Positions 1 through 64,000 of a stretch of DNA of 64,000 bases are shown in pieces. Positions within the stretch are counted from its first letter, which is position 1, and each line of letters starts with the position of its first letter. The notes beneath the pieces were generated by a model, which did no database searches, had not been told where the DNA came from, and saw only the letters and a program-made list of their open reading frames with translations. The stretch is taken from positions 1-64,000 of the IMG/VR virus record IMGVR_UViG_3300027976_000007. One strand, 5' to 3'. The position numbers and the translations under genes were made by a program. The DNA is from a virus.

Positions 1-124
1 TTTCTCTCAAAGGAACAACTGTTTCTAGTTGTTTCTCTCAAAGGAACAACTGTTTCTAGTTGTTTCTCTCAAAGGAACAACTGTTTCTAGTTGTTTCTCT
101 CAAAGGAACAACTGTTTCTAGTTG
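1..124. repeat. 31-nt tandem repeat, four copies
   Basis: A 31-nt unit is repeated four times head to tail from the first base. Each unit contains an inverted repeat, AACAACT / AGTTGTT, with a 6-nt loop, so the array is a row of four identical hairpins. There are no unique spacers, so it is not a CRISPR. The array may continue beyond the window edge. The same AACAAC / GTTGTT stem is used next to promoters further in, which suggests transcription termination. Confidence 0.9.
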
Positions 125-775
125 TTTTCTCCAATTATTTATTTTATGGGAATATCTGGATGGTTAGCCAACACAATCCATCGCCTTTTCACGCGAAATT
201 ATTGCATTATATGTATTTACTCTTGGGAGTCATATAATTTGGCGCCCCGCGATGAGGTAGTGTGGTAACCGCGACATCCCACTCCCACATCGTCCCCTCC
301 ACAGTCCATATACCATAATTACCTTTTCTTTTCCCCCCCTCCGGTTTTCCATACTATCACCCCTGCTATCCATATTACCAAAATAAACAACTGTCCCTAG
401 TTGTTTTTACCAAAATAAACAACTGTCCCTAGTTGTTTTATCTCAAATAAACAATTGTTCTAATACGATTGAGAATAATATATTATGTTCCATTGATATT
501 ATATATATTATATTGGATCCTGCCCTCATGAGGGTGATCGTCCGGGATATTTACTCCATTAATATTCAGGGAGGGGGGGCATCGTATATCTTATATCAAT
601 TACAGTGGGTGATTGGATAATTTCCCTTTATGTTTTTCTATTCTGTATTTCCATTCTATGTTATTGGATTTTATTGGGGGGGGTATAGTTGTTAGTGTTT
701 CGGTTTGGGGTTTGATTAATAATTCAACATACGGCATAAAAACATTAAAACGATTTTTTATACTAACCGTTAGCA
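125..775. other. Long gene-poor stretch
   Basis: No convincing open reading frame is seen on either strand. Besides the hairpin repeats at 377-439, the stretch has a 12-bp palindrome (CCCTCATGAGGG) near 512-525, several G-runs and C-runs of 6-8 nt, and GC-richer sequence at about 240-300. Function is unknown; it lies downstream of the last leftward gene. Confidence 0.5.
377..439. repeat. 32-nt tandem repeat with hairpin, two copies
   Basis: Two copies of a 32-nt unit carry the stem AACAACT / AGTTGTT around a CCC-containing loop, followed by T-rich sequence on either strand. A third decayed copy (AACAATTGTT) follows to about 461. It is related to the hairpin array at the left edge and could terminate transcription in both directions. 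Confidence 0.8.
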
Positions 776-1097
776 TTAATTAGCACTAACCTCATATTTT
801 TGCAGGCTTATCAAATTTTTGGTATTTAACAGGTGGATAAGATTTTTCCACAAATGTCCATATACCCCCCAAGTATCAAAGTCACTTAATGTTAAAATTT
901 GACCATCAAATAATACTTTATCACCTTTTTTTAATTTTTCTATAATAATTAACTAATGGCTTTTTAAGAGATTGAGAAACCATTTTTAAATGTCTCCATT
1001 TTATATCGCTTTTTATAGCTTCTTCTAGTTGTTTGGGGTCTTTTAAATTCGTATTAAAATTACTAAATCCACTCCTTACCACATTTAAGGCATTCAT
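776..1097 (-). pseudogene. Frameshifted small phage gene
   Basis: The first frame starts at ATG 1097 and ends at TGA 921 (58 residues). From about residue 50 the neighbouring frame continues sensibly (LKKGDKVLFDGQILTLSDFD) to a stop at 776. The two pieces read as one gene broken by a single-base indel near 945-955. The 5' end overlaps the preceding zinc-ribbon gene in another frame. Function unknown. The break may be real decay or a sequencing error. Confidence 0.55.
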
Positions 1098-1194
1098 AAA
1101 GGAGTTTATCTAATTCCATTTCTGATATACTTGTCATTGGTTTTTTACAACAAGGGCTTTTAGGTCTAATCCAATCTAATATTCTTTTTATCAT
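1063..1194 (-). CDS. Small zinc-ribbon protein
   Basis: A 43-residue protein with an adjacent Cys-Cys pair and a C-terminal CLKCG, enough for one zinc site. The longer upstream reading (to 1356) passes through a decayed promoter and was not used. The protein resembles the Cys-rich protein encoded just upstream. No specific function can be assigned. Confidence 0.5.
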   Translation of the reverse strand: MIKRILDWIRPKSPCCKKPMTSISEMELDKLLYECLKCGKEWI

Positions 1195-1249
1195 ATCCGT
1201 AATTTTACTTTTGCAAAAGGTGTTACAATCGCGTCGGGTGTTGTTGTTA

Positions 1250-1280
1250 GGGGAGGCCAAACATAACAACTGTCTTAGGT
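1250..1280 (-). promoter_or_regulatory. Promoter half-site remnant
   Basis: These 31 bases are identical to 2314-2344: the TTTGG element with its flanking hairpin start. The -7 element expected 19 nt away is absent (GC-rich sequence there instead). It looks like a promoter-terminator module broken by recombination. Confidence 0.5.
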
Positions 1281-1285
1281 GCCAT

Positions 1286-1474
1286 TTAATTATAGACACG
1301 AAACCAACTTCTTTTATTGTTAGCCATAAATTTTGTTTTACACTTGACACATTCAAATTGACCTACTTCTCTACCATCAACCTTGTCAATAAATTTACAT
1401 TCTTCAATCGTTCTAATGTGATGAAAAAAGGCACATAACAAGGTATTGCCAAAAGTGGGGTTTTCGTTTTTCAT
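1286..1474 (-). CDS. Small Cys/His-rich protein
   Basis: A 62-residue protein with His-His, Cys and a CVKC pair, probably binding zinc. Its start overlaps the stop of the upstream gene by 4 nt, the coupling used throughout this phage. Function unknown. Confidence 0.55.
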   Translation of the reverse strand: MKNENPTFGNTLLCAFFHHIRTIEECKFIDKVDGREVGQFECVKCKTKFMANNKRSWFRVYN

Positions 1475-1884
1475 ATTAAAGTTGTTAAAACATAACTGAT
1501 TGCAGCTTCTTTAGCTTCTTCTGGTGTGTCTGAACCATCAACATCATTGTCAACACCTTCTGACCAAACTTCTTCTACATTTCCATTAGGTGACATTATT
1601 TTACAACCATAATGAAAACCATCATAAAATGTGAAATCCAAAATTATATGAATACCAAAATTAATTCTAATCCACTCAATGACTAATTGTTGAGTTGGTC
1701 TTTTAACACCGCGCGTTAAGGCATCAGTATATTTAACTTCTCTTTTATTTTTATTTTGGACACCATGTTGGTCTCTATTTACAAAATAGTATTCAACTTT
1801 ACACTTAAATCCTTTTTCTTCAAGTAATTTTGCATTATCAAAACCAACTCTCTGTTCTTCTATGTTATTATTTATTGTTTTCAT
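1471..1884 (-). CDS. Conserved phage protein
   Basis: A 137-residue protein. The central segment RPTQQLVIEWIRINFGIHI matches a pattern I recall from many phages of Bacteroidota and marine phages (a Pro-Thr-Gln start followed by an amphipathic helix and His-Ile); its role is unknown. Translation is probably coupled to the next gene through the overlap at 1471-1474. Confidence 0.7.
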   Translation of the reverse strand: MKTINNNIEEQRVGFDNAKLLEEKGFKCKVEYYFVNRDQHGVQNKNKREVKYTDALTRGVKRPTQQLVIEWIRINFGIHIILDFTFYDGFHYGCKIMSPNGNVEEVWSEGVDNDVDGSDTPEEAKEAAISYVLTTLI

Positions 1885-2244
1885 TGTACCAAATTAAGAA
1901 CTGGTTAATTGCTTGTACTACTGCTTCTTTTTGCCCTTTCATACCTTTTAAGTAATAATGGCTTACATCTGCCTAGACATTACTGTCCCCTGCCATATTT
2001 GAAGTTATCGTACATCTTCCTTGTTGTATTTTAACAATCCCTCCTAACCTGTCTAAAGTTTGTATTTTTTCAACAACTTTCATTATCAAATTCCAATCAG
2101 AATCCAGTCCATTCTCTTTAACCCAAACTTTTGTAATCGGAGTTTTATATCTACCAAAAATCTTTCTGTTGGGTCTTTTTGTATTTCATACCCAATAATT
2201 TCAGCACACATTTTATTGTACTCTTGTAGTTCTTCTTGTGTCAT
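1868..2244 (-). pseudogene. Degenerate conserved phage gene (frameshift plus stop)
   Basis: The 5' frame starts at 2244 (MTQEELQEYNKMCAEIIGYE). After about 30 codons the sense continues in another frame (VVEKIQTLDRLGGIVKIQQG), is crossed by an amber TAG, and ends in AINQFLIWYNENNK at 1868. The layout resembles a widespread phage family whose members end in a similar FIKWYNE motif. At least two lesions exist; the first is near a T5 run at about 2158-2162. Confidence 0.6.
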
Positions 2245-2292
2245 AATTATTTAATTAAATCGAGTCTAATTGTTTACCTGAACCCCTTATAC

Positions 2293-2523
2293 CTAAATAT
2301 AACATCCCTCTTTGGGGAGGCCAAACATAACAACTGTCTTAGGTTGTTTCTTCGACGAGTAGAGGGGAAACCTACCAGATACGCCAATCATTACAGACGT
2401 GTATTTACCTGCGTCTCCGTAGTATATTCCCTCCTTCCAGTTATCATAGTCATGCATCTCAAGAGCGTTCTTTATCTTGGTTGCCAGTGGTATTCTTGAA
2501 AGTAATTTCTTTAATATGTCCAT
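2293..2523 (-). CDS. Small protein ending inside a promoter
   Basis: A 76-residue frame starting MDILKKLLSRIPLATKIKN. The first 65 or so residues look like real protein; the last dozen (FGLPKEGCYI) are encoded by the hairpin and promoter. The gene may have lost its natural 3' end when the promoter module arrived. Function unknown. Confidence 0.5.
   Translation of the reverse strand: MDILKKLLSRIPLATKIKNALEMHDYDNWKEGIYYGDAGKYTSVMIGVSGRFPLYSSKKQPKTVVMFGLPKEGCYI
2294..2325 (-). promoter_or_regulatory. Promoter, class 1
   Basis: Reads TTTGG, 19 nt, TATATTTA on the minus strand, the Bacteroidota pattern. The spacer has the recurring CCCCAAAGA and GGATGT parts. It lies just downstream of a hairpin, so terminator and promoter form one module. 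It would serve the genes at 776-2244. Confidence 0.8.
2329..2348 (-). terminator. AACAAC hairpin beside promoter
   Basis: AACAAC and GTTGTT pair around an 8-nt loop immediately upstream of the promoter at 2294-2325. It has no long U-tract, so termination is inferred from its repeated position rather than from a classic structure. Confidence 0.4.
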
Positions 2524-2558
2524 CTCTTAGATTCTATATGTAGTTTTTTTAAAGTTAA

Positions 2559-2756
2559 CTATATTCTAATCCGTTTGGAATATAGTTGATAGTGTTCCCT
2601 GGCATATTTAATCATGTCATATTCTTTTTGAGCAATAGCATCTTTTTCTTTACTATGGTAAGAAGTTTTTGAACCACTCACCTTGTATCTTTTAGTACTT
2701 GGGAAATATTCTACAATAAATTTACCCCTTAATGTTTTTAATAATCTGGCTTTCAT
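2559..2756 (-). CDS. Small basic protein
   Basis: A 65-residue, Lys/Arg-rich protein. I start it at MKARLLKTLRGKF; the longer frame adds a low-complexity leader. The pattern (strand-rich start, then a helix ending YAREHYQLYSK) suggests a small globular protein, but no family is recognised. Confidence 0.5.
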   Translation of the reverse strand: MKARLLKTLRGKFIVEYFPSTKRYKVSGSKTSYHSKEKDAIAQKEYDMIKYAREHYQLYSKRIRI

Positions 2757-2772
2757 ATTGTTTATTTTTAAA

Positions 2773-2995
2773 TTAAAAATCAAAACCACTCAACCCTCTG
2801 TCAAATTCATAATCATTTGGGTTATATTTGTTTTCGGGTAAACAATTTGCTATTTAATTGCATATATTCATCACCATACATTTTATAAGCGTGCCCTTTA
2901 CCATCAGCTATAGCTAATGTTCTTTTATTGTTTGTTATGATAAATACAGGTCTGTTTTCTCTATTATCTTTTGGGCATTTTCCTTTTTTCATCAT
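2773..2995 (-). pseudogene. Small gene with frameshift near its 3' end
   Basis: Frame one runs from 2995 to a stop at 2822 (57 residues, with VFIITNNKRTLAIADGKGHAYKMYGDEY). A second frame continues NCLPENKYNPNDYEFDRGLSGFDF to 2773. A one-base indel around 2835-2850 would join them. Start overlaps the stop of the upstream fragment. Confidence 0.5.
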
Positions 2996-3057
2996 TTCTT
3001 GATTTTGAATTCCTTACCTATCATTTGAGTTAACTCTTCCATTGTATTTAGATTCAT
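2992..3057 (-). pseudogene. C-terminal fragment of the 21-residue-repeat family
   Basis: Encodes MNLNTMEELTQMIGKEFKIKK, which equals the conserved C-terminus of the amplified family nearby with none of its repeats. It ends in the usual ATGATG junction with the next gene. It is a deletion product of a full copy, or a minimal surviving member. Confidence 0.7.
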
Positions 3058-3075
3058 TTATCGTATGGTTCAATG

Positions 3076-3273
3076 TCATCTTGTTGTTGCGATAATGAAA
3101 GTAAGAACACATGAGAAAATTAACCACAAAAAACCTGCCAAGAACCTACCCAATTCATCCCAATTACTTATGTCAAATAAGTTAACCGTGAATGACCCTA
3201 GTATGTATAACACTAAGGCTACAAGTAGCCCAGCTAAAACTATCCAAGCTAAAATTATCTTAATTGCTTTCAT
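3076..3273 (-). CDS. Small membrane protein, two TM segments
   Basis: A 65-residue protein with hydrophobic stretches at about residues 5-26 and 45-62 joined by a short loop. The start overlaps the upstream stop by 4 nt. Function unknown. Confidence 0.6.
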   Translation of the reverse strand: MKAIKIILAWIVLAGLLVALVLYILGSFTVNLFDISNWDELGRFLAGFLWLIFSCVLTFIIATTR

Positions 3274-3530
3274 GACTTCTTGATTTTAAATTCTTTACCT
3301 ACTATCTTGGTCAGTTCCTCCATTGTATACTCTGGAATTGATTTGGAACGTGTGTCTATAATCAATCCATCTGAATTTTCAAAATAGATTACATTATCGT
3401 TATTCAATTCGTCATATTCTCTTTTCATCCAAAACTTATTTGAATCTTCACGATAGATTACATTACCTCTAGAATCCCCTATCCTAAAAGGAAATTCTGT
3501 TATTTTCAGTTGCTCTGCTATTGTTTTCAT
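3270..3530 (-). CDS. 21-residue-repeat family protein (1-2 repeats)
   Basis: An 86-residue member of the family amplified in this region. N-terminal head TIAEQLKITEFPF, one full repeat (GN.IY.EDSNKFW.KREYD) and a closing partial repeat, then the conserved tail RSKSIPEYTMEELTKIVGKEF. The shortest complete member; it supports gain or loss of whole repeats. Function unknown. Confidence 0.75.
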   Translation of the reverse strand: MKTIAEQLKITEFPFRIGDSRGNVIYREDSNKFWMKREYDELNNDNVIYFENSDGLIIDTRSKSIPEYTMEELTKIVGKEFKIKKS

Positions 3531-3539
3531 CTTAATTAT

Positions 3540-4232
3540 TTATAAGTTAATTACTTCAAGTATATTCCCATTGTTACTTAGCTTACCAAACTTACCGTCC
3601 GTTACAACAGAACCATTTGAGAATATTGTGTCTAAGAATGGAACTGTTCGTGTTCCTGCATTAATGATGTCATCCATATTATGGATATGTCCGAATAACA
3701 TTAGTTTTGGATTAACCCCAACAACCCTATTCATTAGCGACTTATCTCCGCAATTTTCCATATTCCTACTTCTATCGTAGGATAGGTCTAACATCCCTCT
3801 AGGAGGGCCATGTACTATTACAATGTCACTATCATCATCTATTATGTTACACCACATCCTTTCCAACTTGTTCCTATCTTTGTTGAATGCCCACCCATCC
3901 CCGAAGGTTGGTGAGTAAGGCGACCCAAATATCTTAACGCCTTCAATAGTTACATGGTCATTCTCTAAGTAATAAATTCCATTATTATCAAAATCAGCCT
4001 TAGTTACAAGACCTGCCCCAATTGATGTGTCATGGTTACCCGCAACAAATACTTTGTACTTGATAGGTAGATGACTAAACCAATCCATAAAATTCCTAAC
4101 TTCATGTTCGTTGGTATATGGGTCTCTAAGATTAGCGCAGTCACCACTGAAGATTACCATGTCTATCCCCTCTGGAATTGTTAGTAAACTGTGGTATGTA
4201 TGCGTATCACTTATATGCCAAACTTTCATCAT
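3540..4232 (-). CDS. Calcineurin-like metallophosphoesterase
   Basis: A 230-residue single-domain phosphoesterase. All signature blocks are present in order: SDTH (D9, H11), GD (31), GNHD (65-68), H141 in HGPP, and GHIH (H182, H184), which bind two metal ions. This set is typical of small phosphodiesterases acting on nucleotides or RNA; the substrate cannot be told. It sits between members of the repeat family with 4-nt overlaps, so it is co-transcribed with them. Confidence 0.9.
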   Translation of the reverse strand: MMKVWHISDTHTYHSLLTIPEGIDMVIFSGDCANLRDPYTNEHEVRNFMDWFSHLPIKYKVFVAGNHDTSIGAGLVTKADFDNNGIYYLENDHVTIEGVKIFGSPYSPTFGDGWAFNKDRNKLERMWCNIIDDDSDIVIVHGPPRGMLDLSYDRSRNMENCGDKSLMNRVVGVNPKLMLFGHIHNMDDIINAGTRTVPFLDTIFSNGSVVTDGKFGKLSNNGNILEVINL

Positions 4233-4543
4233 TTCTTAATTTTAAATTCTTTACCTAACATTTTAGTCAGTTCTTCCATTGTATACTCTGGAATTGATTT
4301 GGGGCGATTGTCTACAATCAATCCTTCTGAATTTTCATAATAGATTTCCCACTTATTCAAGTCAAATTCGCTTTTACGCCGATACTTATCTGAATCTTCA
4401 TAATAGATTACATTATTATTCGAGTCATATTCTCTTTTTATCCAATACTTATATGAAGTTTCAAAATAGATTAGATTACCCTTAGAATCCTTTATCCTAA
4501 AAGGAAATTCTGTTACCTTAATTTGCTCTGCTATTGTCATCAT
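4229..4543 (-). CDS. 21-residue-repeat family protein (2-3 repeats)
   Basis: A 104-residue member with conserved head and tail (RPKSIPEYTMEELTKMLGKEF). It has one standard repeat, one in which the Trp is replaced (DKYRRKSEFD), and a closing partial repeat. Overlaps neighbours by 4 nt on both sides. Confidence 0.75.
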   Translation of the reverse strand: MMTIAEQIKVTEFPFRIKDSKGNLIYFETSYKYWIKREYDSNNNVIYYEDSDKYRRKSEFDLNKWEIYYENSEGLIVDNRPKSIPEYTMEELTKMLGKEFKIKK

Positions 4544-4917
4544 TTCTTAATTTTAAATTCCTTACCTAACATCTTGGTTAGTTCTTCCATTGTGTACTCT
4601 GGAACGGATTTGGGGCGGTTGTCTCTAATTTCCCCCTTTGAATCTTCATAATAGGTTACACGACCTCTTGAGTTAAATTCTCTTTTGACCCAAAAATTAT
4701 TTGAATCTTCAAAATAGATTTTATTATTATTCAAGTCATATTCTCTTTTGATCCAATACTTATTTGAACTTTCAAAATAGGTTATATTATTATTCAAGTC
4801 AAATTCTTGTTTGTACCAAGACTTATTTGAATCTTCAACATAGATTTTATTACCCTTACCGTCCTTTATGATAAAAGGAAACTCAGTTATTTTTAACTGT
4901 TCTGCGATTGTCATCAT
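4540..4917 (-). CDS. 21-residue-repeat family protein (3 repeats)
   Basis: A 125-residue member with three full repeats and a closing partial one. The head reads MTIAEQLKITEFPFIIKDGK, shared with the copies at 9541 and 10484, which points to block exchange between copies. Confidence 0.75.
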   Translation of the reverse strand: MMTIAEQLKITEFPFIIKDGKGNKIYVEDSNKSWYKQEFDLNNNITYFESSNKYWIKREYDLNNNKIYFEDSNNFWVKREFNSRGRVTYYEDSKGEIRDNRPKSVPEYTMEELTKMLGKEFKIKK

Positions 4918-5291
4918 TTCTTGATTTTAAATTCTTTACCTAACATCTTGGTCAGTTCTTCCATTGCATATTCTGGAATTGATTTGGGGCGGTCGTCTCT
5001 AATTGTTCCATTTGAATCTTCAAAATATATTTCATTGTCATTCGAGTCAAATTCTCTTTTGTACCAAAACTTATCTGAATCTTCAGAATAGGTTACATTA
5101 TTATTCGAGTCATATTCTGTTTTTTCCCAAAACTTATCGGAATTTTCATGATAGGTTTCATTACCTTTTGGGTCAAATTCTTGTTTGTACCAATATTTAT
5201 CTGAATCTTCAGAATAAATTTTATTACCCTTTGAATTCCGTATTTCAAAAGGAAATTCAGTTATTTTTAATTGTTGTGCAATTGTCATCAT
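4914..5291 (-). CDS. 21-residue-repeat family protein (3 repeats)
   Basis: A 125-residue member. Its first two repeats (for example KYWYKQEFDPKGNETYHENS) are also present unchanged in the copy at 8859-9173, 4 kb away, so segments have been duplicated or converted recently. Confidence 0.75.
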   Translation of the reverse strand: MMTIAQQLKITEFPFEIRNSKGNKIYSEDSDKYWYKQEFDPKGNETYHENSDKFWEKTEYDSNNNVTYSEDSDKFWYKREFDSNDNEIYFEDSNGTIRDDRPKSIPEYAMEELTKMLGKEFKIKK

Positions 5292-5662
5292 TTCTTAACT
5301 TTAAATTCCTTACCTACTATCTTGATCAGTTCTTCCATCGTGTACTCTGGAATTGATTTGGGGCGATTGTCTACAATCAATCCTTCTGAATTTTCAAAAT
5401 AGGCCATATTACCCCTTGAGTCATATTCGCTTTTCTGCCAAAAATTATTTGAATTTTCAGAATAGATTTCATTATTATTCGAGTCATATTCTCTTTTTAA
5501 CCAATACCCCTTTGAATCTTCATAATAGGTTACACTACCTCTTGAGTTAAATTCTCTTTTGACCCAAAACTTATTGACAAACTCAACATAGATTTTATTA
5601 CCTCTAGAATCCCATATTTCAAAAGGAAATTCAGTTACTTTTAGTTGCTCTGCGATTGTCAT
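5288..5662 (-). CDS. 21-residue-repeat family protein (3 repeats)
   Basis: A 124-residue member and the first gene of the 3.3-5.7 kb block in transcription order. Three full repeats plus a partial one; tail ends GKEFKVKK. No promoter of the common type was found directly upstream, so it may depend on read-through past 5719-5774. Confidence 0.75.
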   Translation of the reverse strand: MTIAEQLKVTEFPFEIWDSRGNKIYVEFVNKFWVKREFNSRGSVTYYEDSKGYWLKREYDSNNNEIYSENSNNFWQKSEYDSRGNMAYFENSEGLIVDNRPKSIPEYTMEELIKIVGKEFKVKK

Positions 5663-5717
5663 GATGATGTTGTTTAATATTAATATGGTTCATTTCAATT
5701 ACCCGAACCCCTTATAC

Positions 5718-5879
5718 CTAAATATAACATCCATCTTTGGGAAGGCCAAACAAAAACAACGGAAATCGTTGTTTCTTCAATTCAAAACCAACTAATTTGA
5801 GCCAATCTCTTGTTACTCCTCCATAGATATAAAGGATGAGAGCCGCGGAAGCTGGGTATATAGAGGAGTTAGAAGACAT
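5718..5879 (-). CDS. Small protein ending inside a promoter
   Basis: A 53-residue frame whose ATG directly follows the stop of the upstream gene. The N-terminal 30 residues (hydrophobic, with GGVTRDWLKLV) look protein-like; the end (LFGLPKDGCYI) is encoded by a hairpin and promoter, as in the gene at 2293. Function unknown. Confidence 0.4.
   Translation of the reverse strand: MSSNSSIYPASAALILYIYGGVTRDWLKLVGFELKKQRFPLFLFGLPKDGCYI
5719..5750 (-). promoter_or_regulatory. Promoter, class 1
   Basis: TTTGG, 19 nt, TATATTTA on the minus strand, with GGATGT before the -7 element. It precedes the block of repeat-family genes at 3.0-5.7 kb by about 60 nt. Confidence 0.8.
5754..5774 (-). terminator. 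Perfect 8-bp hairpin beside promoter
   Basis: AAACAACG pairs with CGTTGTTT around a GAAAT loop, directly upstream of the promoter at 5719-5750. Same arrangement as at 2329. Termination function is inferred. Confidence 0.45.
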
Positions 5880-6065
5880 TTAGCCGAACTTAACCGACCA
5901 TGTTTTTAAGGCACCTGCATTTGGGTCTTTTGACAATTTCCAAATAACGATTCTTGGGTATTTACTAAAATACTTTGATTTAGTTATCCAAATTTTAAAC
6001 CTGAAAATTGTAAAAACTAAATAGTCAATTTCCCTTCCTTCACTTCTTTTTCTGTTGGTAATCAT
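5880..6065 (-). CDS. Small basic protein
   Basis: A 61-residue protein, rich in Lys, Ile, Phe and Trp. Stop and next start abut (TAAATG). No family recognised. Confidence 0.45.
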   Translation of the reverse strand: MITNRKRSEGREIDYLVFTIFRFKIWITKSKYFSKYPRIVIWKLSKDPNAGALKTWSVKFG

Positions 6066-6099
6066 ATTCGTGTATTATTTCTGTAAATTAAAAATAGTA

Positions 6100-6306
6100 T
6101 TAACTTTCTAGTTCTTTAACCAACTTCTCCAAAGCGGTGAATTCTCCCCAAGTTAATTGAAATCTTGTGCTTAATTTACCAACTATATCAACATCAAACC
6201 CGTCACCGTTTTTCCATTCAGTAACTTCTATAAAGTCATCTTCATTAGCAATAAAGTCATATTTTTTTAAGTTACTAAACACCGCTTTTTTATTGTACTT
6301 ATCCAT
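6100..6306 (-). CDS. Small acidic protein
   Basis: A 68-residue protein with a mixed strand/helix pattern (FIEVTEWKNGDGFDVDI, ending in a helix LEKLVKELES). Function unknown; it belongs to the short operon started by the promoter at 6570. Confidence 0.55.
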   Translation of the reverse strand: MDKYNKKAVFSNLKKYDFIANEDDFIEVTEWKNGDGFDVDIVGKLSTRFQLTWGEFTALEKLVKELES

Positions 6307-6323
6307 ATACCTATCAGTTATTT

Positions 6324-6548
6324 TTAATCACGTTTTTCATCCTCTAAGGTTACACTTTTTACGAATTTTCCCGTTTTGGTTGTAAAGTAATAATCAATCA
6401 ATATTTGTCTTCCGCCCCTAACATTTATAACGCTAATCCCGAATTGATTTTTATTGGTAGGAGTAAATGCAAATACCATTATCTCTTTTGTAAAAACACT
6501 GTTAACTTGTGTGACTGCTTTTTTTAGTATTTTTTCTGAGGGTTTCAT
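6324..6548 (-). CDS. Hypothetical protein
   Basis: A 74-residue protein started at MKPSEKILKKAV. The longer reading from 6581 begins inside the promoter (MLYLGI is promoter sequence) and is rejected. First gene after the promoter; function unknown. Confidence 0.55.
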   Translation of the reverse strand: MKPSEKILKKAVTQVNSVFTKEIMVFAFTPTNKNQFGISVINVRGGRQILIDYYFTTKTGKFVKSVTLEDEKRD

Positions 6549-6569
6549 TTCATGTTTCTCATTAATACC

Positions 6570-6601
6570 TAAATATAACATCCGTCTTTGGGGAGGCCAA
6601 A
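6570..6601 (-). promoter_or_regulatory. Promoter, class 1
   Basis: TTTGG, 19 nt, TATATTTA with the standard CCTCCCCAAAGA spacer. Drives 6548 to 5718. Confidence 0.8.
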
Positions 6602-6762
6602 CAGATCACACCTTTCTTATTCTATTTGCGATTAGGTGTCACGAGACGTTGGATGTATCCCTTTGTTTCTGTCATATTTATAAAATATCGCATTACTTAT
6701 ACTATTGTCTGTATTCATACAACTCGTTACATTAAAACTATTAACAAGGGTATAGTTAATGC

Positions 6763-6942
6763 TTAACTCCGTACTTCATTATCACTTTCTACTTCTTTAC
6801 TTATAATATTTTTTTTAGCCCACTCTACTCCAGCTTCAAAACCTTTTTTCAATTCCTTGTAACTATTTGTTTCGTGCATATCAAAATAATTATGTGCATA
6901 ATATTCAGATGCTCTTTCAATTTTTTGTTTTGTGTTTTCCAT
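6763..6942 (-). CDS. Small phage protein with FEAGVEWA motif
   Basis: A 59-residue protein. The segment KKGFEAGVEWAKKNI is a pattern I know from many small phage proteins of unknown role (Phe-x-x-Gly-x-x-Trp-Ala helix). Start chosen at the only ATG. Confidence 0.6.
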   Translation of the reverse strand: MENTKQKIERASEYYAHNYFDMHETNSYKELKKGFEAGVEWAKKNIISKEVESDNEVRS

Positions 6943-7036
6943 TTTATAAAATATTTTAATTATTACTTATGTTGTTAATTTAAAATTTTGTGCTATTTAA
7001 ACGGCACAAACCATATACCTATACGTTGTAAGTAAT

Positions 7037-7058
7037 AAAAAAGCTAGTCTCTCCTAGC
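7037..7058 (-). terminator. Rho-independent terminator
   Basis: On the minus strand GCTAG-GAGAGA-CTAGC is followed by six T. This is the clearest intrinsic terminator in the window. Confidence 0.8.
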
Positions 7059-7200
7059 AGTCACACCTAAATTAACTGGTACAACATAGTATTGGCATCG
7101 CTCCTTTCGGTTTACGTATGTTTATCCAACCTAACACCGTTATACGTGCTTCCCTGTGTCCTACACGTTCATCTTTATATTTTAACTGCTTTTTAACTAC
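7059..7200 (-). other. Non-coding stretch before terminator, possible small RNA
   Basis: No sensible frame is seen on either strand, but the minus-strand transcript would contain a hairpin ACGTG...CACGT (about 7147-7171) and ends in the strong terminator at 7037-7058. A small RNA or the leftover of a deleted gene are both possible. Confidence 0.3.
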
Positions 7201-7327
7201 TCACAACTCGGCAAAGTTCAAATAATGGCTTTCACAACAGTCTTGGGTCGTGACTTGATAATAGTTGAGTTCCGTCATTAAAAACTAGTTCGTTATTCTC
7301 TATTTTTACTACTTTTAATTTTTTCAT
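7201..7327 (-). pseudogene. Frameshifted small phage gene
   Basis: Starts MKKLKVVKIENNELVFNDGT and then the sense moves to another frame, giving VTTQDCCESHYLNFAEL to a stop at 7201. The DCCESHY motif belongs to a small phage family of unknown function that I recognise by this block. The break and the short tail indicate decay or an indel error. Confidence 0.55.
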
Positions 7328-7341
7328 TTTATTAAAATTTA

Positions 7342-7545
7342 TTATTGTTCACTCCCTTTTATTGATTCCTCAACATATAATACTTGGGATCTTAGATCTT
7401 TCAACTTTTCTTCTCTCTCTATTAGGAGTTTGACATGGAGACCTTTAAGAATGAGGTTCTGTTCTTTCATAGTGTACCGAATTAAAGAAGAATACACCTC
7501 CATCAACCCTTGAACTTTTTCTATTTCACTCATATTTTTTCTCAT
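7342..7545 (-). CDS. Small helical protein
   Basis: A 67-residue, strongly helical protein with heptad-like Leu/Ile spacing, probably a coiled coil. Met-5 (7533) is an alternative start. It follows the promoter at 7553 by a few bases. Confidence 0.55.
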   Translation of the reverse strand: MRKNMSEIEKVQGLMEVYSSLIRYTMKEQNLILKGLHVKLLIEREEKLKDLRSQVLYVEESIKGSEQ

Positions 7546-7552
7546 TTATGTC

Positions 7553-7584
7553 TAAAAATAACATCGATTTTTAGGGAAGCCAAA
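7553..7584 (-). promoter_or_regulatory. Promoter, class 1 variant
   Basis: TTTGG, 19 nt, TATTTTTA. Slightly degenerate -7 element, but spacing and the GATGT flank fit the others. Confidence 0.7.
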
Positions 7585-7622
7585 CAAGACATACTATTCT
7601 TGAGGAAGTGTTTGATTTTCTA

Positions 7623-7754
7623 TCATGATTCTTTATAATCAAAGTTAAAGTTCAAGTTGGGTTTTTGTTTTGGTTTTTTGTTGGGGTTAATTTTCATAAA
7701 TCTCATCCATTCTTTAAGTTGGGTGAGATTCTGTTGAGGGCTGTTTTTGTTCAT
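7623..7754 (-). CDS. Small Asn/Lys/Pro-rich protein
   Basis: A 43-residue protein starting MNKNSPQQNLTQLKEWMRFM and ending in a low-complexity Asn-Lys-Pro tail. It follows the AT-hook gene after 3 nt. Function unknown. Confidence 0.45.
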   Translation of the reverse strand: MNKNSPQQNLTQLKEWMRFMKINPNKKPKQKPNLNFNFDYKES

Positions 7755-7757
7755 AAT

Positions 7758-8015
7758 TTAAAATTCTACATTAATTGGGTTTACTCTATCAGAGCATACT
7801 ATTCGTCTTTCTTTACCGTTGGAAATGGCACAAGTTGAATCCCCATCAAGGTAATAAACCAGATTCCATGTTCCTGGATGGTCTAAACACATTACAGTAT
7901 CTCCTTGTTTTAGATGGCTTTTTTTCTTAGGCCTACCTCTCTTCTTTTTTACCTTCGGTCCAACGGTTATTGGATTTTTCCTTGGTCTTCCTCGTTTACG
8001 TTTTACAGATTCCAT
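7758..8015 (-). CDS. AT-hook DNA-binding protein
   Basis: An 85-residue protein with two AT-hooks, KRGRPRK and KKRGRPKK (residues about 6-12 and 21-28), which bind the minor groove of AT-rich DNA. The C-terminal half has an SH3-like pattern (GDTVMCLDHPGTWNLVYYLD). Start set at MESVKRKRGRPRK; the longer frame reads out of the promoter. It could coat or regulate this AT-rich genome. Confidence 0.75.
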   Translation of the reverse strand: MESVKRKRGRPRKNPITVGPKVKKKRGRPKKKSHLKQGDTVMCLDHPGTWNLVYYLDGDSTCAISNGKERRIVCSDRVNPINVEF

Positions 8016-8032
8016 CCGTTCTTTCTTATACC

Positions 8033-8064
8033 TAAATATAACATCCTTTCCTTGGGGGGCCAAA
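8033..8064 (-). promoter_or_regulatory. Promoter, class 1
   Basis: TTTGG, 19 nt, TATATTTA, 18 nt upstream of the AT-hook start codon. The spacer has six G on the plus strand in place of the usual GGGGAGG. Confidence 0.8.
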
Positions 8065-8254
8065 CCTAGGTTATAATGGGAATAATACTAAATACTTTAG
8101 GATTAATTGAAAATAGTGAAGAACCTGGTCAAACCCTATTAAGGAGAATGCTCCTAAATTAGGTATAGGCCCCCAATATAACACCAACAAATATCAGACT
8201 ATTGACCCAATTGCCTTCTAACAATAATATTTGTTTTTGTTTTAAATTAAATTT

Positions 8255-8713
8255 TTATCTACAAAGGTGATCTGCAGCTCGGCATGCAACTAAAGTTTCT
8301 GGTTTTACATTACATTTATAACCATAACCTCTAGCCCATCCCAAAGACGAAGATACCAGTTTATTTGAAAAGTAAGCATCATCATCATTTAAATCAAAAT
8401 CTACCCAATCAACTTTCAAATTGTTATTTGAGATATGCATTGCTACCTCCATAGTTAATTCAGTTTCCTTCCATAAACGTGTATACTTATCCTTAATCTT
8501 CTTTTCTTTGATCTTGTGATAAATTACATGAACTCCTCTATTCCCATATCTATAACATACACAAACAACAAAGAAGGTATGTCTTCTATGGTTTTGAGAA
8601 TCGGTTCCGACATGGACCGTTACATAGGGATTTTGGGAGATCATCTTCTTAGTATAGGAAATCACATCAATAGGGACATTGGGGGCTCTCTCGTTTTTAA
8701 AAACCTTTTTCAT
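8255..8713 (-). CDS. RNase H-like protein (DUF458/YkuK type)
   Basis: A 152-residue protein. VTVHVGTDSQNH is the metal-binding first strand of the RNase H fold (Asp); later RLWKETE, WVDFDLN and a C-terminal AADHLC supply further acidic residues. The pattern fits the YkuK-like family, common in phages, whose substrate is not established. Start overlaps the small gene upstream. Confidence 0.75.
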   Translation of the reverse strand: MKKVFKNERAPNVPIDVISYTKKMISQNPYVTVHVGTDSQNHRRHTFFVVCVCYRYGNRGVHVIYHKIKEKKIKDKYTRLWKETELTMEVAMHISNNNLKVDWVDFDLNDDDAYFSNKLVSSSLGWARGYGYKCNVKPETLVACRAADHLCR

Positions 8714-8795
8714 TATGTTCTTTTATGATTTTAAAACTTCCATCTACTATTTTACATTGTGGGGGGGAGTGACTTACATATAATTTATTTTTCAT
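8697..8795 (-). CDS. Very small protein upstream of RNase H-like gene
   Basis: A 32-residue frame, MKNKLYVSHSPPQCKIVDG onward, overlapping the next gene start by 17 nt. It may be translated or serve as a leader; evidence is only the intact frame. Confidence 0.35.
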   Translation of the reverse strand: MKNKLYVSHSPPQCKIVDGSFKIIKEHNEKGF

Positions 8796-8811
8796 AGTTA
8801 CCTGAATCTTT

Positions 8812-8862
8812 TTAGGTATAGGGAAACTCTGTTATTTTCCGTTGCCCCGTTATTGTCATCAT
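8812..8862 (-). pseudogene. N-terminal fragment of the 21-residue-repeat family
   Basis: Encodes MMTITGQRKITEFPYT and then stops. It equals the family head (TIAEQLKITEFPF) with all repeats and the tail missing. It abuts the next full copy through the usual TGATG junction. Confidence 0.65.
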
Positions 8863-9173
8863 TCCTTGATTTTAAATTGTTTACCTAACATTTGAGCCAG
8901 TTCCCCCATTGTATATTCTGGAACGGATTTGGGACGGTTGTCTCTAATTTCTCCATTTGAATTTTCATAATAAGTTACATTATTATTCGAGTCATATTCT
9001 GTTTTTTCCCAAAACTTATCGGAATTTTCATGATAGGTTTCATTACCTTTTGGGTCAAATTCTTGTTTGTACCAATATTTATCTGAATCTTCAGAATAAA
9101 TTTTATTACCCTTTGAATTCCGTATTTCAAAAGGAAATTCAGTTATTTTTAACTGTTGTGCAATTGTCATCAT
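8859..9173 (-). CDS. 21-residue-repeat family protein (2 repeats)
   Basis: A 104-residue member. Its first two repeats match those of the copy at 4914-5291; the tail has diverged (MGELAQMLGKQFKIKE). Confidence 0.75.
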   Translation of the reverse strand: MMTIAQQLKITEFPFEIRNSKGNKIYSEDSDKYWYKQEFDPKGNETYHENSDKFWEKTEYDSNNNVTYYENSNGEIRDNRPKSVPEYTMGELAQMLGKQFKIKE

Positions 9174-9544
9174 TTCTTGATTTTAAATTCTTTACCTAAC
9201 ATCTTGGTCAGTTCTTCCATGGTGTATTCAGGAATTGATTTGGGACGGTTGTCTTCAATTATTCCATATGAATTTTCAAAATAGGTCATATTACCTCTTG
9301 AGTCAAATTCTCTTTTGACCCAATACTTATTTGAATCTTCATAATGGATTTCACAATTATTCAAGTCAAATTTTTGTTTGTACCAAAATTTCTTTGAATC
9401 TTCAGAATAGGTTAAATTATCCCTTGAATCAAATTCGTTTTTGATCCAATACTTATTTGAATTTTCAAAATAGATTTCATTACTTCTTGAATCCTTTATC
9501 CTAAAAGGGAATTCTGTTACTTTTAACTGTTCTGAAATTGTCAT
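9170..9544 (-). CDS. 21-residue-repeat family protein (3 repeats)
   Basis: A 124-residue member with three full repeats and a closing half repeat; head TISEQLKVTEFPF. Stop/start overlap of 4 nt with both neighbours. Confidence 0.75.
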   Translation of the reverse strand: MTISEQLKVTEFPFRIKDSRSNEIYFENSNKYWIKNEFDSRDNLTYSEDSKKFWYKQKFDLNNCEIHYEDSNKYWVKREFDSRGNMTYFENSYGIIEDNRPKSIPEYTMEELTKMLGKEFKIKK

Positions 9545-9987
9545 TGTTTCTTAATTTTAAATTCTTTACCTACTATCTTGGTCAACTCTTCCATTGTGTA
9601 CTCTGGAATGGATTTGGGGCGGTTGTCTCTAATTTCCCCCTTTGAATCTTCATAATAGGTTACACTACCTCTTGAGTTAAATTCTCTTTTCTCCCAATAT
9701 TTATTTGAAGTTTCAAAGTAGATTTCTTCATTGTTCTTCAAGTCAAATTCTCTTTTGACCCAAAAATTATTTGAATTTTCATAATAGATTTGATTATTAT
9801 TCGAGTCATATTCTTGTTTGTACCAAGACTTATTTGAATCTTCAAAATAGATTTTATTACCTTTCAAGTCAAATTCTTGTTTGTACCAAAATTTCTTTGA
9901 ATTTTCCCAATAGATTTTATTACCCTTACCGTCCTTTATGATAAAAGGAAACTCTGTTATATTTAACTGTTCTGCGATTGTCATCAT
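9541..9987 (-). CDS. 21-residue-repeat family protein (4 repeats)
   Basis: A 148-residue member with four Trp-centred repeats; one repeat carries an extra residue (LKNNEEIYFE). Shows that repeat number changes while head and tail are fixed. Confidence 0.75.
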   Translation of the reverse strand: MMTIAEQLNITEFPFIIKDGKGNKIYWENSKKFWYKQEFDLKGNKIYFEDSNKSWYKQEYDSNNNQIYYENSNNFWVKREFDLKNNEEIYFETSNKYWEKREFNSRGSVTYYEDSKGEIRDNRPKSIPEYTMEELTKIVGKEFKIKKQ

Positions 9988-10487
9988 TTCTTGATTTTAA
10001 ATTCTTTACCTAACATTTGGGTTAGTTCTTCCATTGTGTACTCTGGGGTTGATTTAGGGCGATTGTCTATAATCAATTTATCTGAATTTTCAAAATATAT
10101 TTCCTTACTATTCAAGTCAAATTCTTTTTTATACCAACAACCATTTGAAGTTTCATAATATATCACATTACTATTCAAGTCAAATTCTTTTTTATACCAA
10201 CATTCATCTGAATCTTCATAAAATGTTACCCTATTATTCAAGTCAAATTCTTGTTTGTACCAAAATTTCTCGGAATTTTCATAATAGGTTAAATTATTAT
10301 TCGAGTCATATTCTCTTTTGGACCAAAAATTATTTGGATCTTCATAATAGGTTACACTACCTCTTGAGTTAAATTCTCTTTTCTCCCAATATTTATTTGA
10401 ATTTTCATAATATGTTTGGTTGCCTCTTGAATCCTTTATCCTAAAAGGGAATTCGGTCATCTTCAGTTGCTCTGCTATTGTCATCAT
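9984..10487 (-). CDS. 21-residue-repeat family protein (5 repeats)
   Basis: A 167-residue protein, the longest simple member, with five Trp-centred repeats. Repeats 4 and 5 (ECWYKKEFDLNSNVIYYE) are near-duplicates, the footprint of a recent in-frame repeat gain. Confidence 0.75.
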   Translation of the reverse strand: MMTIAEQLKMTEFPFRIKDSRGNQTYYENSNKYWEKREFNSRGSVTYYEDPNNFWSKREYDSNNNLTYYENSEKFWYKQEFDLNNRVTFYEDSDECWYKKEFDLNSNVIYYETSNGCWYKKEFDLNSKEIYFENSDKLIIDNRPKSTPEYTMEELTQMLGKEFKIKK

Positions 10488-10861
10488 TTCTTAACTTTAA
10501 ATTCTTTACCTAACATTTGGGTTAACTCCTCCATCGTGTATTCAGGAATTGATTTGGGGCGGTCGTCTCTAATTGTTCCATTTGAATCTTCAAAATATAT
10601 TTCATTGTCATTCGAGTCAAATTCTCTTTTGTACCAAAACTTATTTGAATCTTCATAATAGGTTTCATTGTCATTCGAGTCATATTCTGTTTTTTCCCAA
10701 AACTTATCGGAATTTTCATGATAGGTTTCATTACCTTTTGGGTCAAATTCTTGTTTGTACCAAAATTTCTTTGAATTTTCCCAATAGATTTTATTACCCT
10801 TACCGTCCTTTATGATAAAAGGAAACTCTGTTATATTTAACTGTTCTGCGATTGTCATCAT
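10484..10861 (-). CDS. 21-residue-repeat family protein (3 repeats)
   Basis: A 125-residue member that looks mosaic: its head matches the copy at 9541, its middle the copy at 4914/8859, and its end (SNGTIRDDRPKSIPEY) the copy at 4914. Confidence 0.75.
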   Translation of the reverse strand: MMTIAEQLNITEFPFIIKDGKGNKIYWENSKKFWYKQEFDPKGNETYHENSDKFWEKTEYDSNDNETYYEDSNKFWYKREFDSNDNEIYFEDSNGTIRDDRPKSIPEYTMEELTQMLGKEFKVKK

Positions 10862-10923
10862 TTCTTGATTTTAAATTCTTTACCTAACATTTGGGTTAAC
10901 TCTTCTATTGTATATTCTAACAT
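10858..10923 (-). pseudogene. C-terminal fragment of the 21-residue-repeat family
   Basis: Encodes MLEYTIEELTQMLGKEFKIKK, the family tail only, like the fragment at 2992. Both C-terminal fragments are the first element of their block in transcription order or adjoin it, as if left by unequal recombination. Confidence 0.7.
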
Positions 10924-10943
10924 ATGAGTTGATTGTAGTTCAA

Positions 10944-11162
10944 TTATCTTTCTAAAATTACAAAATCACCGAAGTATTCATCGAAAACCTTTATGAGTTC
11001 TTCATAGTCACCTTTCATCATCTCTCTCACAACATCATTCCCATCTATCCTCATCTGTCTTGCATATTCTTTAGCAATCCCCATCAAAACGAAAGCATTC
11101 CCTTCGGGTCCTGTCAAGTCAATAATTCTCTTACCTTTTGCTTTATTTTTTTTCCTTATCAT
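10944..11162 (-). CDS. Conserved phage protein
   Basis: A 72-residue protein started at MIRKKNKAKGKRIIDL. The block IDLTGPEGNAFVLMGIA followed by FDEYFGDFVILE is one I recognise from many large phages; function unknown. The longer frame overlaps the upstream gene and was not used. Confidence 0.7.
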   Translation of the reverse strand: MIRKKNKAKGKRIIDLTGPEGNAFVLMGIAKEYARQMRIDGNDVVREMMKGDYEELIKVFDEYFGDFVILER

Positions 11163-11166
11163 TTCC

Positions 11167-11379
11167 TTAATTTTTGAAATTCCTAATGTATGACTTAACC
11201 TCATAGATTATCTCAGGAGAAATTTCTACTTTAGGGCTTTCTGTTTTCTTAGGGAGGATTGTGTACTCTGGGGTTGATTTAGGGCGATTGTCTATAATCA
11301 ATTTAAGGGAATTTAATATCTTAATATTCCTATCCATCATCCTGAAAAGATCCTCTAAATTATAGTCTTTATTTCTCAT
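11167..11379 (-). CDS. Chimeric small protein carrying a piece of the repeat-family tail
   Basis: A 70-residue protein. Residues about 26-40 (LKLIIDNRPKSTPEYT) copy the junction between repeats and tail of the amplified family, most like the copy at 9984, while both ends are unrelated. It documents recombination of family segments into another gene. First gene after the promoter at 11396. Confidence 0.6.
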   Translation of the reverse strand: MRNKDYNLEDLFRMMDRNIKILNSLKLIIDNRPKSTPEYTILPKKTESPKVEISPEIIYEVKSYIRNFKN

Positions 11380-11395
11380 GTCTGTTAATTATATC

Positions 11396-11427
11396 TAAAT
11401 ATAACATCAAATTTTGGGGGAGCCAAA
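11396..11427 (-). promoter_or_regulatory. Promoter, class 1
   Basis: TTTGG, 19 nt, TATATTTA. Heads the 8.8-11.4 kb repeat-family block. About 130 nt of sequence upstream (11428-11561) holds no gene. Confidence 0.8.
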
Positions 11428-11561
11428 TCCGTTTTTAAATATATGGTAAATATGTGGCCTTTTAACGTAAGATTATAAGGTTATAACCACTACTTATAGA
11501 TTTTTAATACCCTATACGTTGATGGTGGGGTAATGGTTTAAATCGAAGGTAGGTGGGAAAA

Positions 11562-11897
11562 TTATTTCAATTTGTTTAAATATTGTTGGGTAGTTTTAAT
11601 TTCACCTTCATATTCTGTAAAATATATTATGAAATCGGCTTCTAATTGAATATCACAGAGATAAGCTTTGGTTTTCCTACTATAAACGTTTTCTCTATCC
11701 CAATACCAAAATCCTGGGTAGAATCTTGCTTTAATTGAATTGTTAGTAGATTTAACTATTATGTTTGCTTTATATTTCTCATTAGTGAAAAAGATTTTAA
11801 TATCAGCTTCATGGGTAGAAGGGGTGAAGGATATTATTTGGGTTTTAAGAGAAACAGAAATGAAAACAAATAGAAATAGAAATAAACTTTTCATCAT
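11562..11897 (-). CDS. Secreted protein, DUF6150-like
   Basis: A 111-residue protein with an N-terminal signal sequence (hydrophobic residues 4-17). The repeated Ala-Asp/Ala-Asn-strand pattern (EADIKIFFTNEKYKANIIV) resembles the DUF6150 type of short repeat protein in Bacteroidota. Likely exported; overlaps the upstream stop by 4 nt. Confidence 0.55.
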   Translation of the reverse strand: MMKSLFLFLFVFISVSLKTQIISFTPSTHEADIKIFFTNEKYKANIIVKSTNNSIKARFYPGFWYWDRENVYSRKTKAYLCDIQLEADFIIYFTEYEGEIKTTQQYLNKLK

Positions 11898-12295
11898 ACT
11901 ATTGGAGGATAGATAAATTTAAGTAGAGGGAATATTATTTTCTCCCACACCCATCCTAGAGAAATTATAATGGTTAGGATAACCGCTATTATTTCGAATT
12001 TGGATAGCTTCATACTCCATCTTTCCTTTTCATCTTCTTTTTTCCCTTTCTCTATAACTTGAATCTCAGACTTAACCTTAATTGTTGTAGCTTGTTCATC
12101 CATAAAATGTTTTACCATATCCCTAAAAGCATTAGATTCCTCAATTAACTTATCTAATTTTTCTTTGCTAGCTTTATGTTTGATGTCTTCTTTTAAGCTC
12201 ATAAGGTCTTTATCAACAAACCTAAGGTGAGTCAATACTTTAATGACCAAATCTCTAGTACCGTTGGTACTTTGGTCGTTGAAATCTTCATTCAT
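11894..12295 (-). CDS. Coiled-coil protein with C-terminal membrane anchor
   Basis: A 133-residue protein: a long charged helix (about 25-95) and one TM segment at about 103-124 (IIAVILTIIISLGWVWEKII). Topology suggests a tail-anchored protein. Overlaps both neighbours by 4 nt. Confidence 0.6.
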   Translation of the reverse strand: MNEDFNDQSTNGTRDLVIKVLTHLRFVDKDLMSLKEDIKHKASKEKLDKLIEESNAFRDMVKHFMDEQATTIKVKSEIQVIEKGKKEDEKERWSMKLSKFEIIAVILTIIISLGWVWEKIIFPLLKFIYPPIV

Positions 12296-13191
12296 ATCAG
12301 ATTTTTATATTTTGCTTTAAATTCTTTGTATTTCTCTTCTGTTGAAGGTGTATTATTACATATCCAATACTCCCCACCTATACTAGTACTTGATCTCTCC
12401 CAATCTACATAGAAATAATCTCCAGTGTGTTTTTTATCTTCGTTAAATATTTTATATTTTGTTATAACATTGTCTTTGGAAGAATCAGATTCCCAAAATT
12501 TGAGTATAAAGGTTTTTTCTCTGTCGGCAATCATATCCATGAAAGGAGTAGAATCAAAGGTTGCCGCGTCGAGTTTGGTCATTTCCAACCATAAAGGGGA
12601 ATAGTATTTAAAAAATCCATCAAATGTTAGGATACAATTTAGCCTATACGGTGAGAAGAAGAGATCCGTTAATAGTTGCTCTTTTAAAGCAAAATCATAA
12701 GCCATTATCTCCAGATTATCATATATGATATCAATTCTTTGTTCGGGGGTTATGTCCTCTCTTTCTTTATATTCTGCTGACCATCCATCCTGACCTAAAG
12801 CGGGACACCATACTAAAACAATCCCTTCGTTATCCAAGAATAAGGCTTTATGGATAACTCCTTTAGGTATTTTTAAACAATCACCTGCTTTCAATAAAAT
12901 CTTTTTGGTTGTAATTACTTGAAAACGTCCATCCTCTAATTCTTGCACTTCACCTAGAAAATACACGACATTTCCTACGGCGGTCACGCTTTCAGAGAAA
13001 TCATGATAATGCCAGTCAAAAAGTTCTCCATCCACACCTTTGTAGATAGCTAGAGTTGCTATCTTACCTCCAATATCAAAAATTCCCTTTAATTTTGAAC
13101 CTTTTGAATTAAAGATTTGCCATTTATCGGTTATTTTGAAGTTTTTAACATTTTGAATGGGTTCTTTTAAAATCTTCTTTTCAATTTCCAT
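12292..13191 (-). CDS. Cupin-PAS fusion protein
   Basis: A 299-residue protein. The first half is a cupin barrel: FDWHYHDFSE gives the HxH...E motif and LKAGDCLKIPKGVIHK the second motif with its metal-binding His. The second half resembles a PAS fold (NCILTFDGFFKYYSPLWLEM, then FMDMIADREKTF). Cupins bind small ligands through a metal; PAS domains sense. The pairing suggests a sensor or a virulence factor altering host signalling, but no output domain is present. Confidence 0.55.
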   Translation of the reverse strand: MEIEKKILKEPIQNVKNFKITDKWQIFNSKGSKLKGIFDIGGKIATLAIYKGVDGELFDWHYHDFSESVTAVGNVVYFLGEVQELEDGRFQVITTKKILLKAGDCLKIPKGVIHKALFLDNEGIVLVWCPALGQDGWSAEYKEREDITPEQRIDIIYDNLEIMAYDFALKEQLLTDLFFSPYRLNCILTFDGFFKYYSPLWLEMTKLDAATFDSTPFMDMIADREKTFILKFWESDSSKDNVITKYKIFNEDKKHTGDYFYVDWERSSTSIGGEYWICNNTPSTEEKYKEFKAKYKNLI

Positions 13192-13248
13192 TTATACATT
13201 TTGTTATAAATATATAGAAAAGTGTCAATATTGTACTTAATTTTAATG

Positions 13249-13321
13249 AGCCTCCCCCCAGAATCGAACTGGATTCTCCAACTTACCGAGTTGGACATCA
13301 TCCAATAAATGTTTAGGAGAC
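13249..13321 (-). tRNA. tRNA-Thr (anticodon GGT), unusual
   Basis: Acceptor GTCTCCT/GGGAGGC, T arm with TTCGATT, D arm ACAT/ATGT. The anticodon stem CCAAC/GTTGG encloses TCGGTAA, giving GGT but with C instead of T at position 33. No CCA is encoded. Confidence 0.6.
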
Positions 13322-13329
13322 TTAATTGG

Positions 13330-13415
13330 AGGAAGACAAAGGTATCGAACCTTACTCCTTATGGGGAGCGTGTTGTTTAGCAAACAAACCCCATCACCAT
13401 TTGGGATTATCTTCC
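13330..13415 (-). tRNA. tRNA-Ser (GCT)
   Basis: Acceptor GGAAGAT/GTCTTCC, loop TTGCTAA, a long variable arm (CTCC/GGAG) as expected for Ser, and T loop TTCGATA. Confidence 0.85.
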
Positions 13416-13426
13416 TTTTTTATTAG

Positions 13427-13508
13427 TCGGCAGAGAGGGATTTGAACCCACATTTTCAACATACCAATTACAGTTCTCCATCTTATCAGGATGGGCTGGT
13501 ACCTGCCG
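13427..13508 (-). tRNA. Atypical tRNA-Ile-like (GAT)
   Basis: Good acceptor (CGGCAGG/TCTGCCG), T arm (TTCAAAT) and anticodon arm CCATC-CTGATAA-GATGG. The D arm is missing: only 7 nt separate acceptor and anticodon stem. About 26 nt lie between anticodon and T arms and hold a D-loop-like TAATTGGTA. Same plan as 13995 and 14167. Confidence 0.5.
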
Positions 13509-13517
13509 TTTATTTTA

Positions 13518-13585
13518 GCCCGTATACTGAAATCGAATCAGTCTAGCCACCGTTATGAGCAGCAACCCTTCCCAGAAGATACGGG
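13518..13585 (-). tRNA. tRNA-Met-type (CAT)
   Basis: Acceptor CCCGTAT/ATACGGG and T arm ACTGA/TCAGT are perfect; loop CTCATAA is the universal Met/Ile2 loop. The anticodon stem has several G-T pairs and the D loop is short. Could be elongator Met, initiator, or Ile2. Confidence 0.75.
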
Positions 13586-13905
13586 TGGTCCAACTTTAGA
13601 ATTTTAGGGTTTCTCGGTATGTGACTCCTTAACCTTTGTACCTCTTCCATTATTACTAAAATGAAAGCCATATTATTAAATGTGATGAATTTTTCTTTAT
13701 TCCAATACTTCTCATGTATACTAAAAGCTCTGGGTGGATGCATTCAAAATGTTATAACATTTCTTTATCTATTAACCAACAATTTTTTACATTTAATTTA
13801 TATAATATTAAACTGTTATTAGTTTTCTCTTTCTAACATCGGCTGTTTAGCTTGGGTTAAGACTTAAGTCTTTTATAGCCCCAACGATTAACAATTTAAA
13901 ATCAG
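13586..13905. other. Gene-free stretch inside the tRNA array
   Basis: No tRNA is recognised. A 66-codon minus frame (13543-13743) overlaps the Met tRNA and has no recognisable content. Near 13852-13885 there is a nested hairpin: TTGGG...CCCAA enclosing the 14-bp palindrome AAGACTTAAGTCTT. Confidence 0.5.
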
Positions 13906-13992
13906 TAGCGGGAGAGGGAATTGAACCCAGCGCACCTTTTGGTTCTTAGCTTATGAGACTAAGGAGGCATACCAACAGCCTTCATTCCCGCT
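13906..13992 (-). tRNA. tRNA with CAT anticodon and long variable arm
   Basis: Acceptor AGCGGGA/TCCCGCT, D arm AGGC/GCCT with GG, loop CTCATAA. The variable region is 14 nt with a hairpin ACC-AAAA-GGT, a feature of Ser/Leu/Tyr tRNAs and unexpected for Met or Ile2. T stem is weak. Confidence 0.6.
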
Positions 13993-13994
13993 AG

Positions 13995-14075
13995 TAGTCT
14001 AGATGGGATTCGAACCCACGTTTTCAATGTACCGCTACGGATATCCAAGATATAAGCTTGGTTCGATACTAGACT
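13995..14075 (-). tRNA. Atypical tRNA-Ile-like (TAT)
   Basis: Acceptor AGTCTAG/CTAGACT, anticodon arm CCAAG-CTTATAT-CTTGG and T arm are sound. No D arm (7-nt linker). A 25-nt region between anticodon and T arms carries CCGTAGCGGTA and ends TTGAAAAC, shared with 13427 and 14167. Confidence 0.5.
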
Positions 14076-14085
14076 ATTTATGTTG

Positions 14086-14158
14086 TGGAGCCACCGACAC
14101 ACGATATCGGATCCGATGATTGCAAATCATCAATTTTAACCACTTAAACTATGGCCCC
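14086..14158 (-). tRNA. tRNA-Ala (TGC)
   Basis: Acceptor GGGGCCA/TGGCTCC, anticodon arm GATGA-TTTGCAA-TCATC. The T loop is ATCGTGT instead of the usual TTCGANT. Confidence 0.8.
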
Positions 14159-14166
14159 TTTTGTTG

Positions 14167-14246
14167 AGGGGATGGTGGGATTCGAACCCACATTTTCAAC
14201 TCCAATTACGATTAGTAGTTTCGAAGACTACCTCGATTACATTCCC
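14167..14246 (-). tRNA. Atypical tRNA-Arg-like (TCG)
   Basis: Acceptor (one A-C mismatch), T arm GTGGG/CCCAC perfect, anticodon arm GTAGT-CTTCGAA-ACTAC. The D arm is absent (8-nt linker) and TAATTGGA sits in a 23-nt region between anticodon and T arms. Confidence 0.5.
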
Positions 14247-14255
14247 TTTTTTGTT

Positions 14256-14564
14256 TTATTTAAAAGTTTTAGAATATTCTTTAATTGTATCTAAAACTGT
14301 TTCATCTTTAGCAACTAATTGTGCTAGCCTTTTTATTACCTCTTTCATTTGCCCAAAATTGGCTTGACTGTTACCTATATCCTCCTCACATAAACTTTGA
14401 GCTAGAGGATTTATTTTTTCATTGTAATTAAACTTATCCATTCCTTTGCTATTTTTATTAACAATTGTTCTGTTTTTATATTGGAGGTATTCATATTTTA
14501 TTAAATTAAATAGTATATATAATACTACAACTACAATACTGCACAAAGCTAATACTTTCTCCAT
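14256..14564 (-). CDS. Membrane-anchored protein inside the tRNA array
   Basis: A 102-residue protein with one N-terminal TM segment (residues about 4-23) and a soluble helical C-terminus. The only protein gene between tRNA genes. Function unknown. Confidence 0.6.
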   Translation of the reverse strand: MEKVLALCSIVVVVLYILFNLIKYEYLQYKNRTIVNKNSKGMDKFNYNEKINPLAQSLCEEDIGNSQANFGQMKEVIKRLAQLVAKDETVLDTIKEYSKTFK

Positions 14565-14578
14565 ATATTTAAATTTTG

Positions 14579-14651
14579 TACCCCTAACAGGACTCGAACC
14601 TATACTAAAACTTTAGAAAAGTCTTGTGCTAATCCGTTACACTATAAGGGC
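14579..14651 (-). tRNA. tRNA-Arg (TCT)
   Basis: Canonical fold: acceptor GCCCTTA/TAGGGGT, D arm GTGT/GCAC, loop TTTCTAA, T loop TTCGAGT. Confidence 0.85.
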
Positions 14652-14663
14652 ATTTTAGTTTTG

Positions 14664-14737
14664 CTGTCCCCCCAGGGATCGAACCTGGAAACTCTACATT
14701 CAAAATGTAGCGGCTTTTCCTGTTTGCCTAGAGGACA
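14664..14737 (-). tRNA. tRNA-Gln (TTG)
   Basis: Acceptor TGTCCTC/GGGGACA, anticodon arm CTACA-TTTTGAA-TGTAG, T arm CCAGG/CCTGG. Canonical. Confidence 0.9.
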
Positions 14738-14749
14738 TTATATTAATTT

Positions 14750-14825
14750 GAGCGAGTAGACGGGATTGAACCTACTCTATTCCTGGTTGGAAGCCAAGTG
14801 CACCACCTCTTATGCGTTACTCGCT
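14750..14825 (-). tRNA. tRNA-Gly (TCC)
   Basis: Acceptor AGCGAGT/ACTCGCT perfect, loop CTTCCAA. T stem has mismatches. Its 5' end supplies the stop codon of an HNH gene remnant. Confidence 0.8.
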
Positions 14826-14889
14826 TGTATTTTCATTGTAATGATGTTTCCTATGACAATTAGAACATAAAACAATGCATTTATTTTTG
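14817..14889 (-). pseudogene. HNH endonuclease C-terminal remnant
   Basis: The spacer between tRNA-Leu and tRNA-Gly encodes KCIVLCSNCHRKHHYNENTSE and a stop. Cys-x-x-Cys-His-Arg-x-x-His is the typical C-terminal zinc/HNH motif of phage homing endonucleases. The rest of the gene is gone. Confidence 0.6.
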
Positions 14890-14975
14890 TACTCGGAGAG
14901 GGACTCGAACCCTCACGATCGTTACTGATCACTGGAGCTTAAACCCAGCGTGACTACCAATTCCACCATCCAAGC
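14890..14975 (-). tRNA. tRNA-Leu (TAA)
   Basis: Type II tRNA: acceptor GCTTGGA/TCCGAGT, Leu-like D arm with GAATTGGTAG, anticodon arm CTGGG-TTTAAGC-TCCAG, long variable arm, T arm GAGGG/CCCTC. Confidence 0.9.
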
Positions 14976-14988
14976 ATCTTTATTTAAT

Positions 14989-15020
14989 TAAATATAACAT
15001 CCATATTTTGGATAGCCAAA
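14989..15020 (-). promoter_or_regulatory. Promoter, class 1
   Basis: TTTGG, 19 nt, TATATTTA between tRNA-Thr and tRNA-Leu. It starts a second tRNA transcription unit from tRNA-Leu(TAA) leftward. Confidence 0.8.
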
Positions 15021-15034
15021 TTATGGTGAAAATA

Positions 15035-15108
15035 GAGCACTTAACCGGCTTCGAACCGATGACCTCTCATTACAAGTGAGGAATTTTACCTACTAAACTA
15101 TAAGTGCT
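15035..15108 (-). tRNA. tRNA-Thr (TGT)
   Basis: Acceptor AGCACTT/AAGTGCT, loop CTTGTAA, T arm ATCGG/CCGGT. Outer pair of the anticodon stem is C-A. Confidence 0.85.
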
Positions 15109-15115
15109 TATAAAA

Positions 15116-15165
15116 TGGCCTTGCACCATTTCGGAAGTCTTTCGCGTTAACTTCTAAAGCCATGA
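15116..15165 (-). other. Structured spacer between tRNA genes
   Basis: The minus strand can form an 8-bp closing stem ATGGCTTT/AAGGCCAT around an inner GAAGT/ACTTC hairpin. It has no T arm or anticodon and may be a processing signal or a tRNA remnant. Confidence 0.35.
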
Positions 15166-15250
15166 TGAGGGTGGAGGAACCGAGCCCCTACCGATATTAC
15201 ACGATACCCTAGTTTTCAAGACTAGTTGTTCTCCCTTGAACGGCACCCTC
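15166..15250 (-). tRNA. tRNA-Ser (TGA)
   Basis: Acceptor GAGGGTG/CACCCTC, D arm GTTC/GAAC, loop CTTGAAA, long variable arm. T loop CTCGGTT is unusual. Confidence 0.8.
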
Positions 15251-15260
15251 AATTTAATAG

Positions 15261-15331
15261 TCTAAATGGTCAGAATCGAACTGACTACACCATGAACCCC
15301 ATTCATGATCGATACCTTATTCGTCATCTAG
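15261..15331 (-). tRNA. tRNA-Pro (GGG)
   Basis: Acceptor CTAGATG/CATTTAG, T arm GTCAG/CTGAC, anticodon arm CATGA-ATGGGGT-TCATG. Confidence 0.8.
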
Positions 15332-15341
15332 TTTTATATTG

Positions 15342-15420
15342 TGGTCTTAAGAGGATTCGAACCCCTACCTGCGATTACTACTTTTGAAATAGTGGACTTT
15401 ACCAATTTGTCCATAAGACC
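15342..15420 (-). tRNA. tRNA-Leu (CAA)
   Basis: Acceptor GGTCTTA/TAAGACC, loop TTCAAAA, moderate variable arm. The D arm is the same as in the next tRNA-Leu, so the two arose by duplication. Confidence 0.85.
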
Positions 15421-15425
15421 CGTTG

Positions 15426-15504
15426 TACCCATAACAGGACTCGAACCCGCACCAACGATTATTGCTTCTAAGGCAATGGACTTTACCAATTTGTCCATAT
15501 GGGC
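15426..15504 (-). tRNA. tRNA-Leu (TAG)
   Basis: Acceptor GCCCATA/TATGGGT, anticodon arm ATTGC-CTTAGAA-GCAAT. Shares the D arm GGAC...GTCC of tRNA-Leu(CAA). Confidence 0.85.
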
Positions 15505-15509
15505 ATTAA

Positions 15510-15584
15510 GGGAGTTATACGAGATTCGAACTCGTTCCTGAAGATTCACAATCTTCTATGCATACCTCTTACAACTATAACTCC
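15510..15584 (-). tRNA. tRNA-His (GTG)
   Basis: Acceptor GGAGTTA/TAACTCC, anticodon arm GAAGA-TTGTGAA-TCTTC, T loop TTCGAAT. Confidence 0.85.
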
Positions 15585-15598
15585 ATGTAAAAATTTAA

Positions 15599-15715
15599 TC
15601 TAGTTGGACTGGTTACCCGAATCCTCTTCATTTTCCCTCCAATTGAGTCTAAAATGAACCATGGCCTTCAAAACCTTATCAATAATAAGGGATGATTTGT
15701 TCTACTATAGATTAA
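15599..15715 (-). other. tRNA-like structured RNA, unassigned
   Basis: A 117-nt segment between tRNA genes. Ends pair (AATCTA/TAGATT); inside is CCTTA-TTATTGA-TAAGG, shaped like an anticodon arm, then a D-loop-like CTCAATTGGAG, then GGATTCGGGTAACC. Too long and irregular for a standard tRNA; may be a decayed or interrupted one. Confidence 0.35.
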
Positions 15716-15808
15716 AAGTATCGTCGAGGATAAGTATAACATTCAAGTTTAGTTTACAGACAAAACTTCTTTGTCCAACCTTTTTGTTTTTATTCCTTCG
15801 ATATTATG

Positions 15809-15879
15809 TCGGGTAGGTAGGATTCGAACCTACTATGCAACCGCTTCCAAGGCGGAGCCAGACCCATCGTGTCTACCCG
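15809..15879 (-). tRNA. tRNA-Pro (TGG)
   Basis: Acceptor CGGGTAG/CTACCCG, loop CTTGGAA, T arm GTAGG/CCTAC. Confidence 0.85.
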
Positions 15880-15889
15880 TTATTAATTG

Positions 15890-15960
15890 AGGTCAGTATA
15901 GGAATTGAACCCATATAAGATGGGTTGCAACCACCTACCTTACCAGTCGGACAACTGACC
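15890..15960 (-). tRNA. tRNA-Cys (GCA)
   Basis: Acceptor GGTCAGT/ACTGACC, anticodon arm GGTGG-TTGCAAC-CCATC. Confidence 0.85.
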
Positions 15961-15967
15961 TTGTTAG

Positions 15968-16040
15968 TACCCCCTGTAGGAATTGAACCTACCTAATGTT
16001 GTATGTAAAACAACCTCCTACCCAGTCAGAACTAAGGGGC
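15968..16040 (-). tRNA. tRNA-Val (TAC)
   Basis: Acceptor GCCCCTT/AGGGGGT, anticodon arm GTTGT-TTTACAT-ACAAC. Confidence 0.85.
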
Positions 16041-16070
16041 TTATAATGTGGTGAGAGGGTTTGAGTTCTA

Positions 16071-16132
16071 ACTAACACTTATTGGACCGTTCTATGATCC
16101 GTGACAAGTTAGTCATATGTTTTTTCCAATAA
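16071..16132. other. Possible pseudoknot in tRNA spacer
   Basis: ACTAAC (16071-16076) can pair with GTTAGT (16108-16113) and TTATTGG (16079-16085) with CCAATAA (16126-16132). The pairs interlock in pseudoknot order. An anticodon-like arm (GGATC-ATAGAAC-GGTCC, minus strand) lies inside. No known RNA family recognised. Confidence 0.3.
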
Positions 16133-16165
16133 TACATCTTTCTATTTGATGTCCTCATTTTTTGG

Positions 16166-16234
16166 TGGGCCTGAAGGAATCGAACCTTACTTGGTAGAGT
16201 TTTACAGACTCGCCCGCACCCTGTGCTCAAACCC
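16166..16234 (-). tRNA. tRNA-Tyr (GTA)
   Basis: Acceptor GGGTTTG/CAGGCCC, loop CTGTAAA, T loop TTCGATT. The D arm is compact and the variable region short, unlike the long arm usual in bacterial Tyr tRNAs. Confidence 0.75.
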
Positions 16235-16289
16235 AAATTGTCCATTCTATATTCTATATTGGTCTGTGAATGGTCTTAACAGCCCCCAG

Positions 16290-16363
16290 TGCACCCCGAG
16301 GGGATCGAACCCTCAACCTGCCGGTTAAAAGCCGGTAGCTACTTCCACTTGAACTTCGAGTGC
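16290..16363 (-). tRNA. tRNA-Lys (TTT)
   Basis: Loop CTTTTAA between CCGG/CCGG, T arm GAGGG/CCCTC, acceptor GCACTCG/GGGGTGC with one G-G mismatch. Confidence 0.8.
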
Positions 16364-16374
16364 AATAATTAATA

Positions 16375-16485
16375 GAGCTTCATTGATTTCCTACTCCATT
16401 TACTACCTTTAATCAGGTAGAGGCTCATTCACGGTATCTATCAATACCTAATGAATTTTTACATTACTATGATAATTAAGTAAAA
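16375..16485. other. Structured spacer, no recognised tRNA
   Basis: Contains CTACCT/AGGTAG and GGTAT/ATACC hairpins and a TTCATT/AATGAA closing pair. May be a degenerate tRNA. Confidence 0.3.
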
Positions 16486-16490
16486 GATTG

Positions 16491-16563
16491 TCGGACCCGG
16501 GGGACTCGAACCCCGACCTTCACAGTGACAGTGTGATATGCAAGCCATTACACCACGAATCCG
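16491..16563 (-). tRNA. tRNA-Asp (GTC)
   Basis: Acceptor CGGATTC/GGGTCCG, D arm GGTG/GCAT, anticodon arm TCACA-CTGTCAC-TGTGA, T loop TTCGAGT. Confidence 0.85.
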
Positions 16564-16638
16564 TTATTTTAAAGGTTAATTACTTCTTTGCTTCAAAATC
16601 ATATCTCGAGAATTTGATTCATAACCTTAAATGTGATC

Positions 16639-16686
16639 TTAATGTAATTTTCTATTACAATTCGAACATAGAATAATACATTGGAA
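16639..16686 (-). pseudogene. Second HNH endonuclease remnant
   Basis: Encodes FQCIILCSNCNRKLH and stops. It is the same motif as the remnant at 14817 (Cys-x-x-Cys then Arg-x-x-His). Two copies of the same kind of gene have been lost from tRNA spacers. Confidence 0.5.
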
Positions 16687-16687
16687 G

Positions 16688-16761
16688 TACTGTCGACCGG
16701 ACTCGAACCGGCATCTTCTATCTTGAAAGGATAGCGTCCTAAGCCATTAGACGACAACAGC
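16688..16761 (-). tRNA. tRNA-Glu (TTC)
   Basis: Acceptor GCTGTTG/CGACAGT, anticodon arm CTATC-CTTTCAA-GATAG, T arm GCCGG/CCGGT. Confidence 0.9.
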
Positions 16762-16851
16762 ATTTTTAAATTAATAAAATAGGATGGAATTACAAACCAT
16801 TTGTACGAAACGTACTGTATGTTTTCCTTTTTATAAACTTATTTTTAATTG

Positions 16852-16923
16852 AGGGCCTGGAGAATTTCGAAATCCCGGCCTGTTAGTTAACAGCTAACTG
16901 CTCTGCCTCTGAGCTACAGACCC
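16852..16923 (-). tRNA. tRNA-Asn (GTT)
   Basis: Acceptor GGGTCTG/CAGGCCC, D arm GCTC/GAGC, anticodon arm GTTAG-CTGTTAA-CTAAC. Confidence 0.9.
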
Positions 16924-17026
16924 TATTAAGTACAATACGTCAAACAACTTATGATTAATTTAATAAGTCCTAATCATTCAGACTTGTTAATTTTCGCGGC
17001 TGTTAACCCCGCTCCTCTTAACTATA

Positions 17027-17058
17027 TAAATATAACATCCTTTTTTACCGGAGCCAAA
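17027..17058 (-). promoter_or_regulatory. Promoter, class 1
   Basis: TTTGG, 19 nt, TATATTTA. Directly before tRNA-Asn and the long central tRNA series. Confidence 0.8.
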
Positions 17059-17072
17059 CTTATTTTTAATTG

Positions 17073-17144
17073 CACGTTGACTAGAATTCGAATCTAGATC
17101 TTCAATTCTGGAGATTGAAATGCTTGCCATTACACCATCAACGT
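17073..17144 (-). tRNA. tRNA-Trp (CCA)
   Basis: Acceptor ACGTTGA/TCAACGT, anticodon arm TCAAT-CTCCAGA-ATTGA, T arm CTAGA/TCTAG. Confidence 0.9.
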
Positions 17145-17155
17145 ATTTTATATTG

Positions 17156-17227
17156 CGGGACCGAAGGGATTCGAACCCTTACCCGAGGATCTTCAATCCC
17201 CAGTGCCACCTGTTACACCACAGTCCC
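17156..17227 (-). tRNA. tRNA-Phe (GAA)
   Basis: Acceptor GGGACTG/CGGTCCC, D arm GTGT/GCAC, anticodon arm GGGGA-TTGAAGA-TCCTC. First tRNA of the array in transcription order. Confidence 0.9.
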
Positions 17228-17243
17228 TAATTTCTCTTATATC

Positions 17244-17275
17244 TAAATATAACATCCCTCTTTTGGGAGGCCAAA
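17244..17275 (-). promoter_or_regulatory. Promoter, class 1, head of the tRNA array
   Basis: TTTGG, 19 nt, TATATTTA, 17 nt upstream of tRNA-Phe and directly after a terminator. Confidence 0.85.
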
Positions 17276-17280
17276 CATAT

Positions 17281-17317
17281 TTTTAAATAAAGAAAGCTCA
17301 ACTTTGAGGTTGAGCTT
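17281..17317 (-). terminator. Rho-independent terminator
   Basis: AAGCTCAAC/GTTGAGCTT, a perfect 9-bp stem with a 6-nt loop, followed on the minus strand by TTTCTTTATTT. It separates the protein genes from the tRNA array. Confidence 0.8.
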
Positions 17318-17348
17318 AAATTATTTTTCAATATTATTTGAAATCTAC

Positions 17349-17447
17349 TTATTCAAGCTCATATTTTTCCCCTTTAAAGGCCACCGTATCTATCTCACTA
17401 GGGAGTAGCTGTGGCCAGGTATAATTATGTCTTAAATTTAATTTCAT
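17349..17447 (-). CDS. Very small protein
   Basis: A 32-residue frame (MKLNLRHNYTWPQLLPSEID onward) between a promoter and the terminator at 17281. Its isolated position in a transcription unit supports it, but no homolog is recognised. Confidence 0.4.
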   Translation of the reverse strand: MKLNLRHNYTWPQLLPSEIDTVAFKGEKYELE

Positions 17448-17460
17448 TGTTTCTTATTTG

Positions 17461-17610
17461 TTATAAATATATAAAGAAGTTTAAGTCGCCAAACTTATTT
17501 TTTTTCTTTTTTTCATCTAGATGTTTATAGGGTTCTTTAAAACTCATGAATCCTTCAGGGGAGTCATAACCTATACCCCCATAAATGAACCATCTCCTGG
17601 ATCAGCTATT
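17461..17610 (-). pseudogene. Broken small gene
   Basis: The frame ADPGDGSF changes at a G5 run near 17577 and continues YGGIGYDSPEGFMSFKEPYK to a stop at 17461. No start codon is left upstream. The 3' end lies in the promoter. Confidence 0.4.
17464..17493 (-). promoter_or_regulatory. Probable promoter, 17-nt spacing
   Basis: TTTGG and TATATTTA are both present but 17 nt apart, against 19 in all the others. It would drive the small gene at 17349. Confidence 0.5.
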
Positions 17611-17647
17611 CTTAATTTATTAATTTATTTAGTTCTGATTTTTTATT

Positions 17648-17848
17648 TTATTCCCAGTCTTCATTTTTAGGTTTTTTTTTATTTATTTTCTTTTTTTCTT
17701 TCTTAGGTTGGAATGGTATATCATGAAGATCCTCATCGCAATTATGACATCTCATTATTCCATCAGGCTCTATATAATATCCTTCTATCTTTAAACAATG
17801 GGGACAGCCTTCCTCAGATAAATAATCTTCTACTTTAATCTTGGACAT
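17648..17848 (-). CDS. Zinc-ribbon protein
   Basis: A 66-residue protein with CPHC (residues 15-18) and CHNC (about 34-37), a four-Cys zinc ribbon, and a Lys-rich tail. Such small ribbons often bind nucleic acid or partner proteins. Follows the next gene after 3 nt. Confidence 0.65.
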   Translation of the reverse strand: MSKIKVEDYLSEEGCPHCLKIEGYYIEPDGIMRCHNCDEDLHDIPFQPKKEKKKINKKKPKNEDWE

Positions 17849-17851
17849 TAC

Positions 17852-18256
17852 TTATAATTCGAGAGGATCTATATTAACTTCTATTGAATCCATATCTTCG
17901 AATTCTTCATAATCTTCTTCTAAAACCCATTCTTGGTCTTCTTTAAGGAGGTCTTCAAAAGACTTTTCATCTTTTTCTAACTTCCAAGCTATAGGCTGGA
18001 GTAAACCTGCATTTTCATATACTACCCATACTCTGTCTTTCCAAAGATCCATAGTAATACCTTCTACTTCACATTTATATCCAAATTTCATAGTTATTTG
18101 GGCTAAAAGATCTATAAACTCATCACATAGTTTATGTAATTCACCCTCTATAGGGAAATTTGAACCATATTCTTTAGACCTGTTGGTTTTGGAATCAAAT
18201 AGGTTTTTAATCTCTAACCATTTGGTGTTTATTATACTCCGTTTTCCTTCTTTCAT
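17852..18256 (-). CDS. Hypothetical acidic protein
   Basis: A 134-residue protein with a helical N-terminus and a very acidic C-terminal 40 residues. No family recognised. Confidence 0.6.
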   Translation of the reverse strand: MKEGKRSIINTKWLEIKNLFDSKTNRSKEYGSNFPIEGELHKLCDEFIDLLAQITMKFGYKCEVEGITMDLWKDRVWVVYENAGLLQPIAWKLEKDEKSFEDLLKEDQEWVLEEDYEEFEDMDSIEVNIDPLEL

Positions 18257-18350
18257 ATTTAATTTTTAATTATAATTTTTCTTAACATGCAATGTTACGT
18301 TTGTGTTTCGTATTAAGTTTTATTTTAATGAAACCCTAGCATATTTTTCT

Positions 18351-18440
18351 CTAACCTTTACCAACCAATTCATGAAAGGTTAGGTTTTGGTGATCTTCAT
18401 TTAGGAACTTTTTCCAATTTTCCTTTATGTTATCTTCCAT
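18351..18440 (-). CDS. Short frame continuing the repeat protein after a frameshift
   Basis: A 29-residue frame, MEDNIKENWKKFLNEDHQNL onward. In the neighbouring gene the same MEDN block follows RPNNN in frame; here an extra A in an A5 run (18440-18444) puts it out of frame. It is either a separate small protein or the end of the upstream gene. Confidence 0.4.
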   Translation of the reverse strand: MEDNIKENWKKFLNEDHQNLTFHELVGKG

Positions 18441-19224
18441 TTTTATTGTTTGGTCTGTTGTCGTCAATTCTTCCATCTGAATCTTCATAATAGGTTTCAT
18501 TGTCATTCGAGTCAAATTCTTGTTTGTACCAAAAATTATTTGAATTTTCATAATAGGTTTGATTACCATTCGAGTCAAATTCTTGTTTGTACCAATACCC
18601 ATCTGAATCTTTATAAGAGGTTACATTATTATTCGAGTCATATTCACTTTTGGTCCAATACTTATTTGAACTTTCATAATAGGTTATATTATTATTCAAG
18701 TCAAATTCTTGTTTGTACCAATACTTATCTGAATTTTCAAAATAGATTTTATTACCTCTAGAATCTTTTTCTATATAGGGGAATTTTGTTATACCCAATT
18801 CTTGAGCTTTAGTCATTTCTTCATTTAGGAACTTTTTCCAATTTTCTTTTATATTATCTTCCATGTTGTTGTTTGGGCGATCGTCTATAATCAATCCACT
18901 TGAATTTTCATAATAGGTTTGATTACCCTTCGAGTCAAATTCTTGTTTGTACCAATACCCATCTGAATCTTTATAAGAGGTTACATTATTATTCGAGTCA
19001 TATTCACTTTTGGTCCAATACTTATTTGAACTTTCATAATAGGTTATATTATTATTCAAGTCAAATTCTTGTTTGTACCAAGACTTATTTGAATCTTCAT
19101 AATAGATTTTATTACCTCTAGAATCCTTTTCTATATAAGGAAATTCAGTTATACCCAATTCTTGGGCTTTAGTCATTTCTTCATTTAGGAACTTTTTCCA
19201 GTTTTCCTTTATGTTATCTTCCAT
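18430..19224 (-). CDS. Double-module repeat protein
   Basis: About 264 residues if started at MEDNIKENWKKFLNEEMTKA (19224). Two modules follow each other: MEDN leader, GITEFPYIEKDSRGN, then three 21-residue repeats; and again with four. It is a distant, fused relative of the family at 3-11 kb. The frame upstream of 19224 (YIEDKRPNSN) is the end of a lost third module. The leader contains NWKKFLNE, which resembles a capsid-targeting cleavage site. Function unknown. Confidence 0.65.
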   Translation of the reverse strand: MEDNIKENWKKFLNEEMTKAQELGITEFPYIEKDSRGNKIYYEDSNKSWYKQEFDLNNNITYYESSNKYWTKSEYDSNNNVTSYKDSDGYWYKQEFDSKGNQTYYENSSGLIIDDRPNNNMEDNIKENWKKFLNEEMTKAQELGITKFPYIEKDSRGNKIYFENSDKYWYKQEFDLNNNITYYESSNKYWTKSEYDSNNNVTSYKDSDGYWYKQEFDSNGNQTYYENSNNFWYKQEFDSNDNETYYEDSDGRIDDNRPNNKNGR

Positions 19225-19255
19225 GTTGCTGTTTGGGCGTTTGTCTTCAATGTAC

Positions 19256-20302
19256 CTAATCTGTTTTTTCCTGTATGTAATTCTCAAAATCTTCAACCAT
19301 ATCCTCCAAAGACATATCTTCATATTGATCAGTATCTCCTCTCTTAATGTCAGCATAAACTGCAGATAAATATAGTTTAATGTTACCTTTATCTTCTCCT
19401 TTAAGGTTAATTAAAAGGTCTTTAAGTTTTTTCTTTAGAGTTCCGGTTATGGTGGGGGTTTTTTCATCTTCCTTTAGATCCCCATCATCCTCCGAATGGT
19501 CCTCAAGGTATTTTTTTAGGTTAAAACCACCCCATGAAATATCTGTTTTTTTCTTGGGGGTTTTTTCATCATCCTCCGAATGGTCCTCAAGGTATTTTTT
19601 TAGGTTAAAACCACCCCATGAAATATCTGTTTTTTTCTTGGGGGTTTTTTCATCTTCCTTTAGATCCCCATCATCCTCCGAATGGTCCTCAAGGTATTTT
19701 TTTAGGTTAAAACCACCCCATGAAATATCTGTTTTTTTCTTGGGGGTTTTTTCATCATCCTCCGAATGGTCCTCAAGGTATTTTTTTAGGTTAAAACCAC
19801 CCCATGAAATATCTGTTTTTTTCTTGGGGGTTTTTTCATCATCCTCAGAATAATCCTCACTTAAAAACCTATTCCATTCCTTTTTAATTACCTCATCTAT
19901 GTTAGAAGTAACCCCAGCTTCATTTCTTTCCAAGAAATCAACTATTTCGCCTTCTTTTGGTCCTTTGAAGGTTTTCCATTCCCTTATTCGGTTATCATAA
20001 ATATAAATATAATTTTCACCCGAAAATATTCTAGACATTTTCTCTACTATTGAGTAATAGTCCATTTCCTGGATAGGTTGGGAAAAATGTTTTGGAGGTT
20101 TAGAATCTGGGTAAAATTCTAAATTCCCTTCCTCATCAAGAAATCTCATTTCTTTTTGTTTTGATATAAAAAGGGCCTCATTGTCGGTGTTGTATAGGTT
20201 TTTTAAGATTTTTCCAGTATGGTCTTCATAACCATCAGAGTTTACTCTAGTCCCATTTATTTGGCCATGGCCATCATAATATATAATTGCAGCAGAAGTC
20301 AT
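19256..20302 (-). CDS. Protein with four large tandem repeats
   Basis: A 348-residue acidic protein. Residues about 150-280 hold four near-identical copies of a block running from DEKTPKKKTDISWGG to FNLKKYLEDHSED, two with an extra GDLKE. The DNA copies (19488-19840) are almost identical, so expansion is recent. The repeats contain FNLKKYL, and residues near 145 contain KEWNRFLSE, both like the leader motif of the proteins at 57.7-60 kb. Function unknown; possibly an internal virion protein. Confidence 0.65.
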   Translation of the reverse strand: MTSAAIIYYDGHGQINGTRVNSDGYEDHTGKILKNLYNTDNEALFISKQKEMRFLDEEGNLEFYPDSKPPKHFSQPIQEMDYYSIVEKMSRIFSGENYIYIYDNRIREWKTFKGPKEGEIVDFLERNEAGVTSNIDEVIKKEWNRFLSEDYSEDDEKTPKKKTDISWGGFNLKKYLEDHSEDDEKTPKKKTDISWGGFNLKKYLEDHSEDDGDLKEDEKTPKKKTDISWGGFNLKKYLEDHSEDDEKTPKKKTDISWGGFNLKKYLEDHSEDDGDLKEDEKTPTITGTLKKKLKDLLINLKGEDKGNIKLYLSAVYADIKRGDTDQYEDMSLEDMVEDFENYIQEKTD

Positions 20303-20323
20303 ATTTTAGTTTTATTATAAATA

Positions 20324-20740
20324 TTATAGATTATATTTAAGTTCATATGATTTCAATACTTTGTAACCTACACCTATCTCTAGTATCTGGGCTTTAGAAG
20401 GGATACCTACTATTTTATCACAAGACAAAATGTAGTCTATATTTTGATTCTTAAAGATTTTAATTTTGGTTGGGGCTTTAGGTTTGGATGAAGATTTGTA
20501 TACAATAGATACAGGCATCCTACCGTAAGACTTATTCTTTTCTATTTTAGGAGATGTGAATTTATATCCTTTAGGATAATTATGTTCTACCTTATAAGGT
20601 CCAGTATTAGACTTTAATAGATCAACAAACCATTGAGTATGCCAACCTTCACCTTGAACCTTCTTACTTGCAAACTCATGAAAGTTTTGAGTATATTTCT
20701 CAAGAACTTCATCATTCTCACTGGGTCTTCCTCTACTCAT
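20324..20740 (-). CDS. Hypothetical protein
   Basis: A 138-residue basic protein started at MSRGRPSENDEV; it opens with an AT-hook-like RGRP. The longer frame starts in the promoter. Function unknown. Confidence 0.6.
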   Translation of the reverse strand: MSRGRPSENDEVLEKYTQNFHEFASKKVQGEGWHTQWFVDLLKSNTGPYKVEHNYPKGYKFTSPKIEKNKSYGRMPVSIVYKSSSKPKAPTKIKIFKNQNIDYILSCDKIVGIPSKAQILEIGVGYKVLKSYELKYNL

Positions 20741-20766
20741 AATTTTCTTGCGTTTCTTATTATACG

Positions 20767-20798
20767 TAAATATGACATCCTTATCTTGGAGAGCCAAA
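20767..20798 (-). promoter_or_regulatory. Promoter, class 1 variant
   Basis: TTTGG, 19 nt, CATATTTA. One change in the -7 element. Confidence 0.7.
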
Positions 20799-20805
20799 CA
20801 GGGGG

Positions 20806-21252
20806 TTATGTATTTTTTAATTTTTGTACGTGCTTACAAGCCTTGGTTTTATCATAAGCTCTGGCGAATCCCGGACAATTACATCTATATTTAATCTCAC
20901 CGTTTTCAATTGTCTCCTTTACTTTATAAATAACACCACTTGATGAAGACTTCATCTCATGAGTTATGGTTTCAATTGGACTTTTAGGAATGGGTTTAAC
21001 CCAAACAATGTCTTTCAAAGTAGTACCTTTATGAACTTCAACCCATGAAGGAACTAAGTATCTTTTTCCATCAGGGGAACTATATAGAATGGGAGGCAAA
21101 TAAGAATGTTTATATTCATAAACAAACCTTCTAACATAAACTACCCTCCCTAACCCTTTTCCTAAAGTGAGGGGTCGGCCCGGGGGAATGTTAACTATTC
21201 TAGTTCTAACATTCCCATATTTATTCAGATTTTTAAACTCCCATAAAGCCAT
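20806..21252 (-). CDS. SWIM-type zinc-finger protein
   Basis: A 148-residue protein started at MALWEFKNLNKYG. The C-terminal YRCNCPGFARAYDK followed by ACKH gives Cys-x-Cys ... Cys-x-His, the SWIM zinc-finger signature, which mediates DNA or protein binding. The rest is strand-rich and basic. Confidence 0.7.
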   Translation of the reverse strand: MALWEFKNLNKYGNVRTRIVNIPPGRPLTLGKGLGRVVYVRRFVYEYKHSYLPPILYSSPDGKRYLVPSWVEVHKGTTLKDIVWVKPIPKSPIETITHEMKSSSSGVIYKVKETIENGEIKYRCNCPGFARAYDKTKACKHVQKLKNT

Positions 21253-21270
21253 TATACTCCATTTTACGCG

Positions 21271-21302
21271 TAAATATAACATCACTCTTTGGGGGTGCCA
21301 AA
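21271..21302 (-). promoter_or_regulatory. Promoter, class 1
   Basis: TTTGG, 19 nt, TATATTTA, 19 nt upstream of the SWIM gene start codon. Confidence 0.8.
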
Positions 21303-21329
21303 CATATGATGGGGTATGAGGTAGTGGTT

Positions 21330-21367
21330 AAAAAGCGTTAATCCCACGTTAATTCACGTTACTTTTT
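21330..21367 (-). terminator. Probable terminator
   Basis: AAAAAG pairs with CTTTTT around an AACGT-rich core, so the transcript ends in a T-run. It overlaps the end of the gene at 21349 and precedes the promoter at 21271. Confidence 0.5.
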
Positions 21368-21507
21368 AATGTTGATGTAATCATACCTTCAATAGTCAAT
21401 AACAAACATATGCTATCAAAAGAATTTGGATTCTGTGTGAAAGAATCTATTAATTGACCGTCGGTCATATTATGGAATATGGTTTCAAAACTAAAATGAG
21501 AGGTCAT
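21349..21507 (-). CDS. Small hypothetical protein
   Basis: A 52-residue protein (MTSHFSFETIFHNMTDGQLI onward), coupled to the upstream gene by a 4-nt overlap. Confidence 0.55.
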   Translation of the reverse strand: MTSHFSFETIFHNMTDGQLIDSFTQNPNSFDSICLLLTIEGMITSTLKSNVN

Positions 21508-21812
21508 GATTTTTTTTGTTTTAGGTAATTTATGGCTTTAACGGCTTTAGCACATTCTTCATATTCTTGAAATTTTTCTAAAGTTTTTAAGTTGAGCTCT
21601 AAAGAAGATATAAATTCCTTTCTATCTAGCCTTACATCTAATACATCACCATCATCAGTAAAATATACTTCTAATATATGAATTTTTGAATCTTTGGTAT
21701 CTAAGTTGGAGATTATCCTTTTAATTACTTCTTTAGAAATAGTTATATTTGATCCTTGAATTAGAGTCTCAAATGTTGAGGAGTTTGGGGTTTGAATGTT
21801 ATAGGGTTCCAT
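21504..21812 (-). CDS. Hypothetical protein
   Basis: A 102-residue protein. Its C-terminal half (DRKEFISSLELNLKTLEKFQ then EYEECAKAV) resembles the C-terminus of the protein at 22993, so the two are paralogs. Function unknown. Confidence 0.6.
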   Translation of the reverse strand: MEPYNIQTPNSSTFETLIQGSNITISKEVIKRIISNLDTKDSKIHILEVYFTDDGDVLDVRLDRKEFISSLELNLKTLEKFQEYEECAKAVKAINYLKQKKS

Positions 21813-21816
21813 ATGT

Positions 21817-21975
21817 TTAAAATTTATCTAAGAATCCCGGATCTATTATTTTACCTTTTAATTTCTGGTTATGTTGGTCTTTTTGAAGCATTTGGGTTGC
21901 TAGTTTTTCTAAATGTTTGGATTTGGAAGTTTCATAATCATCAAGTATTTTTTTATGTTTTCTCTTTTTCTTCAT
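21817..21975 (-). CDS. Small Lys-rich helical protein
   Basis: A 52-residue protein beginning MKKKRKHKKILDDYETSKS. Overlaps the upstream stop by 4 nt. Function unknown. Confidence 0.55.
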   Translation of the reverse strand: MKKKRKHKKILDDYETSKSKHLEKLATQMLQKDQHNQKLKGKIIDPGFLDKF

Positions 21976-22607
21976 TCTCTAGCTATAATATCATAATCAT
22001 CATCATCATTTTTTCCATCTAAACCAAGTTCCTTTAATCTTTCTAAATGATAATCATCCACTTCCCAATCTATCTTAGTGTTAAACTGCTGTGTTTGATA
22101 ATCTTCCAGTCCTGAAATTTGTTTGTCTGAGAATACATTCCCTATTGTAAGGAAATAACAATTATAACATAATACTTCTACATTTTCTAAATGGTAGTTT
22201 TTTTTATTTTTATCTTTAAAGTTAAATATAAGAGGAATTTTATAATCTAATACTCTTCTTTCTTCGAAACCACAAAGATAACATTCTTCCTTTAAATATC
22301 CTTCAGATAGCAATCTATACTTTAGTTTCTCATTACTAAAAGAAGATGGATCAGCTCGGCCTTGGATTATATCCATTATAGGGGGTTCTTTTCCTTTATT
22401 GCTTAAAAATTTAGGAATACCTATACCTGTTGGGTTTTTATGTTGTTCAAATAAATTAACAGATACTCCATCAGTTGCTTCATACAATTTCATCCATTTT
22501 TTAAGATGTTGATAAGAACAACATAAGTATCTAGCCGCGGCCCTTACTGATAAAGTATGGGACATAGCTTCTAAAATTTTTTCTTTTGGAAAGTCTTTCC
22601 TTACCAT
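21972..22607 (-). CDS. HTH protein with HNH-like zinc domain
   Basis: A 211-residue protein. Residues about 10-42 form a helix-turn-helix (LSVRAAARYLCCSYQHLKKW). Residues about 108-155 carry CYLCG and LCYNC on either side of a strand-rich core with PLIFNF, the layout of HNH/zinc-finger endonucleases found as phage regulators. The catalytic His is not obvious, so DNA binding without cleavage is possible. Confidence 0.65.
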   Translation of the reverse strand: MVRKDFPKEKILEAMSHTLSVRAAARYLCCSYQHLKKWMKLYEATDGVSVNLFEQHKNPTGIGIPKFLSNKGKEPPIMDIIQGRADPSSFSNEKLKYRLLSEGYLKEECYLCGFEERRVLDYKIPLIFNFKDKNKKNYHLENVEVLCYNCYFLTIGNVFSDKQISGLEDYQTQQFNTKIDWEVDDYHLERLKELGLDGKNDDDDYDIIARE

Positions 22608-22996
22608 TACTTTTTTAAACAGTTATGTTCTATATAATCATAAAGTTCAATAGGAGAAGTCATTATATACTCTTTTTGGTCTTCTCCTAAAAAGGGGTGT
22701 ATTTTACCCTCTAGATCTAACCTTTCATATAAATAGAAGAATACTAAATTCCCCACTTCATCCCCCCACAGTATTCTAAAAAAACCATCTATTATAGTAC
22801 AATAAGGTTCTGTAAGGAAACTTATGTCAATACCGCTACAATCTAAAATAGTAAATTCTTTTTTGAGAGAGTTTTCTATTTTGGATATGGAGTCTATAAA
22901 AAATTCTTTATCTATTCTTACAGTATTATCTATTATGTTTACTTTTGCCCTTAATATAGCTTCAAAGAGATTTTTTAGTTTTTCATTATTATTCAT
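22607..22996 (-). CDS. Hypothetical protein
   Basis: A 129-residue protein with mixed helix and strand. Abuts the HTH gene and overlaps the upstream gene by 4 nt. No family recognised. Confidence 0.6.
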   Translation of the reverse strand: MNNNEKLKNLFEAILRAKVNIIDNTVRIDKEFFIDSISKIENSLKKEFTILDCSGIDISFLTEPYCTIIDGFFRILWGDEVGNLVFFYLYERLDLEGKIHPFLGEDQKEYIMTSPIELYDYIEHNCLKK

Positions 22997-23310
22997 AACA
23001 GTTTATATTTGGATTCAAGTTTTTGAATTTCTAAACATTCTTCAAATTCTTGTTTTTCAAGGTGTAAATTTTTAATATTATCTAATATTATCTTAAAATC
23101 TTTTTTTTCAATTTCTATTAAAACCGAATGATTATACACGTTTAAAAATTTAGCGGAGGTATGTTTATTTTTTAAGGCATCTTTTATAGAGGAGTATGCT
23201 TCCCCTATAATAAAAGTTTTAAAAGTTTCATCCACCTTTAAGGATTCTAAATCTTTATCGGTATCCCACACTAATGCTATTTTCTTTATATCTCTAAGTT
23301 TCTTTTTCAT
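22993..23310 (-). CDS. Hypothetical protein, paralog of 21504
   Basis: A 105-residue protein; its end (KDFKIILDNIKNLHLEKQEF then EECLEI) parallels the protein at 21504-21812. Function unknown. Confidence 0.6.
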   Translation of the reverse strand: MKKKLRDIKKIALVWDTDKDLESLKVDETFKTFIIGEAYSSIKDALKNKHTSAKFLNVYNHSVLIEIEKKDFKIILDNIKNLHLEKQEFEECLEIQKLESKYKLL

Positions 23311-23349
23311 ATTAAGGGGATATTAAGGGGTTTATTATACATATGAAGT

Positions 23350-23679
23350 TTAGGTTCTTAAAATACAAATAAATAATCCCCCCAAGTTAAAAGACCCTAT
23401 CTTTTTTCCTTCTAAAACTTCCTCAAGGTTTTTCATATTAATATGATCCCCTATAGAATAATCTTTACTATTTACCTCTATCAGGATTTTGTTGGTTTTT
23501 AAATCTTCTAGGGTTTTTAGCTTCTCTTTTAATAATAAATTACTTCCAGAACTTCTAGTTTTCATTCTATAGAATTGGTCAGTATCCATATCAGTGTAGA
23601 TTGTATGTCCTAAAGGTTCTAATATTGATAGAAGCTCTCCATTACAATTTTCAATCACTATTCCTATATCGTATTTCAT
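23350..23679 (-). CDS. Stand-alone copy of a glycosyltransferase C-terminal domain
   Basis: A 109-residue protein whose start (KYDIGIVIENCNGELLSILEP then TIYTD) matches residues about 270-300 of the adjacent glycosyltransferase (KYNIGIMIKNCTYPILEALE). A duplicated accessory domain; role unknown. Confidence 0.6.
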   Translation of the reverse strand: MKYDIGIVIENCNGELLSILEPLGHTIYTDMDTDQFYRMKTRSSGSNLLLKEKLKTLEDLKTNKILIEVNSKDYSIGDHINMKNLEEVLEGKKIGSFNLGGLFICILRT

Positions 23680-23727
23680 ATTATTTTTTTTAAAATATAA
23701 GTATAATCTTTTACATATCCAAACTTT

Positions 23728-24894
23728 TCAAAGATGGATTAAGGAATTTTGGTATTGGTTTACTTTGGATATTATTAAATCCCAATCTAGTAGTTTATAT
23801 GTCCCCTCTCCTATATCAGAGGGTAATATTTTAGGGAGGATGAATATTTCTTCTGATAGAGGTTTGTTTCCATCTATTTTTATTATGATTTCATCTTTAG
23901 GGGGAGATGAGTTATATTCATAGATTTTCTTATTAAGATCTATTGAAGTTTTTTCTCTTTCATTATAAATGTAAGTTTGAATTAAAGTAGGTATCCTACT
24001 TTCATCTATATAAAGAGTATCATAAAAAGGTTCTAAAGCTTCTAGGATAGGGTAGGTACAATTTTTTATCATTATCCCTATATTATATTTTGGGGTAATA
24101 ATAGGTTCCATTAAGGGAGAATGATTTATAGTACTACCCCATTTTCTTATGAATTCCCTAGTTGAAGCCTCCATTTCCATACCCCAAAATTTATGCCTTC
24201 TAGGATCTCCTGAAAAACTACCAGCTCCCCTACCTGTAAAATGATATACTAAACTATTCCAAGGCTGGATGAAGTTATATTCGGCCAGTTTCATTCTATT
24301 AAAAATGTCCGAATCTTCTCGACAAGATTTAAGTCTAGGATCATGTCCTCCTAAAAATTCAAAATCTTTTTTATACATCATCCAAGGGGCAAATATCCCA
24401 TTAGTTATTTTATCTTTATCAAGGTTATCTTCAACATAGGAATTAAATTTATCCTTTTTAAATACTTCAGGGTACATACCTAAATCCATCAATATTTTTT
24501 CCCCATTGTTAGGATGAATTGGAGGTTCAATTCTAGTAGAACATACTACCGTATTAGGTTTAAGATGATGAAAGGATTTTAAGTCTGCATGTTTTCCTAA
24601 TATCATATCCGCATGAAATATTATGAAAATGTCTGTTATGGACTTATTTATTAAAAAATCATAAGCTCTACCTATACCATAAAGTCCAATGCCTATATCA
24701 GGGTTTATATGATATTTGATATTATATTCATCTTTGATTTCTTCTAACCAGGCTATAGTTCCATCTTCATCAGAATCAACAAATATCAATATTTCATGGT
24801 CTTTTCTAAAAGAGTTCTCACGTATTGAAGGTATGCATGACTTTAAATACCTTAAATTAGATTTGCTTGGTATACAAAAAGTTATTTTTTCCAT
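23728..24894 (-). CDS. Glycosyltransferase family 2-like
   Basis: A 388-residue protein. The GT-A fold is marked by ITFCIPSKSNLRYLKSCI at the start, VDSDEDGT and a metal-binding HADM (about 94-97), followed by a acceptor-region GGHDPRLKSCREDSD. The last 120 residues form the domain also encoded at 23350. Transfers a sugar from a nucleotide donor; acceptor unknown. Confidence 0.75.
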   Translation of the reverse strand: MEKITFCIPSKSNLRYLKSCIPSIRENSFRKDHEILIFVDSDEDGTIAWLEEIKDEYNIKYHINPDIGIGLYGIGRAYDFLINKSITDIFIIFHADMILGKHADLKSFHHLKPNTVVCSTRIEPPIHPNNGEKILMDLGMYPEVFKKDKFNSYVEDNLDKDKITNGIFAPWMMYKKDFEFLGGHDPRLKSCREDSDIFNRMKLAEYNFIQPWNSLVYHFTGRGAGSFSGDPRRHKFWGMEMEASTREFIRKWGSTINHSPLMEPIITPKYNIGIMIKNCTYPILEALEPFYDTLYIDESRIPTLIQTYIYNEREKTSIDLNKKIYEYNSSPPKDEIIIKIDGNKPLSEEIFILPKILPSDIGEGTYKLLDWDLIISKVNQYQNSLIHL

Positions 24895-24906
24895 TATATC
24901 ATTTAT

Positions 24907-25491
24907 TTAAAACCATTTATGAACCTTAATCCCTAAATCTTCAATTTGGGAAATTAAAACCTTTCTTGAATTTTCATCTTCATCATCCATAATATGGTCA
25001 TGGAATTCAACATATATTTCTTTTATTAAAGATATGGATTTTTCTTTTATAAGGTGTCTTAGAACTTTAAATTCACTCCCTTCAATATCCATTTTACATA
25101 TTATATTAGAGTCTTTACTAAACCCATAAATAAAACGGCTAAAATCTATACTTTTAATCTTCACCTGAGTATTATACCCCTTATGGTTAAAACCTATCCC
25201 ATCAACAGAAGAACCCCAACCATCAATATCAGAGTGACCATCTGTAGGTGAGTGACTTCCACTATCTTTATGGTTTTCTTGATTAAATAATACAAACCCA
25301 TCTTCTACCCAAACCGCGACTTCATATAAATTTATACCCAGGGGAATCTGTTTTATTCTTTCTTTTATATTACATGCGGGGTTTGCTTCGAATGTATGGA
25401 TTTCAAAGGAATCATCAATAATTCCCTTATTATAAAAGTCTACTAGACCTTCACATAAATGGGTCCCACAGTCTAAAAAAATATTTTTCAT
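24907..25491 (-). CDS. FkbM-family methyltransferase
   Basis: A 194-residue protein with the FkbM blocks: IFLDCGTHLCEGLVDFY (SAM loop), IHTFEANP, AVW, and CKMDIEGSEFKVLRHL. These enzymes O-methylate sugars or other small groups, which fits the glycan cluster. Overlaps the upstream gene by 4 nt. Confidence 0.85.
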   Translation of the reverse strand: MKNIFLDCGTHLCEGLVDFYNKGIIDDSFEIHTFEANPACNIKERIKQIPLGINLYEVAVWVEDGFVLFNQENHKDSGSHSPTDGHSDIDGWGSSVDGIGFNHKGYNTQVKIKSIDFSRFIYGFSKDSNIICKMDIEGSEFKVLRHLIKEKSISLIKEIYVEFHDHIMDDEDENSRKVLISQIEDLGIKVHKWF

Positions 25492-26288
25492 ATTATTATT
25501 ATTTGTTTATCATTAAAATGGTGATGACATATACCCTCAACAGATAGATTCTTATAACTAGGATCATGTATTTGGTAAAACTTTATAGTTTCTAATAACA
25601 TCTTATACTTTTCCTTAGGTATGAGGTGTCCTTTACTTAATTTATTTCTTTCCGTACATTGTTTTAAAAAATTTTCACAAGACCATCCATCTATATATTC
25701 CCAAATCTTACCATTATATTTAGGTATGGTTTTTGAGAATTCATAAGTTTCATTTATATATTGTTTATCATTCAAAAAATCTACTTTTGAAGTATTTATA
25801 AAGTAAAAATTAGTTTGAGGGAAGAAACTTTCAGATATTATTTTTTCTATATTAAAATCATATTCCCTCATCCCACCATACCCTACACCATTCATATAAT
25901 AGAAGTCTTTACCTTCATCGATTTCAATGTCTAATACAGAGGGATCAAAGATCATATCTGCTGAAGTTTTGCATAACCAATCAAACCCCAATCCATCACA
26001 TTCTCTGAAAATAATATCATCTAAATCTACGGTCCCGAAATTATGGCCTCTATTAAATAATGAATCTTTTATTAGAATGTTAGGGAAATATTTTCTCCAT
26101 AATTCTTCATTTTCCTTTTGTAAGGGGGAAGAGTAATTAGTAGCCACTATCTGGGCTTTAAATTCCTTTAATATTGGGAGGTTGTATATTATAAAAGATT
26201 CTAACTTTTCAAGATCCTCAATATAGTGTATATGGTTTATAACCCCATATACAGAAGTATTAATTAAACTTTTAAGAGTGGATTTCAT
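25488..26288 (-). CDS. Putative glycosyltransferase (GT-A like)
   Basis: A 266-residue protein. NRGHNFGTVDLDDIIF and WLCKTSADMIFDPS resemble donor-binding and metal-binding segments of GT-A enzymes (SADM in place of DxD). The assignment rests on these and on position in the cluster. Overlaps the GT17 gene by 17 nt. Confidence 0.55.
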   Translation of the reverse strand: MKSTLKSLINTSVYGVINHIHYIEDLEKLESFIIYNLPILKEFKAQIVATNYSSPLQKENEELWRKYFPNILIKDSLFNRGHNFGTVDLDDIIFRECDGLGFDWLCKTSADMIFDPSVLDIEIDEGKDFYYMNGVGYGGMREYDFNIEKIISESFFPQTNFYFINTSKVDFLNDKQYINETYEFSKTIPKYNGKIWEYIDGWSCENFLKQCTERNKLSKGHLIPKEKYKMLLETIKFYQIHDPSYKNLSVEGICHHHFNDKQIIII

Positions 26289-27087
26289 ATATAAATTGTG
26301 GATAGTTATTCATTATTTCTAATATTTCTTGAGGATATGTTTCTTTTAAATCCTTTATCGAAAAGTTCATTCCTTCTCTATTAAATATATCTTTACCCTC
26401 TTGAAGGCATTTGTTTATGTGAGGTTTATTCCAATATTTGATGTCATTGAATTCGGTGTGGGAGAATGATTGGATCTTGTTTTTAATCATTTTCTCCCCA
26501 CCTAAATATGATAAATGCCATCCTGATGGAACTACAGTGAAATTGTTTTTTATATCCCTTAAATGTTGTATGGAGGATATTTTTTTTATAAATTCTCCTT
26601 TAGTAAGGGAGGTGCCTAACCAAAAAGGGTCTCTTGGTCCAATGCTTTTATTATTTATATAATAATAGAAAAATCCCATCGAAAAAACTGTTGGGGTAGG
26701 ATAATGTCTTATGTCCTGAGGGTTGGGTATCTCATCTAAATCCCCCATTAACACTAGGGCATCATCCTCTAAAGTATCTAAACCATAAATTAAAGCATTC
26801 CTTTGTTGATATTCAAAACTCCAAGCAGGTGAAGATGGGGTATATTCTTTATCTTTTAAAGAAAAGTCTAAATCCCCAGGATCTAATTCTACAGGGAGAT
26901 AAATTATTTTACCCCACCATTTTTTAAATCTTTCGACATTATCTAAATAAAAATAAGGTTTCAGCTGGTTTGTAAAGGTTTTATTGGCCTCACATATTAC
27001 AAACTTATCTACAACTTTATCTAAAATTTTCAGTCTTAATTCTAAAACATCCAACTCATCTCTAAAAGTAAAACAATCATATATCAT
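26272..27087 (-). CDS. Glycosyltransferase family 17
   Basis: A 271-residue protein matching the GT17 plan: MIYDCFTFRDELDVLELRL, VVDKFVICEANKTFT, MGDLDEIP with the metal-binding acidic pair, and SGWHLSYLGG. GT17 enzymes are N-acetylglucosaminyltransferases; the phage substrate is unknown. Confidence 0.8.
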   Translation of the reverse strand: MIYDCFTFRDELDVLELRLKILDKVVDKFVICEANKTFTNQLKPYFYLDNVERFKKWWGKIIYLPVELDPGDLDFSLKDKEYTPSSPAWSFEYQQRNALIYGLDTLEDDALVLMGDLDEIPNPQDIRHYPTPTVFSMGFFYYYINNKSIGPRDPFWLGTSLTKGEFIKKISSIQHLRDIKNNFTVVPSGWHLSYLGGEKMIKNKIQSFSHTEFNDIKYWNKPHINKCLQEGKDIFNREGMNFSIKDLKETYPQEILEIMNNYPQFIYEIHS

Positions 27088-27308
27088 AAGGAAGTATATA
27101 ATAAATTTTGTTGTTCTTGTTTTTCTATAGTTTTATGATGGTGGATAGACCATACATCTTCCTCAGGTAAATAAGATATAGTCTCATAACCCTGTAAAGT
27201 TTCATGTACTTTGTTTATCCATTTTATTGATCCATTATTTTTATAGATCCTTCCTTGCATGTCTGACCAATTGATTATGGGTTTATAATATTTAACTTTT
27301 ATTTTCAT
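27084..27308 (-). CDS. C-terminal half of a split GT2 glycosyltransferase
   Basis: A 74-residue protein. INWSDMQGRIYKNNGSIKW, NKVHETL and HHHKTIEKQ are the acceptor-side motifs normally found after the catalytic half of one GT2 type. The catalytic half is the next gene upstream (27445). It may form a two-chain enzyme or be inactive. Confidence 0.65.
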   Translation of the reverse strand: MKIKVKYYKPIINWSDMQGRIYKNNGSIKWINKVHETLQGYETISYLPEEDVWSIHHHKTIEKQEQQNLLYTSL

Positions 27309-27444
27309 TTCCTAACATTTTTATTTAACATGGATTGGGGGATTTTTTAATATTCTTTTCTTTTTGGTTTAATATTTTTTTCAATTTCACCGTTTTTAAA
27401 CCCTCAAAGAAATCCTAATTAAAATATAGGAGAAATCCGGAAAA
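27309..27444 (-). other. 136-nt insert between GT2 halves
   Basis: AT-rich, no frame. It separates LIIREG-stop from KVKYYKPIINW, which would be contiguous in an intact enzyme. Too short for a standard group I or II intron; could be an intron remnant or an insertion scar. Confidence 0.4.
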
Positions 27445-27969
27445 TTAACCCTCCCTAATAATTAAATCGTAGATCTTTAAAAGGTTATACTCCTCTAAAT
27501 CTCGTAGGTTACTTAAATTAAATTCTTTTTCTTCTATATGAGATTCTAGTTTTGAAACCCTCCACCCCCACTTATCTATATGTTCTTTAGTAATTCCTTT
27601 TATAGTATTAATACGAGGTACCGATATAAGATCTATAGGGTTTGTTTCAATAACCGTTTTAATATGTTTTATGAAAAGAGGGTTAACCATTTCATCAGCA
27701 TCAAGGTTTATTATATAATCCCCACAGCATGATTTAGTTAGTTTATTTTTCATATCTGAAAAGTTTCCTTCAAAAGGGAAGGGAAACCATCTAAAGGAAT
27801 TGTTGACGGAGTGGGATCTAAGATATTCTTCTACTTTTGGAGATCCATTTTTAGAATCAAATAAAATAACGATTTCATCTTCAAGATCTTTATGTTCTAA
27901 GAGAAGTGATACTAATCTTTGGATTTCAGTTATTTCTTTACATACAGTAATAGCGAAGGAAAGTTTCAT
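27445..27969 (-). CDS. N-terminal half of a split GT2 glycosyltransferase
   Basis: A 174-residue protein with the GT2 catalytic start: LSFAITVCKEITEIQRLVSL, VILFDSKNGS and INLDADEMVNP (DAD metal site). It ends after KWGWRVSKLE and a helix, where homologs continue into the part encoded at 27084. Confidence 0.75.
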   Translation of the reverse strand: MKLSFAITVCKEITEIQRLVSLLLEHKDLEDEIVILFDSKNGSPKVEEYLRSHSVNNSFRWFPFPFEGNFSDMKNKLTKSCCGDYIINLDADEMVNPLFIKHIKTVIETNPIDLISVPRINTIKGITKEHIDKWGWRVSKLESHIEEKEFNLSNLRDLEEYNLLKIYDLIIREG

Positions 27970-28009
27970 GATTAAGATTTTAATATATAGTTAATATATG
28001 ATCTTAATC

Positions 28010-28483
28010 TTAGGTTTCCAAATTTTCATTAAAAACCCCTATAAAATCCATAGCTTCTATAAAATCTTCTCTTTCAAACATTTTAAGAGATTTTATGTCG
28101 GTCTTATGGGTATAAAACTGATTTTTCTTTCCTGGTATAGGAAATTTTTTCTTTTCCTTTTTTGTTATAGGTACAGCTTTAACAGCCCCCCATTTCCAAG
28201 TCTCAACATCAACCCCATTAACAAAGACCATACCCACTTCCGGTATATTATAGGTTGAAGGGAACCATACTTTCCCTTCCTTGTCTTCATACATCAAATC
28301 TACATAGATGTTAGGGAGGATTTCTTTTTGTTTTTCATAGAATTCCTCTCCCACTCTCATTAGTGAGTTTGTTTGGAACCCGCAGGACCAACACATCCAA
28401 TTAGAAACTTTGTCTGATATTTCTTGTTTGAAGGCTGCATCTCCTCCACATTTATCACATATAGTTAATTGCCCTTGATCCAT
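28010..28483 (-). CDS. Zinc-ribbon phage protein
   Basis: A 157-residue protein. ICDKCGGDAAF and MCWSCGF form an N-terminal four-Cys ribbon; the rest is a compact domain with KVWFPSTYNIPEVGMVF. The same architecture occurs in marine myophages, function unknown. Confidence 0.65.
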   Translation of the reverse strand: MDQGQLTICDKCGGDAAFKQEISDKVSNWMCWSCGFQTNSLMRVGEEFYEKQKEILPNIYVDLMYEDKEGKVWFPSTYNIPEVGMVFVNGVDVETWKWGAVKAVPITKKEKKKFPIPGKKNQFYTHKTDIKSLKMFEREDFIEAMDFIGVFNENLET

Positions 28484-28486
28484 AAT

Positions 28487-29800
28487 TTAAGTAATTTTTG
28501 TTAATTTAGGTAGTTGATTTTTAATTGAAGGGAGAGTAGGTAATTTTAATTGTACTATAGATGGAAGTTTAATTATATGTTGGTTAAAAACATCTCCCAA
28601 CTTGGAAGTCATTTTTTCTTTGTTAAATCTATCTCTATTATGTTTCCCCTGTTTTTTTCCTTTAACCTCCCATGTTTTATAATTTTTAAATATATCTAAG
28701 AAGAAATGACCTACTTGACCATGATCTACTGAAAACCATTGAGAACCCTCTATGAGCATTTCTTTTTCTTGAGCTGTTGGATGGATAGGAGTTAATGATC
28801 CTCCTATTAAAGCTGAAGTTGAGGGGTTTAAGAAATCAAGATGTCCTGAAAATCCACTAACCATTATAGGTTTTCCTGTAAATGAAAATTCTAATAGGGG
28901 TCTACCGAATCCTTCCCCTTTTGTGAGACTAACCATAGTTTTTATTTTTGGATGATTGTATATTTCACATATATCCTCATCATTAATATCCCCATGTAAG
29001 AGATAGACATTAGGTAGAGGTTTTGAAGATTTAGAGGTCTTTTTTAAGGAATTAATTCTATTCATAATTTCCCTCCGGTCCATATATGAACCTTTACCAC
29101 AGCTGGTTTTTAATAATAGAGCCGGTGGATTTTTTTCTTTCTTAAAAGTCTCATAAAATGACTTAACTAACAAACCTACATTTTTTCTATCTTCCCCAAA
29201 GTCTCCCTTAAGCCAATGCCCTACAAAAAGAAAGACGTTTTTATTAGGAATTGAATCTATAGTATTAAAGAGGGATTCATTTTTAAATTTTTTCTTTTTA
29301 GGGTCATAAATTTTAAGATCAGCACCTTCAAATATAACTTCTATAGGAGTATTTAGTTCTAAAACTTTTTGATCATCCCCGACTTTATATTTAGTACTTT
29401 CAAATACTTTTTTGGAATGTTCAGAAGGGACTATTATTAAATCCATTCTGTTACATCCTTCTAACCATTGAGGGGAACATATTGTAGTTTCTATTCCAGC
29501 TGTAATAAGACAATTCCATCTTCCTATTCTTTGAGCTTCTGAAGGGATAGTTATCCAGAACATATAATCTGGTTGATAATTTAAAGGTTCATTTAAAATG
29601 TAAGAGTTTAAGAAACCCCATTCCTCTTTATGGTCTTCAATAAACCCTGAAGTAGTATTACCCCAAGGACAAGAAATAATTTTTATATCCCACTCTTCTC
29701 CTTTTAATTCTATTATAGATTTAATTTTATCTCTAGAATTAGAAGAATAGCCACTATAACAATCTATAGGTGCGTATATAACACAAGTGTTTTTGTTCAT
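28487..29800 (-). CDS. Glycosyltransferase, GT4/GT-B type
   Basis: A 437-residue protein. The C-terminal Rossmann half has VFLFVGHWLKGDFGEDRK, VSLTKGEGFGRPLLEFSFTG and GKPIMVSGFSGHLDFLN, the donor-binding E-x7-E type region of GT4 enzymes. IVPSEHSKKVFE marks the inter-domain segment. Overlaps the next GT4 gene by 4 nt; the two probably act in sequence. Confidence 0.8.
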   Translation of the reverse strand: MNKNTCVIYAPIDCYSGYSSNSRDKIKSIIELKGEEWDIKIISCPWGNTTSGFIEDHKEEWGFLNSYILNEPLNYQPDYMFWITIPSEAQRIGRWNCLITAGIETTICSPQWLEGCNRMDLIIVPSEHSKKVFESTKYKVGDDQKVLELNTPIEVIFEGADLKIYDPKKKKFKNESLFNTIDSIPNKNVFLFVGHWLKGDFGEDRKNVGLLVKSFYETFKKEKNPPALLLKTSCGKGSYMDRREIMNRINSLKKTSKSSKPLPNVYLLHGDINDEDICEIYNHPKIKTMVSLTKGEGFGRPLLEFSFTGKPIMVSGFSGHLDFLNPSTSALIGGSLTPIHPTAQEKEMLIEGSQWFSVDHGQVGHFFLDIFKNYKTWEVKGKKQGKHNRDRFNKEKMTSKLGDVFNQHIIKLPSIVQLKLPTLPSIKNQLPKLTKIT

Positions 29801-31290
29801 ATATATAAAAGTTTATGATTTAAAGTTCTAGGTTTGAATTCATCATCCTTATAAAATTCGTATTTTTCTCTGGGGGACCAAGTTTTAAATAGTTCCTCCA
29901 TCCCTTCTATTACTCTTTCTCCCATTCTTGAAGATGTGAAACCTATATTCTCTTTTAAAGCCCATTTCATCCCTTCTTCCCCATATAATTTTCTATCAAA
30001 AGGTTGAGTATTATATAGAGACTTTATAGCACCTAAAATGTCTTTAATATCACATCTACTATCGAATATATAAGGAGTTTGAGGTGAGCCTACTAAGGAT
30101 AATGATTTTGGAAATATAGGATAAGCCCAACTCCCATGATTTAAATAGGTTTTTTGATGGTTTGAAGGTACATCTTTATCGTTTACATATAATTCCCCTC
30201 TATTATCTTTAAAACCCATTTGGTCTTGCATCCCTCCCGTTACAGTGGCTATGAAAGGAGTAGCAGTTAATAAAGCTTCTGTTAAACTTAAACCCCAACC
30301 TTCAGCAGATGAAGGTAATATTACTCCATCCGAACAATTATAAAGATAATTCATATATTTTGGAGGTAATTTGCCTCCAGAGAGAGCTACATTATTACAG
30401 TCCCTACTAAACAAATATTCTATAGTTGCTTGAAGGTCAGTTCCTTCATTAGATATAGGTTCTGTATGGCAAATTAATAAACATTTATCTTGTTGTTCTT
30501 TAGGGAGTGAATCTGTAAATTCTTTCCATGCTCCTAAAATGTCAGGGATTGATTTTCTTCTTATGTTTCTCGAATTTAATAACAAGACAAAGTTCTTTTC
30601 AAGGCCTTTAAATAATTCAGATTTGAATTTTTCAAATTCTTCATCTTCTCCTTTTATTGGATAGAAAGTTTTTTCATCTAAACCATGAGGGATATATTTT
30701 AAGAGAATTGGTGTTTTTCTATTACCCGCCCCAAAAAAGTAATTAATACCAGAATCCATATCTTTATGGGAAACTTTATTATTTTCTAAACATAAATGAT
30801 TTATTACTTTGGTTTGTTTATTTATAGAAAATAAAGCATCACAAGATTCATAAAATTCCGAGTTATATAAAGGAACAGGCATATCATCCCATATATTAAG
30901 GTAGGCTATAGGAATATCTTTTCTAATTTCATTTTCCATCATAAATAACCATTCAAAATATCTAGGGTCGGTTATTAAGAATATGGCTTCTATTTTCTCT
31001 TTCTTTATTATTTCTAATATAAGTGATGGGGTACCATAACCTTTAACAGGATAGGAGATAAATGAAGCGTCCGCCACTTTAGATCCTTCAACAATCATAC
31101 TAGATAAATCTAATCTTTTACCTTGGTCAGGATGGTTTATACTTCCCGCAATTTGGACCCAATTATATTTATGACAAGTATTATATATAATTTCCCTCCC
31201 TATATGCCCCACACCACTATGGGATCTTATATCATCCGTTATGAGAAGGATTTTCTTCCTTTCGTCTTTTTTAATTTGGTCTTTTTTCAT
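29797..31290 (-). CDS. Glycosyltransferase, GT4/GT-B type
   Basis: A 497-residue protein. HSGVGHIGREIIYNTC at the N-terminus (acceptor side), LLNSRNIRRKSIPDILGAW, and VILPSSAEGWGLSLTEALLT with TPFIATVTGG at the donor site. A retaining GT-B glycosyltransferase; target unknown. Confidence 0.8.
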   Translation of the reverse strand: MKKDQIKKDERKKILLITDDIRSHSGVGHIGREIIYNTCHKYNWVQIAGSINHPDQGKRLDLSSMIVEGSKVADASFISYPVKGYGTPSLILEIIKKEKIEAIFLITDPRYFEWLFMMENEIRKDIPIAYLNIWDDMPVPLYNSEFYESCDALFSINKQTKVINHLCLENNKVSHKDMDSGINYFFGAGNRKTPILLKYIPHGLDEKTFYPIKGEDEEFEKFKSELFKGLEKNFVLLLNSRNIRRKSIPDILGAWKEFTDSLPKEQQDKCLLICHTEPISNEGTDLQATIEYLFSRDCNNVALSGGKLPPKYMNYLYNCSDGVILPSSAEGWGLSLTEALLTATPFIATVTGGMQDQMGFKDNRGELYVNDKDVPSNHQKTYLNHGSWAYPIFPKSLSLVGSPQTPYIFDSRCDIKDILGAIKSLYNTQPFDRKLYGEEGMKWALKENIGFTSSRMGERVIEGMEELFKTWSPREKYEFYKDDEFKPRTLNHKLLYI

Positions 31291-31299
31291 TTGTATAAT

Positions 31300-31473
31300 T
31301 TAAGGTTTTATATCTACCTGATGAATCATTTTTCTAAATTCTGGGTCTTTATTGTATAAATAAATAACCCTATCTGATAGTTTTTGGAAGCTAAATTTAT
31401 ACCTTATAGTATTAATTTTAAATTCATCCCAAGAAATATCATCTATTTTAACGCTCGTTAATCTTTGCCCCAT
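31300..31473 (-). CDS. Small ribbon-helix-helix-like protein
   Basis: A 57-residue protein. SVKIDDISWDEFKINTIRYK then SFQKLSDRVIYLY has the strand-helix-helix pattern of RHH repressors. It could regulate the operon; evidence is pattern only. Confidence 0.5.
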   Translation of the reverse strand: MGQRLTSVKIDDISWDEFKINTIRYKFSFQKLSDRVIYLYNKDPEFRKMIHQVDIKP

Positions 31474-31503
31474 AATGTTAATTGTTTATATATAAATATA
31501 TAA

Positions 31504-32505
31504 CTATTCTTCATAAGTAACAGAACAGAGTTTTGTTTTATAAAAAGGACACCAGTGACAGTTATTATTTATGATAGGTTTATGATCTGCATCTTTATAT
31601 CCTTGCTGGTCAAAGGCTTCTGTTATAAATTTTTCTAAAGCCTTAGAAGCCTTCCCTAATTTAATTTTACCTGATGGAGGTGAAAATCTTTGAATTTTAG
31701 GTATATTATATTCAGGATGGTCATATACTTTTCTCTTAAGAATAAAGAATTCAATTTTTATTTTATCTAAATTAATCCCAAACATTTCAGAAAAAAACTT
31801 CTTATATAAAATAAGTTGAAACTGTTTATTTTCATCCTTTTTAGCTTTGTCATTCCATCCTCTGGTACTGGTTTTTAAGTCGATTATATGAAATACCCCT
31901 GTAGGTTCATGGAATAATACGACATCTAAGTAACCCTGGTAAATAACGCGTTTAAAGCGGTGATTAGGCGTTAAAGTTATAGGTAACTCACATGCAACTA
32001 AATACCATCCGCGTTTGCTAAAATATTTGCTCCTATTCTTGACTATATGGTTAATAATCCCTTCCCCATCTTCAAAGAATTCTCCTAGTTCTTCTGGAGT
32101 ACTAAAATGGGAATTATTGTTTTTGACATATTGTTTTTTATATTCTTTTCTTAAGGCCTCTTCAAATATACCTAATATATCCTCTCTGTCAGCTTCTGCC
32201 CCACTTTTTTCATACATGATGGTTAAATAATGTTGGAGGGCTTCATGCAAGGCTGTTCCAAACACTGTATGAATGGTAGAGTTGAAAGTTTTATGACCTT
32301 CTACATAATTTAATGACCACTTTTTAGGGCATTCATTAAACATAGAAAATTGAGAATAAGAAATATTTTTTTGGAAAGTATAATCTATTTCTATAGGAGT
32401 ATAGTTTTGAATAGCTTCTATAAGTTTAGGGATGTACTTCTTTTTTTTCTTATTCTTAAGAGTAGGTTTATACTTTTCAGGGAACGAAAATAAATTATTT
32501 TCCAT
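31504..32505 (-). CDS. PD-(D/E)XK nuclease, Cas4/AddB-like
   Basis: A 333-residue protein. Catalytic core GYLD (191-194) ... IIDLKT (D209, K211) and a C-terminal QLILYKKF. Cys59 and Cys316, Cys319, Cys327 match the four-Cys iron-sulfur clamp of Cas4/AddB-type exonucleases. Likely processes DNA ends in replication or recombination, next to the clamp loader genes. Confidence 0.8.
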   Translation of the reverse strand: MENNLFSFPEKYKPTLKNKKKKKYIPKLIEAIQNYTPIEIDYTFQKNISYSQFSMFNECPKKWSLNYVEGHKTFNSTIHTVFGTALHEALQHYLTIMYEKSGAEADREDILGIFEEALRKEYKKQYVKNNNSHFSTPEELGEFFEDGEGIINHIVKNRSKYFSKRGWYLVACELPITLTPNHRFKRVIYQGYLDVVLFHEPTGVFHIIDLKTSTRGWNDKAKKDENKQFQLILYKKFFSEMFGINLDKIKIEFFILKRKVYDHPEYNIPKIQRFSPPSGKIKLGKASKALEKFITEAFDQQGYKDADHKPIINNNCHWCPFYKTKLCSVTYEE

Positions 32506-32681
32506 TATCTAGGACCAATTAATAAGCCTCTACTGTCTTTGGTTTTTTTATAGGTAAGAATTTGAATCATTTCATAGGTCTCCTTAATCTCTAAACTCTT
32601 AGATAAATCACCATCATTATAATGATCAATAAGAGAACTTAAGTGAGATTCTAATTCCTCTATTTTTTCTCCTATGCTCAT
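32505..32681 (-). CDS. Small helical protein
   Basis: A 58-residue protein (MSIGEKIEELESHLSSLIDH onward), acidic helix first half. Overlaps neighbours by 1 and 4 nt, so it is part of the replication operon. Function unknown. Confidence 0.55.
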   Translation of the reverse strand: MSIGEKIEELESHLSSLIDHYNDGDLSKSLEIKETYEMIQILTYKKTKDSRGLLIGPR

Positions 32682-32917
32682 ATTACATGTTTTGAATATT
32701 CTTCTCTAAGGTCAGCAGGTATAGTATCCTTTATTATTTTATTAGTTATAGGATCATAAAAAACAGGGATTGGTAATAAACCATCTTCCTCCCCACCAGA
32801 AAGGAATTTTGAGACTTTTCTTAATATTACTCCTTGCTGGAATATCACTCCACCTTCAGGGGTTTCAATACTGGTGGTGGATTTTAAATCCAAATTCATT
32901 TGAGGTACTTGTTCCAT
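32678..32917 (-). CDS. Conserved small phage protein
   Basis: A 79-residue protein with TPEGGVIFQQGVILRKVSKF and PIPVFYDPITNKII. I recognise the pattern from phages with this replication module; role unknown. Confidence 0.6.
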   Translation of the reverse strand: MEQVPQMNLDLKSTTSIETPEGGVIFQQGVILRKVSKFLSGGEEDGLLPIPVFYDPITNKIIKDTIPADLREEYSKHVI

Positions 32918-32918
32918 T

Positions 32919-33353
32919 TTATTTTGTTTTTAATAAATTTTTAGCTTCTTTTCCATCTATCCCATAATCCTCTAAGATTTGACTAAACCATTCTTTAGGC
33001 ATTATTCTTAAATAATCATTAGATTCTTTTATTGAGATATCAAATAAATTAGATATCAGTTTTAATTTATCTTCATTTAGTTTTGAAGATTTTGATTTTA
33101 TATATGGTGAATATGTTCTATTGTTCTTAGGTATAAGATTTGAATATATTCTATATAGTTTTTCTTTGTCTGAAGTTAGGGATTGTATTTCATCTATAAG
33201 TTCAATATATGAGGGGTTCATACTTAAAAATAAACTTATCATATATGGATCAAAAGTTTTCCATTGTTCAGGAGTAAAAGATTTATAATCGGATTTAGTT
33301 TTGATTATTTCTTCTAACCATGAAAATATATTCCATTTTTTATTCTTCACCAT
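32919..33353 (-). CDS. Clamp loader small subunit (gp62-like)
   Basis: About 144 residues started at MVKNKKWNIFSWLEE (six codons inside the longest frame). SWLEEI..TKS, FTPEQWKTFDPYMISLFLSM and YIELIDEIQ are the pattern of the T4 gp62-type subunit. It lies directly downstream of gp44, as in T4-like phages, and would complete the 4:1 clamp-loader complex. Confidence 0.75.
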   Translation of the reverse strand: MVKNKKWNIFSWLEEIIKTKSDYKSFTPEQWKTFDPYMISLFLSMNPSYIELIDEIQSLTSDKEKLYRIYSNLIPKNNRTYSPYIKSKSSKLNEDKLKLISNLFDISIKESNDYLRIMPKEWFSQILEDYGIDGKEAKNLLKTK

Positions 33354-33375
33354 CAATATTCTTGATTTCAACCCT

Positions 33376-34296
33376 TCATGAAATTACTTTTAGAAGTTTA
33401 GCTAAAGTAGATACTATGTTGATCTCTTTATTTAATCTACTTTGGGTCTTATATAAACCCTCCTCTATTAAAATTATAATTTCAGCAGTGTCTCCTTTTT
33501 TGTCATATTCCTCTATATTTTCATATAAGAATCTATATACATCCTCAAAATCATTTTTATTAGCATCAACTAATATTTGTCTTAGATTTTTTAATGAACT
33601 TCTATCTGGGGATTTAAGTATATCTAATACTAATTCTTTCCAATTATCTTGTGAATTTGTTATTTTTCCTAATTTTATTTCACCTTTTAAAGTAAATTGA
33701 TCACAAAGGTTATACATACTCCTCAAATCAGGATAAGTACTATTTATGATGGTAACTAAATCCTCCTTACTATATTTTATTTCTTGTTGATCTAATATTT
33801 CCATTAAACGTTTTCCTACTACCTGTTTTGATGGAGGTAATAATTCAAATTCTTGTAAACGGCTCCTAAGAGGTTCTATTAATCTTTCAGGAAAGTTACC
33901 TGTTAATATGAACCTAGTATTTAAACTAAAAGTTTCCATCATATTTAAAAGCAATACTTGACTCGCTTCTAGAATATGAGTTGCTTCATCTAGAATAACT
34001 ATTTTTAGAGGTTTAAATGAACCCGCAGAGGCAAAAGATCCTACTTTTTCTTTTATAGAATCCATCCCCCTATTATCCATAGCATTCAAATATAAAAAAT
34101 CACAATCTATATTTTTGGCTAAAATTTTGGATAAAGTAGACTTCCCACATCCTGGAAGTTTAGAGAACAAACCTATATGAGGTATGTCTTGTTTCTCTAT
34201 ATATTCCTCAAATTTATTTTTCTGATCTTCATCACAAATGAAACCTTTTAAAGTATCAGGTCTAGCAAGCTCATTAAGAATTGTATGTTTCTTCAT
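33376..34296 (-). CDS. Clamp loader ATPase (gp44-like)
   Basis: A 306-residue AAA+ protein. Walker A PGCGKST (48-54), Walker B VILDEAT (D103, E104), sensor 1 FILTGNFPERL and arginine-finger region EPLRSRLQEF. Loads the sliding clamp on primer-template DNA with gp62. Confidence 0.9.
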   Translation of the reverse strand: MKKHTILNELARPDTLKGFICDEDQKNKFEEYIEKQDIPHIGLFSKLPGCGKSTLSKILAKNIDCDFLYLNAMDNRGMDSIKEKVGSFASAGSFKPLKIVILDEATHILEASQVLLLNMMETFSLNTRFILTGNFPERLIEPLRSRLQEFELLPPSKQVVGKRLMEILDQQEIKYSKEDLVTIINSTYPDLRSMYNLCDQFTLKGEIKLGKITNSQDNWKELVLDILKSPDRSSLKNLRQILVDANKNDFEDVYRFLYENIEEYDKKGDTAEIIILIEEGLYKTQSRLNKEINIVSTLAKLLKVIS

Positions 34297-34300
34297 ATAT

Positions 34301-34332
34301 TTAATATAACATAAATTTAATTAAAGGCCAAA
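34301..34332 (-). promoter_or_regulatory. Promoter, class 1 relaxed
   Basis: TTTGG, 19 nt, TATATTAA. Ends a few bases before the gp44 start codon; matches core elements and spacing but lacks the conserved spacer. Confidence 0.65.
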
Positions 34333-34614
34333 TTATATACCTTGTTTAAATGTACCATAGATACTATATTCTTTAGGGGGAGATGGTGGGTGTACTTCTA
34401 CTTCCTCTATATTTACCGAATATAAGTTTCCTCCTATAGGGTCTAAGTAAAAAGCTTTATTAAATCCTGTATTTTGGAAGTATGCTTCTAAAGCTTCTGT
34501 AAGGGAATTATATACCGTAAGGGATGATTTTAATACCCAATTATCTCCATTTGTCCCTTTGAGAGGTCTTCTGGTAGCTATAAGGACTTTTGACTCTATT
34601 ATTTCTTTTTCCAT
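34333..34614 (-). CDS. Hypothetical protein
   Basis: A 93-residue protein between GroEL and the clamp loader, with a strand-helix pattern and a Pro-rich segment near the end. Function unknown. Confidence 0.6.
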   Translation of the reverse strand: MEKEIIESKVLIATRRPLKGTNGDNWVLKSSLTVYNSLTEALEAYFQNTGFNKAFYLDPIGGNLYSVNIEEVEVHPPSPPKEYSIYGTFKQGI

Positions 34615-34615
34615 A

Positions 34616-36268
34616 TTAATACATACTTTGCATCATATTCTGAGATGATTCTTCTGATTTATCTTCGGGAATATCTATTATTACAGCTTCTGTAAGTAAT
34701 ACTATTCCTGCCACAGAACAAGCATTTTCTAATGCTACTCTACAAACTTTAGTAGGGTCTATAATCCCTTTTTCAATCATGTTAACTACGGTTTCTGTTT
34801 TTAAATCAAAACCAAAATGAGGAGATGAACCTGCTTTACCTTTTTTTAGGATTTCATCAGTTATACTAAATATTTCTTGAAGAGAATATCCGGCATTTTC
34901 TAATATTTTATTAAAGGGGGATGAACATGCTCTATAAACTATACTTTGACCTGTTTTGAAACTTTTACTACTACTTTTATCTTCAATTATAGCTTCTTTA
35001 GCAAACAATAAAGCAACTCCTCCTCCAGGTATAATTCCTTCTTCTAAAGCGGCTTTGGTCGCATGTAAAGCATCATCAACGCGGTCCTTCTTCTCTTTCA
35101 TTTCCGTTTCACTATTCCCACCAACATGGATTATAGATACTCCTCCTACCATTTTAGCTAATCTATCTTGCACTTGTTCCTTCTCAAATGGTGACTTTGA
35201 AATGTCTATTTGGTTTTGAAGTTCTTCCACTCTAGAATTAATAGCTTCTTCATCTCCCTTCCCATCAATTATAGTTGTTTGATCTTTAGTAATGTTGGCT
35301 ACTCTGGCCTCACCAAACCATTCATAACTAAACTTATCAAGTTTCATACCTTTACTTTTACTAAAAACTTGACCTCCTGTAAGAGTAGCTATATCTTCTA
35401 ATATAAGTTTTCTTCTATCTCCAAAGTCTGGAGCTTTGACAGCACATACTTTTATAGTTCCTCTTGCTTTGTTAACTATAAGGGTAGCTAAGGCTTCATG
35501 GTCTATGTCTTCCGCTATAATTAAAAGAGATTTATTGCTGGAAGATACAGACTCTAATATAGGAAGAAGTTCTTTAACTTGAGTAAATTTTTCATCTGCA
35601 ATTAATATATATGGGTTTTCTAAAGTACAAGACATTTCATTATTGTTGGTGACAAAGAAATGGGATTTATATCCTCTATCAAACTGCATACCTTCTACAT
35701 TTTCAAGAAAAGTCTCTCCTGTTTTTGATTCTTCTATATGTACTATTCCATCTTTCCCTACTGTTTTTACAGCTAAAGAAATAAGTTTCCCTACTTCAAC
35801 ATCATTATTAGCAGAAATCATAGCTACTTGTTCTAGTTGGAAGTCTTGAGAAATATCTTTTGATATATGTTTTTTCAAATGATCAATAACTTGAGAAACC
35901 GCATTGTCAATTCCTCTTTTAACCTCTACAGAATTAACTAAGGGATTAATTTCTTCCGCCCCCAGGTTTACCATTTGTTGAGTTAGTAGTGTAGAGGTAG
36001 TAGTTCCATCCCCGGCTTTATCCGAAGTGTTAATTGATGCTTGCTTTACCATCTGCGCTCCTATATCTTCTACAGGATCATCAAGTTTTTCTATAGCTTT
36101 AGCAACAGATACTCCATCCTTGGTAGAAGTAACTTCTCCATTTTTAATATAGACGGCGTTTCTACCATTAGGTCCTAATGTTGATACTACAGCGTCTGCT
36201 AACTGGTTTATCCCTTTTATAAGTTTAGTTCTTCCTTGGGTTGAAAGATGTATTTTTTGTTTTTTCAT
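34616..36268 (-). CDS. Chaperonin GroEL
   Basis: A 550-residue full-length chaperonin. DGTTT (ATP site), the intact [12 protein letters not shown] start, [10 protein letters not shown] and C-terminal region are present; the tail ends MMQSMY instead of the GGM repeats. Forms the double-ring folding chamber with GroES, probably for virion proteins. It follows groES after 10 nt. Confidence 0.95.
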
Positions 36269-36278
36269 GTTTTGTTTC

Positions 36279-36581
36279 TTATTTAATAACAGCTAATATT
36301 TGTTTCTCTGGACCTATAAAATATTCTTGTCCTTTAAATTCGAACCTGGTAAAACCCATAGTAGGAAGAACAACTACATCCCCTATATTAATTCGGGTTG
36401 GGATAAGATTTCCCATAACCGAATAACTTCCGGGCCCTACATCTACTACAGTTCCTTTCTTATTTATATCTTTCCCTAAATCTGGTACTATAATAGAACC
36501 ATGAGATTCTTCTTCATCCTCAAAGGGTAATACTATAACGGCATCAAAGAGGGCAGTGAGTTTTTGTTCTTTTTTATTCAT
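36279..36581 (-). CDS. Co-chaperonin GroES
   Basis: A 100-residue protein with the GroES plan: L..LFDAVIVLPFEDEEE, GSIIVPDLG (mobile loop region), GTVVDVGPG, and a C-terminal EYFIGPEKQILAVI. The lid for the GroEL chamber. Overlaps the upstream gene by 8 nt. Confidence 0.85.
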   Translation of the reverse strand: MNKKEQKLTALFDAVIVLPFEDEEESHGSIIVPDLGKDINKKGTVVDVGPGSYSVMGNLIPTRINIGDVVVLPTMGFTRFEFKGQEYFIGPEKQILAVIK

Positions 36582-36879
36582 CTATTTTTAATTTTTCCAT
36601 TAAAGTTTTCAATTCGTCATTTATATTTTGAAAAGTTTGAAGGTAGGAATTAATTGAGGTATATTCCTTTTGATCCTCTTGAACTTTTATAGTGCTTATT
36701 TTTTTAAGTACATCACCTAATTTAGGATAAAAACCTAATTTAGAATCAGAAGAAACATAATATTTCCCTTTTGTTCTACTTTTAAATATAGTATAACAAT
36801 ATCTATCTTTAGATAGATAATAGGGGTCTAGATTCTTATCTTTTATAATAACATTAAGTTGGACTTTACCTCTACTCAT
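36574..36879 (-). CDS. Hypothetical protein
   Basis: A 101-residue basic protein with a C-terminal helix; lies between the clamp and groES. Function unknown. Confidence 0.6.
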   Translation of the reverse strand: MSRGKVQLNVIIKDKNLDPYYLSKDRYCYTIFKSRTKGKYYVSSDSKLGFYPKLGDVLKKISTIKVQEDQKEYTSINSYLQTFQNINDELKTLMEKLKIDE

Positions 36880-36889
36880 TTTTTAATTT

Positions 36890-37624
36890 TTAAAAATTAT
36901 TATCACTTTTTCTTACAATAAAATACTCACTCTCTACTCCATCAACTATAAATTCTAATTTCATTAGGCCTTTATTACTTATAAAAAGCTTACCTCCATT
37001 TGGGTTTTTATTAACATGGAGAATAGTTCTAAAAATTTCTGAATTAAAAGGGAGCCTAATGTTTAGTTCTTTAATTTTCCCTGTAACGGAATATGAAATT
37101 TTGTTATTATGCCCTTCTTCATCCCCAAAAATAAATTCACATACGTTATCCCCAACCAATGAAGTAGTAGTATGTATTAACATATTGTCAACTTCCCCTA
37201 AAGCGGCTTTAGCTTTAGTAAGATTTAAAACATCCTTTTCTTCTAGATTTAATTCTACTTCCCATTCAGGAATGTTAACAGTCCCCACTTTAGATATAAG
37301 TAGAGGTTCGGCTAAAGCATAAGTAAGATTAAAATCTTGATCTGAAATATGGAGTTTAGTGAATTTAGATTGATGTTTTTCTAAATCCAAAGAAATATCT
37401 TGACTACATATAGATATCAAACCTGATAGTTTTTTAGTATCAAATATAGCTAACTTACTATCAATCAAATTGAAATTGGGGCATTTAACCTTACCAATAA
37501 CATCCCTTGTAGGGGTCATAAAGTCTATATTAAGAGAATTATTCTTAATTTCCCACATTACAGATTCATTTATCTTTAAATAATACTTATCTATTATAGA
37601 AGAAAGTAGAGATTTATTTATCAT
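36890..37624 (-). CDS. DNA polymerase sliding clamp (gp45-like)
   Basis: A 244-residue protein. CPNFNLIDSKLAIFDTKKLS and KLHISDQDFNLTYALAE match the T4 gp45-type clamp fold, and length fits (T4: 228). It ends in a strand followed by SDNNF. First gene after the promoter at 37640, in the expected order clamp - loader. Confidence 0.8.
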   Translation of the reverse strand: MINKSLLSSIIDKYYLKINESVMWEIKNNSLNIDFMTPTRDVIGKVKCPNFNLIDSKLAIFDTKKLSGLISICSQDISLDLEKHQSKFTKLHISDQDFNLTYALAEPLLISKVGTVNIPEWEVELNLEEKDVLNLTKAKAALGEVDNMLIHTTTSLVGDNVCEFIFGDEEGHNNKISYSVTGKIKELNIRLPFNSEIFRTILHVNKNPNGGKLFISNKGLMKLEFIVDGVESEYFIVRKSDNNF

Positions 37625-37639
37625 ATCTTATATTATATT

Positions 37640-37671
37640 TAAATATAACATCTTATTTTACGTAAACCAAA
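37640..37671 (-). promoter_or_regulatory. Promoter, class 1
   Basis: TTTGG, 19 nt, TATATTTA, 16 nt before the clamp start codon. Confidence 0.8.
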
Positions 37672-37672
37672 C

Positions 37673-38602
37673 TTAAAAATTAAAAAATATATCTATATGT
37701 TCGTTAGTATTAAAAACCCATTCTAGGTCACTATATAAACCTTCAAGTTTATTTAATAATATAGATTCAAATATTTTCTTTCTATTTACGTATGTTTCTA
37801 TAAATGTTAAAATTTCAGGGGATATATCATAATCCAAAAAAGCTATAGCCTCTATATGGTAAGGATTAGATTTTAAATAAACCCATTTTACTTTATCCCC
37901 AGGGGAAATAGTTTTGTGTTTTTTATTTAAATCCCAGAAATTTAATAAATCATTATGTCGGGCTACTGCTCTTACGGCGGCGGGCGTTCTTTTTTTTAAT
38001 TTAGATAGAATTTCTCCTTTTTTAGGTTTTGAATCTAAGTATTTAGTGAGTGTTTTTACTGAAGTTGGATTACCTAATTTGTTAATAGATATCTCCCCAT
38101 CTAATATTTGGTTTTTATATTTTTTAATTCTCTTATCTATTTCATTTTGAGATTGGCCTTTTAATATATCGATTAAGGCTTCTCTAAAGAACTTACCAAA
38201 ATCTGGAGGGAAATTTGCTTTTTTAAATTCTAAACCTTTTATATCTAATTCATCAACATCTATCCCTTCCTTTTTAGTAATCCATTGAGCATATCTTCTA
38301 GTAGATCTAAAGTAAGCGGATCGAATTACAGCTTCCGTTTTCATCTCTAATCTATGTTCTTCAACATTAAAACATTCCCGGGTTAAAGAATTATAAGATT
38401 CATTTATTATATCTTGATACTCAAGAGCTATTTTCTCTAAACGTTTATCTTTATCCTTTTCATCTAAGTTATCAAAATCAGGGTATAAATATCTTAGGAG
38501 GGGTTCTGCATGTACATAAATTGAGTCAGTGTCTGAGTAGATTACATAATTTTTTAAACTTGAAGGGCAAATAAATTCAGGGATTTCTTGTAAATGTTTC
38601 AT
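37673..38602 (-). CDS. DNA polymerase family B, C-terminal part (43B-like)
   Basis: A 309-residue protein that begins just before palm motif C: VIYSDTDSIYV gives the catalytic Asp pair. The remainder matches the palm and thumb. The preceding gene ends 2 nt upstream with fingers motif B, so the enzyme is made as two chains, as known for 43A/43B of some T4-like phages. Confidence 0.85.
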   Translation of the reverse strand: MKHLQEIPEFICPSSLKNYVIYSDTDSIYVHAEPLLRYLYPDFDNLDEKDKDKRLEKIALEYQDIINESYNSLTRECFNVEEHRLEMKTEAVIRSAYFRSTRRYAQWITKKEGIDVDELDIKGLEFKKANFPPDFGKFFREALIDILKGQSQNEIDKRIKKYKNQILDGEISINKLGNPTSVKTLTKYLDSKPKKGEILSKLKKRTPAAVRAVARHNDLLNFWDLNKKHKTISPGDKVKWVYLKSNPYHIEAIAFLDYDISPEILTFIETYVNRKKIFESILLNKLEGLYSDLEWVFNTNEHIDIFFNF

Positions 38603-38604
38603 TT

Positions 38605-41424
38605 TTATGTTTTTATAACTTCATTCATTCTCCTGTTGATGGTCAAAGCGGATTCTTGGATAATTCTGTGACCACTAAGTGTTATAGCTTCACTTAGAAG
38701 AGCATGGTTCATCCCATAACGGAAAGAAGGTTGACTAGTAGCACCATAAAGACTGTTCAGTAGAATCTTTACTGTATATTGGTACATATGATAAGTTTCA
38801 GCATCCACTTTGTTCCCGGATTTATATGCTTCTTTCATTAAGGTTTTATATTTAACCCTTTCATTAAACCATTTTTTTAATATGATAGATAATACAGATT
38901 CTCTCTCTTTTGTAAAGAAAACACCATTAGCGGAAATTGATAAATTTTGGGATACTATAAGGTTAATAAGATCCAAAACTTTTATTTCAGTTCTTTTCCC
39001 TTTATTATTTTCTATTATAAGTTTTTCTTTTGGATCTTTAAGTTTTAAATCATTTAACCCTAAACGATTATTTCTATCATCGGTATCAATGATCCTGCCT
39101 ACCAAAGTTTCTTTCCCTATATTGAGGGTCATTATTATTTTAGGATATAGGGAAACTAAATCTTCATCATACACATATTTATAAATTCCGGCTTTAGGGC
39201 AAAACAAATAACCTCCAGCATAATCTTTTTTAGGTATTTGGTTTCTTTCTCTTGATGGAGGAATAATATTTTTATCTAAAAGGTAAGCTGAAATAGCTCC
39301 ATCTTGAGTTTTAGTATTAGCATATACTTCACTATAATTATGTTTTCCTTTATGGGATAGATTTTTAACTAAGGTTAAATAATTCCATTTGGGGTCTAAT
39401 AAAACTAATATTTCCACGTCTCTGAAACCATATTGGATAAAGGTTTCTATATCATTTTCATATAGTTCATCTAAGTTTCCGGCCTCAATCTTTTTTAGAT
39501 TTACATATTTTTCCCCTATGTCATCTAATTTAAAGGATATTTCATCCTCCCAACTGAATTTTTTATGTAACCTCATAAAATCTAAAGATTCAACTCCTAC
39601 TATTTGGATATATTGATCATCATACCAAGGTGTTTCTCTTATTTTATTTATAGGAGAAAGATAAGATGTAATTTCCTCTCCTAATATTCTACACATTCTA
39701 TAATAGGTATAAGGTACATCAAAGAAATCACAGTTATGGGTTTTTACTCCTTCATAAGTAAAATAACTTGTTGAGGTAGTTATATCACACATATCTACCT
39801 CCTCCTTAGTATCTATAATTTCTCTTACCCTAACTAGGACTTTATCTTTAAGAACATACTTTTTAGTATTACATGAGGGTTTGTTTTTAAATTCAAAATA
39901 TTTTATTTTATTTTTTTGTTGGTTATTCTTGTACCCTCTCAAACATAAACCCTCAATGAAGGTTTTGTTATTGAAGATATTGGTGTATGGTATATTTAAA
40001 TTATTCTCGGAAGATTCAATTGTAGAATAAACACCATTCCATAATAACAACTCATGAAATTTATGGATGTTGTTTTCATAATTACAAAAAGATAAAAATT
40101 TATTATTAACACTACCATCCCCATCGATACACCCTGAAAAGAATGATGAAAATTGTTTTTTAGAAAGTTTAGATAGTAAATTTATATTAAGTGATTTTTC
40201 ATCATTCCCCCCATAAATTAACTTTTTTAATAACTTAAACTTACCATCATGTGAATTTTTACTAAACATTCTAAAATTATAATTAGGTTTAGCATTAGGG
40301 TAAAGTTTTGATATGGAGGGTTTTAATTGATCAATATTCTCAATTTGGGATGATTCTCGCCTATAAATATTTGCTAGAGGTATAATATTTTCAATTAGCT
40401 CCTTACAACTATTAGATACACTAATAGAGTTAGTGTCACCCTTCCCTTCACTGTGATACCAACCATCAGTAAATATAAGACCTAACAGATATAAATCATC
40501 ATTAGTTATAGGTACAGTATCTTTACCCCCTACTAAACTCATATTTTGATTATTGTTAGGATTATTACCTTTAATAACTTCTAGATATAAATCATTGTTA
40601 TTACCTATCATATCCTTTACAGATTTATCGGATACATTCTCTAGTATAGGGTTTAATGATTGATAGGTTGATGTTTTTTCATATACTGGGAAGATATGGT
40701 CTATACTACTTTTTATAGTGTTACCATTTTCTAATAGAAGATTATATTGGTTCTTCATTTTTGATGATACATATCGAAGTACTCTGTTATCCACACCATG
40801 TAATGGGGTATTATTGGGTATATTTTCGATTTCTACAATTTCATCCTCTTTCCATATTCTGGATGTTTTTGGAATACAATTCCATCCTACTATTATGTCG
40901 GGATCTATCTCTCTGAACCTTTCTAAGAATATTAACAGGAGTTCTTTTTCCGTTCTGCAAGGTATTATTTCTTTATTTCTATGTTTGGTGTGGGCTACTT
41001 TACCTGTAGGGTCTAAGATTAATAGACCCCACATATCTAGTTGTTTATCGTACCAAGCGATTTGGGTGATTTTTTTAGCTGCTTCTTTTATACTTTCAGG
41101 GGTTAGAGATTCTAACATCTCAGTTTCTATATCCCAAAAGAATTCTCTGTGGGTTTTAGAGGGTTCATCATTTATTCCATATTTTTCAATAAGGAATTTT
41201 TGGTGAGGGGTAATATCATGGAAATGTAGTCTTGGATTATCTTTATCCCATTCATTAACTTTTTTTAGAAATTCCCCATTTAACCCTCGATGAGTATGAA
41301 TAGATTCAGAGCATTCTATAAAGGCCCAATTATTCCATTTTATTTTTTCATACCCTCGATCATCCCAAAGATGGATGAGACATTTATTGCCCCCTAACCC
41401 CTGGGAAAAACATTTCTTATACAT
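38605..41424 (-). CDS. DNA polymerase family B, N-terminal part with intein (43A-like)
   Basis: 939 residues. FWDIETEM (Exo I, D98/E100), IVGWN...CDFFDVPY (Exo II, interrupted), QYGFRDVEIL (Exo III), DLVSLYPKII (motif A) and KILLNSLYGA (motif B). Residues 183-564 are an intein; the spliced product is 557 residues, 866 with the C-terminal part, close to T4 gp43 (898). The protein ends RRMNEVIKT before motif C. The start was taken at the longest frame. Confidence 0.9.
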   Translation of the reverse strand: MYKKCFSQGLGGNKCLIHLWDDRGYEKIKWNNWAFIECSESIHTHRGLNGEFLKKVNEWDKDNPRLHFHDITPHQKFLIEKYGINDEPSKTHREFFWDIETEMLESLTPESIKEAAKKITQIAWYDKQLDMWGLLILDPTGKVAHTKHRNKEIIPCRTEKELLLIFLERFREIDPDIIVGWNCIPKTSRIWKEDEIVEIENIPNNTPLHGVDNRVLRYVSSKMKNQYNLLLENGNTIKSSIDHIFPVYEKTSTYQSLNPILENVSDKSVKDMIGNNNDLYLEVIKGNNPNNNQNMSLVGGKDTVPITNDDLYLLGLIFTDGWYHSEGKGDTNSISVSNSCKELIENIIPLANIYRRESSQIENIDQLKPSISKLYPNAKPNYNFRMFSKNSHDGKFKLLKKLIYGGNDEKSLNINLLSKLSKKQFSSFFSGCIDGDGSVNNKFLSFCNYENNIHKFHELLLWNGVYSTIESSENNLNIPYTNIFNNKTFIEGLCLRGYKNNQQKNKIKYFEFKNKPSCNTKKYVLKDKVLVRVREIIDTKEEVDMCDITTSTSYFTYEGVKTHNCDFFDVPYTYYRMCRILGEEITSYLSPINKIRETPWYDDQYIQIVGVESLDFMRLHKKFSWEDEISFKLDDIGEKYVNLKKIEAGNLDELYENDIETFIQYGFRDVEILVLLDPKWNYLTLVKNLSHKGKHNYSEVYANTKTQDGAISAYLLDKNIIPPSRERNQIPKKDYAGGYLFCPKAGIYKYVYDEDLVSLYPKIIMTLNIGKETLVGRIIDTDDRNNRLGLNDLKLKDPKEKLIIENNKGKRTEIKVLDLINLIVSQNLSISANGVFFTKERESVLSIILKKWFNERVKYKTLMKEAYKSGNKVDAETYHMYQYTVKILLNSLYGATSQPSFRYGMNHALLSEAITLSGHRIIQESALTINRRMNEVIKT
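39733..40878 (-). mobile_element. Intein with LAGLIDADG endonuclease in DNA polymerase
   Basis: 382 residues between GWN and CDFFDVPY of the exonuclease domain. Block A starts at Cys183 (CIPKTSR), block F/G is MCDITTSTSYFTYEGVKTHN, ending His-Asn with Cys as the first extein residue: all splice residues present. LYLLGLIFTDGW and FFSGCIDGDGSV are the two LAGLIDADG helices, so homing activity is plausible. Confidence 0.93.
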
Positions 41425-41436
41425 GTAAATAGATTT

Positions 41437-41940
41437 TTATTTTTTACAAGAATCAATTTCGTCTTGGGTAAAGAATTTTTTCAAGTCAGGGGAGAAATAA
41501 TTAATAGATTTCATTACCTTCATATCGTGAGTTCTGAAGACTACATATCCATAATCTGTTTTAACATAACGGCAAGGTGTTCCTTGTTGTAATGATCTTA
41601 CTCTAACGGTTTCTTCAGCTTCATATAATGTATTGCATATTTTGGATAAATTAGAAGCTTGAACTTCAGCATATCCCGCTTCAATTTTATCCTTTAAACC
41701 AAAAACTAAAGCACCATTCCCTAACCCTACATAAACTATATCTAATATCCCATCAAATATTTTTACTATATCCTTTTCATCAACTGCTTCTTTTAATTCA
41801 TCTAACTCCTCTTGAATAAAATCAATTACAAATTTGGCATCCTTAAGGTCAATGGTAGGGGTTGTTCTGTTTTGCCAACTCTTATTCATAAGTTCATTAA
41901 ACTCTTCTACTTCCGAAATGAAAGGTATCTTATTTTTCAT
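41437..41940 (-). CDS. MazG-like NTP pyrophosphohydrolase
   Basis: About 167 residues from MKNKIPFISEVEEF. FIQEELDELKEAVDEKD and FDGILDIVYVGLGNG give the ExxE...ExxD-type metal site of all-alpha NTP pyrophosphatases; EAGYAEVQASNLSKI follows as in the phosphoribosyl-ATP pyrophosphatase-like branch. Would hydrolyse dNTPs or ppGpp-type alarmones. A longer start at 41979 is possible. Confidence 0.75.
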   Translation of the reverse strand: MKNKIPFISEVEEFNELMNKSWQNRTTPTIDLKDAKFVIDFIQEELDELKEAVDEKDIVKIFDGILDIVYVGLGNGALVFGLKDKIEAGYAEVQASNLSKICNTLYEAEETVRVRSLQQGTPCRYVKTDYGYVVFRTHDMKVMKSINYFSPDLKKFFTQDEIDSCKK

Positions 41941-42020
41941 ATTTATTTCGATATTTGTTTTGGTATTTGTTTTTAACATATTGAAATTTATTATCCATTT
42001 TAATATTCTCGTCTTTCAAC

Positions 42021-42052
42021 ATAATATACATTTTCTTTTTGTAAATTCCAAA
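42021..42052 (-). promoter_or_regulatory. Promoter, relaxed
   Basis: TTTGG, 19 nt, TATATTAT upstream of the pyrophosphohydrolase/polymerase operon. Elements and spacing fit; spacer is AT-rich. Confidence 0.6.
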
Positions 42053-42111
42053 TTATTTTTTTTGATATTCCTAGATATAACACTTTTTATATAAGAATAC
42101 AAATACAGGAA

Positions 42112-42876
42112 TTATCTTGAGGGAGATATTTTCAACATATCAAAAACTTCTTGTTTAGCTGTTTTATTATGGTCTAAAAACACACCACTCCCACAACTGG
42201 TTATCATAGAACTATTAATATCACGAACTCCCCTACATTTCACACAATTATGAGAATTTTCCATTATTACTAAGGTACCCAAATTATTCTCACAAATTTT
42301 ATCTATTGCTTTTTGTATCGCTAGTGTTAAGTCTTCTTGAATACATCCACGAGAGGCAAAATAACTACAAATTCTATTAAGTTTACTTAAACCAATCACC
42401 CTATTATCTTCCCCCCCGGGGATATAAGCGATATGACAATACCCAATTACACTTTCATGATGATGAGAACATTTACTATAAATACCAATATTTTTTTCTA
42501 AAATTATACCTGTATAATTACTAGGGAAACTTGAGATATCACTTAAAAGGTTATATCTTCCCTTAAAAGCATCTTCAACATAAGCTTTGCTTACACGATG
42601 TGGGGTGTTATCAGAATTGGGGTCATTTTCCCAATCTACCCCAAGTGCTGTTAAGAACTTACCATAATGTTTGGCAGCCTCATTTATTATTTCCTCCTTC
42701 TCTTTTTGATTTAAAGAACGACATTCTCCACTCTCAAGCAAATTATGGAGTTGTGTAGAAATACCATTAGCATATCCGGCTTTGGCAATTTCTAACTCTT
42801 GACTGGAGATAGTTTTTTTGGTACTTCCTTCTACACCATTTGCCTTTTTAAGTAATTCAATTTCGTTTTTAATCAT
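42112..42876 (-). CDS. GTP cyclohydrolase I
   Basis: A 254-residue protein. SKCSHHHESVIGYCHIAYIPG (zinc Cys and His), VIGLSKLNRI and SHNCVKCRGV (second zinc Cys) are diagnostic. Converts GTP to dihydroneopterin triphosphate, the first step to preQ0. The N-terminal 60 residues are extra compared with bacterial FolE and look helical. Confidence 0.9.
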   Translation of the reverse strand: MIKNEIELLKKANGVEGSTKKTISSQELEIAKAGYANGISTQLHNLLESGECRSLNQKEKEEIINEAAKHYGKFLTALGVDWENDPNSDNTPHRVSKAYVEDAFKGRYNLLSDISSFPSNYTGIILEKNIGIYSKCSHHHESVIGYCHIAYIPGGEDNRVIGLSKLNRICSYFASRGCIQEDLTLAIQKAIDKICENNLGTLVIMENSHNCVKCRGVRDINSSMITSCGSGVFLDHNKTAKQEVFDMLKISPSR

Positions 42877-42910
42877 AATTTTATTCTCCTTTTATGTTTA
42901 TTTATTTGTA

Positions 42911-42942
42911 TTAATATATGAATTTTATTTACAAAGGCCAAA
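42911..42942 (-). promoter_or_regulatory. Promoter, relaxed
   Basis: TTTGG, 19 nt, TATATTAA, 35 nt upstream of the cyclohydrolase gene. Confidence 0.6.
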
Positions 42943-42981
42943 GTAATGGTGAATTTATATTATGTTTAATTTATTGGGATA

Positions 42982-43527
42982 TTACATCACCGCATATCTT
43001 AATAATCCTCCTCTGAATCCTGTCTGTAGGTATTCCTCAGGATTACTTAGTACCTTTTCTAACATATCACGAATCATTTGTTTTTCCTGTTCATAGGTAA
43101 GTGGGGGTGTATCTATGTATTGTGTGATAGAGGGTGACCATGTTAGAGTAATACTCTTCGAAGGTTCATATGTTTTTGGGTTATAAGTAATAGGTGAAAT
43201 TACACACCCATCTTTAACTGGAGTGTGGATATCTAATGGTGAATACATTTTTGGGGTAAACGATATGGTGTAAACATATCCTACTTTATTTTTGTAGGTT
43301 GGGTTTTCTGAATCTGATAGAATTGTTTCGTCAGCAACCAATAAGGTAATACCATCCTCCAATAATACCGAAGGGGCAGACATCCAAATGATTTTTTCAA
43401 ACTCAAAATGATTAATGAGTTCGGTTTCTGCTAGAATACGTTGTTCTTCCGTTAAGTTGTGAATACCCATTACCTCATAAGGTTCATTAAGTATGGATAA
43501 TAATTTTTGAGTTATACTTACTTTCAT
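42982..43527 (-). CDS. Hypothetical protein, paralog of 48236
   Basis: A 181-residue protein sharing its whole plan with the one at 48236-48781: NLTEEQ, NHFEFEKIIWM, NPTYKNKVGYVYT, PVKDGCV.SP.TYNP and RDMLEKVLSNPEEY. Function unknown. Confidence 0.65.
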   Translation of the reverse strand: MKVSITQKLLSILNEPYEVMGIHNLTEEQRILAETELINHFEFEKIIWMSAPSVLLEDGITLLVADETILSDSENPTYKNKVGYVYTISFTPKMYSPLDIHTPVKDGCVISPITYNPKTYEPSKSITLTWSPSITQYIDTPPLTYEQEKQMIRDMLEKVLSNPEEYLQTGFRGGLLRYAVM

Positions 43528-43534
43528 TTTTCTT

Positions 43535-43757
43535 TTATTTATTTATGTATTTTTCTATTTTATCCAACAATTCTAGTACTTCATCAGGTTCCATTGTTAT
43601 AGCACAACAAAGGTTTATATTTTCTTTTATTTTATCTAAGATATGAAGTATTTCTTGTTTATCCAAAATATTTTTTATTTTTAACCCATCCCTGATTATG
43701 CCCTTCAATTCTTCATATTTAATTTGGAAGTTCTACAACTAAAAGAGGTTTTGTCAT
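43535..43757 (-). pseudogene. Frameshifted small gene
   Basis: Begins MTKPLLVVELPN then stop; one base later the sense continues IKYEELKGIIRDGLKIKNIL to KIEKYINK. A single-base indel near 43720 separates the parts. Function unknown. Confidence 0.5.
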
Positions 43758-43779
43758 TTTATTTTATATTAATTCATCA

Positions 43780-44676
43780 TCAAACCTCTCTCATCTCATC
43801 GAATGCAATTATATGTGGGCGAGGTGAGAATTTATATCCTCTATCCTTACACATATTCATTACAGGACCATAACTTTCAATTAATTGTTCTCTAGTAGCT
43901 CCGGCGGGCATCATCCATGTCTTAGACTTAACCATATTATGAATTCCTTCAAGATCAAACCTAACATAAGAATTAATATATTTGGGGGATGATAAGAGGC
44001 CGGTAGATAACCTTTCTAAAAAATCTTCAACTTCTCCCATTATCGTGAGGTCCTTATCAATTACGGGCTTTATATGGTAATCGTGATGGTAGTTGATAGA
44101 ATCGATTATATTCGCGTAATTTAGACGGAACTTATTATGTTGTTTAACCATCCTTTCATCTACTATAGCCCCCAATGGAGTTTTTTCTCCTTTTATAGGT
44201 ATAGAATTAGAAAATTTAGGACTAATAGATAATAAGTTTATAGGGTGATCTGTTTCTAGGAAATGAGACCCTTCAGTTTCCATAGTTATAAATATTTTGT
44301 TTTGGTAAGCAAAATGAGTAAGTTCATTTACTAAGGAAGGATGCATTGAAGGTGAACCTCCAGTTAACATCATCTCTTTTATATGAGGGTTAGATTTATA
44401 CATATCAATTATTGATTGAAAATTATGCGTACCCTTTTCTGGGTGGATAGAGGTATACCAGCTATCGCACCATCCACCTTCCCCAAAAAAACATCTGTGG
44501 GTGCATCCAGTGGTTCTGATTACTATGGTAGGATAACCTGCTCTAGACCCTTCTGACTGGATTGCTGTGTAAACTTCTAAGATAGGTAAAACCTTATCAT
44601 AATCTTCTATACGGTCTAATTTTTTATGTTCCATAATTTTTCTGATATTTTCTTCTGGGATTTCAATTTTCTTCAT
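43780..44676 (-). CDS. 7-carboxy-7-deazaguanine synthase (QueE-like)
   Basis: A 298-residue radical SAM protein started at MKKIEIPEENIRKI (the longer frame overlaps queD). YTAIQSEGSRAGYPTIVIRT is the QueE start; the cluster motif is C-x3-C-x7-C (CTHRCFFGEGGWC), with an insertion compared with the usual spacing; MLTGGSPSMHP is the GGE-like SAM motif. Makes CDG from carboxytetrahydropterin. Confidence 0.85.
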   Translation of the reverse strand: MKKIEIPEENIRKIMEHKKLDRIEDYDKVLPILEVYTAIQSEGSRAGYPTIVIRTTGCTHRCFFGEGGWCDSWYTSIHPEKGTHNFQSIIDMYKSNPHIKEMMLTGGSPSMHPSLVNELTHFAYQNKIFITMETEGSHFLETDHPINLLSISPKFSNSIPIKGEKTPLGAIVDERMVKQHNKFRLNYANIIDSINYHHDYHIKPVIDKDLTIMGEVEDFLERLSTGLLSSPKYINSYVRFDLEGIHNMVKSKTWMMPAGATREQLIESYGPVMNMCKDRGYKFSPRPHIIAFDEMREV

Positions 44677-45142
44677 ATATCCCTGAATTTTTGCTGTTTT
44701 CGAATACTTCCACTTTAATAGCTTTACATCTATTAGCATCTATTTTTGAAAAAACATCATTGAATTTTTCTAATATAAATTTAGCTAAATATTCGGCACC
44801 CATCTTTTCCATAAAATGCACTTTACATATTCCTTCCATAGCCATAGTTTCGAATAAATCCCTATAAGGATCATCTTTTTCAACTAGTAAAGTATGGTCC
44901 AATAAACCATCTAACCAATTTTTTAAACCATTACCTTCAGGTTGAGCCTTAAATGAACCAAAATCAACTATCCAATTCATAGAGTCAAGCTGTTTATCTA
45001 TTTCAGGTTCATTAGAAGCAAACCAAACCTTCACCTCAAAGGAGTACCCATGAAGCAATTGACAATGTGAATGTTTGGCCTTCCATTGTCTTATAGCTAT
45101 TGAAAAATTATCGAATTTCTTAGTTGAAATATATCTTGGCAT
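44663..45142 (-). CDS. 6-carboxytetrahydropterin synthase (QueD-like)
   Basis: A 159-residue protein. HSHCQLLHGYSFEVKVW holds the catalytic Cys and zinc His residues, WIVDFGSFK and LDHTLLV follow as in QueD. Uses the FolE product; precedes queE with a 14-nt overlap. Confidence 0.88.
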   Translation of the reverse strand: MPRYISTKKFDNFSIAIRQWKAKHSHCQLLHGYSFEVKVWFASNEPEIDKQLDSMNWIVDFGSFKAQPEGNGLKNWLDGLLDHTLLVEKDDPYRDLFETMAMEGICKVHFMEKMGAEYLAKFILEKFNDVFSKIDANRCKAIKVEVFENSKNSGIYEEN

Positions 45143-45160
45143 TTGTTTTGTTTTTAAATA

Positions 45161-45346
45161 TTAATATGTTATAGTGAAAGGATTATAAGGATTAGTAGGA
45201 GGATTATAAGGGATATTATAAGGATAAAAGAGATTTATCCTACTAGATTCGATTTCAGCTTTCAACAATATAACAGCCTCTTGAGGTGTTATAGAGTTTT
45301 GTTTAAGTAGTTTTTCTACTATGGAAGTTATTGTATCATTATTCAT
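45161..45346 (-). CDS. Small protein with Tyr-Asn-Pro tail
   Basis: A 61-residue protein: N-terminal helix and a C-terminal repetitive YNP-rich tail. Its start overlaps the last codons of the gene at 45339. Function unknown. Confidence 0.5.
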   Translation of the reverse strand: MNNDTITSIVEKLLKQNSITPQEAVILLKAEIESSRINLFYPYNIPYNPPTNPYNPFTITY

Positions 45347-46196
45347 TGTTGTAAAAATTTAATACATTGTTTTTGATAACATTACTTATATAAAATCCTT
45401 TATCTACTAACTTTGTTGATCTAGCTTTATTAGCACTAGGTAACGCCTTTAATTGTAATAATGTTAAATGGGATTCATCAATAAATAAATTTGGTTTGGA
45501 TTTTTTGAAATAATCTGTTAAATAAAAATCTCCTAATTTTTCCCCTAAAAGTGCAATCACATCAGTATTGTAATATTCACTATCTGAAGGTAACAACATA
45601 TTAATGGTATGATCTATATGATTTTCTAATCGTTCAGCTTCTTCCAATCTACCTTCCCTATTAAAATCTCTAACTTGTTTAACCATCTCTTCATTCAATC
45701 TCCTGATGATGAAACTTTTATGTTCAGTAATTAACTCTGGCAATTGTTTTTCAAAAGTTGGAAATAAAATAGTACTGGAGCATATTAAAATAGCTTTATC
45801 GGAATAATCTAAGAAATCTTTAACTGCGTAACGTAAATCCTTATTTTCTTGATTAACAACTACTGTACCTCCTACTTTCTTATTAAGAATGTTGTGAAAA
45901 TATGGTGGTATATAAATATCATAGTTAGATACATAATATCCAACAAAGTTATCGGGGAACATTGCTACTAATTCATTATATAGCTGATATGCTAATACCT
46001 TATTAGGTGCTAAAACACTCGCGGGTTTATTTTCTCTATCGATAACATTCCCTAATACAAATGTTTTTCCTGAACCTGTTATTCCTTTTAAAGTTTGTTG
46101 TTTGTACTTACCAATTCCATCTAATAAACCATCAATTGAATTATATTGATCTTTAGTAGGAGTGAAATCGGATTTTAAATTAAATCCATTTTGCAT
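45339..46196 (-). CDS. UvrB-like helicase, N-terminal half
   Basis: A 285-residue protein. Walker A GITGSGKT (38-45), PNKVLAYQLYNEL, VSNYDIYIPPYF (the UvrB YD-Y-PEAY region) and DESH (240-243). It ends at KARSTKLVDKGF..VLNF followed by YNNE, exactly where the second RecA domain should begin; that domain is encoded separately at 49396, upstream in transcription. The four last residues appear to be the tail of a thioredoxin gene. Confidence 0.85.
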   Translation of the reverse strand: MQNGFNLKSDFTPTKDQYNSIDGLLDGIGKYKQQTLKGITGSGKTFVLGNVIDRENKPASVLAPNKVLAYQLYNELVAMFPDNFVGYYVSNYDIYIPPYFHNILNKKVGGTVVVNQENKDLRYAVKDFLDYSDKAILICSSTILFPTFEKQLPELITEHKSFIIRRLNEEMVKQVRDFNREGRLEEAERLENHIDHTINMLLPSDSEYYNTDVIALLGEKLGDFYLTDYFKKSKPNLFIDESHLTLLQLKALPSANKARSTKLVDKGFYISNVIKNNVLNFYNNE

Positions 46197-46237
46197 AACT
46201 CTTATTTTTAAATTAACGTGGCTTCCTTACCAACACG

Positions 46238-46269
46238 TAAAGATACGAAAGATAGCTCGGGTATCCAAA
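46238..46269 (-). promoter_or_regulatory. Promoter, class 2
   Basis: TTTGG, 19 nt, TATCTTTA. The spacer (ATACCCGAG...TTTCG) differs from class 1 and is shared with 47247, 48868 and 49285, all in the inserted segment. Drives the UvrB N-half. Confidence 0.75.
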
Positions 46270-46419
46270 TTTTTATACCATTATAGTTTAAGTAGGCAAC
46301 TCTATTTACCTTTATTTAATTTATATAGTTCATTGTATATACCTGCAAGCAGGATATAAAGGGGTAAAAATATAACCCATAGGTCTAGTGGAGTCATAAT
46401 ATTAATTTATTTAGTTTAA

Positions 46420-46974
46420 TTATTTTAACGAGCTTCTGTATCTGTAATGTAAACACTGAATATCACCCCCGCATAAGGTTCCGTAGGTAACAAATTGTTT
46501 ACCATCAACTATAGCATTTACTTCAGCACCATCATTCCCCTTTCTAATTACGATATCACTTGCAATCATGTCATTGGTTAAGTGTTTTGCTAAAGCACGT
46601 TGTAACTTAAACATATTTACTGATATAAAGGTCTCCATATATTTTTCCTCCCAATTAGGACGTAACTGGTTCTCTAAGGTAGATATGTAATATGTTAAAT
46701 TGCCATTGTTTCTAATTGCCTTATATGCATCCTTTTCGATATATTGTTCAGGTAAGTCATAACTGGTACCACTCCAAGTCCTATGTTCGGTCATATAAAC
46801 AAACCTCTTTATACCTGTATACTGACATGCAACGCCATATCTTATTACTTCCCCATTCTCCTTAACCCATTCCTGGTGCTTAGTAAAATCAGCTTTCATG
46901 TCATTGACCTGCTTGGTAGCTAAATCTGTAACAATAACTTTAGCCTCTTCTGAAATTTTATCTAATGCGTTCAT
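46420..46974 (-). CDS. Hypothetical protein
   Basis: A 184-residue protein with a helical start and a strand-rich end (GKQFVTYGTLCGGDIQCLHY). No family recognised. Located in the inserted segment. Confidence 0.6.
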   Translation of the reverse strand: MNALDKISEEAKVIVTDLATKQVNDMKADFTKHQEWVKENGEVIRYGVACQYTGIKRFVYMTEHRTWSGTSYDLPEQYIEKDAYKAIRNNGNLTYYISTLENQLRPNWEEKYMETFISVNMFKLQRALAKHLTNDMIASDIVIRKGNDGAEVNAIVDGKQFVTYGTLCGGDIQCLHYRYRSSLK

Positions 46975-46979
46975 AACCT

Positions 46980-47198
46980 TTATTTTACAACACCAATTAC
47001 TCTATATTTCTCACTGTATCTTGTTTTGGTACAATCCCATACCATAACCTTACATTCAACTTTTTTCCCAAAATATTCTCTAACATCGGTAAATTTATCT
47101 TCATTAATTAGTATCGAATCACCTATTTCTACATCTAGGAAATAGAATATACACTCCATAAACTCCTCCATTATTACTCTTCCAAATATAGTCTCCAT
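46980..47198 (-). CDS. Small hypothetical protein
   Basis: A 72-residue protein with an acidic, hydrophobic N-terminus and strand-rich C-terminus (CKVMVWDCTKTRYSEKYRVI). Start could be MEEFMECIF. Confidence 0.5.
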   Translation of the reverse strand: METIFGRVIMEEFMECIFYFLDVEIGDSILINEDKFTDVREYFGKKVECKVMVWDCTKTRYSEKYRVIGVVK

Positions 47199-47246
47199 AA
47201 CCTTTATTTTTAATTATAATATGGGCTTCTTGCCCTTATTTATGCG

Positions 47247-47278
47247 TAAATATACGAAAGCTTTTTCGGGTATCCAAG
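47247..47278 (-). promoter_or_regulatory. Promoter, class 2
   Basis: CTTGG, 19 nt, TATATTTA with the CCCGAAAAAGCTTTCG spacer. Confidence 0.7.
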
Positions 47279-47301
47279 CTTCCTGTGCATTACTGTTAAT
47301 C

Positions 47302-47844
47302 TCATTCAGATAAAAATTCACCAAATAATTGCATATATCTCCCTTCCTCTATCTCATTTTCAAAATATTTATTTGATGGTGTTTTAATAGAAAAATCATC
47401 TCCATCAATAGAGAATACTGCTTTTTTATAACCTTTTACATATAAATCGTATCTACCATCTCCTTTATCTATAAATTTATTATATTTAGGGTTTGATTTA
47501 TGGATTCCTTGTGCTTTTACATTTTTATAACCAAAAATCTTATCCATCAACATTTTCCAAGCATCACCATGTGGTTTGGGATCACATCCAGCCGTTTCCG
47601 GTCCTAATTTAAAATAATGATGGTCATAAGCGTGACAAAGCTCATGTGCAATGGTATCTTTTTCCAATTCTGTATCCAATATAAAGGATGATAAACTGAT
47701 TAAATAATGATTTGGTCCTATATACTTACAATGTCCAAATTTAGATTTTGCCTTTGTAGATACTTCATATTTAATCTTAAGCTTCTCAACACCTAAATCA
47801 TTTGATATTTTAGTGTTTAAATTTTCTAATAATTTATTCTCCAT
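47302..47844 (-). CDS. SprT-like metalloprotease
   Basis: A 180-residue protein. FGHCKYIGPNHYLISLSSF, DTIAHELCHAYDHH (HExxH zinc site) and KPHGDAWKMLM match the SprT/Spartan catalytic domain. Such proteins act on proteins bound to DNA; the phage role is unknown. Partial copies of the same gene occur at 48865 and 49334. Confidence 0.8.
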   Translation of the reverse strand: MENKLLENLNTKISNDLGVEKLKIKYEVSTKAKSKFGHCKYIGPNHYLISLSSFILDTELEKDTIAHELCHAYDHHYFKLGPETAGCDPKPHGDAWKMLMDKIFGYKNVKAQGIHKSNPKYNKFIDKGDGRYDLYVKGYKKAVFSIDGDDFSIKTPSNKYFENEIEEGRYMQLFGEFLSE

Positions 47845-47903
47845 CTTGATTTATATAAACTATGTTAATAAGTGTGCTACTTCCCAGACTTTTTTCAATT
47901 TTC

Positions 47904-48179
47904 TTATTTTGAAATTTCATCTACATCTACATTAATGTGTATTCCTAACTCCTTTAATTGTTCCGGTGATAATGGTTTTACGAGTGAGGGTTGATGTTGT
48001 TTAGGATATTCTCTTTTTAGTGGATCTTTCTTAAAGAAAAATCCTGTTATATCCGCATATCGAAGAAGTTCTTTATCTCCCTCTATAATGGTATTTCCTG
48101 ATTTTGCTTTAAGCATTACAATCTTAAATCCTAATTTATTTGTAAGCCATTTGATAAATAGTAAAGATAATCTTTCCAT
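47904..48179 (-). CDS. Hypothetical protein
   Basis: A 91-residue protein with an amphipathic start and a Pro/Lys-rich middle. No family recognised. Confidence 0.5.
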   Translation of the reverse strand: MERLSLLFIKWLTNKLGFKIVMLKAKSGNTIIEGDKELLRYADITGFFFKKDPLKREYPKQHQPSLVKPLSPEQLKELGIHINVDVDEISK

Positions 48180-48235
48180 AACTTTTATTTTTAAAATTTA
48201 TAATTTTTATATGTTAGTTTATTAATCTTATATCA

Positions 48236-48781
48236 TTATACAGCTGCAAATCTTACTATGCATCCTGTATGTTCAACTGGTCTATACTCTTCAGGATTAT
48301 CCAATACTTTTTCTAACATATCACGAATCATTTGTTTATCATCTTCATATGTTCTTTGTGGAGCCTCAATATCTTGAGGAAAGTCAGGTGACCAAGTTAG
48401 AGTAATACTTTGTTTAGGTTTATATGTTTCTGGATTGTAAGTGGTGGGGGCAAATACACATCCATCTTTTACTGGGGTATATATTGTATCCGACTCATAC
48501 ATTTTTGGAGTAAACATTAAAGTATAGATGTATCCTACTTTATGTTTATAAGTTGGGTTATCTGTATCTGATATTTTTATTGATTTTATAACAATTGGGG
48601 TTGATTTATCTTCTGTTAGTCCACCCTGAGATTTCATCCAAACAATTTTATCGAATTCAAAGTGTTTAATAAGTTCTGCCTCTACTTGTATGAGTTGTTC
48701 TTCGGTTAAGTTGTTAATACTCAAGGCGTCCATAGAGTAACCGCAAATATCTACTAGTTTTTCTGTTAAATTTGATTTCAT
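48236..48781 (-). CDS. Hypothetical protein, paralog of 42982
   Basis: A 181-residue protein, same plan as the one at 42982-43527 (KHFEFDKIVWM, NPTYKHKVGYIYT, PVKDGCVFAPTTYNP, MIRDMLEKVLDNPEEY). One paralog lies in the inserted segment, the other outside. Function unknown. Confidence 0.65.
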   Translation of the reverse strand: MKSNLTEKLVDICGYSMDALSINNLTEEQLIQVEAELIKHFEFDKIVWMKSQGGLTEDKSTPIVIKSIKISDTDNPTYKHKVGYIYTLMFTPKMYESDTIYTPVKDGCVFAPTTYNPETYKPKQSITLTWSPDFPQDIEAPQRTYEDDKQMIRDMLEKVLDNPEEYRPVEHTGCIVRFAAV

Positions 48782-48856
48782 GATTTCATGATTTCATGAT
48801 TTTATTATTTTTATTATTTTTATTATTTTTATTATTTTTATTATTTTTATTATTTT
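48782..48856. repeat. Simple repeats in a gene leader
   Basis: Three TGATTTCA-type 8-nt units are followed by about six copies of the 9-nt unit TTATTATTT, between a promoter and the start codon at 48781. Length changes here could tune expression. Confidence 0.8.
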
Positions 48857-48864
48857 AAAATATA

Positions 48865-48996
48865 CTATAAATGTACGAAAGATAATCCGAGTAACCAAAC
48901 CTCCCTTGTAGATACCTCGTATTTAATCTTAAGTTTCTCAACACCTAAATCATCTGAGATTTTAGTGTTTAATTTTTCCAGTAATATATTTTTCAT
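48865..48996 (-). pseudogene. SprT-like N-terminal fragment
   Basis: Encodes MKNILLEKLNTKISDDLGVE through KIKYEVST, nearly the same as the start of the intact gene at 47302, then runs into the promoter and stops. No catalytic domain. Confidence 0.7.
48868..48899 (-). promoter_or_regulatory. Promoter, class 2
   Basis: TTTGG, 19 nt, TACATTTA with a TTTCG end to the spacer. Drives the gene at 48236 through the repeat leader. Confidence 0.7.
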
Positions 48997-49010
48997 TTTC
49001 TTTTATTTAC

Positions 49011-49235
49011 TTAATCCCTAATAATAAATTCATCACCTACAATACAATCTCCATTATCAATAAAATGTAAAATTTTATTTTTCAAACCATCACTTTTATT
49101 ATCACATTCTATAATCTCTTTAGTTAATAAATTCTGAACAACACAACTTTCAACATAACTAGAATGTGTACAATTAAAATGTCCCTTTACTTCTTCTATT
49201 ACATTTTTTACTTCTAATACTTTAAATCTTTCCAT
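49011..49235 (-). CDS. Small hypothetical protein
   Basis: A 74-residue protein with two Cys and one His (GHFNCTHSSYVESCV). It occupies a position like that of 46980, between SprT-like sequences. Function unknown. Confidence 0.5.
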   Translation of the reverse strand: MERFKVLEVKNVIEEVKGHFNCTHSSYVESCVVQNLLTKEIIECDNKSDGLKNKILHFIDNGDCIVGDEFIIRD

Positions 49236-49284
49236 AACTTTTATTTTTTAATTATCAATTGGGCTTCTAACCCCTCTTACCCTA

Positions 49285-49316
49285 TGAAGATACGAACCCT
49301 ATTTGAGGTAGTCAAG
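49285..49316 (-). promoter_or_regulatory. Promoter, class 2, weak
   Basis: CTTGA, 19 nt, TATCTTCA. Most divergent of the class but at the expected place and spacing, with TTCG before the -7 element. Confidence 0.55.
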
Positions 49317-49333
49317 CTTCCGGTGTATTACTG

Positions 49334-49372
49334 TTAGATTTTATCAAACAAAAATTCACTAAATAGTTACCC
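49334..49372 (-). pseudogene. SprT-like C-terminal scrap
   Basis: Encodes LFSEFLFDKI and a stop, aligning with the end of the SprT-like protein (LFGEFLSE), and the flanking nucleotides match those after 47302. With 48865 it shows a second, mostly deleted copy. Confidence 0.5.
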
Positions 49373-49395
49373 ACTTCAATAAAAAATACTAATTT

Positions 49396-50037
49396 TTAAA
49401 TACTACCTATTAAACTTAATTGTTTTTCCCTCCTATATTCAATCTCTTCAATTGCTCCCTCTAATGAAGATGATATATGATTACAACACATAAAAACTTC
49501 TCCATTTGTATTTCTAGCAGCTCTACCTGATACTTGAATTAAACATGATTTAGTACGTAGAAAATTATTTCTACTAGCTTGCTCAACAATAACTAAGGAA
49601 CATTGTTTTACATCAATCCCCTCACGTAACATATTAATACCAATAATAACATTAATTTTACCACTACGTAAATCTCTTAAAATCTCTTTACGTTTATTTT
49701 GTTTTATTTTGAAATGTATAACTTCACTATCAATATTATTGTATGAGAGTAAAATATGAATATCATTAACTGATCTTCTAGATATACAGTTTATAAAAAC
49801 AGTTTCACCTTTTTTTACTATATTTTTAATATCATTAATCATAACATTACTTCCAAAATAATCCCCCTCCTTAAGAGTTAATTTAGGATCTACTATATTA
49901 TTAGGACGGGTTAATAATTCCGAAATATATTCACTATTTTCTAATTCAAATTTTGATGGAGTAGCGGACATATAAGTTATTGTGTTTACTCTATCTTTTA
50001 AATCATCAAAATTTAATATTTGTTCTTTATTTAACAT
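49396..50037 (-). CDS. UvrB-like helicase, C-terminal half
   Basis: A 213-residue frame. ITYMSATPSKFELEN, RRSVNDIHILL, REGIDVKQCSLVIVEQA and LIQVSGRAARN are the motifs of the second RecA domain of UvrB (motifs IV-VI). The UvrC-binding tail of UvrB is absent. The frame is open further upstream and joined to a thioredoxin domain (to 50240); the first ATG used here lies in the thioredoxin C-terminus. Confidence 0.8.
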   Translation of the reverse strand: MLNKEQILNFDDLKDRVNTITYMSATPSKFELENSEYISELLTRPNNIVDPKLTLKEGDYFGSNVMINDIKNIVKKGETVFINCISRRSVNDIHILLSYNNIDSEVIHFKIKQNKRKEILRDLRSGKINVIIGINMLREGIDVKQCSLVIVEQASRNNFLRTKSCLIQVSGRAARNTNGEVFMCCNHISSSLEGAIEEIEYRREKQLSLIGSI

Positions 50038-50240
50038 TCCTATAGTTCTTTGAATTTCTACTCCATCTTTTAATAGGATTAAACATGGAATATTTTTAAC
50101 GTGATATTTTACACGTAATTGACTTTCTAGATCTACATCTACTCTTGTAAATGATATTTGATTGGAAAGAGAATCCCTGATGGGGCTTAAGGTTTTGCAT
50201 GGTAAACACCAATCTGACGTAAAGTATAATATTTTTTCAT
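50008..50240 (-). pseudogene. Thioredoxin domain fused to the UvrB half, frame broken at start
   Basis: Encodes ILYFTSDWCLPCKTLSPI (WCxxC active site), RVDVDLESQLRVKYHVKNIP (cis-Pro) and CLILLKDGVEIQRTIGMLNK, a complete small thioredoxin. It reads directly into the UvrB C-half at LNFDDL. The ATG at 50240 is out of frame by one base in an A6 run, so expression would need slippage, a non-ATG start, or a correction of the sequence. Confidence 0.75.
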
Positions 50241-50334
50241 TATATTTTAATATAATTAATATAAGGTATTAAGCCAATTTATCTTTTAAAAGCTCGTGAA
50301 GATATTTCTTTTTCTTTATCGTTTTCCATAATTT

Positions 50335-50943
50335 TCAATTACTTAGTTTCAGTTTTATGTTTGGATGGTTTTCATATCCGTTTAGGTAAAAATCGCTTAT
50401 TTCTAGGTTATTAATAAATTCAACTCCTTTTCTATCTGGGTTCCAGAATTCATCATTTATAACAAGTGTTGGTAAATCGTATGGTTCCCTAGTTAATTGT
50501 TCTTTAAGTCCATCTTTATGATTGTTATAGATATGAGTATCTCCTAAACTGCCAACCAACATATCAGGGACCATATTAACTTCTTTTGCAATTATTGATA
50601 ATAATAAACCATATGAAGCTATGTTATAGGGTAAACCCAACCCAACATCAACTGATCTTTGATTCCATATTAAGGAGATTGCTCTTGTTGGGACACGGTT
50701 AGCTCTCATATCGTCTTCTTCATTCTCTAAACCAGCTTCTAAATGTTCTAAAATGACATTGTTTTGTAGGCACCAATTTCTTCGCTCACCCATAGACAAT
50801 TTTCTTGTATAAACTTGAAATCCATAATGGCATGGTGGTAATACTTGCTTACCTTCAGTTATATTTTTTAATCCATACCTTTTGTTAAATTTAATATTAC
50901 ATTTTAATTCTTTTAAGAATGCTTCTTTATTTAAAGGCTTCAT
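50335..50943 (-). CDS. Thymidylate synthase, C-terminal part
   Basis: A 202-residue protein. LPPCHYGFQVYT has the catalytic Cys; WNQRSVDVGLGLPYNIASY and SLGDTHIYNNH are the dUMP and folate sites. The first half of ThyA is the next gene upstream, 20 nt away. Two-chain assembly or an inactive pair. Confidence 0.85.
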   Translation of the reverse strand: MKPLNKEAFLKELKCNIKFNKRYGLKNITEGKQVLPPCHYGFQVYTRKLSMGERRNWCLQNNVILEHLEAGLENEEDDMRANRVPTRAISLIWNQRSVDVGLGLPYNIASYGLLLSIIAKEVNMVPDMLVGSLGDTHIYNNHKDGLKEQLTREPYDLPTLVINDEFWNPDRKGVEFINNLEISDFYLNGYENHPNIKLKLSN

Positions 50944-50963
50944 ATATTTTATATTTTTAAAAT

Positions 50964-51596
50964 TTATTGCTTTTTTGATTGGGTAAAATCTTTTAAATAT
51001 ATTTGATAAAGTTCATCAGATGTTCTATTATCTGTTACGGGTAAATCCGCGGGGTTCCATGCCGATACTAACATCCTACGAGAATCTGGATTGGTTCTTA
51101 GTTCGTGTATTATGTCGGAGATCTGATCTATTGAATCCTTTATTGTAAGGGAATACGCTTTATTTTGAATGGCAGGATGGTTTGTGTCAAAACGTATATT
51201 CCAATTCCTCCATTGTTTACCATATATGGGACCTAGTTCCCCCCACTTCTTTGCGAATTCGATATTAGTTTTTATCTCATGTATAAATTCTTTTCTAGTA
51301 AGTGGTTTACCATCCTTTAGATAATTAGAGAAGCAATCCCCCACCCAAATATTATTCCCATTCTCCACCAAGTATTTAATGTTCGTGTCACCTCTCAAAA
51401 ACCAAATAAGTTCTGATACAATGTTCTCAAAATTGATTTCCTTTGTTGTAAGTATAGGAAATCCATCTTTCATGTTATGTGTTATATGCATACCAAATAT
51501 GCTGGAAGTTCCGGTCCCCGTCCTATCTGATTTATCGTAACCATTCAATAGAATATGTTCTACTAAATCTAGATATTGTTTGTCTAGTTTATTCAA
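50964..51596 (-). CDS. Thymidylate synthase, N-terminal part
   Basis: A 210-residue protein. DRTGTGTSSIFG, SELIWFLRGDTNI, GPIYGKQWRNW and DSRRMLVSAWNPADLP match ThyA up to the point before the catalytic Cys; then a 27-residue extension and stop. Together the two parts make a complete enzyme with an enlarged middle loop. Confidence 0.85.
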   Translation of the reverse strand: MNKLDKQYLDLVEHILLNGYDKSDRTGTGTSSIFGMHITHNMKDGFPILTTKEINFENIVSELIWFLRGDTNIKYLVENGNNIWVGDCFSNYLKDGKPLTRKEFIHEIKTNIEFAKKWGELGPIYGKQWRNWNIRFDTNHPAIQNKAYSLTIKDSIDQISDIIHELRTNPDSRRMLVSAWNPADLPVTDNRTSDELYQIYLKDFTQSKKQ

Positions 51597-51925
51597 AATC
51601 CTTTAAAAATTTCAGGTTCATTTTTCATCTTTTTATCAAACTCCTTTCTAATCTTTTCATTCCAAGGTCTATTTATACGAGTTAACTCATTTGCTACTAA
51701 TAGCAAGTTATGTTCAGTCCAATAACCACTATTTAAGCCCCTCGCATAATAGAACCCATCAACATCCATTACAAACTCACAAAGGGTTTTTCTGTTTTCA
51801 TAAACCACCTCATAAGTATGAAGATTTATAGGTTTTAGAGATAGATCTGATTTTTTAGTTGGAGATGGTGAAGGAACAGAACCTTTTAGAGGGTCATTAG
51901 AAGGTTTGATGTTAATCTTACTCAT
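51593..51925 (-). CDS. Hypothetical protein
   Basis: A 110-residue protein with EVVYENRKTLCEFVMDVDGF and YYARGLNSGYWTEHNLL. Overlaps both thyA and the QueC-like gene, so co-translated with them. Function unknown. Confidence 0.6.
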   Translation of the reverse strand: MSKINIKPSNDPLKGSVPSPSPTKKSDLSLKPINLHTYEVVYENRKTLCEFVMDVDGFYYARGLNSGYWTEHNLLLVANELTRINRPWNEKIRKEFDKKMKNEPEIFKGF

Positions 51926-52802
51926 ATATTTTTTTAAACATTTTAAAAGTTTTTTCTTGAAGGTGGTTCTTAAGAACTTCCATCACATGGTTCTTTGCAG
52001 TTTCCCATTTAACCGGTCCATTTTGGTCGGCATAAAGTGTTGGGTCTTTTTTATCTAATTTTATAAAAGCTTCAATCCTCTCGACACTAGAAGCGGATTT
52101 ATAGTCACTATAAACTTTCCCTTCTATTGTTATTGGTTTATAAGAGGTTATAGTTCTTTTATAAATTTCTTTGAATTTTAAACCTAATTCTTCACATAAC
52201 CTAACACCATCCTTTAAGATATCTATTTTCATCCCTTCAAGATAAGGGGTAAAATATTTTACGTTTTCCCAATTCCAATTTCCTAATCTGAAAGCTTTTT
52301 GGTCTGCATCTCTGAATTCAGGTCTACAGTCTGGGTATATATTAAAATCTCCAGCATGGATCCCCATTGCTATATCACAACATTCTTCCGTTTCATTAGC
52401 TATGGATAAAGCTATAGATTGTATTATAGATGAGAATAATTTATTTCGGTTAGGAACAACAGTTTCTTTCATGTTAGACTGTTCATAATGACCTTCTGGT
52501 ACTTCTGTTCCTCCTTCTATTAACCCACTAACCAAAAGTTCGGATAGGCCTTTTAATTCTATTACACGATGTTTAGTTTGAGGATAGTTGATTGTTACTT
52601 TTGAAGGTGTAATAAAACTCCTATGAGGATTCAAATTTAAATATTCTACTAGTTCCCTAGCTTTATTTAATTCCTCTTTATGTTTTTGACCATAGTCAAA
52701 TGAAACACAAACTATATTTTCATATTCATTTAAACATCTAAGTAACAAGGTGCTAGAATCCATCCCTCCGGAGAGTGAAAGTACTACATTTTTCTTTTTC
52801 AT
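51918..52802 (-). CDS. QueC-like 7-cyano-7-deazaguanine synthase without zinc cysteines
   Basis: A 294-residue PP-loop ATPase: SGGMDS (11-16), VSFDYGQKHKEEL, and GIHAGDFNIYPDCRPEF are the QueC marks. It would convert CDG to preQ0 with ammonia and ATP. The C-terminal zinc site expected before VERIEAF is lost: all four Cys positions are other residues (YSDYKSASS). Confidence 0.8.
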   Translation of the reverse strand: MKKKNVVLSLSGGMDSSTLLLRCLNEYENIVCVSFDYGQKHKEELNKARELVEYLNLNPHRSFITPSKVTINYPQTKHRVIELKGLSELLVSGLIEGGTEVPEGHYEQSNMKETVVPNRNKLFSSIIQSIALSIANETEECCDIAMGIHAGDFNIYPDCRPEFRDADQKAFRLGNWNWENVKYFTPYLEGMKIDILKDGVRLCEELGLKFKEIYKRTITSYKPITIEGKVYSDYKSASSVERIEAFIKLDKKDPTLYADQNGPVKWETAKNHVMEVLKNHLQEKTFKMFKKIYE

Positions 52803-52987
52803 ATTTTGGATTTGTTTGAAATTATTTCTAAAGCCTCTTCCCTATCTTTAGATAGGAAGGGTTCTATAACTCTCCAAACAAAAGGAGATTCATAAGCCTC
52901 TTCTAAGTCTCTTTTGTCAAGGTATCTTTTGGTTTGTATACTACCATTTTTATGAATATAACCCCACCATAAATTTTCAGTATTCAT
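52799..52987 (-). CDS. Small hypothetical protein
   Basis: A 62-residue protein: Trp-rich start NLWWGYIHKNGSIQTKRYL, then helices. 4-nt overlaps on both sides. Function unknown. Confidence 0.55.
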   Translation of the reverse strand: MNTENLWWGYIHKNGSIQTKRYLDKRDLEEAYESPFVWRVIEPFLSKDREEALEIISNKSKI

Positions 52988-53175
52988 AATCTGTCGGATA
53001 TTTTTTTTATTAATTCTTCCTCTTCTAGGGTTAATAGGTGTCTATTATCTGCTAATATATATATAATATTTTCCCATTCCAAATCTATCCAACCCATTCT
53101 TCGAGAGTTTGAATATATTATTTTTTTAACATAAGGATGCATTGTTCGTGTAAATTCTTTTCTGTTTAATCTCAT
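52984..53175 (-). CDS. Small hypothetical protein
   Basis: A 63-residue mostly helical protein between QueC-like and DpdA-like genes, in the same coupled operon. Function unknown. Confidence 0.55.
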   Translation of the reverse strand: MRLNRKEFTRTMHPYVKKIIYSNSRRMGWIDLEWENIIYILADNRHLLTLEEEELIKKISDRL

Positions 53176-53957
53176 CTTATTATTTGTTTAAAAAGATCTA
53201 TATTATGATATAATAATGGTAAATTAATATCATTTTTATCAATTTCAAAACTTAGGTTTAAATTAGATAAAGGTTTTTTAAATAAACCCATAGGACCATA
53301 AATTAATCCCTCTATGGAAGCCATAATAGGGTTGGAAGTATCTATACTTTCAATATTATATTCAACACCCCTATATAAACCAAATTCAAAAGCACAATAT
53401 GTTCCTAAAAGGTGAATCCTATCTCCTTTTTTTATAGTACCATTTAAATACAACCTATTAAGAAGATAATTTCTCCCTAAAACCCCTCCTATCGATCTAT
53501 TAGCATGAGGAAATAGACTGTTATAATAAGAACTACCATAAGGGAATGCTATTTTCTCATATCCCACTTTTTTATATTCTTGGTAACAAATCTCAGCCTC
53601 ATTTAAAGTATTGGCTTGAATTATAGCTATAGGAGTTGTTTCTACAGGGTAGGCTTTTCTGCTCCATTCTAAAGCATTTTTTAGAGTCTCATTAGCGTTT
53701 CCCCATACATCAGGAACAAAAACATGTTCTGGTTTTAGTTTTTCTATCCATTTCAATAAAATATCTCCCCCTACCGCTGTTCCTAACTCGTGTAGACTAT
53801 TATCTAAATATATAGGGATTCCTTCTTCTTTACATTGGAGGAAATGTTGTTCATATTCCTTATCTTTTTCTAAGAGATGGACTAAAGCATATTGATAGTC
53901 ATTAAATTTTTTGCTTTCTTCAAGGAGGCATCTTGGAACTTCATGGGATATTTTCAT
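53172..53957 (-). CDS. DpdA-like transglycosylase (TGT superfamily)
   Basis: A 261-residue TIM-barrel protein. IYLDNSLHELG, VFVPDVWGN and RIHLLGTYCAFEF correspond to the substrate and catalytic Asp segments of the TGT-like DpdA enzymes that exchange guanine in phage DNA for 7-deazaguanine bases. It lacks the zinc motif of queuine tRNA enzymes. Context with FolE, QueD, QueE and QueC supports DNA as target. Confidence 0.75.
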   Translation of the reverse strand: MKISHEVPRCLLEESKKFNDYQYALVHLLEKDKEYEQHFLQCKEEGIPIYLDNSLHELGTAVGGDILLKWIEKLKPEHVFVPDVWGNANETLKNALEWSRKAYPVETTPIAIIQANTLNEAEICYQEYKKVGYEKIAFPYGSSYYNSLFPHANRSIGGVLGRNYLLNRLYLNGTIKKGDRIHLLGTYCAFEFGLYRGVEYNIESIDTSNPIMASIEGLIYGPMGLFKKPLSNLNLSFEIDKNDINLPLLYHNIDLFKQIIR

Positions 53958-54529
53958 GGTATGTATAAATTTGTTGGGTTGTCTTTATGAATCTCAATAT
54001 CGGGGTATGTTTTTTTGAAATAATCTACCCTAAATGGAGAGGTTATTATATGGATGCCGTTTAATGATGGTATTTCAACATAGACTTCACCACCAAGTGT
54101 TTCGATATACTCTATGATTGTGGATGCTCTCAATACATCAGCAGGTTCATCAATATCAACTATCCATTTTCTAACCTTCTCTGAATGATGGTTGCCTGCA
54201 ACTTTGTCATGGACTTTCCTAAGAGCTTTGTATTGACCATCTCTTATTAGTTCTGTTGTTTTAACCATAACCTCTAGGGATAAATCCTTGAAGTTTCTTC
54301 TGTTGAGTCTTATATAGGCTCTACAATTTGAAACATTACAAAATATGATGATTTCTTCCATACATTCCTTCAATTTCTCAAGTGAAGTTATATTGTATTT
54401 CTTGATAATATTCAGATTTCTTGAGATTGAAGGATTTTCCTTCCTTCTCTGAATAAGTTCAATTATATAGAAATCGTTAACATCCGAAAAATTAAGTAAT
54501 GGTTCTATTAGTTCAAAATTATTAGTCAT
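53954..54529 (-). CDS. Conserved phage protein, possibly primase-like fold
   Basis: A 191-residue protein. KWIVDIDEPADV and VEIPSLNGIHIITSPF recall motifs I (hhDhD) and II (sxH) of archaeo-eukaryotic primases. The match is only by pattern; a nuclease or an inactive relative is possible. Coupled to the DpdA-like gene. Confidence 0.5.
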   Translation of the reverse strand: MTNNFELIEPLLNFSDVNDFYIIELIQRRKENPSISRNLNIIKKYNITSLEKLKECMEEIIIFCNVSNCRAYIRLNRRNFKDLSLEVMVKTTELIRDGQYKALRKVHDKVAGNHHSEKVRKWIVDIDEPADVLRASTIIEYIETLGGEVYVEIPSLNGIHIITSPFRVDYFKKTYPDIEIHKDNPTNLYIP

Positions 54530-54671
54530 CTTTTTTAAATTTAAAATAGACAGCTTTGATATTCATTAACATCATATTAAAATCAATCCCCATTTCCCCA
54601 AAAAGAAATACCAAAACATTAGGGTGAGATTCCCCACATATTCCTAGAAAATGCATCATAAATTCAATCAT
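54522..54671 (-). CDS. Small protein
   Basis: A 49-residue hydrophobic protein (MIEFMMHFLGICGESHPNVL onward). Overlaps both neighbours. Function unknown. Confidence 0.55.
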   Translation of the reverse strand: MIEFMMHFLGICGESHPNVLVFLFGEMGIDFNMMLMNIKAVYFKFKKDD

Positions 54672-54835
54672 TGTTTAAGTTTTATTTCAAAAAGTTTGTT
54701 AAAGATTTTCACTCCTAATTTTTTCCTTTCCATAAAGATCCTCTCAGCATCTAAATAGTTAGAGGCATTACAAGAGTCAATAGGCTCTCGTTTGCTATCA
54801 TTCCGGGAATAATATATGTAGTTTTTGAAACTCAT
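54668..54835 (-). CDS. Small protein
   Basis: A 55-residue protein: KNYIYYSRNDSKREPIDS then NYLDAERIFMERKKL. First gene of its operon, 16 nt after the promoter. Function unknown. Confidence 0.6.
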   Translation of the reverse strand: MSFKNYIYYSRNDSKREPIDSCNASNYLDAERIFMERKKLGVKIFNKLFEIKLKQ

Positions 54836-54850
54836 AATTTATTTATAATA

Positions 54851-54882
54851 TAAATATAACATCCTTATCCTGGAAGGCCAAA
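54851..54882 (-). promoter_or_regulatory. Promoter, class 1
   Basis: TTTGG, 19 nt, TATATTTA. Starts the operon leading to the DpdA-like and QueC-like genes. Confidence 0.82.
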
Positions 54883-54888
54883 CATTTT

Positions 54889-55902
54889 TTAGTTGTAGGT
54901 TTTACCTGAAGAGAAATCATCCTTTTTGGATTTTTCTCTAGCGATTTTATTTTTCCTCCAACCCGATAAAGAAGGATCTATATATTCCTCTTCCTTTACT
55001 TTTTTAGGGGTTATAGTTGGGGGTTCAGGTTTAGGTTTTTTTTTTAGGAGGGGGGGGTCTGTTGAGGTAGGAGGGGTTATTATCTCCTCTCCCTGCAAGT
55101 TTGTTTTAATTTTAATTTGGGAGAAGGCAAAGTTAGCCGCTAATATTAAAGCAATGGCTAGAGGGTCAAACACAAATATTATAATTAATAACAACCAGTT
55201 TATAACTTGGTTCATCCCCATCCCTGTTAATTCTGCTAAATATTTTAGGGGGCCTAATTCTGAGGTTATTCCATTATTAGTTTTAATATCCATAACTTGA
55301 GAATTCAAAGAAAATATTTCAGAATTTATTTCATCTATCTTGATATTAAGTTGAGATTGCCTTTCAAAAGATTGAGTTAACTGTTTTTCTAATGATGTCC
55401 TTGTTGAACTTGAAGTAGTATTTATTATATTTCCTTGTTTATCCTTATATTGGATTTTATTGTTTGATAACCCCCCTCTTAAAGAAGATACACCTTCATC
55501 TATTGAGGTTTTTTCTTGGGTATATAATACTAATTGAGATTGAAAATTTTCTTTTTTGTTTTCTAAAAGTTCTATTTGGAAATCTACATTTTGATCCTTA
55601 TTTGCTACCTCCTGGTAAGCACTACTAAGATATCCATAGATGCCTATAGAGGTGATTCCCATTAATATTACAGTAGCCATTATTAAATAATATTTTAAAA
55701 ATGAAGGAATGGTTTTTCTGTAAGTGTATAAGAGGGAAGCTGCTACAAGTTTTGAGAATTCAAGAGATCCAGCCATTATCATTACTGTAAGAGAGGCACC
55801 GGCAAACAGTTTAGAAAGACCTATAACTGAATATAAGGCAGCAGAAATGGAGATAGATAAACCTGAGAGAAGAATTAGAATTGGTAATATATACTTTTTC
55901 AT
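54889..55902 (-). CDS. Large membrane protein with coiled coil
   Basis: A 337-residue protein: three TM segments in residues 5-95, a long coiled coil (about 105-205), another TM near 232-258, and a Pro/Lys-rich cytoplasmic tail. Such proteins are common in T4-like marine phages; role unknown, possibly lysis control. Confidence 0.65.
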   Translation of the reverse strand: MKKYILPILILLSGLSISISAALYSVIGLSKLFAGASLTVMIMAGSLEFSKLVAASLLYTYRKTIPSFLKYYLIMATVILMGITSIGIYGYLSSAYQEVANKDQNVDFQIELLENKKENFQSQLVLYTQEKTSIDEGVSSLRGGLSNNKIQYKDKQGNIINTTSSSTRTSLEKQLTQSFERQSQLNIKIDEINSEIFSLNSQVMDIKTNNGITSELGPLKYLAELTGMGMNQVINWLLLIIIFVFDPLAIALILAANFAFSQIKIKTNLQGEEIITPPTSTDPPLLKKKPKPEPPTITPKKVKEEEYIDPSLSGWRKNKIAREKSKKDDFSSGKTYN

Positions 55903-56444
55903 TATGGGGTTTGTATTAATTGGTATATTTTAATACCACAATAAGTTCCTACTAGGAAACTTCCTGTTCCTATGAGAACTATGGTTATATTTTTGTTTTT
56001 GTTTTTCTTGTCAAATTTTTCGGCAAGTTCTATTCCTTTAACCCACCCCGATTGAGTGTTCTTAAGATATTTAGAACCATATAGTAAATAATTTTCTAAT
56101 ACTTCAGTATTACCTAAGAGGGTATCTATAAGGGCTATATTTTTACTGTTAGCTTCTACAAATTCTAATAAACTTCCTTTGTAATATTCAGAATATCCTT
56201 GGTTTATCAAAAGTTGTTCTTCTTGAAGGGGGGTAAAGACAACCATCTTCCGTCCATTTAAGGTAATTCTTTCTGGCATGAGAGAATAATCTATAGGGTA
56301 GTAATTTATTACTATAGCCCCTATAGTATCATTCCTTTGGGGTAAGGGTGTAGTTGGGAGAAGTTGAGATTTTTGCCCAAAGAGCGTCACGTTCCCTATC
56401 AGAATAAGAACCAATGTTATTAATATCTTTCTTAAGAATGTCAT
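55902..56444 (-). CDS. Secreted/membrane protein, possible spanin partner
   Basis: A 180-residue protein with an N-terminal signal (residues 5-22) and a C-terminal TM near 153-173. No lipobox Cys. Its first 116 nt overlap the end of the upstream gene in another frame, the layout of nested spanin genes. Confidence 0.5.
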   Translation of the reverse strand: MTFLRKILITLVLILIGNVTLFGQKSQLLPTTPLPQRNDTIGAIVINYYPIDYSLMPERITLNGRKMVVFTPLQEEQLLINQGYSEYYKGSLLEFVEANSKNIALIDTLLGNTEVLENYLLYGSKYLKNTQSGWVKGIELAEKFDKKNKNKNITIVLIGTGSFLVGTYCGIKIYQLIQTP

Positions 56445-56721
56445 TTCTTTTCTTTTGAGTTTGTTTAATTGAAGATTGTATTTCGGAGTTTTGGTCTTTG
56501 ACAGAAATAGATAAATCCTCTGAAGTTTTTAATATACTATCAACTTCATATATCCATTTAGAATTTATTTCTATCTGATTATTCAGTTCTTGGATTTGGT
56601 CTTGAAGTTTTGAGGATTGAGGTTTGGGAGATAAATATGACCATCCTGTAAAGATTATAATCCCTATAATTATTAACCGTATTTCAATGGGTATTTTATA
56701 ATACCAATTATTACTTGTCAT
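56329..56721 (-). CDS. Possible i-spanin (Rz-like)
   Basis: A 130-residue protein: one N-terminal TM (about 14-31) and a long periplasmic coiled coil. It is directly downstream of the amidase and overlaps the next gene, as Rz genes do. Confidence 0.5.
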   Translation of the reverse strand: MTSNNWYYKIPIEIRLIIIGIIIFTGWSYLSPKPQSSKLQDQIQELNNQIEINSKWIYEVDSILKTSEDLSISVKDQNSEIQSSIKQTQKKRNDILKKDINNIGSYSDRERDALWAKISTSPNYTLTPKE

Positions 56722-57194
56722 TTTATTATCTTGTTATAAAAATTAATTTCCTTTAACCATTTATTAACATCAAATGAAGGACATAACTTAACCCATTCAT
56801 TTGGGGTTATAATTCCGTTTCTATCTAGGTCTGGGGATAAATCCCTATGACCTACAACAGGTAATATACCTAAAATATCTGGTGAAACCAATTCTAAAAG
56901 AAGATTTTCTAATTCTGCTTTTTGAGCGTCAGTTCTATCATCTCCTCTAGCCCCCCCTATATATGAAATATGAACTGAATCCCAATTATAATTTTTAACC
57001 CCATTTGTTGGGGATTTTAAATTAGATAAGATATGTCTTTCCCCATTTACTCCTATTATATAATGATATCCTACATGCTTCCATTTTAGAACCTTAGACC
57101 AATAGTTTATGATACTATCTACTGTAGCCTTTTGGGAAGTAGCGGTACAATGAAGTACTATACGATTTATAGGTCTTCCGAAATTTATAGGCAT
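56718..57194 (-). CDS. N-acetylmuramoyl-L-alanine amidase (endolysin)
   Basis: A 158-residue Amidase_2 domain. VLHCTAT (zinc His), VGYHYIIGVNGE, and VVGHRDLSPDLDRNG with CPSFDVNKW (second zinc His, Cys). Cuts peptidoglycan at the end of infection. No signal peptide, so it needs a holin. Confidence 0.9.
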   Translation of the reverse strand: MPINFGRPINRIVLHCTATSQKATVDSIINYWSKVLKWKHVGYHYIIGVNGERHILSNLKSPTNGVKNYNWDSVHISYIGGARGDDRTDAQKAELENLLLELVSPDILGILPVVGHRDLSPDLDRNGIITPNEWVKLCPSFDVNKWLKEINFYNKIIK

Positions 57195-57252
57195 AATTTA
57201 TTTTTTATTGGTTATCTATTCTTACTGATTTGATTGTTTTGGTTTTTAGTTT

Positions 57253-57588
57253 TTATAGTGGGATATCTTCAGGGTCAGATTCATCCTCAAATCCCGGGGT
57301 TTCGTTTTTATATCTAGTTTGGTTGACTATGTTTATAGCTTGACCCCCCATTCCTCCTAAAGCATTCATTACTCCTCCCCCCATCATACCCCCACGACTA
57401 AAAGTATTTAAACCTATATACCCTCCCCCTATAGCTGCTATAGCATATAAAGCGGTGTGGATCACTTCTGGCCAGTCTTTATATTCTGCTATGTAAGTTA
57501 CCCAACCTATATATAATATACAAGTAAGGGCTATAACTAATCGAGTACTATTCCATTTAGATGGAGGGGTTGGTTGGTGTTGTTTCAT
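57253..57588 (-). CDS. Holin-like membrane protein
   Basis: A 111-residue protein with two TM segments (about 16-33 and 42-62) and a Gly/Met-rich region. Position next to the endolysin suggests a holin. Confidence 0.5.
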   Translation of the reverse strand: MKQHQPTPPSKWNSTRLVIALTCILYIGWVTYIAEYKDWPEVIHTALYAIAAIGGGYIGLNTFSRGGMMGGGVMNALGGMGGQAINIVNQTRYKNETPGFEDESDPEDIPL

Positions 57589-57661
57589 CGTTTGATGGTT
57601 TAAATATATCTTTATTGAGTCCTAAAAAGATTCCTATAGCAACTCCTGAAAGGAAATACAT
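57557..57661 (-). CDS. Very small membrane protein
   Basis: A 34-residue protein with one hydrophobic helix (MYFLSGVAIGIFLGLNKDIF). The open frame extends upstream with a similar hydrophobic sequence but no ATG. It overlaps the holin-like gene by 32 nt and may be a second lysis component. Confidence 0.4.
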   Translation of the reverse strand: MYFLSGVAIGIFLGLNKDIFKPSNDETTPTNPSI

Positions 57662-57728
57662 TTTAAAAAATCCTAATAAGATTCCTGAGATTAGGAATAT
57701 AATTTATTTTAATATGTTTTGTCAGATT

Positions 57729-57995
57729 TTAGCTTAACTCTATTATTTCATATTCATTATAATTTTCCCCATCCTCTGGGTTATGATAATGATATTTGGT
57801 TTCATATCTATAATCTCCATCTTTATATACTTCTACTTGTTCATCCCATTCTTGTCCATTAGCAAACGATATAGATTCCCTTTTAGAATTAAAGATTTGG
57901 GAGTACTTAGCCTCTTCACCATTACCATAAAAAACAACTTGAAATTGATTTTGGTTCTCATTTAAATATTTTCTAAATGTGTTTAGTTCTTCCAT
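57729..57995 (-). CDS. Small acidic protein with capsid-leader-like start
   Basis: An 88-residue protein. The start ELNTFRKYLNENQ has the same aromatic-x-x-x-aromatic-L-x-E shape as the following genes' leader. Body is acidic and Tyr-rich (YETKYHYHNPEDGEN). Possibly an internal virion protein. Confidence 0.5.
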   Translation of the reverse strand: MEELNTFRKYLNENQNQFQVVFYGNGEEAKYSQIFNSKRESISFANGQEWDEQVEVYKDGDYRYETKYHYHNPEDGENYNEYEIIELS

Positions 57996-58071
57996 TATAC
58001 TTCAATTATTTTATGTGTTTCTTATTTTATACCCCCAAACACCTTCACCTATTGTATTACCTGCTTATTGG

Positions 58072-58141
58072 ATATTATTCTTGTCTTCTAAAAATTTAGT
58101 AAGCTCTTTATGTATCCTTTGAGCATCATTAGATGTAATTA
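58072..58141. repeat. 70-nt exact direct repeat, copy 1
   Basis: Identical to 59831-59900, where it codes for part of the protein at 59596. Here it is out of any intact gene and overlaps the stop codon of the gene at 58139, so it is a remnant of a duplicated or recombined copy. Confidence 0.9.
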
Positions 58142-58555
58142 AGGCCTATCAATTGTTCTAAGTCTATCTAATGAAGCTTGATATTCACCCTCTTCTGAAT
58201 CTTTAAAATCCTCATTTTCCCTACCAATCATTCCTTTAAGATCTTCTAAATCTACGGTAATCATAACATAATCACCTAATGCTTCAACTTCAGTAGGTAT
58301 TTGACTTGATATTTTTGTGAATGCATGATCTAGACCTAATATATCTTTCCAGTTATCTTCATCAAATTCCATTCCATCTCTATCATCTTCATCATCATAT
58401 ACTACTGAAAATGATACTTTACCATCTTTTATTTCACCATTATAATCACCAGAATCAGCTGTTAATTCTACGGATTGGTCGTAGATTTCAAGATCCATAT
58501 TTTCTTTTAATAGCTTTCCTTCCACTAAGTACTTTTTTAAATCGAAATTGTCCAT
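58139..58555 (-). CDS. Acidic protein with NFDLKKYLVEG leader
   Basis: A 138-residue very acidic protein. Its first 18 residues (MDNFDLKKYLVEGKLLKE) are identical to those of the next gene while the bodies differ. The leader contains LVE-G, like T4 prohead-protease sites. Probably packaged in the head and processed. Confidence 0.6.
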   Translation of the reverse strand: MDNFDLKKYLVEGKLLKENMDLEIYDQSVELTADSGDYNGEIKDGKVSFSVVYDDEDDRDGMEFDEDNWKDILGLDHAFTKISSQIPTEVEALGDYVMITVDLEDLKGMIGRENEDFKDSEEGEYQASLDRLRTIDRP

Positions 58556-58565
58556 TTTATTTTAT

Positions 58566-58850
58566 TTATACTATATTTATTAAATCTGATTCTTTTACTC
58601 TATAACTCATTACCATATTTCCTCTATAATTATCATGTTCAACAACATAAACATACTCACCATCTTTTATTTCTAGATTTTCAGGTTCATTCATGTAAAC
58701 ATCCCAAATAATACCCTTAAAACCTTTACCTAGACCTGATTGGGGTGTTGTTGTAACTTTATCACCAATTTTGAATTTAGGTTCTGGTTTGTTTTCCTCT
58801 TTTAATAGCTTCCCTTCCACTAAGTACTTTTTTAAATCGAAATTGTCCAT
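58566..58850 (-). CDS. KOW/SH3-like protein with NFDLKKYLVEG leader
   Basis: A 94-residue protein. After the shared leader the body KFKIGDKVTTTPQSGLGKGF resembles a small SH3/KOW barrel that could bind nucleic acid. Confidence 0.6.
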   Translation of the reverse strand: MDNFDLKKYLVEGKLLKEENKPEPKFKIGDKVTTTPQSGLGKGFKGIIWDVYMNEPENLEIKDGEYVYVVEHDNYRGNMVMSYRVKESDLINIV

Positions 58851-58867
58851 TTTATTTTATTTTATTT

Positions 58868-59560
58868 TTAACCGGCATGTGAGTTAAAAGGAACATTAAA
58901 CTTAGTAAACAATTTGTCTACTTCCCCCTCCCAATCTTCAACATCTCTTATGATTTGTTGGTATTTGTGGGCCATACCATCATATTCATCTTCATGTCTA
59001 AATTCTCTAGGCCAATCTGAATGGAAATATAATTCTTCATATCGATCATTATCTAAAAAACTCTTATGTTCAAATCCTGCTCTTTTAGCATTATTTGGGT
59101 ATTTAAGATATAATTCTTTATATGCAGCTTTTAATTTTTCAATGTCTCCACTATCTTCTTTTATATTAAGAAATTCTTCATCTCTTTCTTTATCTCGTCC
59201 AATGGTATTTCCAGGGTTGATGAAATCATCTGACTTATCACCACCGAACTCTTTAAGTTTTTTATCTCTTAATTTGTTAACCCCCTCAATGATGCTATCT
59301 ATAAATAGGTTAATATCTTCTTTACTTTCAAATTCACTATTCATCATATCATCCTCAATCTGATCAGTAAGATATTTAGAATTTTGATCTACAATGTAAT
59401 CATCTATGTTTTCTTTAATTTTGTTTTTAGCTTCGTAAGCTGCTTTAACATTTTCTAATGTTGGTAAAGCTTCACCTTGTTTTCGGGTGTCGTATCCCGG
59501 TGCATTTTCTTTTAATAGCCTACCTTCAGCTAAATACTTTTTTAAATCGAAATTGTTCAT
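58868..59560 (-). CDS. Helical protein with NFDLKKYLAEG leader
   Basis: A 230-residue, mainly helical, acidic protein with the leader variant NNFDLKKYLAEGRLLKE. No catalytic motif seen. Confidence 0.6.
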   Translation of the reverse strand: MNNFDLKKYLAEGRLLKENAPGYDTRKQGEALPTLENVKAAYEAKNKIKENIDDYIVDQNSKYLTDQIEDDMMNSEFESKEDINLFIDSIIEGVNKLRDKKLKEFGGDKSDDFINPGNTIGRDKERDEEFLNIKEDSGDIEKLKAAYKELYLKYPNNAKRAGFEHKSFLDNDRYEELYFHSDWPREFRHEDEYDGMAHKYQQIIRDVEDWEGEVDKLFTKFNVPFNSHAG

Positions 59561-59595
59561 TTTATTTTTGTTTTAATTTGTGGATTTAGATTCAT

Positions 59596-60012
59596 TCATA
59601 TCGTAATGATCCAGTTGTTTTTGAACTTATATAAACGAGCTTCTAAATCATTTAATTCGTTACCATATCTATTAGCTATTTCTCCTCCTTCGGGTTCAGC
59701 TTCCTGCTCCATATCAATGAACAGCTGTTCAATTTCATCTTCTAATTCTCTTTTTTCTCCTCTTAAATCTAAAACCCCATCATAATCTATTTCAGTTAAC
59801 GCAGAACCTCCTACATTATCAGGTTGTTTAATATTATTCTTGTCTTCTAAAAATTTAGTAAGCTCTTTATGTATCCTTTGAGCATCATTAGATGTAATTA
59901 CTTTATTTGATTCTAAAAAATCCAAGATTTGATTACTTAAAATAGTTGCACTTTTGTCTTCTTTTAATAGCCTTCCTTCCACTAAGTATTTTTTTAAATC
60001 GAAATTGTCCAT
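59596..60012 (-). CDS. Helical protein with NFDLKKYLVEG leader
   Basis: A 138-residue protein with the leader, a middle ITSNDAQRIHKELTKFLEDK and an acidic coiled coil. The nucleotides for this middle recur at 58072. Confidence 0.6.
   Translation of the reverse strand: MDNFDLKKYLVEGRLLKEDKSATILSNQILDFLESNKVITSNDAQRIHKELTKFLEDKNNIKQPDNVGGSALTEIDYDGVLDLRGEKRELEDEIEQLFIDMEQEAEPEGGEIANRYGNELNDLEARLYKFKNNWIITI
59831..59900. repeat. 70-nt exact direct repeat, copy 2
   Basis: Coding copy of the repeat at 58072-58141, within the gene at 59596. Recombination between the copies would delete 1.76 kb including three leader-family genes. Confidence 0.9.
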
Positions 60013-60099
60013 TTTATTTTATTTTATTATACATATGTAATTTTTGAGTTAGGTATAAAGTGTAAACCCAACAAGGTTTTCCTAAATAAGTATATTCTA

Positions 60100-62325
60100 T
60101 CATATTACTTCACATGAGGATCCTTGACATGCAATACTTCCCATAGTATCAATATCAGCATATGAAGGTTTAGTTAATACTGAAGTGTAATCTATTAAAG
60201 ATATGTTTTGGGTTATTTGATTCCATTTATGCCATAGATGAACATCCTTCATACAATATATAGTTTTTTCTAAATCTTTTTTGAAATAATTAGAAGCAAA
60301 TTTCTTTACTCTTCTTATCCAATCTTTTTTAAGAAGGACTTGGGTTCTAGAACCTTCTATCGTCATATTTTTATCTTGGACGTGTTGTGTAGCTTTCCAT
60401 AAATTATCATTAAAATAATGTAAACCATCCACAATTAACCCTGCCATAAAAATCACCCCATCTCCATATTTATTAACTAGCTCTTGAGTAGTAAGTACTG
60501 AAGTAAATGGGGCTTGAGCATAATCTTTATCCCCTGTTTGGGGTAAGAAAGATACGGCAGCGAATTCATTTTGATGTTTAAAGATATAATCTGTCATTTC
60601 ATTCATATCATCAATGATTATAGTATTAGATACATTATGGGAAGTTTCTGGTAAATAACATAGCTCTTTATTTTTTCCTCCTTTAATCCAGGAATTTTGG
60701 ACTAAGCGGATCAGTTCTAGATGTTTTACCCCCATCATTTCACTTTTATATAAGGTACCTTTAGGATTTTCAAAAGGACAATATACAACATAATCGGTGT
60801 TTGTAGCAGACCAAGAGGATTCTTCTAACATTTCGGGATTATGTATTTCTAAATATTTAGCCGTCTCACTGTCCTTATTTAACTGCATTATTCTAAAATA
60901 ATTTTGGGAATGTTCGGGATGGATTCCTGAGGGAGATTTTAAAATCACAGAAGCATTACCCGATGGTTTTACTGTTGTACATCTAGCCGCTTGGTTAATT
61001 CCTAAAAATTCAGCAACTTCCTTATTAGTATCTTTTACTATTTGAGCCCCTTTAATTAATATTTCCTTATTAAAAAGTTCTGGTCGAGCCATCCACCCCG
61101 TTATAGAAACTCCTAATAAAGCCTCTCCAGCTACTATTTCTTCTGTTTCTTTTCCTAAGTAAGGGAATGAAGTATATCCGGCCTGTAAAGTCCCAACAAT
61201 AGAAGCATTTCTGCAAATTTTGTAAAATGTTTCTTCATTAAACTTGTTGTTGGTTTTGTTAGAACATGAGAGGGCATCTATTTCATTTAAATTGCAAAAC
61301 TGGAAAACTGATTCGTTTAGGTTTTTTATTTTGGTATAAAAATTGAATTGGATTTCAAAACATGGATTAAACATATCATCTTCATGAGACATGAAAACAA
61401 AACCTAAATCACTATCTCCTTGATTAATTTCAACTAGATTTAAAAATTCCTCTTTCGAGAACTTACCTCTAAGAAGACCCACAGAATTATTACTTCTAGC
61501 TCTTTGAGGGTTATCTATATACCATGTTCCCGTTTTAGCGTTTATTAGATCAGTATCGTCTTGATCCATTATTATATTCATAGCACTTCTTCTTACTCCA
61601 CCTGACAACACCGCATCTGATAAATGCATAAAGATATCATATATTAGTATAGATTTAAAGGGAATTTGAAGTTTGTCTCCTAAAGCAGAATTTATTAAAT
61701 TTTCTATTTTTTCTAAAGCTTGTTTTAACCCTTCGGGTCCTGGGGCTTTAAACCCTCCAGAAATCAAAGACCCTTTGGGTCTTACTAGAGAGTAATCAAA
61801 TTTTATTTGATACCCAAAATATTCTTCATATAATGATGGATGGGAACAAAAGGAAGATATTAGTACTTTACAAGCTTCAGACCACCCCTCCACTGAGTCT
61901 TCTACTATATGCTGTTTAGCTTCTTTTGAGTCTCTTTTTACTAATGGAGGTAATAAACTTACATATTTATTTTTTAGAGATATTCCCAACCCTGTACCTG
62001 CTAAAAGAACGAAAAATCCTTTATTAAAAATATCTGGAGAGTAGGCATATGTAACACAACAGTTATACATCCTAGCATGGTTTTTTAGTAAATGTTTCCC
62101 TCTAAATTGGAGATTTCTTTGAGAAGCTAGGAATTCTTTTTCTTTATATGATTCCATAACTTCATCAAGATAGGGTTGTATTTTATCCCCATATTTCATG
62201 GTATGGGTGTTTAATACTCCTTCAACCGCTTCATTCCATGTTTCATAACGATTTAGGGATTCATCCCATTTTAAATAATCGGTGTATAGTTTTAGTTGAG
62301 ATAAAAATTCTTTTCCTTTTGACAT
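60100..62325 (-). CDS. Class II (B12-dependent) ribonucleotide reductase
   Basis: A 741-residue protein. RMYNCCVTYAYSP, LLAGTGLGISL, LSGGVRRSAMNI, FCNLNEI (active-site Cys), TTVKPSGNASVIL and the C-terminal redox pair in ACQGSSC match monomeric adenosylcobalamin-dependent reductases. No small subunit gene is near, as expected. Makes dNTPs for replication. Confidence 0.85.
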   Translation of the reverse strand: MSKGKEFLSQLKLYTDYLKWDESLNRYETWNEAVEGVLNTHTMKYGDKIQPYLDEVMESYKEKEFLASQRNLQFRGKHLLKNHARMYNCCVTYAYSPDIFNKGFFVLLAGTGLGISLKNKYVSLLPPLVKRDSKEAKQHIVEDSVEGWSEACKVLISSFCSHPSLYEEYFGYQIKFDYSLVRPKGSLISGGFKAPGPEGLKQALEKIENLINSALGDKLQIPFKSILIYDIFMHLSDAVLSGGVRRSAMNIIMDQDDTDLINAKTGTWYIDNPQRARSNNSVGLLRGKFSKEEFLNLVEINQGDSDLGFVFMSHEDDMFNPCFEIQFNFYTKIKNLNESVFQFCNLNEIDALSCSNKTNNKFNEETFYKICRNASIVGTLQAGYTSFPYLGKETEEIVAGEALLGVSITGWMARPELFNKEILIKGAQIVKDTNKEVAEFLGINQAARCTTVKPSGNASVILKSPSGIHPEHSQNYFRIMQLNKDSETAKYLEIHNPEMLEESSWSATNTDYVVYCPFENPKGTLYKSEMMGVKHLELIRLVQNSWIKGGKNKELCYLPETSHNVSNTIIIDDMNEMTDYIFKHQNEFAAVSFLPQTGDKDYAQAPFTSVLTTQELVNKYGDGVIFMAGLIVDGLHYFNDNLWKATQHVQDKNMTIEGSRTQVLLKKDWIRRVKKFASNYFKKDLEKTIYCMKDVHLWHKWNQITQNISLIDYTSVLTKPSYADIDTMGSIACQGSSCEVI

Positions 62326-62372
62326 ATAATCTTGTATTGTTAATTTTTGGGCGTAATTATAAATATATAATT

Positions 62373-63731
62373 TTATTTATTCATACCTAATTCAAAAAAC
62401 TTTTCACGTAATTTCTTTTTCTCAGATTTTTCTATATCTGTAGTTTGGGTCTTTTGAGCGTATTCTAATTCCTCTTCATCCATTTCATCTTCTTCGATTT
62501 CAAACTTGCCCATTGATGTATCTATATAAGGAGAATAGAAAGTACATCCATCTTTACCATATCTGTTTCCCATAAAGTGCCACCTACCTGTACCATCAAG
62601 TCTATCTTTTCTCCCTCTTGATAGTGATATTATTATATCTCCTATCATTAATTTATCAAAACTGCCTGCAATGTGAGTACTTTCTAAGATAGCTTTATCT
62701 GCTCCTGATCTGTTTGCTTGTGATGGTGATATTATAGGAATGTTTAGTTCTTTAGCTAATCCTTTAGCGTCTGTAAATATGTCATCTATTTCATCTTTTC
62801 TTTCACCTCTAATTTGTCTTCCTTTTAATAAATCTAGATAATCTATTATAATGAAGTCTGGTTTGAAATCTAAACTATTTAAGTGGGCTTCTATAGTACT
62901 TAATGAAGCTCTTTTTGGTGAGTATGATTTGATTACTAATCTTCCAGGTAAGGAATCAGCTATCATTTCTATTTTTTCTCTATGTTGTCCTAAATCGTCT
63001 ACAGGAATTTCTGCTAAACAGGCGTCCATTCTTCTACCTACATATTCTTCACCTAATTCTAGAGAATAATATACTCCGTTATATCCGGCTTTCAAGGCTT
63101 CGGCGGCCATGGCTACTACCGCCCATGATTTTCCTCCTTTAGGATTACCAAATATTAATACTAAATCTCCACCCCCATAACCTCCTTGAGTTATGTTATT
63201 AAAGGAGTCCCAGGGAAAAGGAATTGCCTTTCTAGAGTTTTCTCTAAATCTAGCTTCTACATCTTTCTCATATTCATGTCCTACACTCCTATCAGCTCCC
63301 GCTTTCAGGGCTTTATCTACTATATGCCTTATAGAATCATATTCCCCATTAGATAATAAATCTACACTTTCTATTAAAGCTGATTTCAGTTGTTGGTTCT
63401 TACAAAAAGTAGAAAATTCTTTCTTTACATAATCTAAATCATCTTTACTAGTTTCGTAAGCCAACCTTAATTGTTCTTTAACTGAGATTTTTAATATATC
63501 ATTAGGGATTTTTTGGAGTTCTACTTTTAATATCTCCATTGATATTGTATTATGATAATCCTCATAATATTTCAATATTTTTTCTATTATCCAAGAGTGG
63601 GCGGGATTGTCCCAGTCTTCAGGTCTAACTATATCATATATATTATTTAAAAAATCTTTATGGGTTAACAAAGATGATATAACTTTGATTTGGAATGAGG
63701 GCCCATAAGCTTGTATATTGGAAAGAGTCAT
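62373..63731 (-). CDS. Replicative DNA helicase (DnaB/gp41-like)
   Basis: A 452-residue RecA-fold helicase. Walker A GNPKGGKS (195-202), YYSLELGEEYVGRRMDA, Walker B IIIDYLDLL (D297) and PSQANRSG; N-terminal helical domain as in gp41. The C-terminal acidic/basic tail may contact primase or loader. Confidence 0.9.
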   Translation of the reverse strand: MTLSNIQAYGPSFQIKVISSLLTHKDFLNNIYDIVRPEDWDNPAHSWIIEKILKYYEDYHNTISMEILKVELQKIPNDILKISVKEQLRLAYETSKDDLDYVKKEFSTFCKNQQLKSALIESVDLLSNGEYDSIRHIVDKALKAGADRSVGHEYEKDVEARFRENSRKAIPFPWDSFNNITQGGYGGGDLVLIFGNPKGGKSWAVVAMAAEALKAGYNGVYYSLELGEEYVGRRMDACLAEIPVDDLGQHREKIEMIADSLPGRLVIKSYSPKRASLSTIEAHLNSLDFKPDFIIIDYLDLLKGRQIRGERKDEIDDIFTDAKGLAKELNIPIISPSQANRSGADKAILESTHIAGSFDKLMIGDIIISLSRGRKDRLDGTGRWHFMGNRYGKDGCTFYSPYIDTSMGKFEIEEDEMDEEELEYAQKTQTTDIEKSEKKKLREKFFELGMNK

Positions 63732-64000
63732 TTATTTTTTATTTTTTCAAAGGTTGTTTTAATCCATAAATCTACATTATTAATAATATTACCTAATTGG
63801 TCTTTTTTATAAAACTGTAAAAATTGTTCAGGGTCATAATTTAATTTTTTATTTTTAATAATTTCATTTAAATAATCTTCATCTTGTAAACTTAACATAG
63901 GTTTTGATAAATCCATAACTTTATGACTTTTTTCTAACTCTGTTATTGTTTTTAATATTTTAGGATAAATGATATGATCCTTTATATTAGATTCACATAT
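63728..64000 (-). CDS. Partial gene cut by the window edge
   Basis: The frame is open to base 64000 (ICESNIKDHIIYPKIL ... KIKNK), 90 residues visible. An internal Met at 63916 is a possible but not needed start. Overlaps the helicase start by 4 nt, so likely a replication protein; not identified. Confidence 0.55.
   Translation of the reverse strand: MCESNIKDHIIYPKILKTITELEKSHKVMDLSKPMLSLQDEDYLNEIIKNKKLNYDPEQFLQFYKKDQLGNIINNVDLWIKTTFEKIKNK

What the first reader, a model, noticed from the sequence alone, without database searches (positions are those of the whole stretch)
2992..11379. Amplified family of 21-residue-repeat proteins with whole-repeat and block exchange
Ten complete copies and at least four partial ones share a fixed head (TIAEQLKITEFPF), a variable number (1 to 5) of 21-residue repeats with a central Trp and Glu-Phe/Tyr-Asp, and a fixed tail (PKSIPEYTMEELTKMLGKEF). 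Copies are chained by ATGATG overlaps. Long identical blocks occur between distant copies (4914, 8859, 10484), and tail-only or head-only fragments and a chimeric gene (11167) show active recombination. Such expansion suggests diversification against a variable host target, for example a defence protein or receptor.
Basis: partly seen in the sequence, partly recalled or inferred. Interest (0 to 1): 0.75.

Follow-up and report, generated by a model that had tools for sequence, protein, structure and literature searches.

The report
Phage array of hypervariable repeat proteins
A bacterial virus carries ten tandem copies of a small protein, a handle plus one to five repeats folding into a flat beta sheet; the same family recurs in many unrelated phages, where one face of the sheet changes amino acids faster than chance and the other hardly ever does, which looks like a recombining set of binders aimed at changeable targets.

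Summary
Ten intact copies lie on the minus strand (3270-10861), with three fragments and a divergent double-module relative at 18430-19356. Copies average 82% DNA identity yet share exact blocks of 179, 157, 100 and 91 bp, so exchange is clear.

One cultured phage, P8625, has one copy. AlphaFold2 (pLDDT 94) predicts an antiparallel beta sheet, two strands per 21-residue unit; Foldseek matches it to the YD/RHS shells of Rhs effectors and teneurins, then to OspA. Sequence profiles reach YD/RHS only marginally, and no Pfam or PHROG family names it.

Heads and tails are conserved (dN/dS about 0.07-0.1 in the window); units are not (1.09). Over 63 phage loci, unit positions 2, 10 and 12, inferred to share one face, have pN/pS 2.13 (neutral simulation 1.0-1.4; secreted bacterial relatives 0.8); the opposite face has 0.15. 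No reverse transcriptase gene was found in this phage.

Best reading: intracellular early phage binders with a constant handle and a recombining, diversifying face, most likely aimed at variable host or rival-phage proteins. The target is unknown and untested.

The parts
10484..10861 (-). copy 1 in transcription order, 3 repeat units
9984..10487 (-). copy 2, 5 units; modelled by AlphaFold2
9541..9987 (-). copy 3, 4 units
9170..9544 (-). copy 4, 3 units
8859..9173 (-). copy 5, 2 units; shares 179 bp exactly with copy 4914-5291
5288..5662 (-). copy 6, 3 units
4914..5291 (-). copy 7, 3 units
4540..4917 (-). copy 8, 3 units
4229..4543 (-). copy 9, 2 units; its tail runs through an ATGA overlap into the metallophosphoesterase gene
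3270..3530 (-). copy 10, 1 unit
10861..10947 (-). tail-only fragment with its own ATG, leading into copy 1
2995..3045 (-). tail-only fragment with the ATGATG junction, leading into an unrelated ORF (2822-2995)
11167..11379 (-). chimeric ORF holding a fragment (LIIDNRPKSTPEYT) identical over 48 bp to copy 9984
18430..19356 (-). divergent relative: two modules (different head 'MEDNIKENWKKFLNEEMTKAQELGITEFPY', different end), from a 360-bp tandem duplication about 95% identical
   Evidence: shares 62 exact bp with copy 8
3540..4232 (-). metallophosphoesterase gene inside the array; in L264 (75% identical enzyme) it also directly follows family copies with the same tail/ATGA junction
5719..5731 (-). 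promoter-like motif GATGTTATATTTA ahead of copies 6-9
   Evidence: 13 sites against 0.65 expected
11396..11408 (-). the same promoter-like motif ahead of the chimera and copies 1-5

Best explanation
Each copy is a small intracellular phage protein made of a short helical head, a YD/RHS-like single beta sheet (one two-stranded hairpin per 21-residue unit) and a short helical tail. Shown by computation: the predicted fold, the recurrent amplification in many phages, the exchange between copies, the strong constraint on heads, tails and one set of alternating positions (Y1, E3, W9, K11, E13, D15), and the non-synonymous excess at positions 2, 10 and 12. Inferred: those three positions form a contiguous stripe on one face that contacts a partner; head and tail are the constant handle (oligomerisation or a shared partner); recombination between nearly identical units and junctions reshuffles specificities; the partners are variable proteins inside the infected cell, most likely host defence or toxin proteins, otherwise proteins of rival phages, so the array acts as a library of inhibitors or decoys.
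For: Fold: pLDDT 94.4 with two strands per unit; Foldseek PDB top hits Tse15 2e-8, RhsA 4e-8, teneurins, then OspA; the second subfamily has the same predicted layout, pLDDT 88, and its profile hits Rhs/teneurin chains at 4e-4. Selection: window heads 0.066, tails 0.099, units 1.09; 63 phage loci, 238 disjoint unit pairs: positions 2/10/12 pN/pS 2.13 against 0.15 on the other face, pN>pS in 51 loci and the reverse in 9 (p = 3e-8), neutral simulations averaging 1.04-1.42 with a maximum of 1.89; bacterial secreted relatives 0.77-0.87. Exchange: exact blocks, L192/L196 swap. Within-phage head+tail identity 0.76 against 0.33 between phages. Cytoplasmic and early context: 0 of 208 phage ORFs with a hydrophobic N-terminus, neighbours ERF-type annealing protein, DnaB-like helicase, nuclease; a promoter-like motif heads both blocks and also lies in the tRNA region. 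No RVT_1 in the record, so no sign of a diversity-generating retroelement.
Against: No binding partner, expression or phenotype is known. dN/dS between repeats of one protein is a looser test than between orthologues; some loci are related to each other, and codon bias is modelled only by base composition. Face assignment comes from strand alternation and the N-G turn, not from inspected coordinates. Window-only counts at positions 2/10/12 are small (15.5/116 against 2.5/37). Near-identical contigs show no copy-number change.
Confidence: 0.5

Rival explanations
1. Dosage: the copies are amplified to make more of one inhibitor, as T4 amplifies tifA against ToxIN; sequence differences are secondary.
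For: Tandem, promoter-led, translationally coupled copies; segmental amplification of anti-defence genes is documented in T4 and T6 (PMC9391042, PMC13096335).
Against: Copies are only 82% identical, differ in unit number and show non-synonymous excess at three positions across 63 loci, which dosage does not need.
Confidence: 0.15
2. Neutral or selfish expansion: short direct repeats expand by phage recombination, and the sheet tolerates change on an unused face.
For: Tandem repeats also expand in an unrelated gene nearby (19256-20302); fragments and chimeras are present; loop positions have pN/pS of about 0.9.
Against: Ten intact frames with constrained heads and tails, repeated independent expansion in many phages, and pN/pS of 2.13 at positions 2/10/12, above all neutral simulations.
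Confidence: 0.15
3. The proteins bind nucleic acids or phage-made components (for example assembly or DNA-metabolism partners), the variable face tuning sequence or partner choice within the phage.
For: Some relatives lie near recombination/replication genes; in two phages the family sits directly ahead of a metallophosphoesterase.
Against: No conserved neighbour across the family (largest neighbour cluster 11 of 106 loci); conserved phage components would not obviously favour continuing diversification.
Confidence: 0.12
4. Virion surface or receptor-binding role, with the repeats varying against host receptors.
For: YD/RHS and OspA folds occur on cell surfaces, and the bacterial relatives L140-L143 look secreted.
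Against: No secretion-like N-terminus in phage members (not required of virion proteins, so weak); array genes lie among early small ORFs beside tRNAs, away from the likely structural genes at about 66-130 kb of the record.
Confidence: 0.05

Closest known systems
YD/RHS-repeat proteins (Rhs effectors, Tc toxins, teneurins; PF05593, TIGR01643)
   Same: About 21-residue repeat with a YD-G motif; predicted beta-hairpin sheet; Foldseek top hits; marginal profile hits
   Different: 1-5 units per protein in the window copies, no closed shell, no toxin domain, no signal peptide; the window members do not reach the Pfam cut-off
OspA single-layer beta sheet
   Same: Open sheet with both faces exposed; Foldseek E 3e-6 to 1e-4
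   Different: No detected homology in the window members; lipoprotein of spirochaetes
HNWD NOD-like receptors het-d/het-e of Podospora (PMC12222747)
   Same: Works alike: near-identical repeats under concerted evolution, with a few hypervariable codons under diversifying selection on the interaction surface
   Different: WD40 propellers in a fungal immune receptor; not homologous
TifA/dmd segmental amplification in T4 (PMC9391042); SegB-driven amplification (PMC13096335)
   Same: Tandem amplification of small accessory phage genes under defence pressure
   Different: Recent identical copies acting by dosage; no repeat scaffold and no diversified face
Phage P8625 gp42 (YP_009221585.1), Verrucomicrobia phage
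   Same: Family member, 50% identical, several units
   Different: Single copy, different head start and a different tail (EVDGKKYKLTEL)

Membership tests
YD/RHS repeat (PF05593 / TIGR01643) | profile match above the curated cut-off | tested here: not met
   Window copies: no RHS hit in Pfam above cut-off; the 18430 gene 16.7 bits against 22; subfamily-2 relative 14.9 against 15.8 for TIGR01643
YD/RHS repeat (PF05593 / TIGR01643) | two-stranded hairpin repeat with the fold of solved RHS shells | tested here: met
   AlphaFold2 pLDDT 94.4 and Foldseek to Rhs, Tc and teneurin shells; a prediction, not a solved structure
YD/RHS repeat (PF05593 / TIGR01643) | closed shell carrying a C-terminal toxin cleaved at a core motif | tested here: not met
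   Copies of 86-167 aa end in a short helical tail; no toxin domain
Diversity-generating retroelement | reverse transcriptase in the element | tested here: not met
   No RVT_1 match in the 142-kb record; the control genomes rang; the record may be incomplete
Recombining repeat receptor with a diversified face (HNWD-like behaviour) | few hypervariable positions with non-synonymous excess on one face, scaffold constrained | tested here: met
   Positions 2/10/12 ratio 2.13, opposite face 0.15; face inferred from strand parity
Recombining repeat receptor with a diversified face (HNWD-like behaviour) | variant repeats change binding specificity | not testable with these tools
   needs binding assays
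Phage anti-defence protein | neutralises a named defence system | not testable with these tools
   no assay possible; no functional annotation found for any family member

The most novel reading that the evidence does not exclude
A previously undescribed phage strategy: a reverse-transcriptase-free, recombination-driven repertoire of small YD-sheet binders, with constant handles and a diversifying face, independently amplified in many phages and used inside the cell against variable host or rival-phage proteins; a phage counterpart of hypervariable repeat receptors.
Probability: 0.35. Interest if true: 0.88.

Novelty: new variant of a known kind. Interest (0 to 1): 0.66.

Why it matters
Phages are known to diversify tail fibres with retroelements and to amplify single anti-defence genes for dosage. 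A widespread family that combines tandem gene amplification, unit shuffling and diversifying selection on one face of a repeat scaffold would be a repertoire-building strategy inside the infected cell. Any copy could be used as bait to find its partners, possibly unknown host defence proteins. One cultured phage (P8625) carries a single member, so the basic function can be tested now.

Tried and rejected
First single-protein scan of viral contigs found nothing; alignment queries did. The head/tail alignment found nothing in 84,980 bacterial and archaeal genomes; the repeat alignment found 14 loci, mostly Clostridia with secreted-looking proteins. Tails as general-purpose modules of other phage proteins: not supported in the loci held. 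Retroelement diversification: rejected for this record. Sister comparison for this phage: the only near-identical contig, L026, starts at about window 19.5 kb, after the array; GroEL and phosphoesterase scans gave no close sister. Sister scans for L157 and L209 returned only the same contigs or a distant relative without the genes. Pfam of interspersed ORFs: nothing informative. Literature: no paper found describing this family in the held library.

Full report
OBSERVATION. The window is 64 kb of a 142,110-b IMG/VR virus record that encodes a tailed phage with early genes, 19 tRNAs, GroEL, queuosine-type genes and, beyond the window, likely sheath, baseplate and terminase-like genes by my reading of the translations. 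Ten complete copies were confirmed on the minus strand with 1 to 5 units each. They form two blocks, 10861-8859 and 5662-4229, plus a solitary copy at 3530-3270. Tail-only fragments lie at 10861-10947 and 2995-3045, a fragment sits in the chimera 11167-11379, and a double-module relative lies at 18430-19356. Mean pairwise DNA identity is 82%, so exact blocks of 179, 157, 100 and 91 bp between separate copies are not chance and show exchange. A motif, GATGTTATATTTA, occurs 13 times (0.65 expected) and lies ahead of both blocks and within the tRNA region, so each block is probably an operon.

WHAT IT IS. No Pfam or PHROG family covers the copies. A model of the 5-unit copy (pLDDT 94.4) is an antiparallel sheet, strands at unit positions 20-3 and 9-14, with a short helix at each end. 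Foldseek places it with the YD/RHS shells of Rhs effectors, Tc proteins and teneurins, then with OspA. A second subfamily (head MKNILG..., units GYWxERTYDDNGNELTYKNS, the same tail PEYTMEELTKIVGKEFKIKK) has the same predicted layout, reaches Rhs and teneurin chains by sequence at 4e-4 and touches TIGR01643 in all 7 members at E up to 1. I therefore call it YD-like by fold, not a member by cut-off.

DISTRIBUTION. Repeat-based scans found 303 candidate relatives in viral contigs (80 kept) and 14 bacterial loci. In the loci held, 308 ORFs in 170 loci (redundant) match the repeat model; arrays reach 14 copies (L157), 11 (L218), 7 (L164, L233) and 6 (L209), and L170/L171 carry many modules in one 1000-aa frame. 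Only one cultured phage, P8625, was found with a clear full-length member. Heads and tails differ between phages but resemble each other within one phage (identity 0.76 against 0.33; nearest neighbour in the same phage for 63 of 85), so amplification has happened repeatedly, with some transfer between phages. In L264 a 75%-identical metallophosphoesterase directly follows two subfamily-2 copies with the same tail-ATGA junction as in the window, so the tail/junction stayed while head and units differ.

SELECTION. In the window, heads have dN/dS 0.066, tails 0.099 and units 1.09. Odd unit positions Y1, E3, W9, K11, E13 and D15 hardly change; positions 2, 10, 12 and 20 do. Strand alternation and the N17-G18 turn put 0, 2, 10, 12 and 14 on one face and the invariant residues on the other (inference). 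Over 63 non-redundant phage loci and 238 disjoint close unit pairs, positions 2/10/12 have pN 0.284 and pS 0.133 (ratio 2.13, Fisher p = 4e-13; 51 loci against 9), while the invariant face has 0.15; neutral simulations with two base compositions and kappa 1 or 3 average 1.04-1.42 and never exceed 1.89. The same test on secreted bacterial relatives gives 0.77-0.87, so the excess is a phage property, not one of the fold. No reverse transcriptase was found in the record.

SISTERS. No close sister of this phage's array was found: L026 is 100% identical over 21.6 kb but its contig begins after the array, inside another tandem repeat. Elsewhere, L192 and L196 are identical for about 7.1 kb, then differ in the head and first unit of the family gene, agree in the later units, and differ again downstream; L242/L243 differ in the 5' half of one copy next to a contig end. 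Contig-edge errors are possible. Near-identical contigs (L186/L189/L191, L209/L210, L183/L184) have fixed copy numbers; L322, which shares a gene flanking the L209 array at 46% identity, has none.

MECHANISM AND RIVALS. None of 208 phage ORFs starts with a hydrophobic stretch, and recurrent neighbours are ERF-type annealing proteins, DnaB-like helicases and nucleases (my reading of the sequences) or small unknown ORFs, so an intracellular early role is likely. Constant handle, variable face and recombining units resemble the HNWD receptors of Podospora, where a few codons on the interaction surface are hypervariable within otherwise homogenised repeats (PMC12222747). Gene amplification under defence pressure is known in T4 and T6 (PMC9391042, PMC13096335), but there by dosage of identical copies. 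I favour a repertoire of binders against variable proteins in the infected cell at about 0.5; dosage, neutral expansion and phage-internal binding remain open.

LIMITS. Contigs are metagenomic and probably short-read; repeats with long identity can be misassembled (PMC12222747 reports this for het genes). Pairwise repeat dN/dS is not a site model. The host is not established; several proteins look Bacteroidota-like to me, but no host link was tested.

Noticed in passing
19256-20302 (repeats 19453-19859): Near-identical 84/102-bp tandem repeats (186-bp super-unit, 99%) encode four copies of 'ISWGGFNLKKYLEDHSEDDEKTPKKKTD'-like units; the near-identical contig L026 begins at about 19.5 kb inside this repeat.
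   Followed up: partly
58139-60012: Four neighbouring genes share the N-terminus 'M(D/N)NFDLKKYL(V/A)EG(K/R)LLKE', resembling the FNLKKYLE unit at 19.5 kb; possibly a sorting or capsid-targeting sequence.
   Followed up: no
GATGTTATATTTA sites, e.g. 2294, 5719, 6570, 8033, 11396, 14989, 17027, 17244, 21271, 37640, 54851 (minus strand): 13 sites against 0.65 expected, preceded in those read by a TTTGGCC-CCCAA-like stretch: probable phage promoter, several in the accessory and tRNA regions.
   Followed up: partly
1-131 and 375-458: Tandem 31-bp (99% identical, 4.3 copies) and 32-bp repeats containing AACAACTG...CTAGTTG-like inverted sequence at the start of the record.
   Followed up: no
L140-L143 (Clostridia): Large secreted-looking bacterial proteins with many of the same 21-residue units, some after a domain resembling the copper amine oxidase N-terminal repeat, others followed by an Fn3-like end; function unknown.
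   Followed up: partly
L014 43-798: A family copy fused in frame at 'PKSIPEYTM' to a receiver-like domain (LLWLDDIRNPY...), which suggests the tail can act as a fusion hinge.
   Followed up: no
38605-41424 with 37673-38602: B-family-like DNA polymerase gene split into two ORFs, the larger apparently holding an intein-like insert.
   Followed up: no
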